Below are positions 1 through 64,000 of a DNA stretch of 64,000 nt, piece by piece. The stretch covers positions 310,001-374,000 of the forward strand of contig UGGS01000002.1 of the NCBI GenBank assembly GCA_900450595.1. The letters are read 5' to 3'. The stretch comes from [Flavobacterium] thermophilum. Lineage in GTDB: Bacteria; Bacillota; Bacilli; Bacillales; Anoxybacillaceae. Position numbers and translations under genes: made by a program. The notes beneath the pieces are model-generated. The model searched no databases and was not told the origin of the DNA. It worked only from the letters and a program-made list of their open reading frames with translations. Numbering within the stretch: the first letter of the stretch is position 1; every line of letters begins with the position of its first letter.

Positions 1-1107
1 CGGCTCGGCGCGCGTCAGGTCGCGTTGGATCGCCCGCTTGACCACCTGCGTGAACGCGCGGTCGAATACATAGCAGTTGATTTCGCCGTTGAGAAACAGA
101 CTGCGCCGGTCAAAGTTGGCGGTGCCGACATCGCACCATTCCTCATCGACGACAATCGTTTTGGCGTGGTAAAATCCTTGGTAAAAGCGGTAAATGCGCG
201 CTCCGGCCTTCAGCATTTGATAAAAATACGGGTAAGCGGCCTCGCGGACAAATAAATGGTCCGCCCGCAGCGGCACAATGACCGTGACGCGCACCCCGCG
301 CCGGATCGCGCGCATAAGCTCGTCAAACAACGGCCGGCTCGGGATAAAGTAGGGGCTGCCGATCATAATTTCTCGTTTTGCCTGCCGGATCGCATCGATA
401 TACTGCTCTTCAAGCGCGGCGCCGTCAGTCGCGACAAGCTGGTGGCGGATGGCGCCGGCGTGAAGGGGTGGGAAGTAGCGGCGTTTGTCAGCGACGGTTT
501 TGCCCGTCGCCTCCTCCCAATCGTGCAAAAATTGTTCTTGCAAGTCGTGCACCCCTTCTCCGCTGATTTTTAAGTGATAGTCGCGCCATTCTCCGATGTT
601 AGCGTCCTTTCCACTGTATTCGCGGCCGATGTTAAAACCGCCCATATACCCGACCTTTCCATCGATGACCGTAATTTTTCGGTGGTTGCGGCGGTTGAGG
701 CGGTAAATGAAAAACGGAAAGCGCGGCGGGCGGGCGTAGGCGAATTCGACGCCGCTTGCCTTCAGCGAACGGATGAGCGTTTTCGGCAACCCGAGGCTGC
801 CGACCCAGTCCGTCAACAAGCGCACTTCCACCCCTTCCGCCGCTTTTTCCTTTAAAAGTTGGAAAAATGGCGCCGTCGTTTCGTCATGCTTGATGATATA
901 AAACAAAATATGGATATGATCGCGGGCGCGGCGCAGCTCGGCAAAATAATCGGCAAATAAATGCCGTCCATTCACATACAAGGCCATATCGCTCCGCCGC
1001 TTTGGGTACACGACTTTTTTGCGCCCGTTGCGGAGGATCAGCCGGCCAAGCTTGTCATCAAGATAAACGAGTGCGAATATGATCACAATAACGGCAATGA
1101 TGAGCAT
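1..1107 (-). CDS. cls: Cardiolipin synthase (phospholipase D family), 3' end outside window
   Basis: Read on the minus strand, 369 codons from an ATG at 1107 run off the window at base 1. The start follows an AGGAGGG site 5 bases upstream. Residues 1-14 are a single hydrophobic segment, so the protein is probably membrane anchored. Two HKD half-sites of the phospholipase D superfamily are visible: NHRKITVIDGKVGYMGGFN in the first half and YHAKTIVVDEEW...GTANFDRRS near the truncated end. Members of this family condense two phosphatidylglycerols to cardiolipin at the cytoplasmic membrane. The single short N-terminal membrane segment suggests the shorter class of about 400 residues, so only about 30 residues are probably missing. 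Transcribed divergently from fadF. Confidence 0.9.
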   Translation of the reverse strand, partial: MLIIAVIVIIFALVYLDDKLGRLILRNGRKKVVYPKRRSDMALYVNGRHLFADYFAELRRARDHIHILFYIIKHDETTAPFFQLLKEKAAEGVEVRLLTDWVGSLGLPKTLIRSLKASGVEFAYARPPRFPFFIYRLNRRNHRKITVIDGKVGYMGGFNIGREYSGKDANIGEWRDYHLKISGEGVHDLQEQFLHDWEEATGKTVADKRRYFPPLHAGAIRHQLVATDGAALEEQYIDAIRQAKREIMIGSPYFIPSRPLFDELMRAIRRGVRVTVIVPLRADHLFVREAAYPYFYQMLKAGARIYRFYQGFYHAKTIVVDEEWCDVGTANFDRRSLFLNGEINCYVFDRAFTQVVKRAIQRDLTRAEP

Positions 1108-1173
1108 ATTTTTCCCTCCTGTGCGTCGCTTCAGTACTTATTAATGTGTCCTACAACGCGCAAAAATAGCAGA

Positions 1174-1200
1174 GCGGACACCCGCTTCCGCCCTGTCCGC
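1174..1200. other. Hairpin in the cls-fadF divergent region
   Basis: GCGGACA at 1174-1180 pairs with TGTCCGC at 1194-1200 across a 13-base loop. No T-run follows on either strand, so it is not a clear terminator. It lies between the two divergent genes. Function unknown. Confidence 0.4.
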
Positions 1201-1265
1201 GTTCTTCGCTGCTTGACGTTCCGCTGCACGGGCCCGGCAACGGCAAAATTCTCATAAAAAGGCTA

Positions 1266-1294
1266 TTGACTGAACGCTCATTCATTTGTAAAAT
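1266..1294 (+). promoter_or_regulatory. fadF promoter
   Basis: TTGACT at 1266-1271 and TAAAAT at 1289-1294 are separated by 17 bases, a good housekeeping sigma-A promoter. Transcription would start about 70 bases before fadF. The -35 region is overlapped by a FadR-type operator (separate entry), so repression by occlusion is expected. Confidence 0.7.
1267..1284 (+). promoter_or_regulatory. Candidate FadR operator overlapping the fadF -35 element
   Basis: The 18 bases TGACTGAACGCTCATTCA agree at 15 of 18 positions with the Bacillus FadR consensus TGAATGAMTANTCATTCA. In B. subtilis the fadF-acdA-rpoE transcript is a known FadR target relieved by long-chain acyl-CoA. Position over the -35 box fits repression. 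The homology call is by eye, not from a scored matrix. Confidence 0.6.
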
Positions 1295-1370
1295 AGACGT
1301 AAGTATAATTCTGAAAATTTCTTTTGTTATGGCAATACATTCGCTGAAAAGCGGGGGAAGGGGAGAGAAG

Positions 1371-3467
1371 ATGAACGCCTTATTGTTGGTGAACTGGCTC
1401 GCGTTTTTGCTTGTAACCGCTTACGCCGTCTATTTGTTTGCGTATGTTGTCAAAACGCGGGCGATGTACATTAAGCTCGGCAAAAAGGTCGAGTTTGATG
1501 AAAAAGTGAATGAGCGGCTGCGTAACATTTGGGTCAACGTGTTTGGCCAGAAAAAGCTGCTCAAGGACAAAAAAAGCGGGATCATTCACGTCGTCTTTTT
1601 CTATGGGTTTATTCTCGTTCAGTTTGGCGCCATCGATTTTATCATCAAAGGGCTTGCGCCGGGGGCGCATTTGCCGCTTGGGCCGCTGTATCCAGGGTTT
1701 ACGTTTTTCCAGGAAATCGTCACCCTGCTCATTTTGATCGCGGTGTTTGCCGCTTTTTACCGTCGCTATATTGAAAAGCTCGTCCGCTTAAAGCGCGATT
1801 TTAAAGCCGGACTCGTCTTGATTTTCATCGGCGGGTTGATGTTGTCGGTTCTGTTCGGCAACGGCATGAGCATGATTTGGCATGGCGAGGAAGCGACATG
1901 GAGCGAACCGGTCGCCTCGCTCATCGCTGGCGCGTTTTCCTGGGTTGGGGAAACGGGGGCTGCGGCGCTCTTCTTTATCGCCTGGTGGGTGCATTTGTTG
2001 ATTTTGCTGACGTTCCTTGTATACGTTCCGCAGTCGAAGCACGCCCACTTGATTGCGGCGCCCATCAACGTCTTTTTCAGCCGGCTGACGCGGCCGAAGC
2101 TTTCGCCGATCAACTTTGAAGACGAAAGCCAAGAGTCGTTTGGCGTCGGCAAAATTGAAGATTTTACGCAAAAGCAATTGATCGACTTGTACGCCTGTGT
2201 CGAGTGCGGCCGCTGTACGAGCATGTGCCCGGCGACCGGCACGGGGAAAATGTTGTCGCCGATGGATTTGATTTTGAAGCTGCGAGACCATTTGACCGAA
2301 AAAGGGGCGGTCGTCACGTCGCGGGCCCCGTGGGTGCCTGTGTTCGCCTTTAAAAACACGAAAGGCAACCAGCTGGCGTTCGCTGCGGCATCCGAGCAGG
2401 CGGCGGCGATTGAAATGCCGAGCCTCATCGGCGACGTCATCACCGAAGAAGAGATTTGGGCCTGTACGACGTGCCGCAACTGTGAAGACCAATGCCCGGT
2501 CATGAACGAGCACGTCGATAAAATCATCGATTTGCGCCGCTATCTCGTGTTGACGGAAGGGCGGATGAATCCGGATGCGCAACGGGCGATGACGAACATC
2601 GAACGTCAAGGCAACCCGTGGGGCTTGAACCGGAAAGAGCGGGAAAACTGGCGTGAGCTGCGCGATGATGTGCATGTGCCGACCGTCAAAGAGGCGGCGA
2701 AAGCAGGAGAGGAAATCGAGTATTTGTTCTGGGTCGGCTCGATGGGGTCGTATGACAGCCGAAGCCAAAAAATCGCCCTTGCCTTCGCCAAACTGCTGAA
2801 TGAAGCAGGCGTCAAATTTGCGATTTTAGGCAACAAGGAGAAAAACTCGGGCGACACGCCGCGCCGGTTAGGGAATGAATTTTTATTCCAAGAGCTGGCG
2901 ACGAACAATATCGCCGAGTTTGAAAAAGCGGGCGTCAAGAAAATTGTCACAATCGACCCGCACGCTTACAACACGTTCAAAAACGAATATCCGGACTTCG
3001 GACTGGACGCCGAAGTGTACCATCATACCGAATTGCTCGCCAAGCTCATTGAAGAAGGGCGCTTGGTGCCAAAATATCCGGTAAATGAACGCATTACGTT
3101 CCATGACTCGTGCTACTTAGGGCGCTACAATGACGTCTATGACGCACCGCGGAAAATTTTGCGCGCCATCCCGGGCGTCGAGCTTGTTGAAATGGAGCGC
3201 AACCGCGAGCGAGGAATGTGCTGTGGAGCCGGCGGCGGCCTCATGTGGATGGAAGAGACGACCGGCAACCGGATCAACGTCGCTCGCATCGAGCAGGCGC
3301 TTGCTGTCAATCCGACGGTCATCAGCTCTGGCTGCCCGTACTGCTTGACAATGCTGTCGGACGGCACGAAAGCGAAGGAAGTGGAAGATCGCGTCGCGAC
3401 GTACGATGTCGCCGAACTGTTGGCGAAATCGGTGTTTGGCGAGGAAAAAGAAGAAGCCGCATCATAA
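1371..3467 (+). CDS. fadF: FadF: membrane iron-sulfur oxidoreductase of acyl-CoA oxidation
   Basis: 698 residues from the ATG at 1371, which follows a GGGGAGAG site. The N-terminal part has several membrane helices resembling the NarI cytochrome b fold. Two 4Fe-4S motifs follow: Cys276/279/282/286 (CVECGRCTSMC) and Cys365/368/371/375 (CTTCRNCEDQC). A CCG cysteine-rich domain of heterodisulfide-reductase type has Cys617-Cys618-Gly. In bacilli FadF is thought to pass electrons from acyl-CoA dehydrogenases, via electron-transfer flavoprotein, into the quinone pool. First gene of the acyl-CoA degradation block and behind a FadR-like operator, as in B. subtilis. An in-frame TTG lies further upstream at 1266 but falls inside the promoter, so it is rejected as the start. 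Confidence 0.9.
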   Translation: MNALLLVNWLAFLLVTAYAVYLFAYVVKTRAMYIKLGKKVEFDEKVNERLRNIWVNVFGQKKLLKDKKSGIIHVVFFYGFILVQFGAIDFIIKGLAPGAHLPLGPLYPGFTFFQEIVTLLILIAVFAAFYRRYIEKLVRLKRDFKAGLVLIFIGGLMLSVLFGNGMSMIWHGEEATWSEPVASLIAGAFSWVGETGAAALFFIAWWVHLLILLTFLVYVPQSKHAHLIAAPINVFFSRLTRPKLSPINFEDESQESFGVGKIEDFTQKQLIDLYACVECGRCTSMCPATGTGKMLSPMDLILKLRDHLTEKGAVVTSRAPWVPVFAFKNTKGNQLAFAAASEQAAAIEMPSLIGDVITEEEIWACTTCRNCEDQCPVMNEHVDKIIDLRRYLVLTEGRMNPDAQRAMTNIERQGNPWGLNRKERENWRELRDDVHVPTVKEAAKAGEEIEYLFWVGSMGSYDSRSQKIALAFAKLLNEAGVKFAILGNKEKNSGDTPRRLGNEFLFQELATNNIAEFEKAGVKKIVTIDPHAYNTFKNEYPDFGLDAEVYHHTELLAKLIEEGRLVPKYPVNERITFHDSCYLGRYNDVYDAPRKILRAIPGVELVEMERNRERGMCCGAGGGLMWMEETTGNRINVARIEQALAVNPTVISSGCPYCLTMLSDGTKAKEVEDRVATYDVAELLAKSVFGEEKEEAAS

Positions 3468-3473
3468 AAATAG

Positions 3474-3502
3474 TTGCATAGACAATTTATATTTTTTAAA
3501 AT
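3474..3502 (+). promoter_or_regulatory. Probable promoter for the thiolase gene
   Basis: TTGCAT at 3474-3479 and TAAAAT at 3497-3502 are spaced by 17 bases just after the fadF stop. A second possible -10, TATAAT at 3509-3514, lacks a good -35. The leader to the thiolase start is about 115 bases and contains a FadR-like site. Confidence 0.5.
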
Positions 3503-3560
3503 AATAAGTATAATGAAAGGGGAGGTGTACAGCGGTACGCCTTCTCTTTCGCACTGCTAT

Positions 3561-3578
3561 CGAGCGAGCGTTCAGTCT
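3561..3578 (+). promoter_or_regulatory. Second candidate FadR operator, upstream of the thiolase gene
   Basis: CGAGCGAGCGTTCAGTCT matches the reverse complement of the fadF operator at 14 of 18 positions, including an uninterrupted 12-base core GAGCGTTCAGTC. It sits about 60 bases downstream of the proposed -10, where a repressor would act as a roadblock. Weaker than the first site. Confidence 0.45.
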
Positions 3579-3625
3579 GTGTTTTTGTAATCGCTTTCTT
3601 ATTCGAAAAAGGGGGAGAAGGAACC

Positions 3626-4804
3626 ATGGGGAAAACAGTGATTGTGAGCGGGGTGCGCACCCCGTTTGGAAAATTGGGCGGCGCCTTGCAAGCGCTGTCA
3701 GCGCCTGAGCTCGGCGGCGTCGCCGTCAAAGAGGCGCTTGTCCGCGCCAACGTGAGCGCCGAACAAGTTGATCATGTCATTTTGGGCACCGTCTTGCAAG
3801 GCGGACAAGGGCAGCTTCCGTCGCGGCAGGCGATGCGCCATGCCGGCATTCCGTGGCACGTCCGCACCGAGACGGTGAACAAAGTATGCGCGTCCGGCAT
3901 GCGCGCCGTGACGCTTGCCGATCAGCTCATCCGTTTAGGCGAGGCTGATATCATCGTCGCCGGCGGGATGGAATCGATGAGCAACGCCCCGTATGTGCTT
4001 CCGAAAGCGCGCTGGGGGCTGCGGATGGGCGACAGCACGGTGAAAGATTTAATGGTGTATGACGGCCTCACGTGCAGCTTCACCGGCGTTCATATGGGCG
4101 TCTACGGCGGGAATACGGCGAAAGAGCTCGGCATTACGAGGGAGGCGCAAGACGAGTGGGCGTACCGCAGCCATATGCGCGCCATTGCCGCCATCGAAGC
4201 CGGGCGGCTGGCGGAAGAAATCGTGCCGGTTTCGATTCCGCAGCGCAAAGGTGAGCCGCTTGTCGTTGAACGCGACGAGGCGCCGCGCAAAGATACGTCG
4301 CTTGAAGCGTTGGCGAAACTGAAACCGGTGTTTGACCCTGAAGGCACGATCACGGCCGGGAACGCCCCAGGCGTCAACGACGGCGCTGCCGCGCTTGTGT
4401 TGATGAGCCAGGAGCGCGCCGCCCGCGAGGGGCTCGAGCCGCTGGCGACGGTCGTCGCCCACACGGCCATCGCCGTCGAGGCGAAAGATTTCCCGAAAAC
4501 GCCGGGGCTTGTCATCAACGAACTGCTCCGCAAAACAGGAAAGACCGTTGACGACATTGACTTGTTCGAAGTGAACGAAGCGTTTGCCGCGGTTGCGCTT
4601 GCCGCCATTCAAATCGCCGGGCTTGATCCGGAAAAAGTAAACGTCAACGGCGGCGCTGTCGCCCTCGGTCATCCGATCGGCGCGAGCGGCGCGCGCATCA
4701 TCTTGACGCTCGCCCATGAGTTGAAGCGCCGCGGCGGAGGGCTGGGCATTGCCGCGATTTGCAGCGGCGGCGGCCAAGGCGACGCCATCTTAATCGAAGT
4801 ATAA
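3626..4804 (+). CDS. mmgA: Acetyl-CoA acetyltransferase (thiolase)
   Basis: 392 residues, the usual length for a biosynthetic-type/degradative homotetrameric thiolase. Cleaves 3-ketoacyl-CoA with CoA, or condenses two acetyl-CoA. The catalytic set is complete: Cys88 in NKVCASGM, His349 in GHPIGASG and Cys379 in CSGGGQG, with the NEAFAAV motif before it. Start ATG at 3626 follows GGGGGAG. It is followed by the 3-hydroxyacyl-CoA dehydrogenase and acyl-CoA dehydrogenase genes, the same set as mmgABC of B. subtilis, but here located next to fadF. The symbol is assigned by analogy. Confidence 0.92.
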
Positions 4805-5052
4805 AGCATGGCCTGCCGCGTCATCGCGGCCGCGCGCCAGCGGGGCGAGGCGTGACGCGTCATGCCGCCTGACGGCGTTGTCGCCATAGAGGAGGCGGTT
4901 TGCTTGGCGGTGGGGCGGCCGCGGTTTTGGAATATGGATGGCCTGCCGCCTCCTTGGGCGCTGCGGCCGCTAGTTTGCGATCTGCGTTGTCCCGGGATGG
5001 AGCCAATAAACGAACAAGAGCGTTTGCGAATTTTTCTATATAGGAGGATCGA

Positions 5053-5907
5053 ATGATGGACGTCAAAACGATTATGGTCGTCGGCGCCGGACAGATGGGG
5101 TCAGGCATCGCCCAAGTATGCGCTGTCGCCGGCTATGACGTGTTGTTATACGACATTAGCGAGGCCCAACTCGATAAAGGGCTGGCCACTATCGACAAGC
5201 TGCTCGGCCGCCAAGTGGAAAAAGGCAAGATGACAGCCGAAGCCAAAGACGCCGCGCTGTCGCGGCTCGTCCGTTCCACCGACCTGCGTGATGCCGCCAA
5301 AGCGGATCTCATCATTGAGGCGGTCGTCGAAAACATGGATGTGAAAACGAAGCTGTTTGCGGAGCTCGACGAAATCGCCCGCCCGGAGGCGATCCTGGCC
5401 TCGAATACGTCGTCGCTGCCGATCACGGAAATCGCAGCGGCGACGAAGCGGCCGGAGAACGTGATCGGCATGCACTTTATGAATCCGGTGCCGGTCATGA
5501 AACTGGTCGAAATCATCCGCGGCTTGGCGACAGCGGATGACGTATACGAAACGATCGAGGCGGTCACCCGGAAGCTCGGCAAAGTGCCGGTCGAAGTGAA
5601 CGATTTTCCAGGGTTTATTTCCAACCGTGTCTTAATGCCGATGATCAACGAAGCCATTTATGCCTTATATGAAGGGGTGGCGACGAAGGAAGCCATCGAT
5701 GAGGTGATGAAGCTCGGCATGAACCATCCGATGGGGCCGCTCACGCTCGCCGACTTTATCGGGCTGGATACATGCTTGTACATTATGGAAACCCTTCACG
5801 AAGGGTTTGGCGATGACAAATACCGCCCGTGCCCGCTTTTGCGCAAATATGTCAAAGCCGGCTGGCTCGGCCGCAAGACAGGCCGCGGATTTTACACGTA
5901 CGAATAA
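5053..5907 (+). CDS. mmgB: 3-hydroxybutyryl-CoA dehydrogenase
   Basis: 284 residues. Oxidises L-3-hydroxyacyl-CoA with NAD(P) in the beta-oxidation direction. An N-terminal Rossmann fold with [11 protein letters not shown] binds the nucleotide. The [13 protein letters not shown] motif contains the catalytic His, and the C-terminal 3HCDH domain has [16 protein letters not shown]. An AGGAGG lies 5 bases before ATG 5053 and 8 before ATG 5056, so either methionine could be used. It lies 248 bases after the thiolase gene with no clear terminator between, so probably the same transcript. Confidence 0.92.
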
Positions 5908-6040
5908 GCGCGGCGGCATCAGCCGGCAATCGGTTTCGCCTATATGCCGTTGAACCGCCTAAGCCATGCATGCGGCGGCGAGGCGGGCGGCGCCAAACGC
6001 AACATCGAGCCAGCAACAAGAGGAAGGGAGAGGCCATCTC

Positions 6041-7174
6041 ATGCAATTTCGCTTTACCGAAGAGCAGGAAATGATGCGGCAAATGGTGCGCGAGTTTGCC
6101 GCAGCGGAAATTGCCCCGTTTGTCGAGCGCATGGAGCAAGGGGAATTTCCGCGCCCGATTTTAAAGAAAATGGCGGAACTCGGCTTGATGGGGATCACGG
6201 TTCCCGAGAAGTACGGCGGTGCGGGCATGGATTTCATTTCCTACATTATCGCCATTCATGAAATTTCGAAAGTAAGCCCGACAGTCGGCGTCATTTTGTC
6301 GGTGCATACATCGGTCGGCACAAACCCGATTTTGTACTTCGGCACCGAAGAGCAGAAGCAAAAATACGTGACAAAGCTTGCCCAAGGCGAATATTTGGGG
6401 GCGTTTTGCCTCACCGAACCGAGCGCCGGCTCGGACGCAAAAAGCTTGAAGACAAAAGCGGTGCGCCGCGGCGATGTGTACGTCTTGAACGGATCGAAAA
6501 TTTTCATTACAAACGGCGGCGAAGCGGATACGTATATCGTATTCGCCCGCACGAATCCGGATGAAGCGGGCAGCCGCGGCATCTCGGCGTTCATCGTCGA
6601 AAAAGGAACGAAAGGGATGGCGATCGGCAAAGACGAGAAAAAAATGGGGCTGCACGGGTCGCGCACGGTGACGATTACGTTCGAGGATGCGGAAGTGCCG
6701 GCGGAAAACTTGCTTGGCCAGGAAGGAGAAGGGTTTAAAATCGCGATGGCGAACCTTGACGTCGGCCGAATCGGCATCGCCGCCCAGGCGCTCGGCATCG
6801 CCGAGGCAGCCGTCGAGCACGCCGTCGCCTATGCAAAAGAGCGGGTGCAATTTGGCAAGCCGATTGCCGAACAGCAAGGCGTCGCCTTTAAGCTCGCCGA
6901 TATGGCGACAGCAGCCGAGGCGGCGAAATGGCTCGTCTACCGCGCCGCCTGGCTGCGCGCCCAAGGGCTGCCGTGCAGCAAAGAGGCGTCGATGGCAAAG
7001 CTGTTCGCTTCACAAGCCGCCATGGACAACGCCATCGAAGCTGTGCAAGTGTTCGGCGGCAACGGCTATACGAAAGATTATCCCGTCGAGCGGCTGTTCC
7101 GCGATGCGAAAATTACGCAAATTTACGAAGGAACGAGCGAAATCCAACGCATCGTCATCAGCAAACATTTGTAA
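6041..7174 (+). CDS. mmgC: Acyl-CoA dehydrogenase (MmgC-like, short/branched chain)
   Basis: 377 residues from the ATG at 6041, after GAAGGGAGAGG. FAD-dependent alpha,beta-dehydrogenation of acyl-CoA, with electrons going to electron-transfer flavoprotein. Family motifs include [10 protein letters not shown] (flavin/substrate), [32 protein letters not shown], and the C-terminal [12 protein letters not shown] segment. An in-frame ATG at 5966 would add 25 unconserved residues and is rejected. The gene shares a 36-base identical stretch near its 3' end with the next dehydrogenase gene. A palindromic element begins at the base after its stop codon. Confidence 0.92.
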
Positions 7175-7420
7175 CTGTATAGATGCCATTTGAAGCTTTC
7201 ACATTTGCAGCTTTTACCGAGCATTGGATCGACTGTCGAGCGACCGAACAACGCCGCTTTCAGACCCATGTATGGGTCTGTGAAGCGAGCGGTTGTTCGG
7301 CCTCCCGTCACGCCTTGGCGTGACGGGGGCAAGCCTGTGGCTTGCCCTCGACAGTCGAAAAATAGATAAGCAACTTTTCCGTCAAGGATATGTGAAACTT
7401 TTTCGTTGCATCTATATAGG
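7175..7420. repeat. Palindromic MITE-like element able to form a four-way junction
   Basis: About 245 bases flanked by imperfect inverted repeats: TATAGATGC (7178-7186) with GCATCTATA (7408-7416), and TTTCACAT (7197-7204) with ATGTGAAA (7390-7397). Inside, CGACTGTCGAG (7230-7240) pairs with CTCGACAGTCG (7347-7357). This closing stem holds three hairpins: 7244-7300 (CCGAACAAC/GTTGTTCGG plus CAGACCCAT/ATGGGTCTG), 7304-7327 (CCCGTCACGCC/GGCGTGACGGG) and 7328-7346 (GGCAAGCC/GGCTTGCC). No coding potential is evident. The rest of the gap to acdA (7421-7503) holds a leader with a GGGGGAA site and nothing else I recognise. Family not recognised; it could be a non-autonomous mobile element or a structured RNA. 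Confidence 0.6.
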
Positions 7421-7503
7421 CATGTTGATGAACCAATCCAAACTAGATGCGAAAGCTCTATTCCTAGCTCTATTTGACTATACAATAACGGGGGAATGGA
7501 AAG

Positions 7504-8646
7504 ATGAACTTTCAACTAAGCGAAGAACATGAAATGCTGCGAAAAATGGTGCGCGAATTTGCTGAAAACGAAGTGGCGCCGACAGCCGCTGAACGCGATG
7601 AAGAAGAGCGGTTTGACCGCAGCATTTTCAACAAAATGGCGGAACTCGGCTTAACCGGCATTCCGTGGCCGGAAGAGTACGGCGGCATCGGCAGCGACTA
7701 TTTGGCGTATGTCATCGCCGTTGAGGAACTGTCGCGCGTCTGCGCTTCAACCGGGGTGACGCTCTCCGCCCACATTTCGCTCGCCAGCTGGCCGATTTAC
7801 AAGTTCGGCACGGAAGAGCAAAAGCAGAAGTATTTGCGCGCCTTGGCGACCGGGGAAAAGCTCGGGGCGTACGGGCTGTCCGAGCCGGGGGCCGGGTCTG
7901 ACGTCGCGTCGATGAAAACGCGCGCTGTAAAAGACGGCGACCATTACGTGTTAAACGGGTCGAAAGTATGGATCACCAACGGCGGCGAGGCGGAAATTTA
8001 CGTCGTCTTTGCCGTCACCGACCCGGAAAAGCGGCATAAAGGAATCAGCGCCTTTATCGTCGAGAAAGGGACGCCGGGCTTTTCAATCGGCAAAAAAGAA
8101 AAGAAACTCGGCATCCGTTCGTCGCCGACGACCGAGCTGATTTTCGAAGATTGCCGCATCCCGAAAGAAAACTTGCTCGGCCGAGAAGGAGAAGGGTTCA
8201 AAATCGCCATGATGACGCTTGACGGCGGCCGAAACGGCATTGCCGCCCAAGCGGTCGGCATCGCTCAAGGGGCGCTTGACGCCGCAGTCGATTACGCCAA
8301 GCAGCGCGTCCAGTTTGGCAAACCGATTGCCGAGCAGCAAGGCGTCGCCTTTAAACTCGCCGATATGGCGACGGCGATTGAAGCAGCGCGGCTCTTGACG
8401 TATCAAGCGGCATGGCTTGAGTCAAACGGCCTGCCGTACGGCAAAGCGTCGGCGATGGCGAAGTTGTTTGCCGGCGACACAGCCATGAAAGTGACCGTTG
8501 AGGCGGTGCAAATTTTCGGCGGCAACGGCTACACGAAAGACTATCCAGTTGAGCGGTTTATGCGCGATGCGAAAATTACGCAAATTTACGAAGGAACGCA
8601 AGAAATTCAGCGTCTCGTCATTTCGCGCATGTTGACGCGCGATTAA
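7504..8646 (+). CDS. acdA: Acyl-CoA dehydrogenase AcdA
   Basis: 380 residues starting at ATG 7504 after a GGGGGAA site. Same family and reaction as the preceding dehydrogenase. Motifs are [46 protein letters not shown] and [15 protein letters not shown]. In B. subtilis acdA lies between fadF and rpoE, so this copy is the likely positional ortholog, and the mmgABC-like genes are extra here. Substrate chain length cannot be told from the sequence; proximity to icmF suggests branched acyl-CoA is possible. Confidence 0.92.
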
Positions 8647-8823
8647 CGCCGCGCCTCTGTTCAGCGGCGCCGCGGCGGCTGGCCGCCGTTTGCGCACCGC
8701 CTGGCACATCGATGGACTGGCGAAGCCGTCCATTCCGTTTTGCGCTCTTAGCGCCCGCACCAACGGCGGGGGAGCGGGCGCCGCTTCGCCGCCAAACGGG
8801 GATAGGGGGGAGAGGAACCGGTC

Positions 8824-9456
8824 ATGAAAAAGCGGGAAGTAATCGCCTCAGTCAAAGACGAAAAGCTCGTGAAAAAACGGCGCAATGAGATGATCAAAGG
8901 CGCCATTTCGCTGTTTAAACAAAAAGGCTTCCACCAAACGACGACAAGGGAGATCGCCAAAGCGTCCGGATTTAGCATCGGCACGTTGTACGAGTACATC
9001 CGCAAGAAAGAAGACGTCCTCTATCTCGTGTGCGACCGCATTTACGACGAAGTGCGGGAGCGGACGGAACAAGACCTCGGTGCCCACCATGGCACGATCG
9101 AAGGGTTAAGGCGCGCCATTGCCCACTATTTCCGCGTTGTTGATGAACTCGATGATGAAGTGCTCGTCATGTATCAAGAAGTGAAAGCGCTAAGCAAAGA
9201 ATCGCTGCCGTATGTGTTGAATAAAGAACTCGATATGGCGGCGATTTTCGAACATATTTTGCGCGCATGCGTTGAGAGCGGGGCGTTGCAGCTTTCTGAA
9301 AGCGAAATCCGCCTGTTCGCCCACAACATCGTCGTTCTTGGGCAAATGTGGGCGTTCCGCCGTTGGGTGCTGCGGAAAATGTATACACTCGATGAATATA
9401 TCGAACTGCAAACCGAGTTTTTATTAAGGGGGATTATGGAGAAACAGCGAGTCTAA
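8824..9456 (+). CDS. TetR/AcrR-family transcriptional regulator next to icmF
   Basis: 210 residues. The N-terminal TetR helix-turn-helix is clear ([20 protein letters not shown], then [15 protein letters not shown], residues about 35-65). The C-terminal ligand domain is all-helical and not diagnostic. It ends 17 bases before icmF and follows the acyl-CoA dehydrogenases, so an acyl-CoA or related ligand is a reasonable inference. It resembles the FadR class in general build, but I cannot say that it is the protein that binds the two FadR-like operators in this window. Start ATG 8824 follows GGGGGGAGAGG. Confidence 0.85.
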
Positions 9457-9473
9457 AAGGGGGAGAAGAAACG

Positions 9474-12400
9474 ATGGCGCACATTTACCGTCCGAAGCAT
9501 CACGTCCGCTTTGTGACTGCATCGAGCTTGTTTGACGGCCATGACGCCTCAATCAACATTATGCGCCGCATTTTGCAGGCGAGCGGCGCCGAGGTCATCC
9601 ATTTGGGCCATAACCGTTCGGTCGAAGAAATCGTCAACGCCGCCATTCAAGAAGACGTGCAAGGCATTGCCGTCTCCTCGTACCAAGGCGGGCATATGGA
9701 GTTTTTTAAATATATGTATGACCTGCTTCAAGAGCGGGGCGCATCCCATATCCGCATTTACGGCGGCGGGGGCGGCGTCATCATCCCGCGCGAAATCAAG
9801 GAGCTGCACGAGTATGGCATCGCCCGCATTTTTTCGCCGGAAGACGGACGGCGTCTCGGCCTGCAAGGAATGATTAACGTCATGCTTGAAGAATGCGATT
9901 TTCCGACCGTCACGGCGGTGACCGATGAAATCGAGCGGCTGGCATCCGGCGATGTGCAAGCGGTCGCCCGGCTCATTACGCTGTGCGAGTACCGCGCCGA
10001 GGCGACGGATGAGGCGGCGGCCGCCGCTGAAGCAGCGATTGCGCAAGTGAAGACGATGGAAAAGCGTGTGCCGGTCCTCGGCATCACCGGCACGGGCGGG
10101 GCGGGGAAAAGTTCGCTCACCGATGAGCTCGTGCGCCGCTTTTTAAATGAAATTCCGGATATCAAAATCGCCATTTTGTCCGTCGACCCGACGAAACAAA
10201 AAACGGGCGGGGCGCTGTTAGGCGACCGGATCCGGATGAATGCCATCCATTCGCCGCGCGTCTATATGCGGAGCCTTGCGACGCGCCATTCCCGCTCTGA
10301 GCTGTCGCCGGCGATCCGCGACGCCATTTCGGTCGTCAAAGCGGCTGGTTTTGATCTCGTCATTGTCGAAACGAGCGGGATCGGCCAGGGCGATGCCGCC
10401 ATTACCGAAGTATGCGACGTTTCGATGTATGTGATGACAAGCGAATTCGGAGCGCCAACGCAGCTTGAGAAAATCGATATGATCGATTACGCCGATTTGA
10501 TCGCCATTAACAAGTTTGAACGCAAAGGCTCGGAAGATGCAAAACGGCAAGTGCAGAAGCAGTATCAACGAAGCCATCAGCTGTTTGACCGCGATCTATC
10601 GGAAATGCCGGTATACGGCACGATCGCCAGCCAGTTTAACGACCCGGGCACGAATACGCTTTTTGTCGCACTTGTCGATACGATCAACCGGAAAACGGGA
10701 ACGAACTGGAAGACGAATTTGAAAACCGTTGCCAACGTTGAAAAGCATAACGTCATCATCCCGAATGAGCGCCGCTACTATTTGCGCGAAATCGCGGAGA
10801 CGGTCCGCTCGTACCACCGCCGCGCCGAGCAGCAAGTCGAGGTGGCCCGACGCCTCTTCCAAATCGAAGGGGCCATCGAAGCGGCGAAGGAACGGGACGA
10901 AGCTGAAGACGTGATCCGCGCGCTCGAAACGCTCAAAGCCGATTACGAAGCGAAGCTGACGCCCGAATCGAAGCGCATTTTGGCGACATGGGAAGAGACG
11001 AAAGCGAAATATGCGGCGAAGACACTCGTGACAAAAGTGCGGGACAAAGAAATTGTCACCGAACTGACGACGAAAACGTTGTCCGGTTTGGACATTCCGA
11101 AAGTCGTCTTGCCGAAATTCAAAGACTACGGGGAAATTTTGCGCTGGGTGTATAAAGAAAACGTCCCCGGCTCGTTCCCGTATACAGCCGGCGTCTTCCC
11201 GTTCAAGCGCCAAGGCGAAGACCCGAAACGGCAATTTGCGGGCGAAGGGACGCCGGAGCGCACAAACCGCCGCTTCCACTATTTGTGCAAAGAAGACAAA
11301 GCGAAACGGCTCAGCACGGCGTTTGACTCGGTGACGCTTTACGGCGAAGACCCGGACTACCGGCCGGACATTTTCGGCAAGGTCGGCGAAAGCGGCGTCA
11401 GCGTTTGTACGCTCGATGACATGAAAAAACTGTACAAAGGATTTGACTTGTGCGATCCGCTCACCTCGGTGTCGATGACGATCAACGGCCCGGCCCCGAT
11501 TTTGCTGGCGATGTTTATGAACACGGCGATTGACCAGCAAGTCGAGAAAAAAGAGGCCGAGCTTGGCCGCCCGTTCACGCCGGAAGAGTACGAACAAGTG
11601 AAAGCGTATACGCTGCAAACGGTGCGCGGCACGGTGCAAGCCGATATTTTAAAAGAAGACCAAGGGCAAAATACGTGCATTTTCTCAACCGACTTTGCCT
11701 TGAAAATGATGGGCGACATTCAAGAGTATTTCATCAAGCACCGCGTCCGCAACTACTACTCGGTGTCGATCTCCGGCTACCATATCGCCGAAGCCGGCGC
11801 CAACCCGATTACGCAACTGGCGTTTACGCTTGCGAACGGCTTTACGTATGTCGAGTATTACTTGAGCCGCGGCATGCACATTGACGATTTTGCGCCGAAC
11901 TTGTCGTTTTTCTTCAGCAACGGCCTCGATCCGGAATATTCGGTCATCGGCCGCGTTGCGCGCCGCATTTGGGCGGTCGTCATGCGCGAAAAATACGGCG
12001 CCAACGAACGAAGCCAAAAACTGAAATACCATATTCAAACGTCCGGCCGTTCGCTGCACGCGCAAGAGATTGACTTTAACGACATTCGCACGACGCTGCA
12101 GGCGCTGTTGGCGATTTACGACAACTGCAACTCGCTGCACACGAACGCCTATGACGAAGCGATCACCACACCGACCGAGGAGTCGGTCCGGCGGGCGATG
12201 GCGATCCAGCTCATTATTACAAAAGAGTTTGGCTTGGCGAAAAACGAAAATCCGCTTCAAGGGTCGTTCATTATCGAAGAGCTGACCGACCTAGTGGAAG
12301 AAGCGGTGCTGCAAGAGTTCGAACGGTTGAACGACCGCGGCGGCGTGCTCGGGGCGATGGAGACGCAATATCAGCGCGGCAAAATTCAAGACGAGTCGCT

Positions 12401-12731
12401 TTATTACGAAACGAAAAAACATAGCGGCGAGCTGCCGATCATCGGCGTCAATACGTTCTTAAACCCGAATCCGCCGTCAGAGGAGGAGCTGAACAACATC
12501 CAGCTCGCCCGGGCGACGTATGAAGAAAAAGAGACGCAAATCCGCAATTTGCGCGAATTCCAAGAGCGGAATAAAGACAAAGCCGGTCCAGCGCTCGAAC
12601 GGCTGAAGCAAGTGGCGACAAGCGGCGGCAACATTTTCGAAGAATTGATGGAAACCGTGAAAGTCGCCAGCCTCGGGCAAATCACCCGCGCCTTGTACGA
12701 AGTCGGCGGGCAATACCGGCGGAATATGTAG
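9474..12731 (+). CDS. icmF: IcmF: fused B12-dependent isobutyryl-CoA mutase with G-protein chaperone
   Basis: 1085 residues in three parts. The N-terminal cobalamin-binding domain has DGHDASINI (His23 is the expected cobalt ligand). A MeaB-type GTPase domain follows with P-loop [12 protein letters not shown] starting at residue 203 and [16 protein letters not shown]. The C-terminal mutase TIM barrel contains [11 protein letters not shown] and [12 protein letters not shown]. The fusion is typical of IcmF, which interconverts isobutyryl-CoA and n-butyryl-CoA and loads its own adenosylcobalamin. It would feed valine-derived isobutyryl-CoA into the neighbouring beta-oxidation enzymes. Preceded by its probable TetR regulator and followed by a terminator. 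Confidence 0.96.
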
Positions 12732-12790
12732 AACGGCGCAAACGTTGCCAAGAGGAGAAAAGGAAGAGACGCCGGATCAAGAGGAACGAA

Positions 12791-12830
12791 GGCCGTCCCG
12801 CCTGCAGGGGCGGCTCTCTTTTGCTTTTTT
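12791..12830 (+). terminator. Rho-independent terminator after icmF
   Basis: GGCCGTCCC (12791-12799) can pair with GGGGCGGC around 12807-12814, followed by a T-rich run TCTCTTTTGCTTTTTT. It separates icmF from rpoE. Confidence 0.65.
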
Positions 12831-12931
12831 CGCCAAATATGTAGCATAAACCCCGACAATTTGTTTATAATGAATGGTATGTATTCCACTTGCATTCATT
12901 TGTTTCATTATATAGAAGGGGAGTGCTGAAC

Positions 12932-13492
12932 TTGAGCCTGCAGCAGCAATACTCGCCAGAGGAATTGCAGGAGATGTCGTTCGTCGAACTGGCGAACCTC
13001 ATTTTGCTTGACAAGCGCGAGGCGCTGCCGTTCGACCAAATCGTCCGCGAAGCCGCGGCATTAACCGGCATGGCGGAAGACGACATCGCCGCGCGGCTTG
13101 CCCAATATTATACCGATTTAAACATCGACGGGCGGTTTATTTGCGTTGGGGAAAACGTCTGGGGGCTGCGTGCGTGGTATCCGTTTGACCAGACGGAAGA
13201 CGAAACGGTGACGATCGTCAAGCCGAAGAAGAAGAAAAAAGCGCTTGATGATGAATACGATGATTACGAAGAGCTGCTTGACGAAGAGGATCTCGATTAC
13301 GACGATCTTGGTGACTACGATGAGGAAGAGCTCGAGCTTGACGACGAAGAGCTGCTCGAAGACGAGGAATTCGATCTGGACGAAGACGTTGCTTTTGACG
13401 ATGAGGACATTCTCGACGACGAACCGTTTGATTTGGACGATGAACCGCTTGACGAAGAGCTGGATCTCGAGGAAGCGGAGGAAGACGAATAA
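12932..13492 (+). CDS. rpoE: RNA polymerase delta subunit
   Basis: 186 residues from TTG 12932, 8 bases after GGGGAG. The N-terminal globular HARE-HTH domain (QYSPEELQEMSFVELANLIL, YTDLNIDGRF, WGLRAWYPFDQ) matches B. subtilis delta. Residues from about 105 to the end are almost only Asp and Glu, the unstructured polyanion that displaces nucleic acid from core polymerase. An in-frame ATG at 12890 would add 14 residues with no homology and no ribosome site. A TATAAT at 12866-12871 may be its -10 but the -35 is weak. It keeps the B. subtilis position between acyl-CoA genes and pyrG. Confidence 0.93.
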   Translation: MSLQQQYSPEELQEMSFVELANLILLDKREALPFDQIVREAAALTGMAEDDIAARLAQYYTDLNIDGRFICVGENVWGLRAWYPFDQTEDETVTIVKPKKKKKALDDEYDDYEELLDEEDLDYDDLGDYDEEELELDDEELLEDEEFDLDEDVAFDDEDILDDEPFDLDDEPLDEELDLEEAEEDE

Positions 13493-13496
13493 CCGC

Positions 13497-15283
<1,787 letters not shown>

Positions 15284-15303
15284 CCTCCGGCGGCGCAGCA
15301 AGA

Positions 15304-15342
15304 AAGAGGGTGTCCCAACGCAACGGGACACCCTCTCTTTTT
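15304..15342. terminator. Bidirectional terminator between pyrG and ywjG
   Basis: Perfect 12-bp stem AGAGGGTGTCCC (15305-15316) with GGGACACCCTCT (15325-15336), with T-rich sequence on the plus strand and A-rich sequence before it, serving both convergent genes. Confidence 0.9.
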
Positions 15343-15862
15343 AGGCATATTCTTGCAAAATGTCATCAAGCAACACGACAAGCCCATAGTAGATGAACGA
15401 AGCGGCGGTCACGGTCGGCATGGCGATGCGGCGTCCGTCTTCCGTCGGCACGAGCGGGCGGGACAGTTTGCTGTCGATATGGACAGCGGCCAGCTCCGCC
15501 AAGCCCGGCTCGTCTTTGACGAGCGCTGAGACGGCGACCGTATCAACGCCGTGCCCCTGCAGCTGTTCCACGAGGCGGATCGCTTCGTTGTCGTTGGAAA
15601 AACGGGCGAATACGAGCGCCCGGTCCGTTTCGTTCCAATCGCCCGCTTCCCTTGATTCGATGCGCGCCGCCTTTGGCAGCCGATCCGGACCGAGAAGCGC
15701 GGCGGTGACAACCGCGTCCAATTCGCCTGCTCCGTACAGCCAGATGCGCCCGTCGCCGACGACCGCCTGGGCGAGCAGGCGCGCCCCGTCCTCAAGCGCC
15801 CACTCCTCGTCCGCCGCGATTTTTTGCAGCAACCCGATCGTTTGCGTCGCCAAAATTTTCAT
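15341..15862 (-). CDS. ywjG: DUF2529 protein YwjG
   Basis: 173 residues, minus strand, convergent with pyrG. Contains a SIS-like beginning (IWLYGAGELDAVVTAALLG) and a conserved PTEDGRRIAMPTVTAASFIYYGLVVLLDD end typical of the YwjG/DUF2529 family found between pyrG and spo0F in bacilli. Function unknown. Two adjacent ATG codons exist. The one at 15862 is 7 bases from AGGAGG and is preferred over 15865, at 4 bases. Confidence 0.85.
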   Translation of the reverse strand: MKILATQTIGLLQKIAADEEWALEDGARLLAQAVVGDGRIWLYGAGELDAVVTAALLGPDRLPKAARIESREAGDWNETDRALVFARFSNDNEAIRLVEQLQGHGVDTVAVSALVKDEPGLAELAAVHIDSKLSRPLVPTEDGRRIAMPTVTAASFIYYGLVVLLDDILQEYA

Positions 15863-15920
15863 CATTTGGCCTCCTTTCGCCGCTATTATACAAAATCCGT
15901 AAATGATCCGAAAAGCAAGC

Positions 15921-15947
15921 AGGAAATACGTTCGGGAAATGCGAAAC
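15921..15947 (+). promoter_or_regulatory. Possible sigma-H promoter of spo0F
   Basis: AGGAAAT at 15921-15927 and GCGAAAC at 15941-15947 are separated by 13 bases, resembling the sigma-H pattern AGGAWWT / GAAT. B. subtilis spo0F is known to have a sigma-H promoter. The -10 match is imperfect. Confidence 0.35.
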
Positions 15948-15985
15948 ATTAATAGGGAGAAAACAGGGAATAGAGGTGCATAAAT

Positions 15986-16348
15986 GTGGGCAACAAAATT
16001 TTAATCGTCGACGACCAGTACGGCATCCGCATCTTGTTAAATGAAGTGTTTCAGCGGGAAGGGTACGTGACTTATCAGGCGGCCAACGGCATGCAGGCGT
16101 TGGAAATCGTTCGCAAACACCATCCCGACCTCGTGCTTCTCGATATGAAAATTCCCGGCATGGACGGCATTGAAATTTTAAAGCGGCTCAAAGACATCGA
16201 CCCGGACATCAAAGTGATCATTATGACCGCGTACGGCGAGCTGGATATGATTCAGGAAACGAAAGAGCTTGGGGCGCTCATGCATTTTGCCAAGCCATTT
16301 GACATCGACGACTTGCGCGCCGCCGTCAAAAGCCATCTTTCTTCGTAA
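15986..16348 (+). CDS. spo0F: Spo0F, sporulation phosphorelay response regulator
   Basis: 120 residues, a single receiver domain with no output domain. Start is GTG 15986, 7 bases after AGAGGTG; the nearby ATG at 15984 is out of frame. Acidic pocket at residues 9-10 (VDDQYGIR), phosphoacceptor Asp53 in [11 protein letters not shown], Thr in MTAYGE, and Lys in HFAKPFD. Takes phosphate from the sporulation kinases and hands it to Spo0B. Nearly identical to B. subtilis Spo0F over its length. Confidence 0.97.
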
Positions 16349-16500
16349 AGCTCTTTTTTGTGTCAGCTGCACTAACGAAGGGAATGGTTGCTGTTTTGCC
16401 GGCAAGTTGGTATGCTTATTAACGTAGATGCATTTTGCGCCTGTCGGCCTATGTTTCGCCATGGCGACAAAGACGACGATCAACTAAGGAGGATGTAACC

Positions 16501-17364
16501 ATGCCGTTAGTATCAATGAAAGAGATGTTGAACGAGGCGCTGCGCGGCAAATATGCGGTCGGCCAATTCAACATCAACAACTTGGAATGGACGCAAGCGA
16601 TTTTAGCGGCCGCCGAAGAAGAAAAATCACCGGTCATTCTCGGCGTCTCCGAAGGGGCGGCCCGTTACATGGGCGGGTTTAAAACGGTCGTCAACATGGT
16701 AAAAGGCTTAATGGAAGACATGAACATCACCGTTCCGGTCGCCATCCATCTTGACCATGGTTCGAGCTTTGAAAAATGCAAAGCGGCGATCGATGCTGGG
16801 TTCACCTCGGTCATGATTGACGCCTCCCATCATCCGTTTGAGGAAAACGTCCGCATTACCTCACAAGTCGTAGAGTACGCCCATGCGCGCGGCGTCTCGG
16901 TTGAAGCCGAGCTCGGCATTGTCGGCGGGCAGGAAGATGACGTCATCGGCGAAGGCGTCATTTACGCCGATCCGAAAGAATGTGAAGAACTTGTCAAACG
17001 GACAGGCATCGACTGCCTTGCTCCGGCGCTCGGTTCGGTGCACGGCCCGTACAAAGGGGAGCCGAAGCTCGGGTTTGCCGAAATGGAGAAAATCCGCGAT
17101 TTGACCGGCATTCCGCTCGTTTTGCACGGCGGCACCGGCATTCCAACTGAACAAATTCAGCGCGCCATTTCCCTTGGCACATCGAAAATCAACGTCAATA
17201 CGGAAAACCAAATCGCCTTTACCAAAGTGGTCCGTGAACTGCTTGCCAAAGACCCGAACGTCTACGATCCGCGCAAAATTATCGGTCCGGGCCGCGACGC
17301 GATCAAAGCGACGGTCATCGGCAAAATGCGCGAATTCGGCTCGTCCGGAAAAGCGGCGCAATAA
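16501..17364 (+). CDS. fbaA: Class II fructose-bisphosphate aldolase
   Basis: 287 residues from ATG 16501 after AAGGAGG. Zinc-dependent cleavage of fructose 1,6-bisphosphate to DHAP and glyceraldehyde 3-phosphate. Zn and catalytic residues lie in [10 protein letters not shown] (His83, Asp85, His86) and [18 protein letters not shown] and NVNTENQ bind the phosphate. Followed closely by tal and near glpX, so this block handles fructose bisphosphate in both glycolysis and gluconeogenesis. Confidence 0.97.
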
Positions 17365-17457
17365 CGAGCAAACGGCAAGATCGGCCTGGCAGGCAGCTTT
17401 CGGTCGTCACCCGGGCTTGCCTGCCTGCGTCCAAATAATGACAAGGAGGGATACGTA

Positions 17458-18099
17458 GTGAAATTTTTCATTGATACCGCCAATTTGGAAGAAATTAAAC
17501 ACGCCCATGAGCTCGGCATTTTGGCCGGCGTCACGACCAACCCGAGCTTAGTGGCGAAAGAAAACGTTTCGTTCCATGACCGGCTGCGCGAAATTACATC
17601 CATCGTCTCCGGTTCGGTGAGCGCCGAGGTCATTTCGACCGATGCGGCCGGCATGATTGAGGAAGGAGAAGAGCTGGCGAAAATCGCTCCGAACATTACC
17701 ATTAAAGTGCCGATGACGCCGGAAGGGTTAAAAGCGGTAAAAACGTTCAGCGAAAAAGGCATTAAAACGAATGTGACGCTCGTGTTTACCGCCAACCAGG
17801 CGCTATTGGCGGCGCGCGCCGGCGCGACATACGTTTCTCCGTTCCTCGGCCGCCTCGATGACATCGGCCATAATGGCTTAGAGCTCATTTCCACGATTGC
17901 GGACATTTTCAACATTCACGGCATCGAAACGGAAATCATCGCAGCTTCGATCCGCCACCCGCACCATGTGACGGAAGCAGCGTTGCGCGGGGCGCACATC
18001 GCCACCGTCCCGTACAAAGTGCTGATGCAATTGTTCCACCATCCGCTCACCGATCAAGGAATCGAGAAGTTTCTTGCCGACTGGAATCGGCAACAATGA
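17458..18099 (+). CDS. tal: Transaldolase, small FSA/TalC type
   Basis: 213 residues, the size of the short transaldolase/fructose-6-phosphate aldolase-like class. Start is GTG 17458, 9 bases after [20 protein letters not shown] and GVTTNPSL are hallmark N-terminal motifs. Lys83 in TIKVPMT is the Schiff-base lysine. Transfers dihydroxyacetone in the pentose phosphate pathway. Same neighbour order as ywjH in B. subtilis. Confidence 0.94.
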
Positions 18100-18126
18100 A
18101 AATAAGGCGTTTGCCTCTAAAGGCAA

Positions 18127-18169
18127 GCGGGCTCACCCCGCCCGGCCCGGGGTGGGGTGCTGAGCCCGC
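18127..18169. other. Long GC-rich hairpin between tal and murAB
   Basis: GCGGGCTCA (18127-18135) pairs with TGAGCCCGC (18161-18169), and the inner CACCCC/GGGGTG extends it. No T-run follows, so at best it is a weak or Rho-assisted stop or an mRNA stabiliser before murAB. Confidence 0.45.
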
Positions 18170-18229
18170 CCGGCCTTGTCTTCTCATCCGAAAGGTGAAG
18201 CCACTTCCGAGCAAAGAAGGGAGACGACG

Positions 18230-19516
18230 ATGGATAAAATCAAAATCATCGGCGGGGATCGGCTGCAGGGAACAATCAAAGTGAGCGGTGCGAAAAACAG
18301 CGCGGTCGCCTTGATTCCGGCAGCGATTTTGGCCGAGTCGCCGGTGACGATCGAAGGATTGCCGGACATTTCCGATGTGCGCATTTTAGGAAGCTTGATC
18401 GAAGAAATCGGTGGTTCGTTTTCATTTGACGGCAAGGAGGCGGTCATCGACCCGACGAACATGGTTTCCATGCCGCTTCCGAACGGAAAGGTGAAAAAGC
18501 TGCGCGCTTCATACTATTTGATGGGCGCGATGCTCGGACGCTTCAAAAAAGCGGTCGTCGGCCTGCCGGGCGGCTGCCACCTCGGACCGCGCCCGATCGA
18601 TCAGCACATTAAAGGGTTTGAAGCGCTCGGCGCCACCGTCACGAACGAGCAGGGCGCCATCTATTTGCGCGCTGAGGAGCTTCGCGGAGCCCGCATTTTT
18701 TTGGACGTCGTCAGCGTCGGCGCGACGATCAACATCATGCTGGCGGCGGTGCGCGCCAAAGGGCGGACGATTATCGAAAACGCGGCAAAAGAGCCGGAAA
18801 TCATTGATGTGGCGACGCTGCTCTCCAACATGGGCGCGAAAATTAAAGGCGCAGGCACCGATGTCATCCGCATCGACGGCGTCGAAAAATTATCGGGCTG
18901 CCGCCACGCCATCATTCCGGACCGGATTGAAGCCGGCACGTACATGATTGCCGCTGCAGCGATGGGCAATGAAGTCGTCGTCGACAACGTCATCCCGCAG
19001 CACGTCGAATCGCTGACGGCCAAACTGCGCGAAATGGGCGTGCGCGTCGAGACGGGAGAAGACCAAATTCTCGTCTGCGGCTCTGATGTTTTGAAAGCGG
19101 TTGACGTCAAGACGCTCGTCTACCCCGGTTTCCCAACCGATTTGCAGCAGCCGTTTACCGCCTTATTGACAAAAGCGAACGGCACAAGCATCGTCACGGA
19201 TACCATTTACAGCGCCCGCTTCAAACACGTCGATGAGCTGCGGCGCATGAACGCCAACGTAAAAGTGGAAGGCCGCTCGGCCATTGTCACCGGCCCGGTC
19301 CAATTGCAAGGGGCGAAAGTGAAGGCGAGCGATTTGCGCGCCGGGGCCGCGCTTGTGATTGCCGGACTGATGGCTGATGGGGTGACGGAAATTACCGGCG
19401 TCGAGCATATCGACCGCGGCTACAGCGGCTTAGTCGAGAAGCTGTCCGCACTCGGCGCCGCCATTTGGCGCGAAAAAATGACGGATGAAGAAATCGAGCA
19501 AGTGAAAAATGTTTGA
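18230..19516 (+). CDS. murAB: UDP-N-acetylglucosamine 1-carboxyvinyltransferase 2 (MurAB/MurZ)
   Basis: 428 residues from ATG 18230, after AAGAAGGGAG. Transfers enolpyruvate from PEP to UDP-GlcNAc, the first committed peptidoglycan step. Cys116 in [12 protein letters not shown] is the catalytic and fosfomycin-reactive residue. By position between tal and glpX it is the murAB/murZ paralog. The second copy, murAA, is at 50409. Confidence 0.94.
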
Positions 19517-19550
19517 TAGTCCAACAGCAAAGGGGAAGGGGAGAACAGCG

Positions 19551-20513
19551 ATGGAACGAAGCTTATCGATGGAACTCGTGCGCGTGACCGAGGCGGCGGC
19601 GCTCGCCGCCGCCCGCTGGATGGGTCGCGGGAAAAAAAATGAAGCTGATGAGGCCGCTACTTCAGCGATGCGCGATGTGTTTGACACCGTGCCGATGAAA
19701 GGGACGGTCGTCATCGGCGAAGGGGAGATGGACGAAGCGCCGATGCTGTATATCGGGGAGAAGCTCGGCAACGGCTACGGCCCGCGCGTTGACGTCGCCG
19801 TTGACCCGCTCGAAGGTACGAACATCGTCGCGTCCGGGGGCTGGAACGCCTTGGCGGTCGTCGCGGTCGCCGACCACGGCCATTTGCTTCATGCGCCCGA
19901 TATGTACATGGAGAAAATCGCGGTCGGCCCGGAAGCGGTCGGCATGATTGATATTGAGGCGCCGATCATCGACAATTTAAAAGCGGTGGCGAAGGCGAAA
20001 AATAAGGATATTGAAGACGTCGTCGCCATCGTCCTCAACCGTCCGCGCCATGAGCGGCTCATCCAAGAACTGCGCGAAGCCGGTGCGCGCATTAAGCTGA
20101 TTAATGACGGTGACGTCGCCGCCGCCATTAACACGGCGTTCGACCATACCGGCGTCGACATTTTGTTCGGCTCCGGCGGTGCGCCGGAAGGAGTGCTCGC
20201 GGCGGTTGCGTTAAAATGCCTCGGCGGCGAGCTGCAAGGAAAACTGCTGCCGCAAAACGAGGCCGAGCTCGAGCGCTGCAAGAAAATGGGCATTGACGTC
20301 AACAAAGTGCTGCGCATGGACGACCTGGTGAAAGGGGACGACGCCATTTTTGCCGCCACCGGCGTCACGGACGGCGAACTGTTGCGCGGCGTTCAGCTCA
20401 AGGGGGCGTACGGCCTCACCCACTCGGTCGTCATGCGCGCCAAATCCGGCACCGTCCGCTTTATCGAAGGGCGGCACAGCTTGAAGAAAAAACCGAATTT
20501 GGTCATTAAGTGA
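19551..20513 (+). CDS. glpX: Class II fructose-1,6-bisphosphatase GlpX
   Basis: 320 residues from ATG 19551 after AAGGGGAAGGGGAG. Gluconeogenic phosphatase. Metal-binding acidic residues lie in [13 protein letters not shown] and VDPLEGTNI, and the phosphate site includes [12 protein letters not shown]. It starts 34 bases after murAB, so it is probably cotranscribed. An in-frame ATG at 19509 would overlap the murAB end and lacks a ribosome site. Confidence 0.95.
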
Positions 20514-20831
20514 GACGTTCCGCCGACGGGCCGGAGCGCCTACACCGCTCATTGGAATCAAACGACAACAATCCCGCGGCTTTCCTTTCCATCCGTCTTG
20601 GCGGCGCCGGCATCGAGAGGCGCCGCTTTGCCCGGAACGAAAAAAAGATTGATTAAAAAGCGGAAAAAAGGGTAAAATAGTCGTGTTGCTTATGCAAAAA
20701 TAAGCTCTGCCATTCTACTTCATTTCAGCCTTCATTATCTTCTTATACGAAATGAGATCCCTTCGCCTGTCGAACGATGCCCGAACAAACACGATGGGAG
20801 AATAGGAAACTTTGCAAAGTGTGGTGTCAAA
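20514..20831 (+). other. glpX-rho intergenic region with terminator-like hairpin and rho promoter
   Basis: GCGGCGCC (20601-20608) pairs with GGCGCCGC (20619-20626) and is followed by TTTG, a plausible but weak terminator. TTGATT (20649-20654) and TAAAAT (20673-20678) with an 18-base spacer form the likely rho promoter. The remaining ~150-base leader contains the small hairpin GCTTAT/ATAAGC just after the start and no other gene; a long rho leader is common because Rho limits its own expression. Confidence 0.5.
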
Positions 20832-22106
20832 ATGGAATTAACGTTAGCGGCTTTAGAAAACATGAAGCTCAAAGAGCTGTATGAGCTCGCCAAGCAATAC
20901 AAAATTTCTTATTACAGCAAGTTGACGAAAAAAGAGCTTATTTTTGCCATTTTGAAAGCGCGTGCCGAACAAGACGGCCTCTCGTTCATGGAAGGCGTTC
21001 TCGAAATCATTCCGTCGGAAGGATTCGGTTTTTTGCGTCCGGTCGGCTATTCCCCGAGCTCGGAAGACATTTACATTTCCGCTTCCCAAATCCGCCGTTT
21101 TGATCTGCGCAATGGGGACAAAGTATCCGGCAAGGTGCGGCCGCCGAAAGAGAACGAACGCTACTTCGGCTTGCTTCATGTCGAAGCGGTCAACGGCGAA
21201 GACCCGGAAATCGCCAAGGAACGCGTCCACTTTCCGGCGTTGACACCGCTTTATCCGAACCGGCAAATGAAGCTCGAAACGACCCCGGACAAGCTGTCGA
21301 CCCGCATCATCGACTTGATCGCGCCGGTCGGCTTCGGCCAGCGCGGATTGATCGTCGCGCCGCCGAAAGCCGGGAAAACGATGCTGCTGAAAGAAATCGC
21401 CAACAGCATTACGACGAACCATCCAGATGTCGAGTTGATCGTCTTGCTCATTGACGAGCGGCCGGAAGAAGTGACCGACATTGAGCGGTCGGTGCAAGGA
21501 GAAGTCGTCAGCTCGACGTTTGACGAGGTGCCGGAAAACCATATCCGGGTGTCTGAACTCGTCCTAGAGCGGGCGATGCGGCTTGTTGAACATAAGCGCG
21601 ATGTCGTCATTTTGATGGACAGCATCACGCGCCTCGCCCGCGCGTACAACCTGGTCATTCCGCCGAGCGGGCGCACGCTCTCGGGCGGGATCGATCCGGC
21701 GGCGTTTCATCGGCCGAAGCGCTTTTTCGGCGCGGCGCGCAACATTGAAGAAGGCGGCAGCCTGACGATTTTGGCGACCGCCCTCATCGACACCGGGTCA
21801 CGCATGGATGACGTCATTTACGAAGAGTTCAAGGGGACGGGCAACATGGAGCTCCATCTCGACCGCTCGCTCGCCGAGCGCCGCATTTTCCCGGCCATCG
21901 ACATTCGCCGCTCCGGGACGCGCAAAGAGGAGCTGCTCATCCCGAAAGAACATTTAGAAAAACTGTGGGCGATTCGCAAAACGATGGCCGACTCGCCGGA
22001 TTTTATCGAGCGGTTTTTGAACAAACTGCGCCGCACAAAATCAAACGAAGAGTTTTTCGCGCTGCTTGAGCAAGAATGGAGAAACGGCGGCCCGCTTCGC
22101 CTATAA
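20832..22106 (+). CDS. rho: Transcription termination factor Rho
   Basis: 424 residues, near the B. subtilis length of 427. The N-terminal Rho-N helical domain is followed by the cold-shock-like RNA-binding domain ([26 protein letters not shown]). The ATPase has the Walker A APPKAGKT near residues 176-183, Walker B VVILMDS, and Q-loop region RLARAYN. Start ATG 20832; the upstream GTGGTG is a poor ribosome site, consistent with low translation. Confidence 0.96.
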
Positions 22107-22137
22107 CAAGCTGGCGGAATTTGTCGGGAATCGCCCG

Positions 22138-22166
22138 TTGCAAATGAGCGGAAAAGCTGTTATAAT
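22138..22166 (+). promoter_or_regulatory. rpmE promoter
   Basis: TTGCAA (22138-22143) and a perfect TATAAT (22161-22166) with 17-base spacing, giving a leader of nearly 190 bases before rpmE. The leader is GC rich with possible GGCCGG/CCGGCC pairings; I see no known regulator signature. Confidence 0.75.
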
Positions 22167-22361
22167 CTTAACATGTGTGTTTGGACCAACATCGATGTGT
22201 TCATACGATGAACCGTCTGCACCGGCCGGGCCGCTTCCGCGAAGCCCCGGTCGTTCCATGCGCGGCGCCCGGCCAAACCGGGAGAAGTCTTGGCTTGGCT
22301 GAGCCCGCACGAACGAATAACTCTGTTTCGATGAGATACAGGGCGGAAGGAGATGAAAACG

Positions 22362-22562
22362 ATGAAACAAGGGATCCATCCAGCGTACAAAAAAGTAATC
22401 GTCCGCTGCGCATGCGGAAACGAGTTCGAAAGCGGTTCGGTCAAAGACGAACTGCGCGTTGAGATTTGCTCGGAATGCCATCCGTTCTTCACGGGCAAAC
22501 AAAAATTCGTTTCGGCAGCGGGCCGCGTCGATAAATTCAATAAAAAATACGGCCTTAAGTAA
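22362..22562 (+). CDS. rpmE: 50S ribosomal protein L31
   Basis: 66 residues from ATG 22362, 9 bases after GGAAGGAG; an ATG at 22353 abuts the ribosome site and is rejected. Carries the four cysteines of the zinc-containing (C+) L31: CACG at residues 16-18 and CSECH at 37-41. Such forms are exchanged for a zinc-free paralog under zinc starvation in B. subtilis. Confidence 0.95.
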
Positions 22563-22575
22563 TCAAGGACGGACG

Positions 22576-22608
22576 AAAGCAGGCAAGCGCACCGCTTGCC
22601 TGCTTTTT
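22576..22608 (+). terminator. Terminator after rpmE
   Basis: GCAGGCAAGC (22579-22588) pairs perfectly with GCTTGCCTGC (22594-22603) over a 5-base loop, followed by five Ts. Confidence 0.9.
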
Positions 22609-22720
22609 CGTGAAACCAGATGGACGGCCCCTGTCGCCAGGGCGCCCCGGCCGTTTTGGCCTGGCCTGGCAGGGGCGCTCATCGTTTCGATGACAGTGTG
22701 GAGCGAAAGGAGAGGGCCCG

Positions 22721-23344
22721 ATGTACGTGATGACGCAGTCCGGCTGGCTCGAAGTCATTTGCGGCAGCATGTTTTCCGGCAAATCGGAAGAGCTGATCCG
22801 CCGCATCCGCCGCGCTCAGTTTGCCAAACAGGAAGTGAAGGTGTTCAAACCAACGATCGACAACCGTTACCGCGAAGATGCCGTCGTGTCGCATAACGGC
22901 AATTCGGTGATCGCCATTCCGGTCGCGACGCCGGCGGAAATGTTTCGTTACATTTCCGCCGCCACCGATGTCGTCGCCATCGATGAAGTGCAATTTTTTT
23001 CTGATGACATTATCGACGTCGTCCAAACGCTCGCCGACCGCGGCTATCGCGTCATCGCCGCCGGGTTGGATCAAGATTTCCGCGGCGAACCGTTTGGGCC
23101 GGTGCCGGCGCTGATGGCGATCGCCGAGTCGGTGACGAAGCTGCAAGCGGTATGCACGGTGTGCGGCTCCCCGGCCAGCCGGACGCAGCGGCTCATTAAC
23201 GGGGCGCCTGCCTCTTATGATGATCCGGTCATTTTGGTCGGCGCCAGCGAAGCGTACGAACCGCGCTGCCGCCATCACCATGAAGTGCCGGGCAAACCGA
23301 ACAAATGGTACGGCCGCCCGCTTTCCGAACGGGCAGGCGAATGA
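22721..23344 (+). CDS. tdk: Thymidine kinase
   Basis: 207 residues, type II tetrameric thymidine kinase. P-loop [11 protein letters not shown] near the start, DEVQFF Walker B region, FRGEPFG lasso, and zinc ligands in CTVCGSPA and CRHHHEV. Salvages thymidine to dTMP. Slightly longer at the C-terminus than the B. subtilis enzyme. ATG 22721 follows AAAGGAGAGG. Confidence 0.95.
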
Positions 23345-23398
23345 AGGCGTACATATTCTTGCCTGTTGCGGACATCCTAACAGCAGGGAGGCGAAATG

Positions 23399-23839
23399 AT
23401 GAAACGCATCTGGCTGTTAGGGGTTGTTTTGCTTCTTTCTGCCTGCTCGCTCAACCCGGATCACCCGTCCTACCGTCAGCAAAGCGAAGACAAAAACGGC
23501 ACGCGGCTGATGACGGACGGACGGCCGAAAATCGATGCCGACCGCGACTTGTACAACAACTTTGACGATCCGGAAAAAACGCGGCAAAATCCGAACTTCA
23601 TCAGTTTGACCGAAGGAAGCGAAAATCAGCGCGCCGATACGCGCAAAGCAATGCAGCTGATCGAGCGGCGCACCGACTATCGCCCCGTTTCCGTTTGGTT
23701 TCACGGCGGCAATATGTATGTCACCGTCGATGTGCCGGATGAGTTGTCTGCTGCAGAGCGGCGGCGCGAGGCGAGCCGCATCGACAAATTGTTGACAAAA
23801 GCGATTCCGACATACGAAATTGTTGTGCGCTTGAACTAA
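23399..23839 (+). CDS. Small lipoprotein of unknown function
   Basis: 146 residues. A lipoprotein signal peptide ends in LLLSAC, so the mature protein would be lipid-anchored at Cys16. The C-terminal half (RADTRKAMQLIERRTDYRP, then VSVWFHGGNMYVTVDVPDE) resembles, in spacing, the YhcN/YlaJ spore lipoprotein fold, but this is a weak impression. B. subtilis also has a small gene between tdk and prfA. Adjacent methionines exist at 23396 and 23399; the second is 7 bases from GGGAGG. Confidence 0.75.
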   Translation: MKRIWLLGVVLLLSACSLNPDHPSYRQQSEDKNGTRLMTDGRPKIDADRDLYNNFDDPEKTRQNPNFISLTEGSENQRADTRKAMQLIERRTDYRPVSVWFHGGNMYVTVDVPDELSAAERRREASRIDKLLTKAIPTYEIVVRLN

Positions 23840-23842
23840 AAG

Positions 23843-23870
23843 CTCCCGCTTGCGAACAGCGGGAGTTTTT
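23843..23870 (+). terminator. Terminator after the lipoprotein gene
   Basis: CTCCCGC (23843-23849) with GCGGGAG (23859-23865) and a five-T run. A TATAAT at 23890-23895 just downstream may serve prfA, though no good -35 is present. Confidence 0.85.
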
Positions 23871-23933
23871 GTTTGGCCTTTTTTCATGATATAATTTGAA
23901 ATTAGACTGTGTGGAAAAACAGAGGTGAGTGAT

Positions 23934-25010
23934 GTGTTTGACCGGTTGGAAGCTGTCGAACAACGGTATGAGAAGCTGAATGAACTTTTAATGGATCCGG
24001 AAGTCATCAATGATCCGAAAAAACTGCGCGATTATTCGAAAGAGCAGGCTGATTTGGCGGAAACGGTGCAAACGTACCGTGAATACAAATCGGTTCGCGA
24101 CCAACTCGCGGAAGCGAAGGCGATGCTTGAGGAAAAGCTCGATCCGGAGCTGCGGGAGATGGTGAAAGAGGAAATTGACGAGCTGGAAGAACGGGAAGAG
24201 GCGCTCGTTGAAAAGCTGAAAGTGCTGCTTTTGCCGAAAGACCCGAACGATGAGAAAAACGTCATTATGGAAATCCGCGCGGCCGCCGGCGGTGAAGAGG
24301 CAGCGCTGTTTGCCGGCGACTTGTACCGGATGTATACGCGTTATGCGGAATCGCAAGGGTGGAAGACGGAAGTGATCGAAGCGAGCCCGACCGGCCTCGG
24401 CGGCTATAAAGAAATCATTTTTATGGTCAACGGAAAAGGCGCATATTCGAAGCTCAAGTTTGAAAACGGCGCGCATCGCGTCCAGCGCGTCCCGGAAACG
24501 GAGTCAGGCGGGCGCATCCATACGTCGACGGCGACGGTCGCCTGCCTGCCGGAGATGGAAGAAATCGAAGTCGAAATCAATGAAAAAGACATTCGCGTCG
24601 ACACGTTTGCATCGAGCGGACCGGGTGGGCAAAGCGTCAACACGACAATGTCGGCCGTGCGCCTCACCCATATTCCGACCGGCATTGTTGTCACGTGCCA
24701 AGACGAAAAATCGCAAATCAAAAACAAAGAAAAAGCGATGAAAGTATTGCGCGCCCGCATTTATGACAAGTACCAGCAAGAAGCGCGCGCCGAATATGAC
24801 CAAACGCGCAAGCAGGCAGTCGGCACCGGCGACCGTTCCGAGCGCATCCGGACGTACAACTTCCCGCAAAACCGCGTCACGGACCACCGCATCGGGCTGA
24901 CGATCCAAAAGCTCGATCAAGTGCTCGATGGCCACCTCGACGAAATTATCGAGGCGCTCATTTTGGACGATCAGGCGAAAAAATTGGAGCAAGCGAACGA
25001 TGCGTCGTAA
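23934..25010 (+). CDS. prfA: Peptide chain release factor 1
   Basis: 358 residues from GTG 23934, aligning with the MLDRL start of B. subtilis RF1 and placed 5 bases after AGAGGTGA. A GTG at 23925 would overlap the ribosome site. Stop codon recognition tripeptide PET lies in RVPETESGG, and the peptidyl-tRNA hydrolysis motif is GPGGQSVN. Reads UAA and UAG. Its 3' end overlaps prmC, whose product methylates the GGQ glutamine. Confidence 0.95.
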
Positions 25011-25872
25011 CGTCCACGAAGTCCTCGCCTGGGCTTCTTCTTTTTTGCGCGCCCATGGAAAAGAAGAACGGGCGGCGGAGTGGCTGCTGTGCCATCATTT
25101 GGCCGTCGATCGGGCCGGGCTGTTCGCCCGTTGGCGGGAGCCGGTTGAGGAAGCGTTGTACGAACGGTTTGCGGCCGATGTGCGTCGCCATGCGATGGAG
25201 CATGTGCCGATTCAATATTTGATTGGCTATGAATGGTTTTATGGCCGGCCGTTTCTCGTCAACCGCCACGTGTTGATCCCACGTCCGGAAACGGAAGAGC
25301 TTGTGCTCGGGGTGCTCGAGCGCCTTCCCCGCCTGTTTGCCGGCCGCCGACGGATCGATGTCGTTGATGTCGGCACCGGCAGCGGGGCGATCGCCATCAC
25401 GCTGGCGCTTGAAAACGAGCGGCTGTCCGTGACCGCCACCGACATTTCCAAAGAAGCGCTCGCTGTCGCCAAGGAAAACGCCGAACGGCTTGGCGCGCGC
25501 GTCGCATTTCGATGCGGCGATTTGCTGCAGCCGTTTATACAAGGCGGACAGACGGTTGATGTTGTCGTGTCCAACCCGCCGTACATCCCGGAGATGGATG
25601 CGGCGGTCCTTTCGCCTGTCGTAAAAGAGCATGAGCCGCATACGGCGCTGTTTGGCGGCCGCGATGGGCTTGACTTTTACCGCCGCTTTGCCCGCGAGCT
25701 CCCGCTTGTGCTCGGTGTCCCTTCGCTCGCGGCATTTGAAATCGGCGCCGGGCAGGGAAAAGCGGTGGCGGCGCTCTTGGCTGCAGCGTTTCCAGATGCT
25801 GAGATTGAGGTCGCCGTTGATTTGAACGGCAAAGAGCGGATGGTATATATGACAAGAAAAAAATTAGATTGA
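25000..25872 (+). CDS. prmC: Release factor glutamine methyltransferase
   Basis: 290 residues. ATG 25000 overlaps the last 11 bases of prfA, indicating translational coupling. SAM-binding motif [15 protein letters not shown] and catalytic SNPPYIP are present. N5-methylates the glutamine of GGQ in release factors. An in-frame ATG at 24928 lies deep inside prfA and is rejected. Confidence 0.95.
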
Positions 25873-25929
25873 TAGGTTTAAAATGAAGCGGCGCCGTCCA
25901 CAATGGAAGATGAAAGGACGGTGCCGATC

Positions 25930-26790
25930 ATGGTGATCAAGGGACATTCGATCGCGATTTGTTTATATATCACTCTATTAATCACAGGTGTGCTCGTTCA
26001 CTTGTACGGCCAGCAGACGAACGCCGGGGCAAACGCCGTTGTCGCCATTCCCGATGAGGCGATTCGCCTGCGCATCTTGGCGAACAGTGACGCCGACAAA
26101 GACCAACAGCTAAAGCGAAAAGTGCGCGATGCGGTCAATGCGCAAATCAACGGCTGGGTGGCGGAGCTTACGTCGGTGGACGAAGCGAAGCGCGTCATCC
26201 GCTCGCACTTGCCGGAGATCGAGCAAACAGTCGCCCGCGTGCTTCGCGAAGAGCAAAGCAGCCAGTCGTACCATGTGCAGTTTGGCTCAGTTCAGTTTCC
26301 GACGAAAGTGTACGGCAATTATGTGTATCCAGCCGGCACGTATGATGCCCTTCTCATTACGCTCGGGGAAGGAAAAGGGGCAAACTGGTGGTGCGTTCTG
26401 TTCCCGCCGCTTTGTTTTCTCGATTTTTCCAAAGGCGATGCGGTCATGATGGCGGCGAACCGATCGCCTGCCGGAACGAATGAACCGGTGTCGGCTGAGA
26501 GCGTCCGGTCAATGGAAGCCGGGTCGACGCAAAACAGCGAGGCCGCCGAAGCGGAAGCTGAGGCGATGCGAAGCGGCGAGCAGGCCATCGAGCAGGACGA
26601 ACCGAAAGAGGAGAGGGATGCGATGGCGGAAACCGAAGATCGCGCCGTTCCGTCCATCCATGCGGATGGCGAGAAGGACAAAGGGGACACGGATGATCAA
26701 GAATCGTCCTTCGTCGTCATGGCCGAGCCGGAACAGCCGGTGGAAGTCAAATTTTTCTTCAAAGAATGGCTCAGCCATCTCATTCCATAA
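25930..26790 (+). CDS. spoIIR: SpoIIR, forespore signal for pro-sigma-E processing
   Basis: 286 residues from ATG 25930; an ATG at 25903 would add nine residues without a ribosome site. N-terminal signal or anchor at residues 6-25, then IPDEAIRLRILANSDADKDQQLKRKVRDAV and NWWCVLFPPLCFLD, both hallmarks of SpoIIR, which is secreted from the forespore to trigger SpoIIGA. About 80 residues of Glu/Ala/Ser-rich low-complexity sequence are inserted before the C-terminal VEVKFFFKEWL segment, making it longer than the 224-residue B. subtilis protein. Confidence 0.9.
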   Translation: MVIKGHSIAICLYITLLITGVLVHLYGQQTNAGANAVVAIPDEAIRLRILANSDADKDQQLKRKVRDAVNAQINGWVAELTSVDEAKRVIRSHLPEIEQTVARVLREEQSSQSYHVQFGSVQFPTKVYGNYVYPAGTYDALLITLGEGKGANWWCVLFPPLCFLDFSKGDAVMMAANRSPAGTNEPVSAESVRSMEAGSTQNSEAAEAEAEAMRSGEQAIEQDEPKEERDAMAETEDRAVPSIHADGEKDKGDTDDQESSFVVMAEPEQPVEVKFFFKEWLSHLIP

Positions 26791-26794
26791 GCAT

Positions 26795-26996
26795 CTATCC
26801 ACAAAGTTATCCACAAAAATAACAAGTTTATTCACAATTTGTGTATAACTGTGGAAGGAAATCGGGCGGCGATCTGACGCTTGTAAAAAAATCCGCCATT
26901 TTCAAGATGAATCACGGCGATGGAGAAGGTGAAACGAGTGAAAACACGTGTTTGGATTGTGGATAATATTGTTGATAAACAGCAAGTTTATCCACA
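26795..26996. promoter_or_regulatory. DnaA-box cluster upstream of and into ywlC
   Basis: Perfect boxes TTATCCACA at 26807-26815 and 26988-26996 (plus strand) and at 26958-26966 (minus strand). One-mismatch boxes are at 26795-26803 (CTATCCACA), 26828-26836 (TTATTCACA), 26840-26848 (minus) and 26970-26978 (minus). Seven boxes in about 200 bases far exceeds chance. B. subtilis has a known stable DnaA-binding cluster at ywlC, so this looks conserved. Likely role: titration of DnaA or control of ywlC, not an origin. Confidence 0.8.
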
Positions 26997-27981
26997 AATA
27001 CGAGAGGCGGCCGAATGGCTGCGGGCGGGGGAAGTAGTCGCGTTTCCGACCGAAACGGTGTACGGTTTAGGAGCGGATGCCGCCAATACGGCGGCAGTGG
27101 AGAAAATTTTTGAAGCCAAAGGGCGGCCAAGCGACAACCCGCTCATCGTCCACGTCGCCAGCCGTGCGCAAGCGGAGGCGGTCGCCACGCCGCTTCCGCC
27201 AGTGGCTGAGACGTTAATGGAGCGGTTTTGGCCGGGGCCGCTCACCCTCGTTTTGCCGAAACGAGCGGGGGCCGTGTCCGAGCGAGTGACGGCCGGGCTG
27301 CCGACGGTGGCGGTGCGCATGCCGGACCATCCGCTCGCCCTCGCCTTGATTGAAGCGAGCGGTCTGGCGCTTGCCGCTCCAAGCGCGAACCGCTCCGGCA
27401 GGCCGAGCCCGACGACAGCCGCGCACGTGCTCGCGGACTTAAACGGGCGAATCGCTGGGGTGATTGACGGCGGTCCGACGGGCATTGGCGTGGAATCGAC
27501 CGTGCTCGACTGCAGCGGGGACGTGCCGGTGATTTTGCGTCCGGGCGGGGTGACAAAAGAAATGTTAAGCGAAGTGATTGGTCATGTTGCCGAGGCGGCC
27601 GGCGGCGGGGACGAACAGGCAGCGCCGAAAGCGCCCGGCATGAAATATACGCATTATGCCCCGAAAGCGCCGCTTTGGATTGTCGCCGGCCCACCGGCGT
27701 TTTTGCAGCAGCTCGTGGACGAAAGCCGGGCGGAAGGGAAAACGGTCGGCGTGTTGACGACCGAGGAAAACAAGGACCGGTATGCGGCCGATGTCGTGCT
27801 GCCGTGCGGAACGCGCCGCGAGCTGACGACCGTCGCCCATCGCCTGTACGACACGCTGCGTCGGTTTGATGAAACGAACGTCGACCTCATTTATAGCGAG
27901 GCATTTCCGGAAGAAGGCCTCGGCGCGGCGATTATGAACCGGCTCCGCAAAGCGGCCGGGGGGCGCGTGATCAGCGGCTAG
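26938..27981 (+). CDS. ywlC: Threonylcarbamoyl-AMP synthase (Sua5/YwlC)
   Basis: 347 residues from GTG 26938, with GGAGAAGGTG upstream, matching the MKTKRW start of B. subtilis YwlC. The N-terminal YrdC domain (FPTETVYGLGADA, KGRPSDNPLIVH, APSANRSGRPSPT) makes threonylcarbamoyl-AMP for tRNA t6A37. The C-terminal Sua5 domain is linked by PGMKYTHYAPKAPL. The upstream ATG at 26920 sits within the ribosome site region. DnaA boxes extend into its first codons. Confidence 0.94.
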   Translation: MKTRVWIVDNIVDKQQVYPQIREAAEWLRAGEVVAFPTETVYGLGADAANTAAVEKIFEAKGRPSDNPLIVHVASRAQAEAVATPLPPVAETLMERFWPGPLTLVLPKRAGAVSERVTAGLPTVAVRMPDHPLALALIEASGLALAAPSANRSGRPSPTTAAHVLADLNGRIAGVIDGGPTGIGVESTVLDCSGDVPVILRPGGVTKEMLSEVIGHVAEAAGGGDEQAAPKAPGMKYTHYAPKAPLWIVAGPPAFLQQLVDESRAEGKTVGVLTTEENKDRYAADVVLPCGTRRELTTVAHRLYDTLRRFDETNVDLIYSEAFPEEGLGAAIMNRLRKAAGGRVISG

Positions 27982-28317
27982 ATGATGGATGACGCGGCCG
28001 GCAGGCGAGAAAAAGCGGCGCCGTCGGGCTGAACCGGCAACAAAACGGAGACGGTTTGGGGGCGGTCTATCTTTCATCCGCGCGGCTCGCAACAAAATGG
28101 AGACGGTTTTCAAGGGCGGTGGCAACGGCCTTTGGAAATCGTCGTTTTTTTGTCCATCGCTGCTTTGCCGGGCTGCGGCCGTTCCGTGGGCGTGCAGGGC
28201 GGGACAACGCCGCCATTCGCCTTTGGGTTGGCAGGAAGCGGCTGGGCCACGCGCCGCTTCTAAAGAGCTCCGGACGCGCATATGCTAGCAGTAAGGCCAG
28301 TCCGGGAGGGAAGAGAA
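27982..28317. other. ywlC-mntP intergenic region with a 21-bp direct repeat
   Basis: 336 GC-rich bases with no gene I can support. A 21-base sequence GCAACAAAACGGAGACGGTTT at 28037-28057 recurs with one change (C to T) at 28089-28109. I looked for the manganese yybP-ykoY riboswitch that often precedes mntP and did not find its conserved core. The 3' end carries the GGGAGGG ribosome site of mntP. Confidence 0.5.
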
Positions 28318-28869
28318 ATGGGCGCGTTAATCGGCGAGATCATCGCCCTGTCGCTGATGGCGCTGGCGTTAGGGATGGATGCTTTTTCGGTCGCCCTAGG
28401 GATGGGGCTGCTGCGCCTTCGGCTCCGGCAAATTTTTTATATCGGGGTGACGATCGGGTTATTTCATATTGTAATGCCGCTAATCGGCATGTTGGTCGGC
28501 CGTTTGTTGTCGCGCGAGTTTGGAAGCATCGCGACATATGCGGGCGGGGTGCTGTTGCTATGGCTGGGCGCGCAGATGATTATGGCTTCGTTCCAGCGGG
28601 AGGACGGGTCGCAACTATTTCCGCACGGCGCCGGGCTGCTTTTTTTTGCGTTCAGCGTCAGCCTCGACAGCTTTTCCGTCGGGCTGAGCCTCGGCATTTT
28701 CGGAGCGCGGACGATGGTGACGATTTTGCTGTTTGGCCTGTTCAGCACGGTGCTGACATGGCTTGGGCTCTTTGTCGGCCGCCATTTTCAGCAATGGCTC
28801 GGCTCGTACAGCGAAGCGCTCGGCGGCAGCATTTTGCTCGCGTTCGGGCTGAAGCTGCTTTTTCTATAA
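28318..28869 (+). CDS. mntP: Manganese efflux pump MntP
   Basis: 183 residues, six predicted membrane helices in two homologous halves, each with the conserved Asp motif: [13 protein letters not shown] and [16 protein letters not shown]. Exports excess Mn(II). ATG 28318 is 7 bases after GGGAGGG; upstream in-frame ATG 28282 has no ribosome site. Corresponds to ywlD in B. subtilis. Confidence 0.93.
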
Positions 28870-28879
28870 ACGGCGGCAG

Positions 28880-28925
28880 GCGGTTTTCCTTCAGTGGAAA
28901 AAAGCGGGCTGCCTGCTTTTTTGCG
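28880..28925 (+). terminator. Terminator after mntP
   Basis: AAAAAAGC near 28899-28906 can pair with GCTTTTTT at 28915-28922, nested in a larger GC-rich inverted repeat starting at GGCAGGC. Ends in a T-run. Confidence 0.6.
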
Positions 28926-29122
28926 CCTCTTCGCCAAAAGTTGCGCTTGCTTTTTTCTGAACAATACCCTATTTACGCTTGTAAGGAAAAATCAGCACTT
29001 TTTGCCGATCCTTGCGCAGAAAACCGCATTGCTTGTCAAGTACGTGTTGCGTTGAAGAGCTTTTTTTGCTCTTTTCCCTATGGTATATTGATGGTAAGTC
29101 ATTGATATGAAGAGGTGGTTGT

Positions 29123-29569
29123 ATGCCATATCGAATTTTGTTCGTTTGCACGGGCAATACATGCCGGAGCCCGATGGCCGCTGCGCTGCTGGAGAATAAG
29201 CAGCTGCCAGGCGTCGAGGTGAAATCGGCCGGCGTGTTTGCGGCGGAAGGGAGCGAGGCGTCGGTTCACGCCAAGACGGTGTTGAAGGAAAAAGGAATCG
29301 AAGCGGCCCACCGCTCCTCGCAGCTGAAAAAAGAGCATATCGATTGGGCGACGCACGTGCTGGCGATGACATCCGGCCATAAAGACATGATCGTCGAGCG
29401 TTTCCCAGAAGCGAAGGACAAAACGTTTACGTTGAAGCAGTTCGTCTTGGGAACAGACGGCGACATCGCCGATCCGTTCGGCGGCCCGGTCGAGGCGTAT
29501 CGGGCGGCGCGCGATGAGCTGGCAGCGCTCATTGACCGCTTGGCGGAAAAGTTGCAAACAGAACAATGA
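29123..29569 (+). CDS. ywlE: Protein-arginine phosphatase YwlE
   Basis: 148 residues, low-molecular-weight phosphatase fold. P-loop CTGNTCRS with nucleophile Cys9 and Arg15. Thr13 in the loop, rather than the Ile of tyrosine phosphatases, is the known determinant of arginine-phosphate specificity in B. subtilis YwlE. General acid Asp117 in DPFGG. Reverses McsB arginine phosphorylation in the ClpC degradation pathway. ATG 29123 follows AGAGGTGG. Confidence 0.94.
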   Translation: MPYRILFVCTGNTCRSPMAAALLENKQLPGVEVKSAGVFAAEGSEASVHAKTVLKEKGIEAAHRSSQLKKEHIDWATHVLAMTSGHKDMIVERFPEAKDKTFTLKQFVLGTDGDIADPFGGPVEAYRAARDELAALIDRLAEKLQTEQ

Positions 29570-29593
29570 GGTAAAGAAGTGAGGGGGATACAA

Positions 29594-30883
29594 ATGGGGG
29601 GGACAAGTCGTAAGTTCAGTTTGCGCCTGAAGCTCATCGTTTTTACGACAGCGTTGGCGCTGATCACGTATTCAACGAGCGCCTTTTTCTTGTACGTTTT
29701 GTATGATCAGTGGTTCGCCTCATGGAACAAAAGCGTGTTCACGATGATCGTGCTGCTCCTTGGCATCTTTTGGTCCGGAGTGCTTGCCTATTTGGCCGCT
29801 GGCTGGATTACAAGGCCGCTGCAACGGCTCGAGGAAGCGGCGGCAAAGGCGACAGAAGGGCATATCGATGAGGATGTTCCGCTGCCCTCTTCCCATGATG
29901 AAATCCGCTCGCTGGCTGTCGCGTTCAACCGGATGCTCGGCCATTTGCGCGCCGTCGTCGCCAATGTGGAAGAGAGCGCAGCGCGCACGACGGAAAAGAC
30001 GGCGGAAATGAGGCAGGCGTCCGAAACAGCGTCAAGCCGTGCACGCGATATTGCAGCGACGATTGACGACATTTCCAAAGGGGCGGCGTCTTCGGCCGAG
30101 GCGATCCAAGAAGCGGCTGCGGCGGCCGAGGATGTGCTTGCTATCGCCGTGCAAGTCAAAGAAACAGCCGAGCGAGCGGAACAGTCGGTATATGGGATGG
30201 CCGAAACGTTGAAGGCAAGCCGCGATATCACCGATTCGCTCATTAGCGGCATCGATCAGCTAGCTGACGATCAAGAACGGTCGCGGGCGGCTGTCAAGCA
30301 GCTCGAAGCACACGCCAATCAAATCGGCAACATTACGTTGCTTGTCGCGGACATCGCCGAACAGACGAACTTGCTTGCGCTCAATGCTTCCATTGAGGCA
30401 GCCCGCGCCGGCGAGCACGGCCGGGGGTTTGCCGTTGTCGCCGAGGAAGTGCGCAAGCTGGCGGATGAGAGCGCCAAGGCGGTCAAGAAAATCGCGGAAC
30501 TGGTCGGCAACATTCAAAATGAAGTCGCCCGTGTGGTGGCGCAAATGGACAAGCAGGTGGCTGCTGCCAACGCTGAGGCGGCGAAAGGGGAGCGCACGAA
30601 TGAGGCCATTGCGGCCATGGCGGCCTCAGCTGATGAAGTGATCCGCGCCGTCCATGACATCGCTGAGCTGGCGAAGCGTCAAATGGGGCATATGGAGCGG
30701 GCTGCGGCGCAAACGCAAGAAGTGGCGGCGATTGCTGAGCAGACGTCCGCCGGCGCGCTCGAAGTGGCGGCGGCGACCGAGGAGCAGGCTGCATCGATCA
30801 ACGATGTGCATCAACTGGCTGGCGAGTTGGTGGAACAGGCCGAACAATTGCAGGCGGCTGTCGCCCGGTTTCGCACCCGTTGA
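29594..30883 (+). CDS. Methyl-accepting chemotaxis protein with minimal extracellular loop
   Basis: 429 residues. Two closely spaced membrane segments (about residues 12-34 and 43-66) are followed by HAMP ([19 protein letters not shown]) and a long coiled signalling domain with the conserved hairpin tip [38 protein letters not shown]. The loop between the membrane helices is under ten residues, so no periplasmic ligand domain exists; it may sense membrane state, an intracellular signal or another protein. ATG 29594 follows GAGGGGG; GTG 29579 is a less likely start. It lies between ywlE and rpiB. Confidence 0.88.
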
Positions 30884-30910
30884 TGTACAGGCAAATATGA
30901 TTTGTCGAAA

Positions 30911-30930
30911 GGAGGAAGGGCGATTCCTCC
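30911..30930 (+). other. Hairpin sequestering a Shine-Dalgarno-like sequence before rpiB
   Basis: GGAGGAA (30911-30917) pairs with TTCCTCC (30924-30930). No start codon follows at useful spacing, and rpiB, 49 bases downstream, has no good ribosome site of its own. Confidence 0.4.
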
Positions 30931-30978
30931 CTGGCTTTCACTATCACGGCGAAGCCTAGGGTTCCTCGTCCGAATGTG

Positions 30979-31422
30979 ATGAAAGTTGCGATTGCTTCTG
31001 ACCATGGTGGAGTTCGCATTCGTGAGGAAATTAAAGCGCTGTTGGATGAAATGGGAATCGAGTACACCGATTTCGGCTGCGATTGTGAAACATCGGTCGA
31101 TTATCCGGATTACGCGCTCCCTGTCGCGGAAAAAGTGGCGCGCGGCGAATTTGACCGCGGCATTTTGATTTGCGGCACCGGCATCGGCATGACGATTGCC
31201 GCCAACAAAGTGAAAGGGGTGCGCTGCGCCCTTTGCCACGACGTCTACAGCGCCAAGCTGACGCGCATGCATAATGACAGCAACATTCTCGCGATGGGGG
31301 AGCGCGTCATCGGCCCCGGCCTGGCGCGCGAAATCGCCAAGGCATGGCTTGAGACCGAATTTGAAGGCGGACGCCATGCGCGGCGGATCAGCAAAATCAC
31401 CGAGTATGAAAACGGACGCTAA
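30979..31422 (+). CDS. rpiB: Ribose-5-phosphate isomerase B
   Basis: 147 residues. ATG 30979 matches MKVAIASDHGG of homologs; GTG 30976 is directly before it. Active-site Cys65 lies in GILICGTGIGM, and AHDVYSAKL-like LCHDVYSAKLTRMHNDSN follows. Interconverts ribose 5-phosphate and ribulose 5-phosphate. The region before the start lacks a clear Shine-Dalgarno sequence, unlike almost every other gene here. ywlF in B. subtilis. Confidence 0.93.
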   Translation: MKVAIASDHGGVRIREEIKALLDEMGIEYTDFGCDCETSVDYPDYALPVAEKVARGEFDRGILICGTGIGMTIAANKVKGVRCALCHDVYSAKLTRMHNDSNILAMGERVIGPGLAREIAKAWLETEFEGGRHARRISKITEYENGR

Positions 31423-31497
31423 GAAACGGTCGAGGCTTGGCTGTTTGGGCGGAATGAGCGGGCGTTTGCAGCGCGCCCGAAGAGAAGGAGGGGGAAC

Positions 31498-32076
31498 ATG
31501 GACGCACGATTGACCGAATGGCAGCAGCAATGGCAAACGATTTTGCGCGAATTTCGCCGGCAGGCGCCGCTTGGCCGCGGCCAGATCGTGGTGGTCGGCT
31601 GCAGCACGAGCGAAGTGCTCGGTGAACGAATCGGCACCGCCGGGTCGACGGATGTGGCAGCCATGTTGTTTGCTGAACTTGATGCATGGCGGCGCGAAAC
31701 GGGGATCGAGCTCGCCTTTCAATGTTGCGAACATTTGAATCGGGCGCTCGTCGTCGAACGGGAAACGGCGCGTGTCCATGGCCTCGAGATCGTGTCCGTC
31801 ATCCCAGTGCCGCAAGCGGGCGGAGCGATGGCCGCGTATGCCTACCGGCAGCTGGAAGATCCCGTTGTTGTCGAAGCGGTCCGCGCCGATGCCGGCATCG
31901 ATATCGGGCATACGTTGATCGGCATGCATCTAAAACCGGTCGCCGTCCCAGTGCGTGTTTCGGTGAAACATGTCGGCCATGCGTACGTCACGCTGGCGAA
32001 GACGCGGCCAAAGCTGATCGGTGGCGCCCGCGCCGTCTATACGTTAGAAAACCCGAACAATTTCTGTTCTTTCTAA
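31498..32076 (+). CDS. ywlG: UPF0340/DUF436 protein YwlG
   Basis: 192 residues, the usual size of the YwlG family. Conserved segments [50 protein letters not shown] and [11 protein letters not shown] are present. Biochemical role unknown. Start ATG 31498 follows GAAGGAGGGGG. Sits between rpiB and glyA as in B. subtilis. Confidence 0.9.
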
Positions 32077-32096
32077 CAATTTCATTCATTTTTCCT

Positions 32097-32126
32097 TTGA
32101 ACTTGCCTAGCTGAAGCTGATAAAAT
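32097..32126 (+). promoter_or_regulatory. glyA promoter
   Basis: TTGAAC (32097-32102) and TAAAAT (32121-32126), 18-base spacer, giving a short leader of about 35 bases before glyA. No riboswitch is possible in that length. Confidence 0.6.
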
Positions 32127-32168
32127 AAAAACGAATATTCACTGATTTCGCATAAGGGGGAGCTATTG

Positions 32169-33407
32169 ATGAACTACTTGCCACAACAAGATCCGCAAGT
32201 GTTTGCGGCCATTGAGCAAGAGCGGAAACGGCAGCATGCCAAGATTGAGCTCATCGCCTCGGAAAACTTTGTCAGCCGCGCGGTGATGGAAGCGCAAGGA
32301 TCGGTGCTGACGAACAAATACGCGGAAGGCTATCCGGGCCGCCGCTATTATGGCGGCTGCGAGTACGTCGACATCGTCGAAGAGTTGGCGCGCGAGCGGG
32401 CGAAGCAATTGTTCGGGGCGGAGCATGCGAACGTCCAGCCGCATTCGGGGGCGCAGGCGAACATGGCCGTCTATTTCACCGTCCTGAAACCCGGCGACAC
32501 GGTGCTTGGCATGAATTTGTCGCACGGCGGCCATTTGACGCACGGCAGTCCAGTCAACTTCAGCGGTGTGCAATACAACTTTGTCGCATACGGCGTCGAC
32601 CCGGAAACCCATGTCATCGATTATGACGACGTGCGCGAGAAAGCGCGCCTTCATCGGCCGAAGCTGATCGTCGCCGGCGCGAGCGCCTATCCGCGCATTA
32701 TCGATTTCGCCAAATTCCGGGAAATCGCCGATGAAGTCGGCGCCTATTTAATGGTCGACATGGCCCATATTGCCGGTCTTGTTGCGGCAGGTCTCCATCC
32801 GAACCCGGTGCCGTACGCCCATTTCGTCACGACGACGACGCATAAAACGTTGCGCGGCCCGCGCGGCGGGATGATTTTATGCCAAGAACAGTTTGCGAAA
32901 CAAATCGATAAATCGATCTTCCCTGGCATTCAAGGCGGGCCGCTGATGCATGTCATTGCCGCCAAGGCGGTGGCGTTCGGCGAAGCGTTGCAGGACGACT
33001 TTAAAGCGTACGCGAAGCGCGTTGTCGATAACGCCAAACGGCTTGCCTCCGCCCTGCAAAACGAAGGGTTCACCCTCGTATCCGGCGGCACGGACAACCA
33101 TTTATTGCTTGTCGATTTGCGCCCGCAGCAGCTGACCGGAAAAACGGCGGAAAAAGTGTTGGATGAAGTTGGCATTACAGTGAATAAAAACACCATTCCG
33201 TACGATCCGGAAAGCCCGTTTGTCACGAGCGGCATCCGCATCGGCACGGCTGCGGTGACGACGCGCGGCTTCGGCCTCGAAGAAATGGACGAAATCGCCG
33301 CCATTATTGGTCTTGTGCTGAAAAACACGGACAATGAACAGGCGCTTGAAGAAGCGCGCCGACGCGTCGCGGCTTTAACGGAAAAATTCCCGCTCTACCA
33401 AGACTAA
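32169..33407 (+). CDS. glyA: Serine hydroxymethyltransferase
   Basis: 412 residues from ATG 32169, 7 bases after AAGGGGGAG. PLP enzyme converting serine and tetrahydrofolate to glycine and methylene-tetrahydrofolate. The PLP lysine is Lys226 in [20 protein letters not shown] and [18 protein letters not shown] are family motifs. Main source of one-carbon units. Confidence 0.97.
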
Positions 33408-33423
33408 AAATGGGGCAAATGAA

Positions 33424-33460
33424 AGCATACCGCCGCATCAGCCTGGCGGTATGCTTTTTT
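33424..33460 (+). terminator. Terminator after glyA
   Basis: AGCATACCGCC (33424-33434) pairs perfectly with GGCGGTATGCT (33445-33455), followed by a six-T run. Confidence 0.93.
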
Positions 33461-33474
33461 CATTCGTTCGCCAG

Positions 33475-33503
33475 TTGAACAGGCGCTCGTTTTCCAGTAG
33501 AAT
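33475..33503 (+). promoter_or_regulatory. upp promoter
   Basis: TTGAAC (33475-33480) and TAGAAT (33498-33503) with 17-base spacing, directly after the glyA terminator and about 40 bases before upp. Confidence 0.65.
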
Positions 33504-33542
33504 GTATAGAAGTGTACCGCATACATACGGAAGAGGAGATGA

Positions 33543-34175
<633 letters not shown>

Positions 34176-34533
34176 CGATTGCCGGAAAGACGCGCCCCGC
34201 TTCACGCGGGGCCCGCATTCCCTCAAGCGGAGGAAAAGGGCCATGTTCACGCCGCGGTTAAGCGCTTGCATTGAGAACTGAAACGATTGCAAACATACAG
34301 AATAATGAAAACGAATAGGCTAAAAATAAAATATACCATTATACATCATTTTTGTGAAAAGAAAATGAGAAATTGTCACAAATTATTAATATTTGCTCTG
34401 TGTGAATGATGTTTTATGTGGGAACACATTGACATTAACCAAGCGGTATTGTATGCTTACAAGGGGTAGATTGAGAAGGCTTTCACTGTCGGAAATGATC
34501 TCTGGTCTAAACGGGCGAGGTATGGTAACCATT
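34176..34533 (+). other. upp-atp intergenic region
   Basis: 358 bases. The hairpin GCCCCGC (34194-34200) with GCGGGGC (34206-34212) has no T-run. From about 34280 to 34400 the sequence turns strongly AT-rich, which contrasts with the surrounding GC-rich DNA and could act as UP-element DNA for the atp promoter at 34429. No gene recognised. Confidence 0.5.
34429..34457 (+). promoter_or_regulatory. atp operon promoter
   Basis: A perfect TTGACA (34429-34434) and TATGCT (34452-34457) with 17-base spacing, preceded by AT-rich DNA. Leader to atpZ about 70 bases. Confidence 0.75.
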
Positions 34534-34752
34534 ATGAAAAAAAATAACCGTCATCCTTTTCGGGCCATCGGCTTGATGTCAGCGATCACATCACAGCTAG
34601 TCGGCTGTACATTAGTTGGTTTATTTGGCGGCAGATGGGTTGACCGACAATTGGACAGTGAACCGCTTTTCCTTGTTATTGGTTTGTTGCTCGGCTTAGC
34701 AGCGGGAGTGTTCGCCACGCTGAAAACAATTCGGCGTTTTTTTGGGGAATAA
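34534..34752 (+). CDS. atpZ: AtpZ/AtpI-family small membrane protein
   Basis: 72 residues, two membrane helices joined by a short loop (IGLMSAITSQLVGCTLVGLFGGRWVDRQL and LFLVIGLLLGLAAGVFATL). This is the AtpZ type found ahead of atpI, which together with AtpI has been linked to Mg/Ca uptake or assembly support for the ATP synthase. ATG 34534 starts the conserved part; ATG 34522 is an alternative. First gene of the atp operon. Confidence 0.75.
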   Translation: MKKNNRHPFRAIGLMSAITSQLVGCTLVGLFGGRWVDRQLDSEPLFLVIGLLLGLAAGVFATLKTIRRFFGE

Positions 34753-34758
34753 GAAGCA

Positions 34759-35115
34759 ATGATTGATAGGATCATAAAACGAATACAAAAGCAATCGTCG
34801 GTGCTAATGGTGGGTTATGCGGTAGGATGGATATTGACCAGTTATGAAGCGTGGTTTTTTAGTTTGCTCATTGGAACAGCAACAGGGCTGTACAGCATTC
34901 GCTTGCTGGCCCGGCGTGTCATAAAAGCAGGAGAAGCGATGGCCGAGGGACGGCGCCCTCCTTCGCTTGGGACCATGATTCGATTTGCGCTGGCTGCCGC
35001 CGTTGCGCTGTTTGTGTCCCGGTATCCCCAACATTTGTCCGTTATGCCGGTCGTCATCGGCTTGGCCACCCCATATATCCTATTGGTAGCAAATCATTTT
35101 TTACATAATGACTAA
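34759..35115 (+). CDS. atpI: ATP synthase accessory protein AtpI
   Basis: 118 residues, four hydrophobic segments, subunit I family. Not part of the final enzyme; in thermophilic Bacillus it acts as a chaperone for c-ring assembly. Seven bases after atpZ and just before atpB, the standard place. Confidence 0.85.
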   Translation: MIDRIIKRIQKQSSVLMVGYAVGWILTSYEAWFFSLLIGTATGLYSIRLLARRVIKAGEAMAEGRRPPSLGTMIRFALAAAVALFVSRYPQHLSVMPVVIGLATPYILLVANHFLHND

Positions 35116-35139
35116 TCAGCTGTGTAGAAAGCGAGGTGA

Positions 35140-35856
<717 letters not shown>

Positions 35857-35888
35857 TGATAATATTTTTTTAAAATATCAACTTTTGA

Positions 35889-36122
<234 letters not shown>

Positions 36123-36130
36123 CGGATGAG

Positions 36131-36222
36131 GAGCGCTTGTTAACGGAATGTTAACAAGCGCCTTCCACAACATGGAAGATTAAAAAATAAATGGCGAAGA
36201 TTAGTTGGAAACCTTCGCCATT
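36131..36222 (+). other. Three tandem hairpins between atpE and atpF
   Basis: GCGCTTGTTAAC (36133-36144) with GTTAACAAGCGC (36150-36161) is a perfect 12-bp stem. CTTCCA with TGGAAG follows within 36162-36178. ATGGCGAAG (36191-36199) pairs with CTTCGCCAT (36213-36221). None has a strong T-run, so mRNA stabilisation or processing that raises subunit c over the others is more likely than termination. Confidence 0.65.
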
Positions 36223-36268
36223 GCTTTATGTATATGTATCAGTTTTTGTATATTCACCTAATGCATAG

Positions 36269-38925
<2,657 letters not shown>

Positions 38926-38962
38926 GGCCGGCGGGGGCATATCGCCCCCTCATGCCTGTTAG

Positions 38963-41299
<2,337 letters not shown>

Positions 41300-41309
41300 C
41301 CCGGGATAG

Positions 41310-41721
<412 letters not shown>

Positions 41722-41723
<2 letters not shown>

Positions 41724-41753
41724 AAAGCAGGGGAAAACTCCCCTGCTTTTTTT
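41722..41753 (+). terminator. atp operon terminator
   Basis: AAGCAGGGG pairs with CCCCTGCTT across AAAAC, with a seven-T run, starting at the atpC stop codon. Confidence 0.93.
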
Positions 41754-41780
41754 GATGAAAACGGAAGAATCGTCCGTCAA

Positions 41781-41809
41781 GGAGAGAGGCAAACGCTCTC
41801 TCTTTTTTC
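41781..41809 (+). terminator. Second terminator in the atp-nuo gap
   Basis: GAGAGAG-type arm at 41782-41788 pairs with CTCTCTC at 41796-41802, followed by TTTTTT. Tandem with the first terminator, fully insulating atp from nuo. Confidence 0.7.
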
Positions 41810-41892
41810 GTTCCTCGCATTCCGTCGTTTCAACAAAGATGAAGCGCTTACATGAATGGATACCGTGTTGACAGTGTTAACTTGAAGTTTTG

Positions 41893-41921
41893 CTGACACG
41901 GCTGGATATAAATGTTATAAT
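41893..41921 (+). promoter_or_regulatory. nuo operon promoter
   Basis: CTGACA (41893-41898) and perfect TATAAT (41916-41921) with 17-base spacing. The promoter looks intact although the operon behind it is broken. Confidence 0.7.
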
Positions 41922-41994
41922 GAAATTGAATGAATTATTGAAAAATTTCACCATTAACACCATACGTATGTAGTAAACCGGAAGGGGGGCGAGC

Positions 41995-43111
41995 GTGTTG
42001 AGCAACGTCTATGCGAACAGTTATTTGATTATTTTCGTCTTCCTTTGCCTCGGGGTGTTGCTGCCGATCGGGGCGCTTGCGGTTGGACGCTTGTTGCGGC
42101 CGCATGTGCTCGAAGACGCGTATATCAACCGGCTGGCGAAAGACGTGCCGACGCTTGTTGTTCCCAGGGCTGCAATACACGCAAATCATCCCATACACCG
42201 ACCGGATGGACTACTTGTCGGCGATGACGAACAACTATGTGCTTTGCCATGCGGTCGAAACGATGATGGGCATTGAAGTGCCGGAGCGGGCCGAGTATTT
42301 GCGCGTTCTTGCGATGGAGCTCGGGCGGATCGCCAGCCACCTCGTTTGGTGGGGGACGTATTTGCTCGATCTTGGTGCGACAAGCCCGTTTTTGTATGCA
42401 TTCCGCGAACGCGAAATGATTATTAATCTATTAAATGAGCTGTCCGGGGCGCGGCTGACGTTCAACTACATGCGCATCGGCGGCGTTAAATGGGACGCGC
42501 CGGACGGCTGGATCGACAAAGTGAAGCAGTTTGTCCCGTACATGCGGGAGAAATTGGCCGGCTACCACGACCTCGTCACCGGCAATGAAATTTTCCGCGA
42601 GCGCGTAACAGGCGTCGGGCGGTATACGAAAGAAGAAGCGATCAGCTATTCGCTCAGCGGCGTCAACTTGCGGTCGACCGGCGTCAAATGGGATTTGCGC
42701 AAAGATGAACCGTATTCAATCTATGACCGCTTTGAGTTTGATGTGCCGGTGCGCGAGGGCGGCGACTGCCTTGCCCGCTATGAATGCCGGATGGCGGAAA
42801 TTGAGCAGTCGCTTCGCATCATCGAGCAGGCGTGCGAGCAATTTCCGCCTGAGGGGCCGATCATGGGAAAAGTGCCCCGCATCATAAAAGCGCCGCCGGG
42901 TGAGACGTTCGTCCGCATCGAGGCGCCGCGCGGCGAGATCGGCTGCTATATTGCGAGCGACGGCAAAAAGGAGCCGTACCGCCTCAAATTCCGGCGTCCG
43001 TCGTTTTACAATCTGCAAATACTCCCGAAGCTGCTCAAAGGGCAAAACTTGGCCAATGTCATTGCCATTCTCGGGTCGATTGACATTGTGCTCGGGGAGG
43101 TCGATGGATGA
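41995..43111 (+). pseudogene. nuoD: Collapsed nuoA-nuoC-nuoD composite (complex I), nuoB missing
   Basis: Starts at GTG 41995 after GAAGGGGGG with the NuoA N-terminus (MLSNVYANSYLIIFVF, about 37 residues, first membrane helix only). It then runs in frame into about 19 residues that read as NuoC (VLEDAYINRLAKDVPTLVV, 42106-42162). The frame then changes, and from about 42167 NuoD resumes at GLQYTQIIPYTDRMDYLSAM and continues to the normal end. Lost: most of NuoA, all of NuoB with its N2 iron-sulfur cluster, nearly all of NuoC, and about 50 residues of NuoD including the GPQHPSTHG quinone-site motif. Two deletions plus a frameshift are the simplest reading. The long frame beginning at 42077 contains the NuoD part but has no proper start. 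Confidence 0.85.
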
Positions 43112-44109
43112 TGGAGCAATGGCTTGAATCGACGCCAAGTTGGTCGAACATCGCCCTGTTTTTCGGGCTTGGGGCGTTGCTTTTGGCGGTCGTGCTCGGG
43201 TTTGTCACATACGGCATTTTGGCCGAGCGGAAAGTGATGGGGTTTATGCAAGGGCGCATCGGCCCGAACCAGGTCGGCGGCCGCTTCGGACTGTTGCAAA
43301 CCGTTGCCGATGTGTTGAAGCTGCTTTTGAAAGAGGATACGATCCCGAAAGCAGCCGACCGTCCGCTGTACGTGTTGGCGCCGATCATCGCCTTTGTGCC
43401 GTCGTTTATGGTGCTGGCGGTATTGCCGTTTACCGATTCGTTCCGGTTCGCCGATATCGGCGTCGGCCTTCTGTATTATATCGCTGTCTCCGGCTTGACG
43501 ACCATCGGCGTTGTCGCCGGCGGCTGGGCGTCGAACAACAAATACGCTCTGCTTGGCGGCATGCGCGCGGCGGCGCAAATGATTTCCTATGAGATTCCGC
43601 TCGTCATGTCAGCGCTTGGCGTCGTGCTTTTGGCTGGAAGCATGAATTTAGTCGACATCGTTGCGGTGCAAAAAGACGTCTGGTTCATTTTCGCCCAACC
43701 GCTCGCCTTTTTGATTTTCTTTGTGGCAGCGGTGGCGGAATTGAACCGGACGCCGTTTGACTTGCCGGAGGCGGAGTCCGAGCTTGTCGCAGGGTTTCAT
43801 GTTGAATATTCGGGATTCCGATGGGCGTTTTTCATGCTTGCCGAGTATGTGTACATGTTTGCCATGGCGGCGCTGATCACGATTTTGTTTCTCGGCGGCT
43901 GGCATCCGGTCGCGTTTCTCGGCTGGATTCCCGGAGCGGTTTGGTTTGCGTTGAAATTTTGTGCAGTTGTTTTCGTCCTCATTTGGTTTCGGGCGACGTT
44001 TCCGCGCGTGCGCGCCGACCAGCTGATGGAGTTCGCCTGGAAAGTGTTGCTTCCGCTTTCGCTCGTCAACATTGTGCTGACGGCGCTGATCAAGTCGTGG
44101 TTTTTCTAA
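43108..44109 (+). CDS. nuoH: Complex I subunit NuoH
   Basis: 333 residues, about eight membrane helices. Overlaps the nuoD stop by ATGA. Conserved quinone-chamber motifs ERKVMGFMQGRIGPNQVG, AELNRTPFDLPEAESELVAGF and EYSGFRWAFFMLAEY are intact. Normally contacts NuoB and NuoD, which are absent or broken here. A MITE-like element begins two bases after its stop. Confidence 0.93.
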   Translation: MMEQWLESTPSWSNIALFFGLGALLLAVVLGFVTYGILAERKVMGFMQGRIGPNQVGGRFGLLQTVADVLKLLLKEDTIPKAADRPLYVLAPIIAFVPSFMVLAVLPFTDSFRFADIGVGLLYYIAVSGLTTIGVVAGGWASNNKYALLGGMRAAAQMISYEIPLVMSALGVVLLAGSMNLVDIVAVQKDVWFIFAQPLAFLIFFVAAVAELNRTPFDLPEAESELVAGFHVEYSGFRWAFFMLAEYVYMFAMAALITILFLGGWHPVAFLGWIPGAVWFALKFCAVVFVLIWFRATFPRVRADQLMEFAWKVLLPLSLVNIVLTALIKSWFF

Positions 44110-44110
44110 G

Positions 44111-44240
44111 AGGTTGGTGATTTAGTACAAAATACTGCTAGCTCCACCTGTTTCTCAATTAGAGAAAAACTGTGGAATCAGTCTTCTTTTTTGGCGAAAT
44201 GCCGTTGATTTGCTCGTAACAGCCGTTTTTCACCGGCCTT
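44111..44240. repeat. MITE-like palindromic element, copy A (nuoH-nuoI gap)
   Basis: About 130 bases bounded by imperfect inverted ends: AGGTTGGTGATTTA (44111-44124) and GTTTTTCACCGGCCTT (44225-44240, reverse complement AAGGCCGGTGAAAAAC). Shares both ends, length, and an internal CTGTTTCTCAA-type core with the copy at 51989-52117. No coding capacity. It widens the normally tight nuoH-nuoI junction to 261 bases. Confidence 0.5.
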
Positions 44241-44370
44241 CTAAATCGAAAAGCGGACGAGGCCCAATCCGGCTTAGGCAAGGAGGCAGCCGCGCTGATG
44301 TGCATGGCCGCCCTGCGCTTTAGGGGACGGTTATGCCGGAACGCCATGTTCCCATGAGAGGGGGAGACCG

Positions 44371-44790
44371 ATGATCGGATTAATGAAAGGATTGGTGTAT
44401 ACGTTAAAAGAGTTGACGCGTGAAAAAGTGACGTACGATTACCCGCACGAACCGCTCCCGCTCCCGGACCGGTTTCGCGGCATTCAAAAATTTTATCCGG
44501 AAAAATGCATCGTCTGCAACCAATGCGTGAACATTTGCCCGACCGAATGCATCCAGCTGACTGGGAAGAAGCATCCGGATCCGACGAAAAAAGGAAAAGT
44601 GATTGAGACGTACAATATTAACTTCGAAATTTGCATTTTGTGCGACTTATGCACTGAAGTGTGTCCGACGGAAGCGATCGTCATGACAAACAACTTCGAG
44701 CTCGCCGAATACAGCCGCGATGCGTTGTACAAAGATTTGGCCTGGCTGGATGAAAACGATACGAACGTAAGAAGGGAGAATAAGCCGTGA
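44371..44790 (+). CDS. nuoI: Complex I subunit NuoI (8Fe-8S ferredoxin-like)
   Basis: 139 residues. Two 4Fe-4S motifs CIVCNQCVNICPTECI and CILCDLCTEVCPTEAI carry clusters N6a and N6b, which pass electrons to the missing NuoB cluster. Reading frame intact. ATG 44371 after AGAGGGGGAG. Confidence 0.94.
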   Translation: MIGLMKGLVYTLKELTREKVTYDYPHEPLPLPDRFRGIQKFYPEKCIVCNQCVNICPTECIQLTGKKHPDPTKKGKVIETYNINFEICILCDLCTEVCPTEAIVMTNNFELAEYSRDALYKDLAWLDENDTNVRRENKP

Positions 44791-45308
44791 GCGGAACCGA
44801 CATCGCCTTTTTCCTGCTCGCCCTCGCGGCGATTGCCGGCGGGGTGACGATGCTCCAGCTGACAAACGTCGTCCATATGGTCATCGCCCTCGTCATGACA
44901 TTTGTAGGCATTGCCGGGCTGTACGTGCTGTTGTCCGCCGAATTTGTCGCTGTTGTGCAAGTGCTTATCTATTCCGGAGCCATCACGATCATCATGCTGT
45001 TTGCCATCATGTTGACGCGCCATCACACAGACGAAAGGGAGCGCCAAACGACCGGCGGCGTCTGGCATCGGGCTGTTGCCGCCATCTCGGTTATCGCCTT
45101 TGGCCTTGCCGTCTACTTCGGCATCCGCCAGCTCGACTTCGGCGCTGACGGCAGCGCGCTTTCGGGCGACAACGCGAAGGCGATCGGCAAGTCGCTTTAC
45201 TCGTATTATACGATTCCGTTTGAAATCGTGTCCGTCATTTTGCTCGTCGCCTTGGTCGGGGCGATTGTGCTGGCGAAAAAAGACGGCAAGGAGGCGGGGG
45301 ACGAATGA
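44787..45308 (+). CDS. nuoJ: Complex I subunit NuoJ
   Basis: 173 residues, five membrane helices. GTG 44787 overlaps nuoI by 4 bases. Conserved [21 protein letters not shown]. Frame intact. Confidence 0.92.
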
Positions 45309-45610
45309 CGTTATCGGCTTACTTGGCGTTGGCGCTCATCTTGTTTTGCATCGGCTTGTATGGGGCGCTGACGAAGCGAAATACGGTCATTGTGCTCATT
45401 TGTATTGAACTGATGTTAAACGCGGTCAACCTCAATTTCGTGGCTTTTGCCAAATACGGCCCCCATCCCGGCGTTCACGGGCATGTATTCGCGCTGTTTG
45501 CGATCGCCGTGGCGGCGGCGGAAGCAGCCGTTGGCTTGGCGGCGCTCATCGCTTTTTACCGCAACCGGAAGACGGTTCAAGTCGATGAAGCCAATTCATT
45601 GAAACATTAG
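45305..45610 (+). CDS. nuoK: Complex I subunit NuoK
   Basis: 101 residues, three membrane helices with the conserved membrane glutamates in [11 protein letters not shown] and [14 protein letters not shown]. Overlaps nuoJ by 4 bases. Frame intact. Confidence 0.94.
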
Positions 45611-45628
45611 AAAAGGGGATGGGGAACG

Positions 45629-47482
45629 ATGATGAACCTAGCTTGGGTTGTGCCGCTCTTCCCGCTTTGTTCATTTGTCTTGCTGCTGTTGTTTGGGCGG
45701 AAATGGAAGAAAGCGAGCGCCTATGTCGGCATCGCGGCTACGTTGCTGTCGATGCTGGCGGCCATTGGTGTGCTCGCCGACCGCCTCGGCGGGACGACGC
45801 ATGAGGTGAATTGGACATGGATGACCGTCGGCGACGTGACGCTCACAGCCGGGGTTTCCATTACGGCGTTAAACGCCTGGATGCTCGCAGTCGTTGCGGT
45901 TGTCAGCTGGCTCGTCCATGTGTATTCGCAAGGGTATATGGCGGGAGACGAGCGGTTTTCGACCTTTTATGCGTACTTAGGGCTGTTTACGTTTGCGATG
46001 CTTGGGCTTGTGCTGTCGCCGAACTTGCTGCAGGCGTATATGTTTTGGGAGCTCGTCGGGCTCGGCTCGTTTTTGCTGATCGGTTTCTATTATGACAAAG
46101 AAGAAGCGAAGGCAGCAGCGAAAAAAGCGTTCATTATGACCCGCGTCGGCGATGTCGGTTTTTTCATCGGCATGCTGCTCTTGTTTTGGCAAACGAAAAG
46201 CTTCGATTACGACGACATTTTCCGCGCTGTCGGCGACGGCACGCTGTCGCCGGGAATGACAACCGTTGCGGCCATCTTGATTTTTATCGGCGCCATCGGC
46301 AAGTCCGGGCAGTTTCCGCTCCATACGTGGCTCCCGGATGCGATGGAAGGGCCGACGCCGGTGTCGGCGCTCATCCACGCTGCGACGATGGTGGCGGCCG
46401 GGGTGTACCTCGTCGCCGCGTTGTTTCCGCTTTATGAAGCAAGCGAGGCAGCCATGATGACCGTCGCGGTGGTCGGCGGGGTGACGGCCATTTTTGCCGC
46501 GACGATCGGCTTGGTGCAGACGGACATTAAACGTGTCCTCGCCTATTCGACGATCAGCCAGCTCGGCTATATGATGCTTGCGCTCGGCTCGGGCAGTTAT
46601 GTCGCCGCCATCTTCCATTTGACGACGCATGCGTTCTTTAAAGCGCTCCTCTTTTTGGCCGCCGGGAGCGTCATTCATGCCGTCCGTACGCAAAACATCG
46701 AGGAAATGGGCGGACTTTGGCAGCGGCTGCCATGGACCGCGCCGCTATTCCTCATTGGGGCGCTGTCGATCAGCGGGGTTCCGCTGTTTGCCGGCTTTTT
46801 CAGCAAGGACGAAATTTTGGCCGCCGCTTGGACGAACGGGCCGCGCCTCCTCTTTTGGCTGGCGGTCGCCGCGGCGCTGTTGACGTCATTTTACATGTTC
46901 CGGCTCTTTTTCCTCGTCTTTGCCGGCAAAGCGCGGCATCATGAGGATGCTCATGAAGCGCCGGCCTCGATGGTGGCGCCAATGCTTGTGCTCGGCGTGC
47001 TGTCGGTCGCTTCTGGGTACATTCAAACGCCGTGGTTTGGCTCGTTCCTTGGCGAATGGTTGACGGACGGATCCTACCATCATGAAGCGGCGCCAGGATG
47101 GATCGCGGTGGTGGCGACCATTGTGTCGCTCGCCGGGATTTTCCTTGCCTGGCTCATGTATGGGAAGCGGGCAGTGCCGCGCGATTGGCTGTCGGCGCGC
47201 GCTCCGCACACGTATGAATTGTTGCGCCATCGCTATTACATCGATGAATTATATCGGTGGACGATTGTGGCGTTCGTGTCATTCGTTAGCCGCCTGTTGG
47301 CGTATGTCGACCGCTTCCTTGTTGAAGGGCTCGCCCGGCTTGCCGCCGGCATTGTCGGCGCGGCCGCCTCGGCTGGGTCGCGCGGGCAAAACGGGCAGGC
47401 GCAGACGTATGGGGCGGTGACGGTGGCCGGATTGGCGATTTTGGTCGTCATTTTCGCCTTAACAGGGGGGTACTGGCTATGA
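45629..47482 (+). CDS. nuoL: Complex I subunit NuoL (antiporter-like)
   Basis: 617 residues, about 16 membrane helices, proton-pumping arm. Conserved MFWELVGLGSFLLIGFYY, PLHTWLPDAMEGPTPVSALIHAATMV and DIKRVLAYSTISQLGYM. Frame intact to the end, where its stop overlaps the nuoM start. Confidence 0.94.
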   Translation: MMNLAWVVPLFPLCSFVLLLLFGRKWKKASAYVGIAATLLSMLAAIGVLADRLGGTTHEVNWTWMTVGDVTLTAGVSITALNAWMLAVVAVVSWLVHVYSQGYMAGDERFSTFYAYLGLFTFAMLGLVLSPNLLQAYMFWELVGLGSFLLIGFYYDKEEAKAAAKKAFIMTRVGDVGFFIGMLLLFWQTKSFDYDDIFRAVGDGTLSPGMTTVAAILIFIGAIGKSGQFPLHTWLPDAMEGPTPVSALIHAATMVAAGVYLVAALFPLYEASEAAMMTVAVVGGVTAIFAATIGLVQTDIKRVLAYSTISQLGYMMLALGSGSYVAAIFHLTTHAFFKALLFLAAGSVIHAVRTQNIEEMGGLWQRLPWTAPLFLIGALSISGVPLFAGFFSKDEILAAAWTNGPRLLFWLAVAAALLTSFYMFRLFFLVFAGKARHHEDAHEAPASMVAPMLVLGVLSVASGYIQTPWFGSFLGEWLTDGSYHHEAAPGWIAVVATIVSLAGIFLAWLMYGKRAVPRDWLSARAPHTYELLRHRYYIDELYRWTIVAFVSFVSRLLAYVDRFLVEGLARLAAGIVGAAASAGSRGQNGQAQTYGAVTVAGLAILVVIFALTGGYWL

Positions 47483-48993
47483 TGTTTTTATCGCTGCTCG
47501 TCTTTTCGCCGCTGTTAGGCATCATGTTGCTGCTGTTTGTCCGCAAAACGGATGAACGAATGATTCAATGGCTCGGAACGGCCGCCACCGTACCGCCGCT
47601 CATTTTGGCGTTGTTTGCTTTCATTCAGTCTGGACGCGGGTTTCGCCTTGAGTAGCTCGATGAGGCGCACGATTGGGTGCGGCTTGCCAACCTTCCGTTT
47701 TTAACAGATGCAGCGTATGTGATCCGCTATGAGCTCGGCATCGATGGGCTGTCGCTTGTCTTTATCGTTCTGACCGCGGTGTTGGCGACTTTGGCGGCTG
47801 CCGCGTCCTTGTTGGTCAAAGCGGAGAAAAAAGGATATTTTATGTGGCTGCTCGCATTGGAGATCGGCATGCTCGGCGTATTTGCAGCCGCCAATTTCAT
47901 CTGGTTTTTCCTCTTCCTCGAAGTGACGCTTGTCGCCATGTTTTTACTTGTCGGCAAGTGGGGCGGGTTTGAGCGCGAGCGGGCGGCGTACAGCTACTTG
48001 GTGTATAACGGGTTCGGCTCGGCGCTGCTGCTTGTTGTGATCGCCGTCCTTGTCGCCCGCACCGGGACCGCAAACTTCGCGTTGCTCCGTGAGATGTTAC
48101 ATAACCCGGTCGCTCAAGGGCAGCTGATCGCCCCGCTCACCGAAGAGGGGCGGCATTGGCTGCTTGGCGGGCTGTTGTTGGCGTTTGCCGTCAAGCTGCC
48201 GGCCGTTCCGCTTCACCGCTGGCTCATTCGCGTGCACGTCGAAGCGCCGCCGCCGGTCGTCATGCTTCACGCCGGGGTGCTGTTGAAGATTGCGGCGTAC
48301 GGGATGATCCGCTTCGGGATCGGCTTGTTTCCGGACGAGTTTCGCACGTTTGCTGGCGCCATCGCGGTGGTGGGAGTCATAAACGTATTGTACGGCGCGC
48401 TGTTGGCGCTCCGGCAGAGCGAGTTGAAACATGTGCTCGCCTATTCAAGCATCGCCCACGCCGGCTACTTGCTCGCCGGGGTTGCCGCGATGTCGTGGGC
48501 GATGATCGATTCGCTTTGGATTTACTTGCTCGCTTATGTGTTTATGAACATCGGGGCGTTTGCCATCGTTGCGCATATCGCGCACCAGACCGGCTCCGAT
48601 GATTTCGATGGGCTGTCCGGCTTGTACCGCCATCGCCCGCTGCTCGCTGCAGCCCTCGGGCTGTTCTTGCTCTCGCTCGCCGGCATTCCGGGGACGGCCG
48701 GCTTTATCGCCAAGCTCTATTTGTTCATCGGCCTTGTCGTCACCGAGCCGGGCCATTACGTGCTCGCGGCGGTGATGGCGGTGACGACGGTGATCTCGTA
48801 TGTATACTACTTCAATTTGCTCGTTCAACTCTTTTTCCGTCCGGCTTCCCTCGCGCCGCTTGGCCGGCTGCCGGCCGGGCTGTCGGCCTCTGTCGTCGTA
48901 TGCGCGCTCGGAACGCTGGTGATCGGCTGGATGCCGGGGCTTGCCTACGATGTGCTCGCCCAATTTGGGCATTTTGGCGATTTTTTGCCGTAA
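47479..48993 (+). pseudogene. nuoM: nuoM-nuoN chimera with in-frame amber codon
   Basis: Begins at ATG 47479, overlapping nuoL. Codon 59 is TAG (47653-47655), between FRLE and LDEAHDWVRLA; a CAG to TAG change would explain it. The same frame continues for the whole gene. Up to about 48400 it is NuoM (LGIDGLSLVF, WFFLFLEVTLVAMFLLVG, HVEAPPPVVMLHAGVLLK). After the shared LKHVLAYSS motif (48424-48453) it is NuoN (IAHAGYLLAG, YLLAYVFMNIGAFAIVA, LFLLSLAGIPGTAGFIAKLYLF, VISYVYYF). Total 504 codons, the length of one subunit, so the NuoM C-half and NuoN N-half are deleted. Confidence 0.85.
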
Positions 48994-49003
48994 CGGTACA
49001 ATA

Positions 49004-49032
49004 AGGGGAGAGGGAACCCTCTCCTCTTTTTT
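49004..49032 (+). terminator. nuo operon terminator
   Basis: GGGGAGAGGG pairs with CCCTCTCC, followed by TCTTTTTT. Confidence 0.88.
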
Positions 49033-49108
49033 GTTGAACAGAGGGGAAACCGCCTCATCAAGAGGATGGGGGACGTTTGCATGGTTTAGGAGGAGGTGGA
49101 GCGCGGTG

Positions 49109-49345
49109 ATGCCCATCATCGGTCAACAGGCGCTGCTGTCGATTATCATTCATTTAGTGTTCATGGCGGTGACGTGGTGGACGCTGCAAGCTGTCCGGCT
49201 TGAAGTGCTTCTGAAGCCGAACCGCGTCGTCCAAGGGCGGCTGCTGTACATTTTATTGACGATTGCGATCGGCTCAACGGTTGCGAACTTTTTCCTCGAC
49301 TATTGGGCATGGTCGACCGATTTGCCGTATTTGTTTCGCGACTAG
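49109..49345 (+). CDS. ywzB: DUF1146 membrane protein YwzB
   Basis: 78 residues from ATG 49109 after AGGAGGTGG. Two membrane helices around a conserved middle with WWTLQAVRLEVLLKP and IGSTVANFFLDY. Found next to ywmB and murAA in bacilli. Function unknown. Confidence 0.85.
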   Translation: MPIIGQQALLSIIIHLVFMAVTWWTLQAVRLEVLLKPNRVVQGRLLYILLTIAIGSTVANFFLDYWAWSTDLPYLFRD

Positions 49346-50377
<1,032 letters not shown>

Positions 50378-50408
50378 TATAGAGAAATTGGACGCGGAGG
50401 GGAATACC

Positions 50409-51713
50409 TTGGAAAAGATCATCGTCCGTGGCGGAAACCGGTTGAGCGGCACCGTCAAAGTGGAAGGCGCAAAAAATGCCGTTTTGCCCGTCATCGCTGC
50501 CACCTTATTAGCGACAAAAGGAACTAGTACGATTCATGATGTGCCTGCTCTTTCCGATGTATATACAATCAGTGAGGTGCTCCGCTATTTAGGCGCCGAT
50601 GTGCAAATCGCCGGCAATACGGTAACGGTCGATGCGAACGCTCCGCTGACGGTGGAAGCGCCGTTTGAATATGTGCGGAAAATGCGCGCTTCCGTGCTCG
50701 TCATGGGGCCGCTGTTGGCCCGCAACGGCCGAGCCCGCGTCGCCTTGCCGGGTGGCTGTGCCATTGGTTCGCGCCCGATCGATCAACATTTAAAAGGATT
50801 TGAAGCAATGGGCGCCTCCGTGAAAGTCGGCAACGGCTTTATCGATGCAGAAGTGAACGGCCGTCTCCGCGGCGCCAAAGTATACTTGGACTTTCCAAGC
50901 GTTGGGGCAACGGAAAATATTATGATGGCCGCGGTGCTCGCGGAAGGTACAACCGTGATCGAAAACTGCGCCAAAGAGCCGGAAATTGTCGATTTGGCGA
51001 ACTTTTTGAACGCGATGGGCGCCAAAGTGCGCGGCGCCGGCACTGGCACAATCCGCATTGAAGGGGTCGACGAGCTTGTCGGCACGTCCCACACCGTCAT
51101 CCCGGATCGCATTGAAGCTGGCACCTTTATGGTGGCGGCCGCCATCACCGGCGGCAACGTCCTCGTGCAAGGAGCGGTTCCCGAGCATTTAAGTTCGCTC
51201 ATTGCCAAAATGGAAGAAATGGGCGTGACGATTATCGAAGAAGAAAACGGTGTGCGCGTCATCGGTCCGGAAACGTTGAAAGCCGTCGACATTAAAACGA
51301 TGCCATATCCGGGCTTTCCGACCGACATGCAGTCGCAAATGATGGCTCTCTTGTTGAAAGCGGAAGGCACGAGCATGGTCACCGAGACTGTCTTTGAAAA
51401 CCGCTTCATGCATGTGGAAGAATTCCGCCGGATGAACGCTGATATTAAAATTGAAGGGCGCTCTGTCATTATTAACGGTCCGTGCCAGCTGCAAGGCGCT
51501 GAAGTAGCGGCCACCGATTTGCGCGCTGCCGCCGCTTTGATTTTGGCTGGACTTGCGGCGGACGGCTACACGCGCGTGACCGAGCTTCGTCATCTTGACC
51601 GCGGCTATGTCCGCTTTCATGAAAAACTGGCCGCGCTTGGCGCTGACATTGAACGCGTTCGGGAAGAAACAGAACAACTCGACCCGATCCAAGCGATCGA
51701 ATGGAACGGATAA
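50409..51713 (+). CDS. murAA: UDP-N-acetylglucosamine 1-carboxyvinyltransferase 1 (MurAA)
   Basis: 434 residues from TTG 50409, 6 bases after GGAGGGG; starts [12 protein letters not shown] like B. subtilis MurAA. Catalytic Cys117 in [11 protein letters not shown]. Essential paralog for peptidoglycan synthesis. In-frame ATG 50343 overlaps ywmB and is rejected. Confidence 0.95.
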
Positions 51714-51718
51714 TGGCG

Positions 51719-51766
51719 AAAAAACGACCGTGAACTGCCTTCGAGCAGGGAATGGTCGTTTTTTCT
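51719..51766 (+). terminator. Terminator after murAA
   Basis: AAAACGACC near 51722-51730 pairs with GGTCGTTTT at 51754-51762; an inner CTGC/GCAG stem closes the loop; T-run at the end. Confidence 0.8.
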
Positions 51767-51988
51767 TGGAACACGGGCGACCGTCGAAGGACGGTAAAAA
51801 ACAACCGTTCGTTCCTAACGGTCTGTTTTGAAGCTCAGAGAAAGACCGTCTTATGAAATTTCTCCATAAGCTTGATCGCATCGCGCGAAGCAAGTCGCGA
51901 CGGTGGTGAAACATGTGCTTTCGAAAACCCCCTTGTTCCATCGCCCCCTATTCAGTCACCGACTTTTTTCAACGGCTTCATGTTTAGC

Positions 51989-52117
51989 AGGCTGGCGATT
52001 TAAGGGGAAATGCTGTTCTTCAACAGTGTTTCTCAAATGGAAAAACCTTGCAACACCATAGCGTCATTCCTTGCGATTTCTCACAAACTGAGCGAATCCG
52101 TTGTTTTTCACCAGCCT
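51989..52117. repeat. MITE-like palindromic element, copy B (upstream of spoIID)
   Basis: 129 bases with inverted ends AGGCTGGCGATTTA (51989-52002) and TGTTTTTCACCAGCCT (52102-52117, reverse complement AGGCTGGTGAAAAACA). Same ends, length and a GTGTTTCTCAA core as the nuoH-nuoI copy, but the interiors have diverged. Confidence 0.5.
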
Positions 52118-52169
52118 TTTAGGCGGAGTGCGAAACGCGCTCATGAAGGTTTTGGCTGGAAAGAAAACT

Positions 52170-52200
52170 GTCATATATACTTGTCCGAGCCCATAACTAT
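52170..52200 (+). promoter_or_regulatory. Probable sigma-E promoter of spoIID
   Basis: GTCATAT (52170-52176) and CATAACTAT (52192-52200), 15-base spacer, close to the mother-cell sigma-E pattern (KMATATT / CATACAHT). spoIID is a known sigma-E gene. Confidence 0.55.
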
Positions 52201-52279
52201 AGTAACGAACCGAAGCCAACGCAGGCATTCATTCGCGATGTCCGCTTGTGCTTGGAAAATGCATATTGGGGGCTCGGCT

Positions 52280-53311
52280 ATGGTGAAACGACTGAAACCG
52301 GTGATGGCGCTCGCTCTCTCGCTGTTTGTCGCCATCCTCGTCATTCCGACGGCGCTCGTTCTTCCATTTTATGACGGGAAGGTGGCCAAATTGGCCGAAC
52401 AACTGCACAAGCAAGAACAAGTCCAACGGTCGCAGGCAGCCGAAGGACCGTCCATCGACGTGGCGGTCTATCGAAGCAAAGAACAACGCGTCGAACATAT
52501 TCCCCTCGAGCAATACGTCATCGGCGTCGTTGCGGCGGAAATGCCGGCCGAATTTGAACTCGAGGCATTAAAGGCGCAAGCGTTGACGGCAAGAACGTAC
52601 ATCGTGAAGCAATTGCTCGCCAACCAGCCGTTTCGCCTGCCAAAAGGAGCGAATGTGACCGATACGGTGGCTCATCAAGTCTATTACAGCGATGACGAAC
52701 TGCGAAAACTATGGGGCAGCGACTACGATTGGAAAATGAAAAAAGTGACAAAAGCGGTGATGGACACGCAAGGGCAAATTTTGACATACAACAATGAGCC
52801 GATCGAGGCGCTGTTTTTTTCGACAAGCAACGGCTATACGGAAAATTCGGAAGCCTATTGGCAAAGCGATTTTCCGTATTTAAAAAGTGTCGCCAGCCCA
52901 TGGGACAAACAATCCCCGAAGTTTTACCAGCGAAAAACGATGCCAGTGGCGGAATTCGAGCGAAGACTGGGGGTCGAACTGCCCGCTGACGGCTCAGTCG
53001 GCGTCATTGTATCGCGCACTCCCGGCCGCCGCGTCGGCGAAGTGAAGATTGGCGGCAAGACGTTTACGGGCCGCGATGTGCGCGAACGGCTCGGATTGCC
53101 GTCGAGTGATTTCACCTGGGTGCGCAACGGAGATGACATCATCATTACGACGAAAGGCTACGGCCATGGCGTCGGCATGAGCCAATACGGCGCCAATTTT
53201 ATGGCCAAAGAAGGGAAAACGTACGCTGACATCGTCAAATATTATTACCGCGGCGTTCATATTTCGTCGGCGACGGCGTTTTTAAACAAATTGACCGCGA
53301 AAAATGGATGA
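52280..53311 (+). CDS. spoIID: SpoIID, engulfment lytic transglycosylase
   Basis: 343 residues from ATG 52280. Membrane anchor at residues 8-29, then the SpoIID domain: VIGVVAAEMPAEFELEALKAQALTARTYI (with the catalytic Glu region), TSNGYTENSEAYW and the C-terminal GYGHGVGMSQYGAN. Cleaves denuded glycan strands during engulfment together with SpoIIM and SpoIIP. In-frame codons from 52010 are upstream of the promoter. Confidence 0.95.
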   Translation: MVKRLKPVMALALSLFVAILVIPTALVLPFYDGKVAKLAEQLHKQEQVQRSQAAEGPSIDVAVYRSKEQRVEHIPLEQYVIGVVAAEMPAEFELEALKAQALTARTYIVKQLLANQPFRLPKGANVTDTVAHQVYYSDDELRKLWGSDYDWKMKKVTKAVMDTQGQILTYNNEPIEALFFSTSNGYTENSEAYWQSDFPYLKSVASPWDKQSPKFYQRKTMPVAEFERRLGVELPADGSVGVIVSRTPGRRVGEVKIGGKTFTGRDVRERLGLPSSDFTWVRNGDDIIITTKGYGHGVGMSQYGANFMAKEGKTYADIVKYYYRGVHISSATAFLNKLTAKNG

Positions 53312-53338
53312 ACCGGGGTTCTGCCGCCCCGGTTTTCT
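53311..53338 (+). terminator. Terminator after spoIID
   Basis: AACCGGGG (53311-53318) with CCCCGGTT (53327-53334), T-rich end. Confidence 0.85.
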
Positions 53339-53397
53339 GTCAAATGTTCGGGGCAAACGGCAGGGAGACGCCCCTCGCCATGCGCCCCTCATTTTTT

Positions 53398-53427
53398 GCA
53401 TAAAATCTAGTCGAATGTCAAAAAATA
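53398..53427 (+). promoter_or_regulatory. Possible sigma-F promoter of spoIIQ
   Basis: GCATA (53398-53402) and GTCAAAAAATA (53417-53427), 14-base spacer, resembling forespore promoters (GYWTA / GGNNANNMT). B. subtilis spoIIQ is sigma-F dependent. The first G of the -10 pair is not matched. Confidence 0.4.
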
Positions 53428-53497
53428 AGTGAAAAATTATTTTCTATGTGTATATCTTTTCCTCTTTCTGTTCAAAATGGTTGCTGAGGTGATGAAC

Positions 53498-54385
53498 ATG
53501 AGAGAGGAACAAAAACAATCGTCGCTGAAGCGTCTGTTCCGCAAACGTTGGGTATTTCCGGCGATCTATTTATCGTCTGCCGCATTAATCGTCGCTGGTG
53601 CGCTTTGGTTCCAATTGGGCAAAGAGGAGAATACGGGCAGAGACAACGTGGCGAAAAACGGCACCGCCCAGCAAGAAAACCCGGCTGTTCCGGTCAATGA
53701 AACGGTCGAAAACATCGCGATGCCTGTGCTTGACCCGAACGCCGTGCAAGTCAAAACACCGTTCTATGATGACAACGCATCAGAACAAGAACAGGAAGCA
53801 GCCCTCGTCTTTTACGATCATACGTACCATCCGAACCAAGGGATCGACCTTGTGCGCCAAGACGGCAAAACGTTTGACGTTACGGCTGCATTAAGCGGCA
53901 CGGTAACGAAAGCGGAAAAAGACCCGATTTTAGGCTACGTTGTGGAAATCAATCATGAACAAGGGGTCACGACCGTCTATCAATCGCTTGCCGACGTGAA
54001 AGTGGAAGCAGGCGACACGGTGAAACAAGGTGAAGTGATCGGCAAGGCAGGGCAAAGCGAATTCAACAAAGAAGCCGGCATCCACGTCCACTTTGAAATT
54101 CGCAAAGACGGCCGGGCGGTCAACCCGATCGATTATGTCGACAAACCGTTGACGGCTTTGACTGACAAAGCGGAAGACAAAACGGGAACCGATCGTGCCG
54201 CCACGAGCAAAGAAAAAGAATTGATGCCAAGTGACGAAACAGCGCCGACAGACGAAAACCCAGCGAATGAACAACCATCGGCTGACGACCATTCGACGAC
54301 GCCAAGCGACAACAATCAAGACGAAAACAACGACGCTTCATCCTACAAAACGCCAGACGCCTCGATCGGCATGGCGAGAGCTTGA
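53498..54385 (+). CDS. spoIIQ: SpoIIQ, forespore side of the engulfment/feeding-tube complex
   Basis: 295 residues from ATG 53498, 7 bases after GAGGTG; ATG 53492 is too close. MREEQKQSSLKRLFRKRWVF then one membrane helix (residues about 22-40) and an extracytoplasmic LytM (M23) domain. The position of the first zinc-ligand His (HxGxD) reads NQGID, while HVHFE of the second motif is kept, so the fold is probably non-catalytic, as in B. subtilis. A long acidic Asp/Glu/Asn/Thr tail follows. Pairs with SpoIIIAH. Confidence 0.93.
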   Translation: MREEQKQSSLKRLFRKRWVFPAIYLSSAALIVAGALWFQLGKEENTGRDNVAKNGTAQQENPAVPVNETVENIAMPVLDPNAVQVKTPFYDDNASEQEQEAALVFYDHTYHPNQGIDLVRQDGKTFDVTAALSGTVTKAEKDPILGYVVEINHEQGVTTVYQSLADVKVEAGDTVKQGEVIGKAGQSEFNKEAGIHVHFEIRKDGRAVNPIDYVDKPLTALTDKAEDKTGTDRAATSKEKELMPSDETAPTDENPANEQPSADDHSTTPSDNNQDENNDASSYKTPDASIGMARA

Positions 54386-54428
54386 TCGACAAGGCGTCGA
54401 GCAAGAGGAAACGAAAAACGCGACGAAA

Positions 54429-54474
54429 AGGCCTGTCCGTTTGCCAAGACAAGACAAGCGGGCGGGTCTTTTTG
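54429..54474 (+). terminator. Terminator after spoIIQ
   Basis: Arms 54429-54443 and 54455-54469 pair over 15 positions with four G-T wobbles, followed by TTTTT. Confidence 0.65.
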
Positions 54475-54609
54475 CTTTGCCGCTTCTAAAGTCAGACGTG
54501 GGAAAAACGGCAGCCAAAAAAGCTCTTCACCATAAGATAAAAAACGTTTTTCATGATAGGTGCCCAAAAAGTCATGGCTATTTTTTGTTCGATCGGGAGG
54601 GACGATGTT

Positions 54610-54666
54610 ATGTTTGTGTCTAAAAGTCAAGTACATCTTTCGGTGATGAACCGCCAAAAATTATGA
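54610..54666 (+). CDS. Possible 18-residue peptide
   Basis: ATG 54610 lies 7-8 bases after GGGAGGG and opens MFVSKSQVHLSVMNRQKL before TGA. The ribosome site is good but the frame is too short to judge; no homolog known to me. Could be chance. Confidence 0.2.
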   Translation: MFVSKSQVHLSVMNRQKL

Positions 54667-54730
54667 TTTGAATATTCTTTCATTTTTTGGGAACAAGGAT
54701 GGAAATAACCCCCTCTTTCCTTTAAAATAA

Positions 54731-54745
54731 ATGAAAACGGAAACA
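54731..54745 (+). promoter_or_regulatory. Candidate CcpA (cre) site upstream of ggt
   Basis: ATGAAAACGGAAACA fits the consensus WTGNAANCGNWNNCA at every fixed position. It ends 56 bases before the ggt start, a position where CcpA could repress in glucose. Confidence 0.5.
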
Positions 54746-54801
54746 GTTTCGTTTGTGAAATGTTTTATTCTTCACTTAACGAAAGAAAGGGGATCGTGGC
54801 C

Positions 54802-56406
54802 ATGGACTACCTATACCACCCCTACCCATCGCAGCGGATGACGGTGTTTGCGAAAAACGGCGTCGTCGCAACGTCGCAGCCGCTGGCGGCCCAGGCGGGG
54901 CTTGACGTGCTGAAAAAGGGCGGCAACGCCATCGATGCCGCCATTGCCGCCGCGGCTTGTCTGACGGTCGTTGAGCCGACATCGAACGGCATCGGCGGCG
55001 ATGCGTTCGCCCTCGTCTGGACGAGCGGGAAATTGTACGGATTAAACGCGAGCGGCTATGCGCCGGCTTTGCTTTCGCTTGACGCGCTAAAAGAGCGCGG
55101 CTATACAGAGATGCCGAAATACGGCTTTGCCCCGGTGACGGTGCCGGGCGCGCCGGCGGCGTGGGCGGCGCTGTCAAAGCGCTTCGGCCGCCTGCCGCTT
55201 GCCGAAACGCTCGCACCAGCGATCGCCTATGCGGAAAACGGCTATCCGGTTTCGCCAGTGCTCGGAAAGTATTGGGCTGCGGCGTTTCGTACATACAAAG
55301 AAGCGCTTCGCGGGCCGGAGTTCGCCTCGTGGTTTGCGACGTTTGCGCCGGGCGGCCGCGCGCCGAAGATCGGGGAAGTGTGGGCGTCTCCGGACCATGC
55401 GGCGACGCTCCGCTCCATTGCCGAAACGGAGGCGGAAAGCTTTTACCGCGGCGAGCTGGCGGAAAAAATCGCCGCCTTCTCGAAGCAATACGGCGGCTTT
55501 TTGGCGGCGGACGACCTCGCCGAGTACGAACCGGAATGGGTCGAGCCGATCTCCGTCTCCTACCGTGGCTATGAAGTGTGGGAAATTCCGCCGAACGGGC
55601 AGGGGCTTGTCGCGTTGATGGCGCTCAACATCATGAACGGGTTTGACGTGCCAAGCGTCCCGGATGTCGAGACGCACCACCGGCAAATCGAGGCGATGAA
55701 GCTGGCCTTTGCCGATGGGAAAGCGTACATCGCCGACCGCCGTTATATGAGCTGCAGCCCAGACGAGCTGTTGTCGGAATCGTTTGCCGCGATGCGCCGG
55801 GCGCAAATCGGTGAGGAGGCGCTGACGCCGGAGCCGGGGACGCCGCCCAAAGGCGGAACGGTCTATTTGGCCGCCGCGGACGGCGAAGGGAATATGGTGT
55901 CCTATATTCAAAGCAATTACATGGGCTTCGGCTCGGGCCTCGTCGTCCCAGGCACGGGCATCGCCCTGCACAACCGCGGCCATAACTTTGTCTTCGATGA
56001 ACACCATCCGAACGGGTTGGCGCCGCGGAAAAAGCCGTACCATACGATCATCCCCGGCTTTTTGACGAAAGGCGGCACGCCGGTCGGCCCGTTCGGCGTC
56101 ATGGGTGGATTTATGCAGCCGCAAGGGCATTTGCAAGTGATCATGAACACCATCGATTTTGACTTGAACCCGCAAGCGGCGCTCGATGCGCCACGCTGGC
56201 AGTGGATGGAAGGAAAAACGGTGCTCGTTGAGCCGCACTTCCCGCGCCATATCGCCGAAGCGCTCGCCCGCAAAGGGCATGACATTCGCTTTGCCTTAGA
56301 CGGAGGTCCGTTCGGCCGCGGACAAATCATTTGGCGCGATCCTGACACCGGCGTGCTTGCCGCCGGGACGGAGCCGCGCACGGACGGGGCGGTCGCCGCT
56401 TGGTGA
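54802..56406 (+). CDS. Gamma-glutamyltransferase family protein (YwrD-like)
   Basis: 534 residues from ATG 54802 after AAAGGGG. Ntn-hydrolase that self-cleaves before a Thr; the predicted nucleophile is Thr353 in PKGGTVYLAAAD. The large-subunit region shows SQPLAAQAGLDVLKKGGNA and GIGGDAF. No signal peptide is seen, so it is likely cytoplasmic, closer to YwrD than to the secreted Ggt of B. subtilis. Could hydrolyse glutathione-like or gamma-glutamyl compounds. It is followed by chromate transporter genes 25 bases later. Confidence 0.88.
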   Translation: MDYLYHPYPSQRMTVFAKNGVVATSQPLAAQAGLDVLKKGGNAIDAAIAAAACLTVVEPTSNGIGGDAFALVWTSGKLYGLNASGYAPALLSLDALKERGYTEMPKYGFAPVTVPGAPAAWAALSKRFGRLPLAETLAPAIAYAENGYPVSPVLGKYWAAAFRTYKEALRGPEFASWFATFAPGGRAPKIGEVWASPDHAATLRSIAETEAESFYRGELAEKIAAFSKQYGGFLAADDLAEYEPEWVEPISVSYRGYEVWEIPPNGQGLVALMALNIMNGFDVPSVPDVETHHRQIEAMKLAFADGKAYIADRRYMSCSPDELLSESFAAMRRAQIGEEALTPEPGTPPKGGTVYLAAADGEGNMVSYIQSNYMGFGSGLVVPGTGIALHNRGHNFVFDEHHPNGLAPRKKPYHTIIPGFLTKGGTPVGPFGVMGGFMQPQGHLQVIMNTIDFDLNPQAALDAPRWQWMEGKTVLVEPHFPRHIAEALARKGHDIRFALDGGPFGRGQIIWRDPDTGVLAAGTEPRTDGAVAAW

Positions 56407-56431
56407 GACTCACGATAAAGGGATGACTTCG

Positions 56432-57013
56432 ATGAACCAATGGCATTTATTTCTTGCTTTTTTCCGCGTCGGCATGCTCGGGTACGGGGGCGGGCCGTCC
56501 TCGATCCCGCTCGTGCGCGCCGAAGTGGTGACAAAATACCGGTGGATGACCGATGAAGAGTTTGCGGAAATTCTCGCCATTGCCAACGCCTTGCCTGGCC
56601 CGATCGCGACGAAGCTCGCTGGCTATATCGGCTACCGTGTCGGCGGCGCGCTCGGCTTAGTGAACGCCGTCTTGGCGACGACCGCCCCGACGGTCGTGCT
56701 GATGATCGTGCTGTTGGCCGCGCTGTCGTCGTTCAAAGACACGCCGTGGGTGGCCGGGATGACAAAAGCGGTGTTGCCGGTCGTGGCGGTCATGTTGGCG
56801 GAAATGACGTGGCAGTTCGCCAAGCAGGCGCGCGCCGCCCTCGGCATTTGGCCGGCCGCTCTGCTCCTGTTGGCCTGCTTTGTCGCCTTGCAGTGGCTCG
56901 GCCTTCATCCGGCGCTTGTCGTCGCCATTTTGCTGGTGGCGGCGTTTGTCGGCCGAAGCAAGCCCAAGGCGGCGGATAGAGACAAAGGCGGAGAAAGGAG
57001 GGCGTCGTCATGA
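56432..57013 (+). CDS. chrA: Chromate transporter, first half-size subunit
   Basis: 193 residues, single CHR domain with five to six helices. Signature FFRVGMLGYGGGPSSIPLVRAEVV and NALPGPIATKLAGYIGYRVGG. Half-size CHR proteins act as pairs of opposite topology; the second follows with an ATGA overlap. ATG 56432 chosen over 56423 for ribosome-site spacing. Confidence 0.88.
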   Translation: MNQWHLFLAFFRVGMLGYGGGPSSIPLVRAEVVTKYRWMTDEEFAEILAIANALPGPIATKLAGYIGYRVGGALGLVNAVLATTAPTVVLMIVLLAALSSFKDTPWVAGMTKAVLPVVAVMLAEMTWQFAKQARAALGIWPAALLLLACFVALQWLGLHPALVVAILLVAAFVGRSKPKAADRDKGGERRASS

Positions 57014-57546
57014 TTTATTGGCAGCTGTTTCTCGCCTTTTTTTGGCCCGGCATTTTGGGCTATGGCGGCGGCCCGGCGTCCATCCCGCTTGTCGAGCACG
57101 AAGTCGTCGATCGCTATCAGTGGATGACGGTCAATGAATTCAGTGAAGTGCTGGCGATCGGCAACTCGTTGCCCGGCCCGATCGCGACGAAAATGGCCGG
57201 CTATATCGGCTATGAACAAGCCGGCATTCTTGGCGCCGCCGTCGCCGTGTTTGCGAGCGTCGCCCCGTCGCTTATTTTGCTGATGGCTCTTTTGCAGCTC
57301 TTGTACAAATGGAAAGACGCGCTGCAAGTGAAGCGCCTCACCGCCTACATTCGCCCGGCGATCGCCGTGATGCTTGCGCTCATGGCCATCGACTTTTTTC
57401 GCGAGTCGTACGAAGGAGCCGGGCTCGTCCAAATGGTGTGTCTCGCTGCCGCCAGCGCCTTGTTGATGTTCGGCAAATGGCGCCTCCATCCGGCGTACGT
57501 CATCGCCTTGGCGCTCGTGTACGGGGCGGTGTTTCTCTCGCCATGA
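57010..57546 (+). CDS. chrA: Chromate transporter, second half-size subunit
   Basis: 178 residues, homologous to the preceding gene: FFWPGILGYGGGPASIPLVEHEVV and NSLPGPIATKMAGYIGY. ATG 57010 overlaps the first subunit. Together they would form one CHR exporter for chromate or a related anion. Confidence 0.88.
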   Translation: MIYWQLFLAFFWPGILGYGGGPASIPLVEHEVVDRYQWMTVNEFSEVLAIGNSLPGPIATKMAGYIGYEQAGILGAAVAVFASVAPSLILLMALLQLLYKWKDALQVKRLTAYIRPAIAVMLALMAIDFFRESYEGAGLVQMVCLAAASALLMFGKWRLHPAYVIALALVYGAVFLSP

Positions 57547-57574
57547 ATGGCCTCTATGGCTAAAGAAAGATGGA

Positions 57575-57612
57575 AGGGATGCTTCCTCACAGTGACGGAA
57601 GCATCCCTCTTG
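57575..57612. terminator. Terminator between chrA and the convergent BsuPI gene
   Basis: Perfect 12-bp stem AGGGATGCTTCC (57575-57586) with GGAAGCATCCCT (57597-57608), loop TCACAGTGAC; moderately T-rich after it. Confidence 0.75.
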
Positions 57613-57740
57613 TCGTCATTGTTGCCGTTGACAGGCGAACGGGCGCCCTCTCTCACCGGGCTGTTGGCCAACTCGGCACGAGCGGCGTTTGGCATGCGCC
57701 GCATGCGGCCGGCCGTTTGACTTGTCATTCGCCCGAAGCC

Positions 57741-58250
57741 TCATTGCACCGTAAACGTCACTTTCGCCCGCGCGTTCGGCCAGTTTGGATCAGCGAGCCA
57801 CCACTCAAGCGTATACGTTCCGGGCTCCAGGCCGCGGAACGTCTCCTGAAACGACAGCTCTTCCCCTTGTTTTAACGTGCGCTCTTCGTAAATTTGTGCA
57901 AACATCTTCCCTTCGCTGTACTGCTTCACCTTTTGGCCATCGCGGTACAAAATGTAGTCATACTTTTTCGAGCTCGTGAACGTCACCGTTTGCACGCGCT
58001 CCGTTTGGTTTTTCACCGTGAAGGTAAACACGTATGCCCCGTTTTGTTTTTCATATGTCAGCGACGGCTCCAACGTTCCGGCGATGATCCCTTTCCCGCC
58101 TGCGGGCGCTGGTTTGCCCGCCGGGGCGGGGCCAAGCAAGTCATCCTTTGCCTGCGGGCGCTCGTTGCCGCTATTATACATAAACAGCGCACTCGCCGCC
58201 GCCACCCCGGCCAACACGGCTGCGACGCCGATCATTTTTCCTTTGCCCAT
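57741..58250 (-). CDS. Membrane-anchored BsuPI-domain protein
   Basis: 169 residues from ATG at 58250 (minus strand) after AGGAGG. N-terminal helix (MIGVAAVLAGVAAASALFMY) then a Pro/Ala/Gly linker and a BsuPI-type immunoglobulin-like domain (FTFTVKNQTERVQTVTFTSS, YDYILYRDGQKV, LEPGTYTLEWWL). The domain is named after the B. subtilis intracellular proteinase inhibitor, but here it is placed outside the membrane. Inhibitor activity is not certain. Divergent from spoIIID. Confidence 0.82.
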   Translation of the reverse strand: MGKGKMIGVAAVLAGVAAASALFMYNSGNERPQAKDDLLGPAPAGKPAPAGGKGIIAGTLEPSLTYEKQNGAYVFTFTVKNQTERVQTVTFTSSKKYDYILYRDGQKVKQYSEGKMFAQIYEERTLKQGEELSFQETFRGLEPGTYTLEWWLADPNWPNARAKVTFTVQ

Positions 58251-58561
58251 GCCAGCTCCTCCTTTTTTCCTCTCTATACATATAGTCGTTTCCCATTTCC
58301 CTTCCGTTACAAACCGCAAAAAAATTGTGAAAAAACCGTTGTCCGCCTTGATATTTCTGGTATATATGCCCGTTTTGTCTAATAAAATGTTACAAATTGA
58401 ACAGCAATGAGAGTGGTTGAGGTGGGGATCGTTCACAACCGGCAAGCGACGCGATGAAGACGCTTCTAAGACATCCAACGAAAGCGGCGCCCATCATTGG
58501 CAAGACGAGTCTCATTTCACACTTCTCACTTCTCACATCCAACTTAGGGAGGGCGAGTGGT
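58251..58561. other. Divergent region between the BsuPI gene and spoIIID
   Basis: 311 bases. AT-rich stretches around 58300-58400 probably hold both promoters. GTATATA near 58351 could be a sigma-E -35 for spoIIID but the -10 is not convincing. Pyrimidine-rich near-repeats CACTTCTCA lie at about 58520-58540. No gene supported. Confidence 0.4.
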
Positions 58562-58825
58562 GTGCACGATTACATCAAAGAGCGTACGATCAAGATTGGC
58601 AAGTATATCGTGGAGACGAGGAAAACCGTTCGCGTCATCGCGAAAGAGTTTGGCGTGTCGAAAAGCACCGTGCATAAAGACTTGACCGAGCGGCTGCCGG
58701 AAATCAATCCGGAGCTGGCCCAAGAAGTGAAGCAAATCCTCGATTACCATAAATCGATCCGCCATTTGCGCGGCGGTGAAGCGACGAAGAAAAAGTATAA
58801 AAAGCAAGCGGTGAAAAACAACTGA
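58562..58825 (+). CDS. spoIIID: SpoIIID, mother-cell transcription factor
   Basis: 87 residues from GTG 58562, 8 bases after GGAGGG, giving VHDYIKERTIKIGKYIVETRKTVR as in B. subtilis. Helix-turn-helix VRVIAKEFGVSKSTVHKDLTERL. Regulates sigma-E and sigma-K genes. Upstream in-frame ATG 58454 has no homology. Confidence 0.95.
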   Translation: MHDYIKERTIKIGKYIVETRKTVRVIAKEFGVSKSTVHKDLTERLPEINPELAQEVKQILDYHKSIRHLRGGEATKKKYKKQAVKNN

Positions 58826-58928
58826 CTTTTTCCTTGCCATCTGCCGTTTACAGTATCATTCCGGGGGGCAAATATGGTAGAATAATCTATTAGGAATGAT
58901 TTTAGGGCAGAGGCAAGGAGGAGCATGT

Positions 58929-59930
58929 ATGTTCTCACGAGATATCGGCATTGACCTAGGCACGGCGAACGTCCTCATTTTCGTCAAAGGCAAAGGCATC
59001 GTGCTCAATGAGCCGTCCGTCGTGGCGATTGATAAAAACACGAACAAAGTGCTCGCAGTCGGCGAAGAAGCACGACGAATGGTCGGACGTACTCCTGGGA
59101 ATATTGTTGCCATTCGGCCGCTCAAAGACGGCGTCATTGCGGACTTTGACATTACGGAAGCGATGCTGAAGCATTTCTTAAGCAAGCTCGACCTAAAAGG
59201 CTTTTTCGCCAAACCGCGCATTTTGATTTGTTGCCCGACGAACACAACATCCGTGGAACGGAAAGCGATCAAAGAGGCAGCAGAAAAAAGCGGCGGCAAA
59301 AAAGTGTACTTGGAGGAAGAGCCGAAAGTCGCAGCCATTGGCGCCGGAATGGACATTTTTCAGCCGTGCGGAAACATGGTCGTTGATATTGGCGGTGGCA
59401 CGACCGACGTGGCGGTTCTCTCGATGGGGGACATTGTCACCGCCTCTTCCATTAAAATGGCCGGGGACAAGTTCGATATGGAAATTTTAAACTACATTAA
59501 GCGTGAATATAAGCTGCTCATCGGGGAACGAACGGCCGAGGAGATTAAAATCAAAGTCGCAACGGTATTCCCAGGCGCACGGACCGAAGAAATCGACGTC
59601 CGCGGCCGCGATCTCGTCACCGGACTGCCGCGCACGATCACCGTCCGTTCGGAGGAGATCGAACGGGCGCTTCGCGAGCCGGTGTCCTTGATTGTACAAG
59701 CCGCGAAAAGCGTGCTCGAGCGCACGCCGCCGGAACTGTCGGCCGACATCATCGACCGAGGCGTCATCTTAACGGGCGGCGGCGCCCTCTTGCATGGCAT
59801 CGATCAGTTGCTTGCCGAAGAGCTGAAGCTGCCGGTGTTCATCGCCGAAAATCCGATGGACTGCGTCGCCCTTGGCACCGGGCTGATGCTTGAGAACATC
59901 GACCGCGCTCCGAAATCGCAGTTGGTGTAA
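58929..59930 (+). CDS. mbl: MreB-like actin homolog Mbl
   Basis: 333 residues from ATG 58929 after AAGGAGG. Actin-fold phosphate loops DIGIDLGTANVLIF and DIGGGTTDVAVLS, adenosine motif ILTGGGALLHG. Guides elongation of the side wall. Its place directly after spoIIID identifies it as Mbl rather than MreB. Confidence 0.93.
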   Translation: MFSRDIGIDLGTANVLIFVKGKGIVLNEPSVVAIDKNTNKVLAVGEEARRMVGRTPGNIVAIRPLKDGVIADFDITEAMLKHFLSKLDLKGFFAKPRILICCPTNTTSVERKAIKEAAEKSGGKKVYLEEEPKVAAIGAGMDIFQPCGNMVVDIGGGTTDVAVLSMGDIVTASSIKMAGDKFDMEILNYIKREYKLLIGERTAEEIKIKVATVFPGARTEEIDVRGRDLVTGLPRTITVRSEEIERALREPVSLIVQAAKSVLERTPPELSADIIDRGVILTGGGALLHGIDQLLAEELKLPVFIAENPMDCVALGTGLMLENIDRAPKSQLV

Positions 59931-60053
59931 AAAAGGAAAAGCGGGGGATGCGGCTGCCGCCTCCGCCCGCCTATAATGGAATCAACAAGCCGCCCGCCAA
60001 CGCCGGCAGCGGCTTTCTGCCACGAATTTTCATGGACAAGCGAGGGAGCTGTC

Positions 60054-60884
60054 ATGTTAAGAGGATTGTATACCGCCGCGAGCGGCATGCTCGCCCAGGA
60101 GCGGCGCGTCGAGATGCTGACCAACAACTTGGCGAACGCCGAAACGCCGGGATACAAAGCTGATGCAGGAGCGATGAGAGCGTTTCCGGAACTGTTGATG
60201 AGCCGCCTCGAGGACGAGCCGATCCCGACCGCCCCGCCGCGCGCCATTCTGACGCAAACGGCGATCGGGCCGCTCCAGACGGGTGTCTATATGCAAGAAC
60301 TCATCCCGAACTTCCGCCAAGGGGATATTAAAGAAACCGGTCTCTCCACTGATGTAGCCTTAGTCGATGGACAAGTCCCGGTCGACCCGGCAAGCGGGCA
60401 GCGCGGGGCGCTCTTGTTTGCCGTCGAAAACGGCCAAGGCGACATCCGGTACACGCGCAACGGCCATTTCACCGTGAGCCCGGACGGCTATTTCACCACG
60501 CAAGACGGTTGGTATGTGCTCGATGGCAACGGCGAGCGCATCGCCGTTCCGAATGAAACGTTCGCCGTCCGCGACGACGGGACGATCATCGCCGGAAACC
60601 GGGAAATCGCCCGCCTTGGCGTCGCCTTCGCCGCCAACCCGCAAACATTGGTGAAGGAAGGAAACGGCCTGTTCCGCAGCACGGCAGGGCCGTTGCCGCA
60701 GGCGCCCGGCAATGTCACGTATACCGTCAAGCAGCGGTTTCTCGAACGGTCGAACGTGGACGTTGAGCGGACGATGACCGACTTGCTCGCGGCTTACCGA
60801 ACGTTTGAAGCAAACCAAAAAATCATCCAAGCGTACGACCGCAGCTTGGACAAGGCCGTCAATGAAGTCGGCCGCCTGAAATGA
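60054..60884 (+). CDS. flhO: Flagellar rod/hook-basal body protein FlhO
   Basis: 276 residues from ATG 60054 after GAGGGAG. N-terminal flagellar rod signature LYTAASGMLAQERRVEMLTNNLANAETPGYKA and C-terminal SNVDVERTMTDLLAAYRTFEANQKIIQAYD. FlgG-like distal rod component. Confidence 0.92.
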   Translation: MLRGLYTAASGMLAQERRVEMLTNNLANAETPGYKADAGAMRAFPELLMSRLEDEPIPTAPPRAILTQTAIGPLQTGVYMQELIPNFRQGDIKETGLSTDVALVDGQVPVDPASGQRGALLFAVENGQGDIRYTRNGHFTVSPDGYFTTQDGWYVLDGNGERIAVPNETFAVRDDGTIIAGNREIARLGVAFAANPQTLVKEGNGLFRSTAGPLPQAPGNVTYTVKQRFLERSNVDVERTMTDLLAAYRTFEANQKIIQAYDRSLDKAVNEVGRLK

Positions 60885-60905
60885 TGACAAAAGGAGGACA
60901 AGCCC

Positions 60906-61727
60906 GTGCTTCGTTCGATGCTCACCGCCGCCAACACGATGAACGCCTTGCAAGAGCGGCTTGATACGATCAGCCACAACATCGCCAACAGCAACACCGT
61001 CGGCTTTAAACGGCGCGAAGCGAGCTTTGCCGAGCTCTTGACCCAACAAATCGACCGCCTGCCGAACGACGAAGCGCCACGTGAGACGCCGGCCGGCGTG
61101 CGTTACGGCAACGGGGCGCGCCTCGCCTCGACGATGCTTGTGTCTGCTCAAGGAACGCTCGTCGAGACCGGCCGCGCGCTCGATTTCGCCTTCACCGCCG
61201 CCAACCAATGGTTTCGCGTTCAAGTCGCCAATGCCAACGGTGACACAACGATCGGCTACACCCGCGCTGGCAACTTTTCTGTCACTCCTATGGACGGGCG
61301 TCTTGCCCTCGTGACAAGCGACGGCCGCCCGGTGCTCGATGAAGCGAATCGGCCCATCGAATTTCCCGCCGGCACAACCGGCTTTCAGCTCTCCCCGACC
61401 GGGACGCTGACGGCAACCAATGCCGCCGGACGCGTCGTCGCCCGGGTCAACCTTGGCGTCACCGCCATTGATCGTCCGCAGCTTCTCGAAGCCCAGGGCG
61501 ACAACGTCTTCACCTTGCCGGATGTCCCTGGCGCCGCTCGGGAGCTCAACGGCAATTTGCGTGGCCAAATCGGCGTCAAGCAAGGCGCCTTGGAACAGTC
61601 GAACGTCGACCTTGGCGAAGAAATGGTTGGCCTAATGGTGACAAACCGAGCGTATCAGCTGAACGCCCGCGCCATTTCCATTTCGGAACAAATGCTCGGG
61701 CTGATTAACGGCATGCGCTCCTCATAA
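60906..61727 (+). CDS. flhP: Flagellar rod/hook-basal body protein FlhP
   Basis: 273 residues, GTG start after AAAGGAGG. LRSMLTAANTMNALQERLDTISHNIANSNTVGFKR and C-terminal EQSNVDLGEEMVGLMVTNRAYQLNARAI. Paralog of flhO, 21 bases downstream of it; the two form the distal rod in bacilli. Confidence 0.92.
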   Translation: MLRSMLTAANTMNALQERLDTISHNIANSNTVGFKRREASFAELLTQQIDRLPNDEAPRETPAGVRYGNGARLASTMLVSAQGTLVETGRALDFAFTAANQWFRVQVANANGDTTIGYTRAGNFSVTPMDGRLALVTSDGRPVLDEANRPIEFPAGTTGFQLSPTGTLTATNAAGRVVARVNLGVTAIDRPQLLEAQGDNVFTLPDVPGAARELNGNLRGQIGVKQGALEQSNVDLGEEMVGLMVTNRAYQLNARAISISEQMLGLINGMRSS

Positions 61728-61738
61728 GGAGGATCGCG

Positions 61739-62071
61739 ATGAGTGACGAGAGGCATCAAGAGCGTATGCATCGGCCGTCTTCCCGGATGGCAAGGCGGAA
61801 AGGCCGAGTAAGAAAGAGCCCGCCGACTCCCGCCGAACCGGAAGCCAAAGCCCTTCCGGCTGAAGAGGAGGCGGCCGCGCCGCGCCGTTTCGCGCGCACG
61901 CGGCTCATCCCGATCTGGCTTCGCCTCATCATCGTCGCCGTCTTGATGGCCTTAAGCCTCACCGTCGGCGCCATCGTCGGCTACAGCGCCATCGGCGACG
62001 GGGCGTGGCTTGATGTATTCCGCCCGTCGACGTGGCAGCACATCCTCGATTTTGTCGAAAAAGGGGCATAA
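61739..62071 (+). CDS. EpuA-type small membrane protein (annotated as RNA polymerase beta-like)
   Basis: 110 residues after AAGGAGG. A basic, Pro/Glu-rich N-terminus, one membrane helix ([26 protein letters not shown]) and a conserved tail [16 protein letters not shown]. Matches the EpuA family, often mislabelled as a polymerase beta subunit; function unknown. Sits between flhP and fabZ, as in other bacilli. Confidence 0.8.
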
Positions 62072-62121
62072 GAGGATCTCGCGGCGTCACCGTTTTGATG
62101 ATAACGAAAAGGAGTGTTTCC

Positions 62122-62559
62122 ATGCTTGACATCCAACAAATCCAGGCGATCATCCCGCACCGCTACCCGTTTTTGCTTGTTGACCGCATTCTGGAAATCG
62201 AAGAAGGAAAGCGCGCCGTCGGCATCAAAAACGTGAGTGCCAACGAGGCGTTTTTCGCCGGCCACTTCCCCGAATACCCGGTCATGCCGGGCGTCTTGAT
62301 CGTCGAGGCGCTCGCCCAAGTCGGCGCCGTCGTCCTCCTGCAAAGCGAGGACAACCGCGGCCGCCTCGCCTTTTTCGCCGGCATCGACAACTGCCGCTTC
62401 AAGCGGCAAGTGAAACCAGGCGACCAAATTCGCCTTGAAGTCGAAATTCTCCGCGCCCGCGGCGCCATCGGCAAAGGCAAAGGCACCGCCACCGTCGACG
62501 GCGAACTCGTCTGCGAAACAGAGCTCATGTTCGCCCTCGGTGAGAAAACAAACGGATGA
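62122..62559 (+). CDS. fabZ: 3-hydroxyacyl-ACP dehydratase FabZ
   Basis: 145 residues from ATG 62122 after AAAAGGAG. Hot-dog fold; catalytic His48 in [12 protein letters not shown] and Glu62 in [19 protein letters not shown] is the family N-terminus. Dehydrates 3-hydroxyacyl-ACP in fatty acid elongation. An upstream in-frame ATG at 62032 overlaps the previous gene. Confidence 0.95.
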
Positions 62560-62718
62560 CCAACGCGCGCTCCTTTGCGGGGCGCGTATGTTCATTCCCC
62601 TAAACGCCACCTCCGCATTTGTTTCATTCCCCGTGTATGAAATGCGCTCTTCTGGGAAAGATAAACAAGGACCGGTCTTACATAAGGTCACAACAACACG
62701 AAGAAAGGAGAAGGTGCC

Positions 62719-63084
62719 ATGAAAAACAAGGCGTTGCTGTTCAAACTGTTCAGCGCCGTCGTCGCCCTCTTTTTAGCGGCCGGATGCAATGGCGACAACG
62801 ACAATCCGCCGCCGCCGAACAACAATCAAAACGATGTCAACGACCAAGACGTAAACCCGGCTGATGACATCAACCAAAACGATAACGTCGACAACGACAA
62901 AGACAATGACGGCATCCCGGACAACCGCGATGATGATTTGAACGACAACCAAAACAATCAACTCCCGCCGGGAGACGACACGAACAACGGACCGGGCGAC
63001 GATGAGCGCGATACGGTTCCGGACCGCGAAGACCCAATTGAAGACCCGCAAGACGCTAACGACAAAGACAATAAAGACGAATAA
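62719..63084 (+). CDS. Asp/Asn-rich lipoprotein with calcium-type repeat
   Basis: 121 residues after AAAGGAGAAGG. Lipoprotein signal ending LAAGC (Cys23). The whole mature part is Asp, Asn, Pro and Gln rich. DNDKDNDGIPDNRDDD fits the DxDxDGxxDxxDxD pattern of thrombospondin type 3 repeats, which bind calcium. No known family beyond that. Followed by a terminator and then the exopolysaccharide gene. Confidence 0.75.
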   Translation: MKNKALLFKLFSAVVALFLAAGCNGDNDNPPPPNNNQNDVNDQDVNPADDINQNDNVDNDKDNDGIPDNRDDDLNDNQNNQLPPGDDTNNGPGDDERDTVPDREDPIEDPQDANDKDNKDE

Positions 63085-63120
63085 CGAAAAAAGGCTGCCG
63101 ATCGAGGCGGCCTTTTCGTT
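63085..63120 (+). terminator. Terminator after the Asp/Asn-rich lipoprotein gene
   Basis: CGAAAAAAGGCTGCC (63085-63099) pairs with GGCGGCCTTTTCG (63106-63118), so A-rich and T-rich flanks also pair, an end signal working on both strands. Confidence 0.85.
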
Positions 63121-63146
63121 TCGCCAAAATTAGTACCGATTTCGGC

Positions 63147-63175
63147 TAGATATGTTTCGCTTCATTCGCTATAAT
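63147..63175 (+). promoter_or_regulatory. Promoter of the chain-length regulator gene
   Basis: TAGATA (63147-63152) and perfect TATAAT (63170-63175) with 17-base spacing; leader of about 150 bases to the start codon. Confidence 0.5.
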
Positions 63176-63334
63176 GGGAATGTCGATTCATGTTCGAAAG
63201 ATCGGGACAGAGGTCGAACATCGGGATGTTCTTGCGGAGGAAACAGCAGTACAACCTTCCCTTTTGCATCAGAGGGGGCGTACGTACCGCGAACGTCAAC
63301 CAAGAAGGAGACAGACAAGAGAGGGGGAATACTG

Positions 63335-64000
63335 GTGGAAGAAACGATCAGCCTGCGTGAGCTGTTCGAAACATTGCGCAAACGGCTTTGGCTCATCGTG
63401 CTGATCACCGCGCTAGCGACCGTTGTAAGCGGTGTGGTCAGCTATTTTCTATTAACGCCGATTTACCAGGCATCGACACAAATTCTCGTCAACCAGGCGA
63501 AATCTGAGCAGCAGTTCTACAACTTCAACGAAATCCAGACGAACGTGCAGCTCATCAACACGTACAGCGTCATCATCAAAAGTCCAACCATTTTGGAAAA
63601 AGTGAAAAACGAGTTAAACCTTGACCAGACGCTCGACGAGCTGAACGAACAAATCCAAGTCTCAAGCGAAAAAGACTCGCAAGTGTTCTCCGTCACCGTC
63701 CAGGATCCCGATCCGGCCATGGCGGCGAACATCGCCAACAAAACAGCCGAAGTGTTCAAAAACGAAATCGTCAAAATCATGAACATCGACAACGTGACGA
63801 TTCTCTCGAAAGCGGAAGTGAAAGACCATCAAGCCCCGGTCAAACCGAAGCCATTGCTGAACATGGCCATCGCCTTTGTCGTCGGCTTGATGACGGGTGT
63901 AGGGCTTGCGTTCTTGCTTGAATATTTGGACAACACGATCAAGACGGAAGAAGACGTCGAAAAACATCTCGGCCTGCCGGTGCTCGGGGCAGTAAGCATG
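63335..64000 (+). CDS. Polysaccharide chain-length regulator (Wzz/YveK-like), 3' end outside window
   Basis: 222 codons from GTG 63335, 7 bases after GAGGGGG, running off the window. N-terminal Wzz domain: ISLRELFETLRKRLWLIVLI with the first membrane helix at residues 17-38, a coiled external loop, and a second helix near residues 175-196, followed by a cytoplasmic tail (TEEDVEKHLGLPVLG) of the type that activates a partner tyrosine kinase. Probably the first gene of an exopolysaccharide cluster. Confidence 0.88.
   Translation, partial: MEETISLRELFETLRKRLWLIVLITALATVVSGVVSYFLLTPIYQASTQILVNQAKSEQQFYNFNEIQTNVQLINTYSVIIKSPTILEKVKNELNLDQTLDELNEQIQVSSEKDSQVFSVTVQDPDPAMAANIANKTAEVFKNEIVKIMNIDNVTILSKAEVKDHQAPVKPKPLLNMAIAFVVGLMTGVGLAFLLEYLDNTIKTEEDVEKHLGLPVLGAVSM

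Follow-up and report, generated by a model that had tools for sequence, protein, structure and literature searches.

A composite of three complex I genes without nuoB

Within a 64,000-nt stretch of the [Flavobacterium] thermophilum genome (the window), pieces of the complex I genes nuoA, nuoC and nuoD are run together between positions 41995 and 43111, and nuoB is missing. How did this composite arise, and can the genes that are left still form an enzyme? We consider it highly probable that the locus is the remnant of an 11-subunit complex I operon, inactivated by several separate deletions in a loss that was recent, stepwise and variable between strains.

An earlier sequence-only reading had described a NuoA start, a NuoC island and NuoD in this interval. 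Mapping against relatives, with G004 as the ruler for nuoA and G010 (taken to be G. zalihae NBRC 101842) as the ruler for nuoC and nuoD, bore out these parts and their coordinates:

41995..42109, + strand: truncated NuoA, residues 1-38, with a GTG start (tblastn, NuoA 1-41 of 122)
42104..42109, + strand: J1, the nuoA::nuoC junction (alignment to G004 nuoA and G010 nuoC)
42104..42166, + strand: NuoC island of 63 bp, identical to G010 nuoC
42166..42166, + strand: J2, the nuoC::nuoD junction, a 1-bp overlap with a frameshift (alignment to relatives; the same junction, residue for residue, in protein record P0122)
42166..43111, + strand: NuoD residues 54-367 (alignment to relatives; the start of G010 NuoD, with HPSTHG and GYLHRGTEK, is lost)

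The open reading frame 41995-42276 runs from NuoA residues 1-38 through LEDAYINRLAKDVPTLVV, which is NuoC in frame, into out-of-frame NuoD; the NuoD frame itself begins at about residue 54, ends at 43111 and reaches the last of the 367 residues. The frame change that had been placed near 42163 is real, its exact site being J2 at 42166, and the reported absence of the NuoD start was likewise confirmed.

The alignment to relatives that had been proposed for both junctions gave a microhomology of 6 bp at J1 and an overlap of 1 bp at J2. Positions 42080-42109 are identical to G004 nuoA, and the sequences part beyond 42109; the 6 bp common to nuoA and nuoC are ATGTGC, and 11 of 12 positions match over 42098-42109. 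When nuoA and nuoC were joined at random 200,000 times, at least 6 bp were shared in 0.22% and at least 11 of 12 positions matched in 0.009%, whereas at least 1 bp was shared in 44% of random joins of nuoC and nuoD. J1 therefore looks microhomology-mediated on this comparison and J2 does not. By G010 coordinates, J1 removed about 1451 bp (the end of nuoA, the whole of nuoB and the start of nuoC), a size that is approximate because the length of the Ala/Lys-rich NuoC linker varies greatly, and J2 removed 515 bp (the end of nuoC and the start of nuoD).

No second copy, and an operon that is usually whole in the genus

The deletion of nuoB claimed by the sequence-only reading holds for the whole genome: the gene is gone from the locus, and a Pfam profile search returned 0 matches to NuoB (PF01058) anywhere. 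The same search gave no match in the genome to NuoA (PF00507) or NuoC (PF00329), so that the intact nuoABCD copy for which that reading had allowed was not found. In the tblastn comparison NuoC, too, had no match.

The absence of nuoB is not the normal state of the genus. NuoB is present in 13 of 14 genus genomes, the exception being the genome of the window (G000), and NuoD is also present in 13 of 14, the exception here being G004. When the G010 proteins were compared with 10 genus relatives (a set with G006 and G009 outside it), 8 matched all 11 subunits without a stop; the breaks in these eight fall in the variable NuoC linker only, and NuoN of G012 is cut at the end of the stretch fetched. 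The other two relatives are G004, whose operon is broken, and G002, which has interrupted L and M. The G002 assembly looks error-prone, because a second copy of the region carries two stops in nuoB. We note that the nuo region of G002 lies near both ends of one contig (C1, 800-4900 and 3548800-3553000), which may reflect a circular overlap left untrimmed, with sequencing errors, and that its nuoM is missing ~167 bp.

The window follows the complex I operon nuoABCDHIJKLMN in gene order and content, with nuoH directly after nuoD as in G010, but differs from it in having truncated nuoA, nuoC and nuoD, no nuoB, a fused nuoM/nuoN and a stop codon in nuoM.

Downstream genes and a nuoM::nuoN fusion

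The remainder of the operon extends over the following features:

43108..44109, + strand: nuoH, intact frame, full-length match
44371..44790, + strand: nuoI, intact frame, full-length match
44787..45308, + strand: nuoJ, intact frame, full-length match
45305..45610, + strand: nuoK, intact frame, full-length match
45629..47482, + strand: nuoL, intact frame, with mosaic identity to relatives (79% to G004 in 47000-47300)
47479..48993, + strand: nuoM::nuoN hybrid gene, by alignment; its 504-aa counterpart is an open frame in G004
47653..47655, + strand: TAG nonsense codon within the nuoM part; the 10 relatives compared (a set without G002, G006 and G009) all have CGG or CAG
48433..48447, + strand: J3, the nuoM/nuoN crossover interval, common to G004

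The membrane subunits H, J and K and the ferredoxin-like NuoI are thus all present with full-length matches, and the antiporter-like set L, M and N is incomplete, being reduced to nuoL and one M::N hybrid with a stop codon. J3 is bounded by 48433, the last base specific to nuoM, and 48447, the first specific to nuoN; the exceptions are a lone nuoN-like site at 48414 and several sites that resemble neither gene. Positions 48404-48449 align to nuoM and also to nuoN of relatives; about 1.56 kb is lost by G010 coordinates, and the fusion is in frame. Judged by these alignments, J3 is a homeologous crossover between the paralogues nuoM and nuoN. The genome has five matches to PF00361, three of them outside the operon (C1:2079088, C1:2075963 and C2:867117).

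These downstream breaks go beyond the sequence-only reading, and so does the finding that strains of seemingly one species carry different lesions. As a side observation, the gap between nuoH and nuoI (44110-44370, ~260 bp) has a similar length in G010 and is much shorter in G011 and G007; it can be aligned throughout in G010, G013 and G008, with an identity of just 74% in the bin at 44000.

Different lesions in related strains

The sister genome G004 carries J3 and has neither J1 nor J2. Its nuoA is whole and its nuoB extends to residue 169 of 177, where a deletion of its own, from nuoB to nuoL, begins: nuoB is followed by ~240 bp of filler and then by nuoL from residue 341, and none of NuoC, D, H, I, J and K has a match in the operon region. 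This filler has no match in the nuo region of either G010 or G011 and is perhaps the scar of a mobile element. Most of the aligned flanking sequence of the window shows 97-99% identity to G004; patches at 31498-36087 and 52159-54478 are divergent, and part of the flanks does not align to G004 at the corresponding place. A database protein named G. stearothermophilus (P0001, 9 member sequences) equals 502 of the 504 residues of the G004 M::N hybrid, and we infer that the window strain and G004 both belong to Geobacillus stearothermophilus.

Two further records under this name bear on the haplotypes. P0122 consists of a NuoC start, with a much shortened linker, followed by 56 residues that span J2, run to its end and are all identical to the window. 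Since it carries J2 behind the start of NuoC, P0122 has J2 without J1, as read from its protein record. P0031 is an intact NuoN that shows few differences from the window hybrid beyond the crossover, and its record shares with that of P0122 the same longest contig size (99,037), which suggests that the two proteins lie on one contig and that the P0122 strain therefore probably lacks J3. Full-length NuoC is also found under the G. stearothermophilus label (P0144 and P0147), so that the presence of complex I cannot be read from the species label alone; species labels in this genus can, moreover, be wrong.

Selection on the remnant genes

Private changes in nuoD-nuoL numbered 13 nonsynonymous (N) to 37 synonymous (S) on the window branch, against 115 N to 288 S for the other 10 genomes taken together (Fisher p 0.87); pooling four of these ten (G007, G011, G001 and G003) gave p 0.72. 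By this comparison with 10 genomes there is no sign of relaxed selection on the window branch, a pattern that is consistent with recent inactivation without proving it. Between the window and G004, the M::N hybrid shows 11 N and 9 S changes, which puts N slightly below the neutral expectation (p 0.05 with a computed N-site fraction of 0.744, p 0.03 with an assumed fraction of 0.76), and it does not differ from control genes (Fisher p 0.17). The control omega (0.199) was taken from ORFs picked mechanically, with doubtful antisense ones among them, a set that leaves out ORFs with pS of at least 0.12 and ORFs wholly within 41900-49100. These tests gave no signal of neutral decay of the remnant genes.

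Alternative explanations

It could be asked whether J1 and J2 were produced together in one complex event, by template switching at a stalled replication fork. The two junctions are only 57 bp apart, and just ahead of each stands an exact 11-bp direct repeat, GACGCTTGTTG, at 42086-42096 (ending 8 bp before J1) and 42150-42160 (ending 6 bp before J2), possibly by chance. However, the nuoA, nuoC and nuoD pieces keep their ancestral operon order and orientation, and P0122 has J2 in the absence of J1; we therefore regard a single event as improbable. Of the two mechanisms named in the sequence-only reading, stepwise decay by two separate deletions is thus favoured over a template switch. An assembly error is the least credible explanation of all. 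The assembly consists of five contigs, and the junctions were read from the assembled sequence, but the locus lies inside a 1.14-Mb contig, J2 and J3 each recur in a second genome or database record, and NuoA, NuoB and NuoC domains are found nowhere in the assembly.

A different possibility is that the genes from the truncated nuoD to nuoM::nuoN still form a reduced but working membrane machine, for instance an ion translocator. In its favour, the frames of nuoH, I, J, K and L are uninterrupted, amino-acid changes in them are not in excess, and the M::N hybrid is a full-length 504-aa frame in G004. Against this, the window hybrid is interrupted by a nonsense codon, the lack of NuoC, D, H, I, J and K matches in the G004 operon region leaves the hybrid there without such partners, and NuoB is absent, a subunit on which electron transfer depends in known complex I and in related hydrogenases. 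Such a machine seems to us very unlikely, if somewhat less so than an assembly error.

Probable order of events and probable recombination between strains

We propose that the operon was instead broken by separate deletions, as follows. J2 would have joined a cut nuoC to nuoD, almost without microhomology; J1 would then have taken nuoB and the adjoining parts of nuoA and nuoC by means of its microhomology, leaving the NuoC island behind; and a homeologous crossover between the paralogues nuoM and nuoN would have produced the fusion J3. The order J2 before J1 is the one most simply suggested by P0122, a single protein record, whose pattern supports two steps with J2 first; the same pattern would result if an allele carrying both junctions had recombined with an intact upstream half.

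The alleles occur apart: J3 without J2 in G004, J2 probably without J3 in the P0122 strain, and both in the window. No single tree accommodates these three states without recombination or a repeated event, and J2 and J3 were most likely brought together in the window strain by recombination between strains. From 47300 on, the window is 97-100% identical to G004 per bin, falling to 79% in 47000-47300 and returning to 97% in the bin at 46700; the 79% bin fits a recombination boundary upstream of J3, at the edge of a patch. We also considered whether nuoD-nuoH had come from a G. zalihae-like donor through homology-facilitated illegitimate recombination, which the data do not show: in the five 300-bp bins of 42200-43699 the window is 92-98% identical to G010, and G013 and G008 reach 92-97% as well.

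Probable loss of function and NADH oxidation

The window strain has lost NuoB (cluster N2), the greater part of NuoA and NuoC, and NuoD up to residue 53. With these parts gone, the remaining genes should not form an enzyme, and from what is established about complex I, it should pass no electrons to quinone. The description of the locus as a dead composite still stands, with NuoA, NuoC and NuoD incomplete and NuoB absent.

A relative of type-II NADH dehydrogenase presumably carries NADH oxidation in this strain, making the loss of complex I tolerable. The candidate has 409 aa, and its best match in the PDB is 4nwz (E 4.5e-172), which we take to be NDH-2 of Caldalkalibacillus thermarum; it has no NCBIfam match over the cut-off, and its assignment rests on the PDB match. 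Geobacillus uses menaquinone. For a naphthoquinone-dependent E. coli, one study describes loss of nuoB without an effect on growth and loss of ndh with an effect (PMC12510636). This result makes tolerance of complex I loss plausible. A survey of complex I in prokaryotes places Bacillota among the phyla mostly lacking Nuo subunits (PMC12361115). It may even be that complex I has been lost in parallel under selection in Geobacillus stearothermophilus, through separate loss-of-function alleles of differing origin that recombination between strains reshuffles, because the menaquinone chain of this thermophile runs as well or better through NDH-2; we offer this only as a speculation, and an unlikely one.

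Significance of the loss alleles

The loss itself is ordinary pseudogenisation, with an unusually clear apparent intermediate. Bacterial operons decay through microhomology-mediated deletion and through crossover between paralogues, and the present case resembles this general process in the short homology at J1, the homeology at J3 and the loss of function; it differs in that several haplotypes of lesions in a single operon, including an apparent intermediate, occur in what appears to be one species. Its value lies in this intermediate and in the different loss alleles that exist side by side. The loss of complex I is usually viewed as presence or absence between species, and here there are seemingly at least three lesion haplotypes within one, so that a strain-by-strain study could trace the order, the mechanism and a possible advantage of the loss. 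Among the open-access papers listed for complex I loss or nuo genes in Geobacillus and for nuoM/nuoN fusion, none described the present case. For annotation, the hybrid calls for caution, as nuoM::nuoN is called 'subunit M' in the database.

Two minor observations concern the window away from the operon. Positions 1246-10206 are absent at the corresponding place in G004, where the flanks lie ~130 bp apart. An element of ~245 bp at 7174-7419, which had no Rfam match at the gathering score, is present in several to many copies in the six Geobacillus genomes searched, with 81-96% identity among the matches listed.
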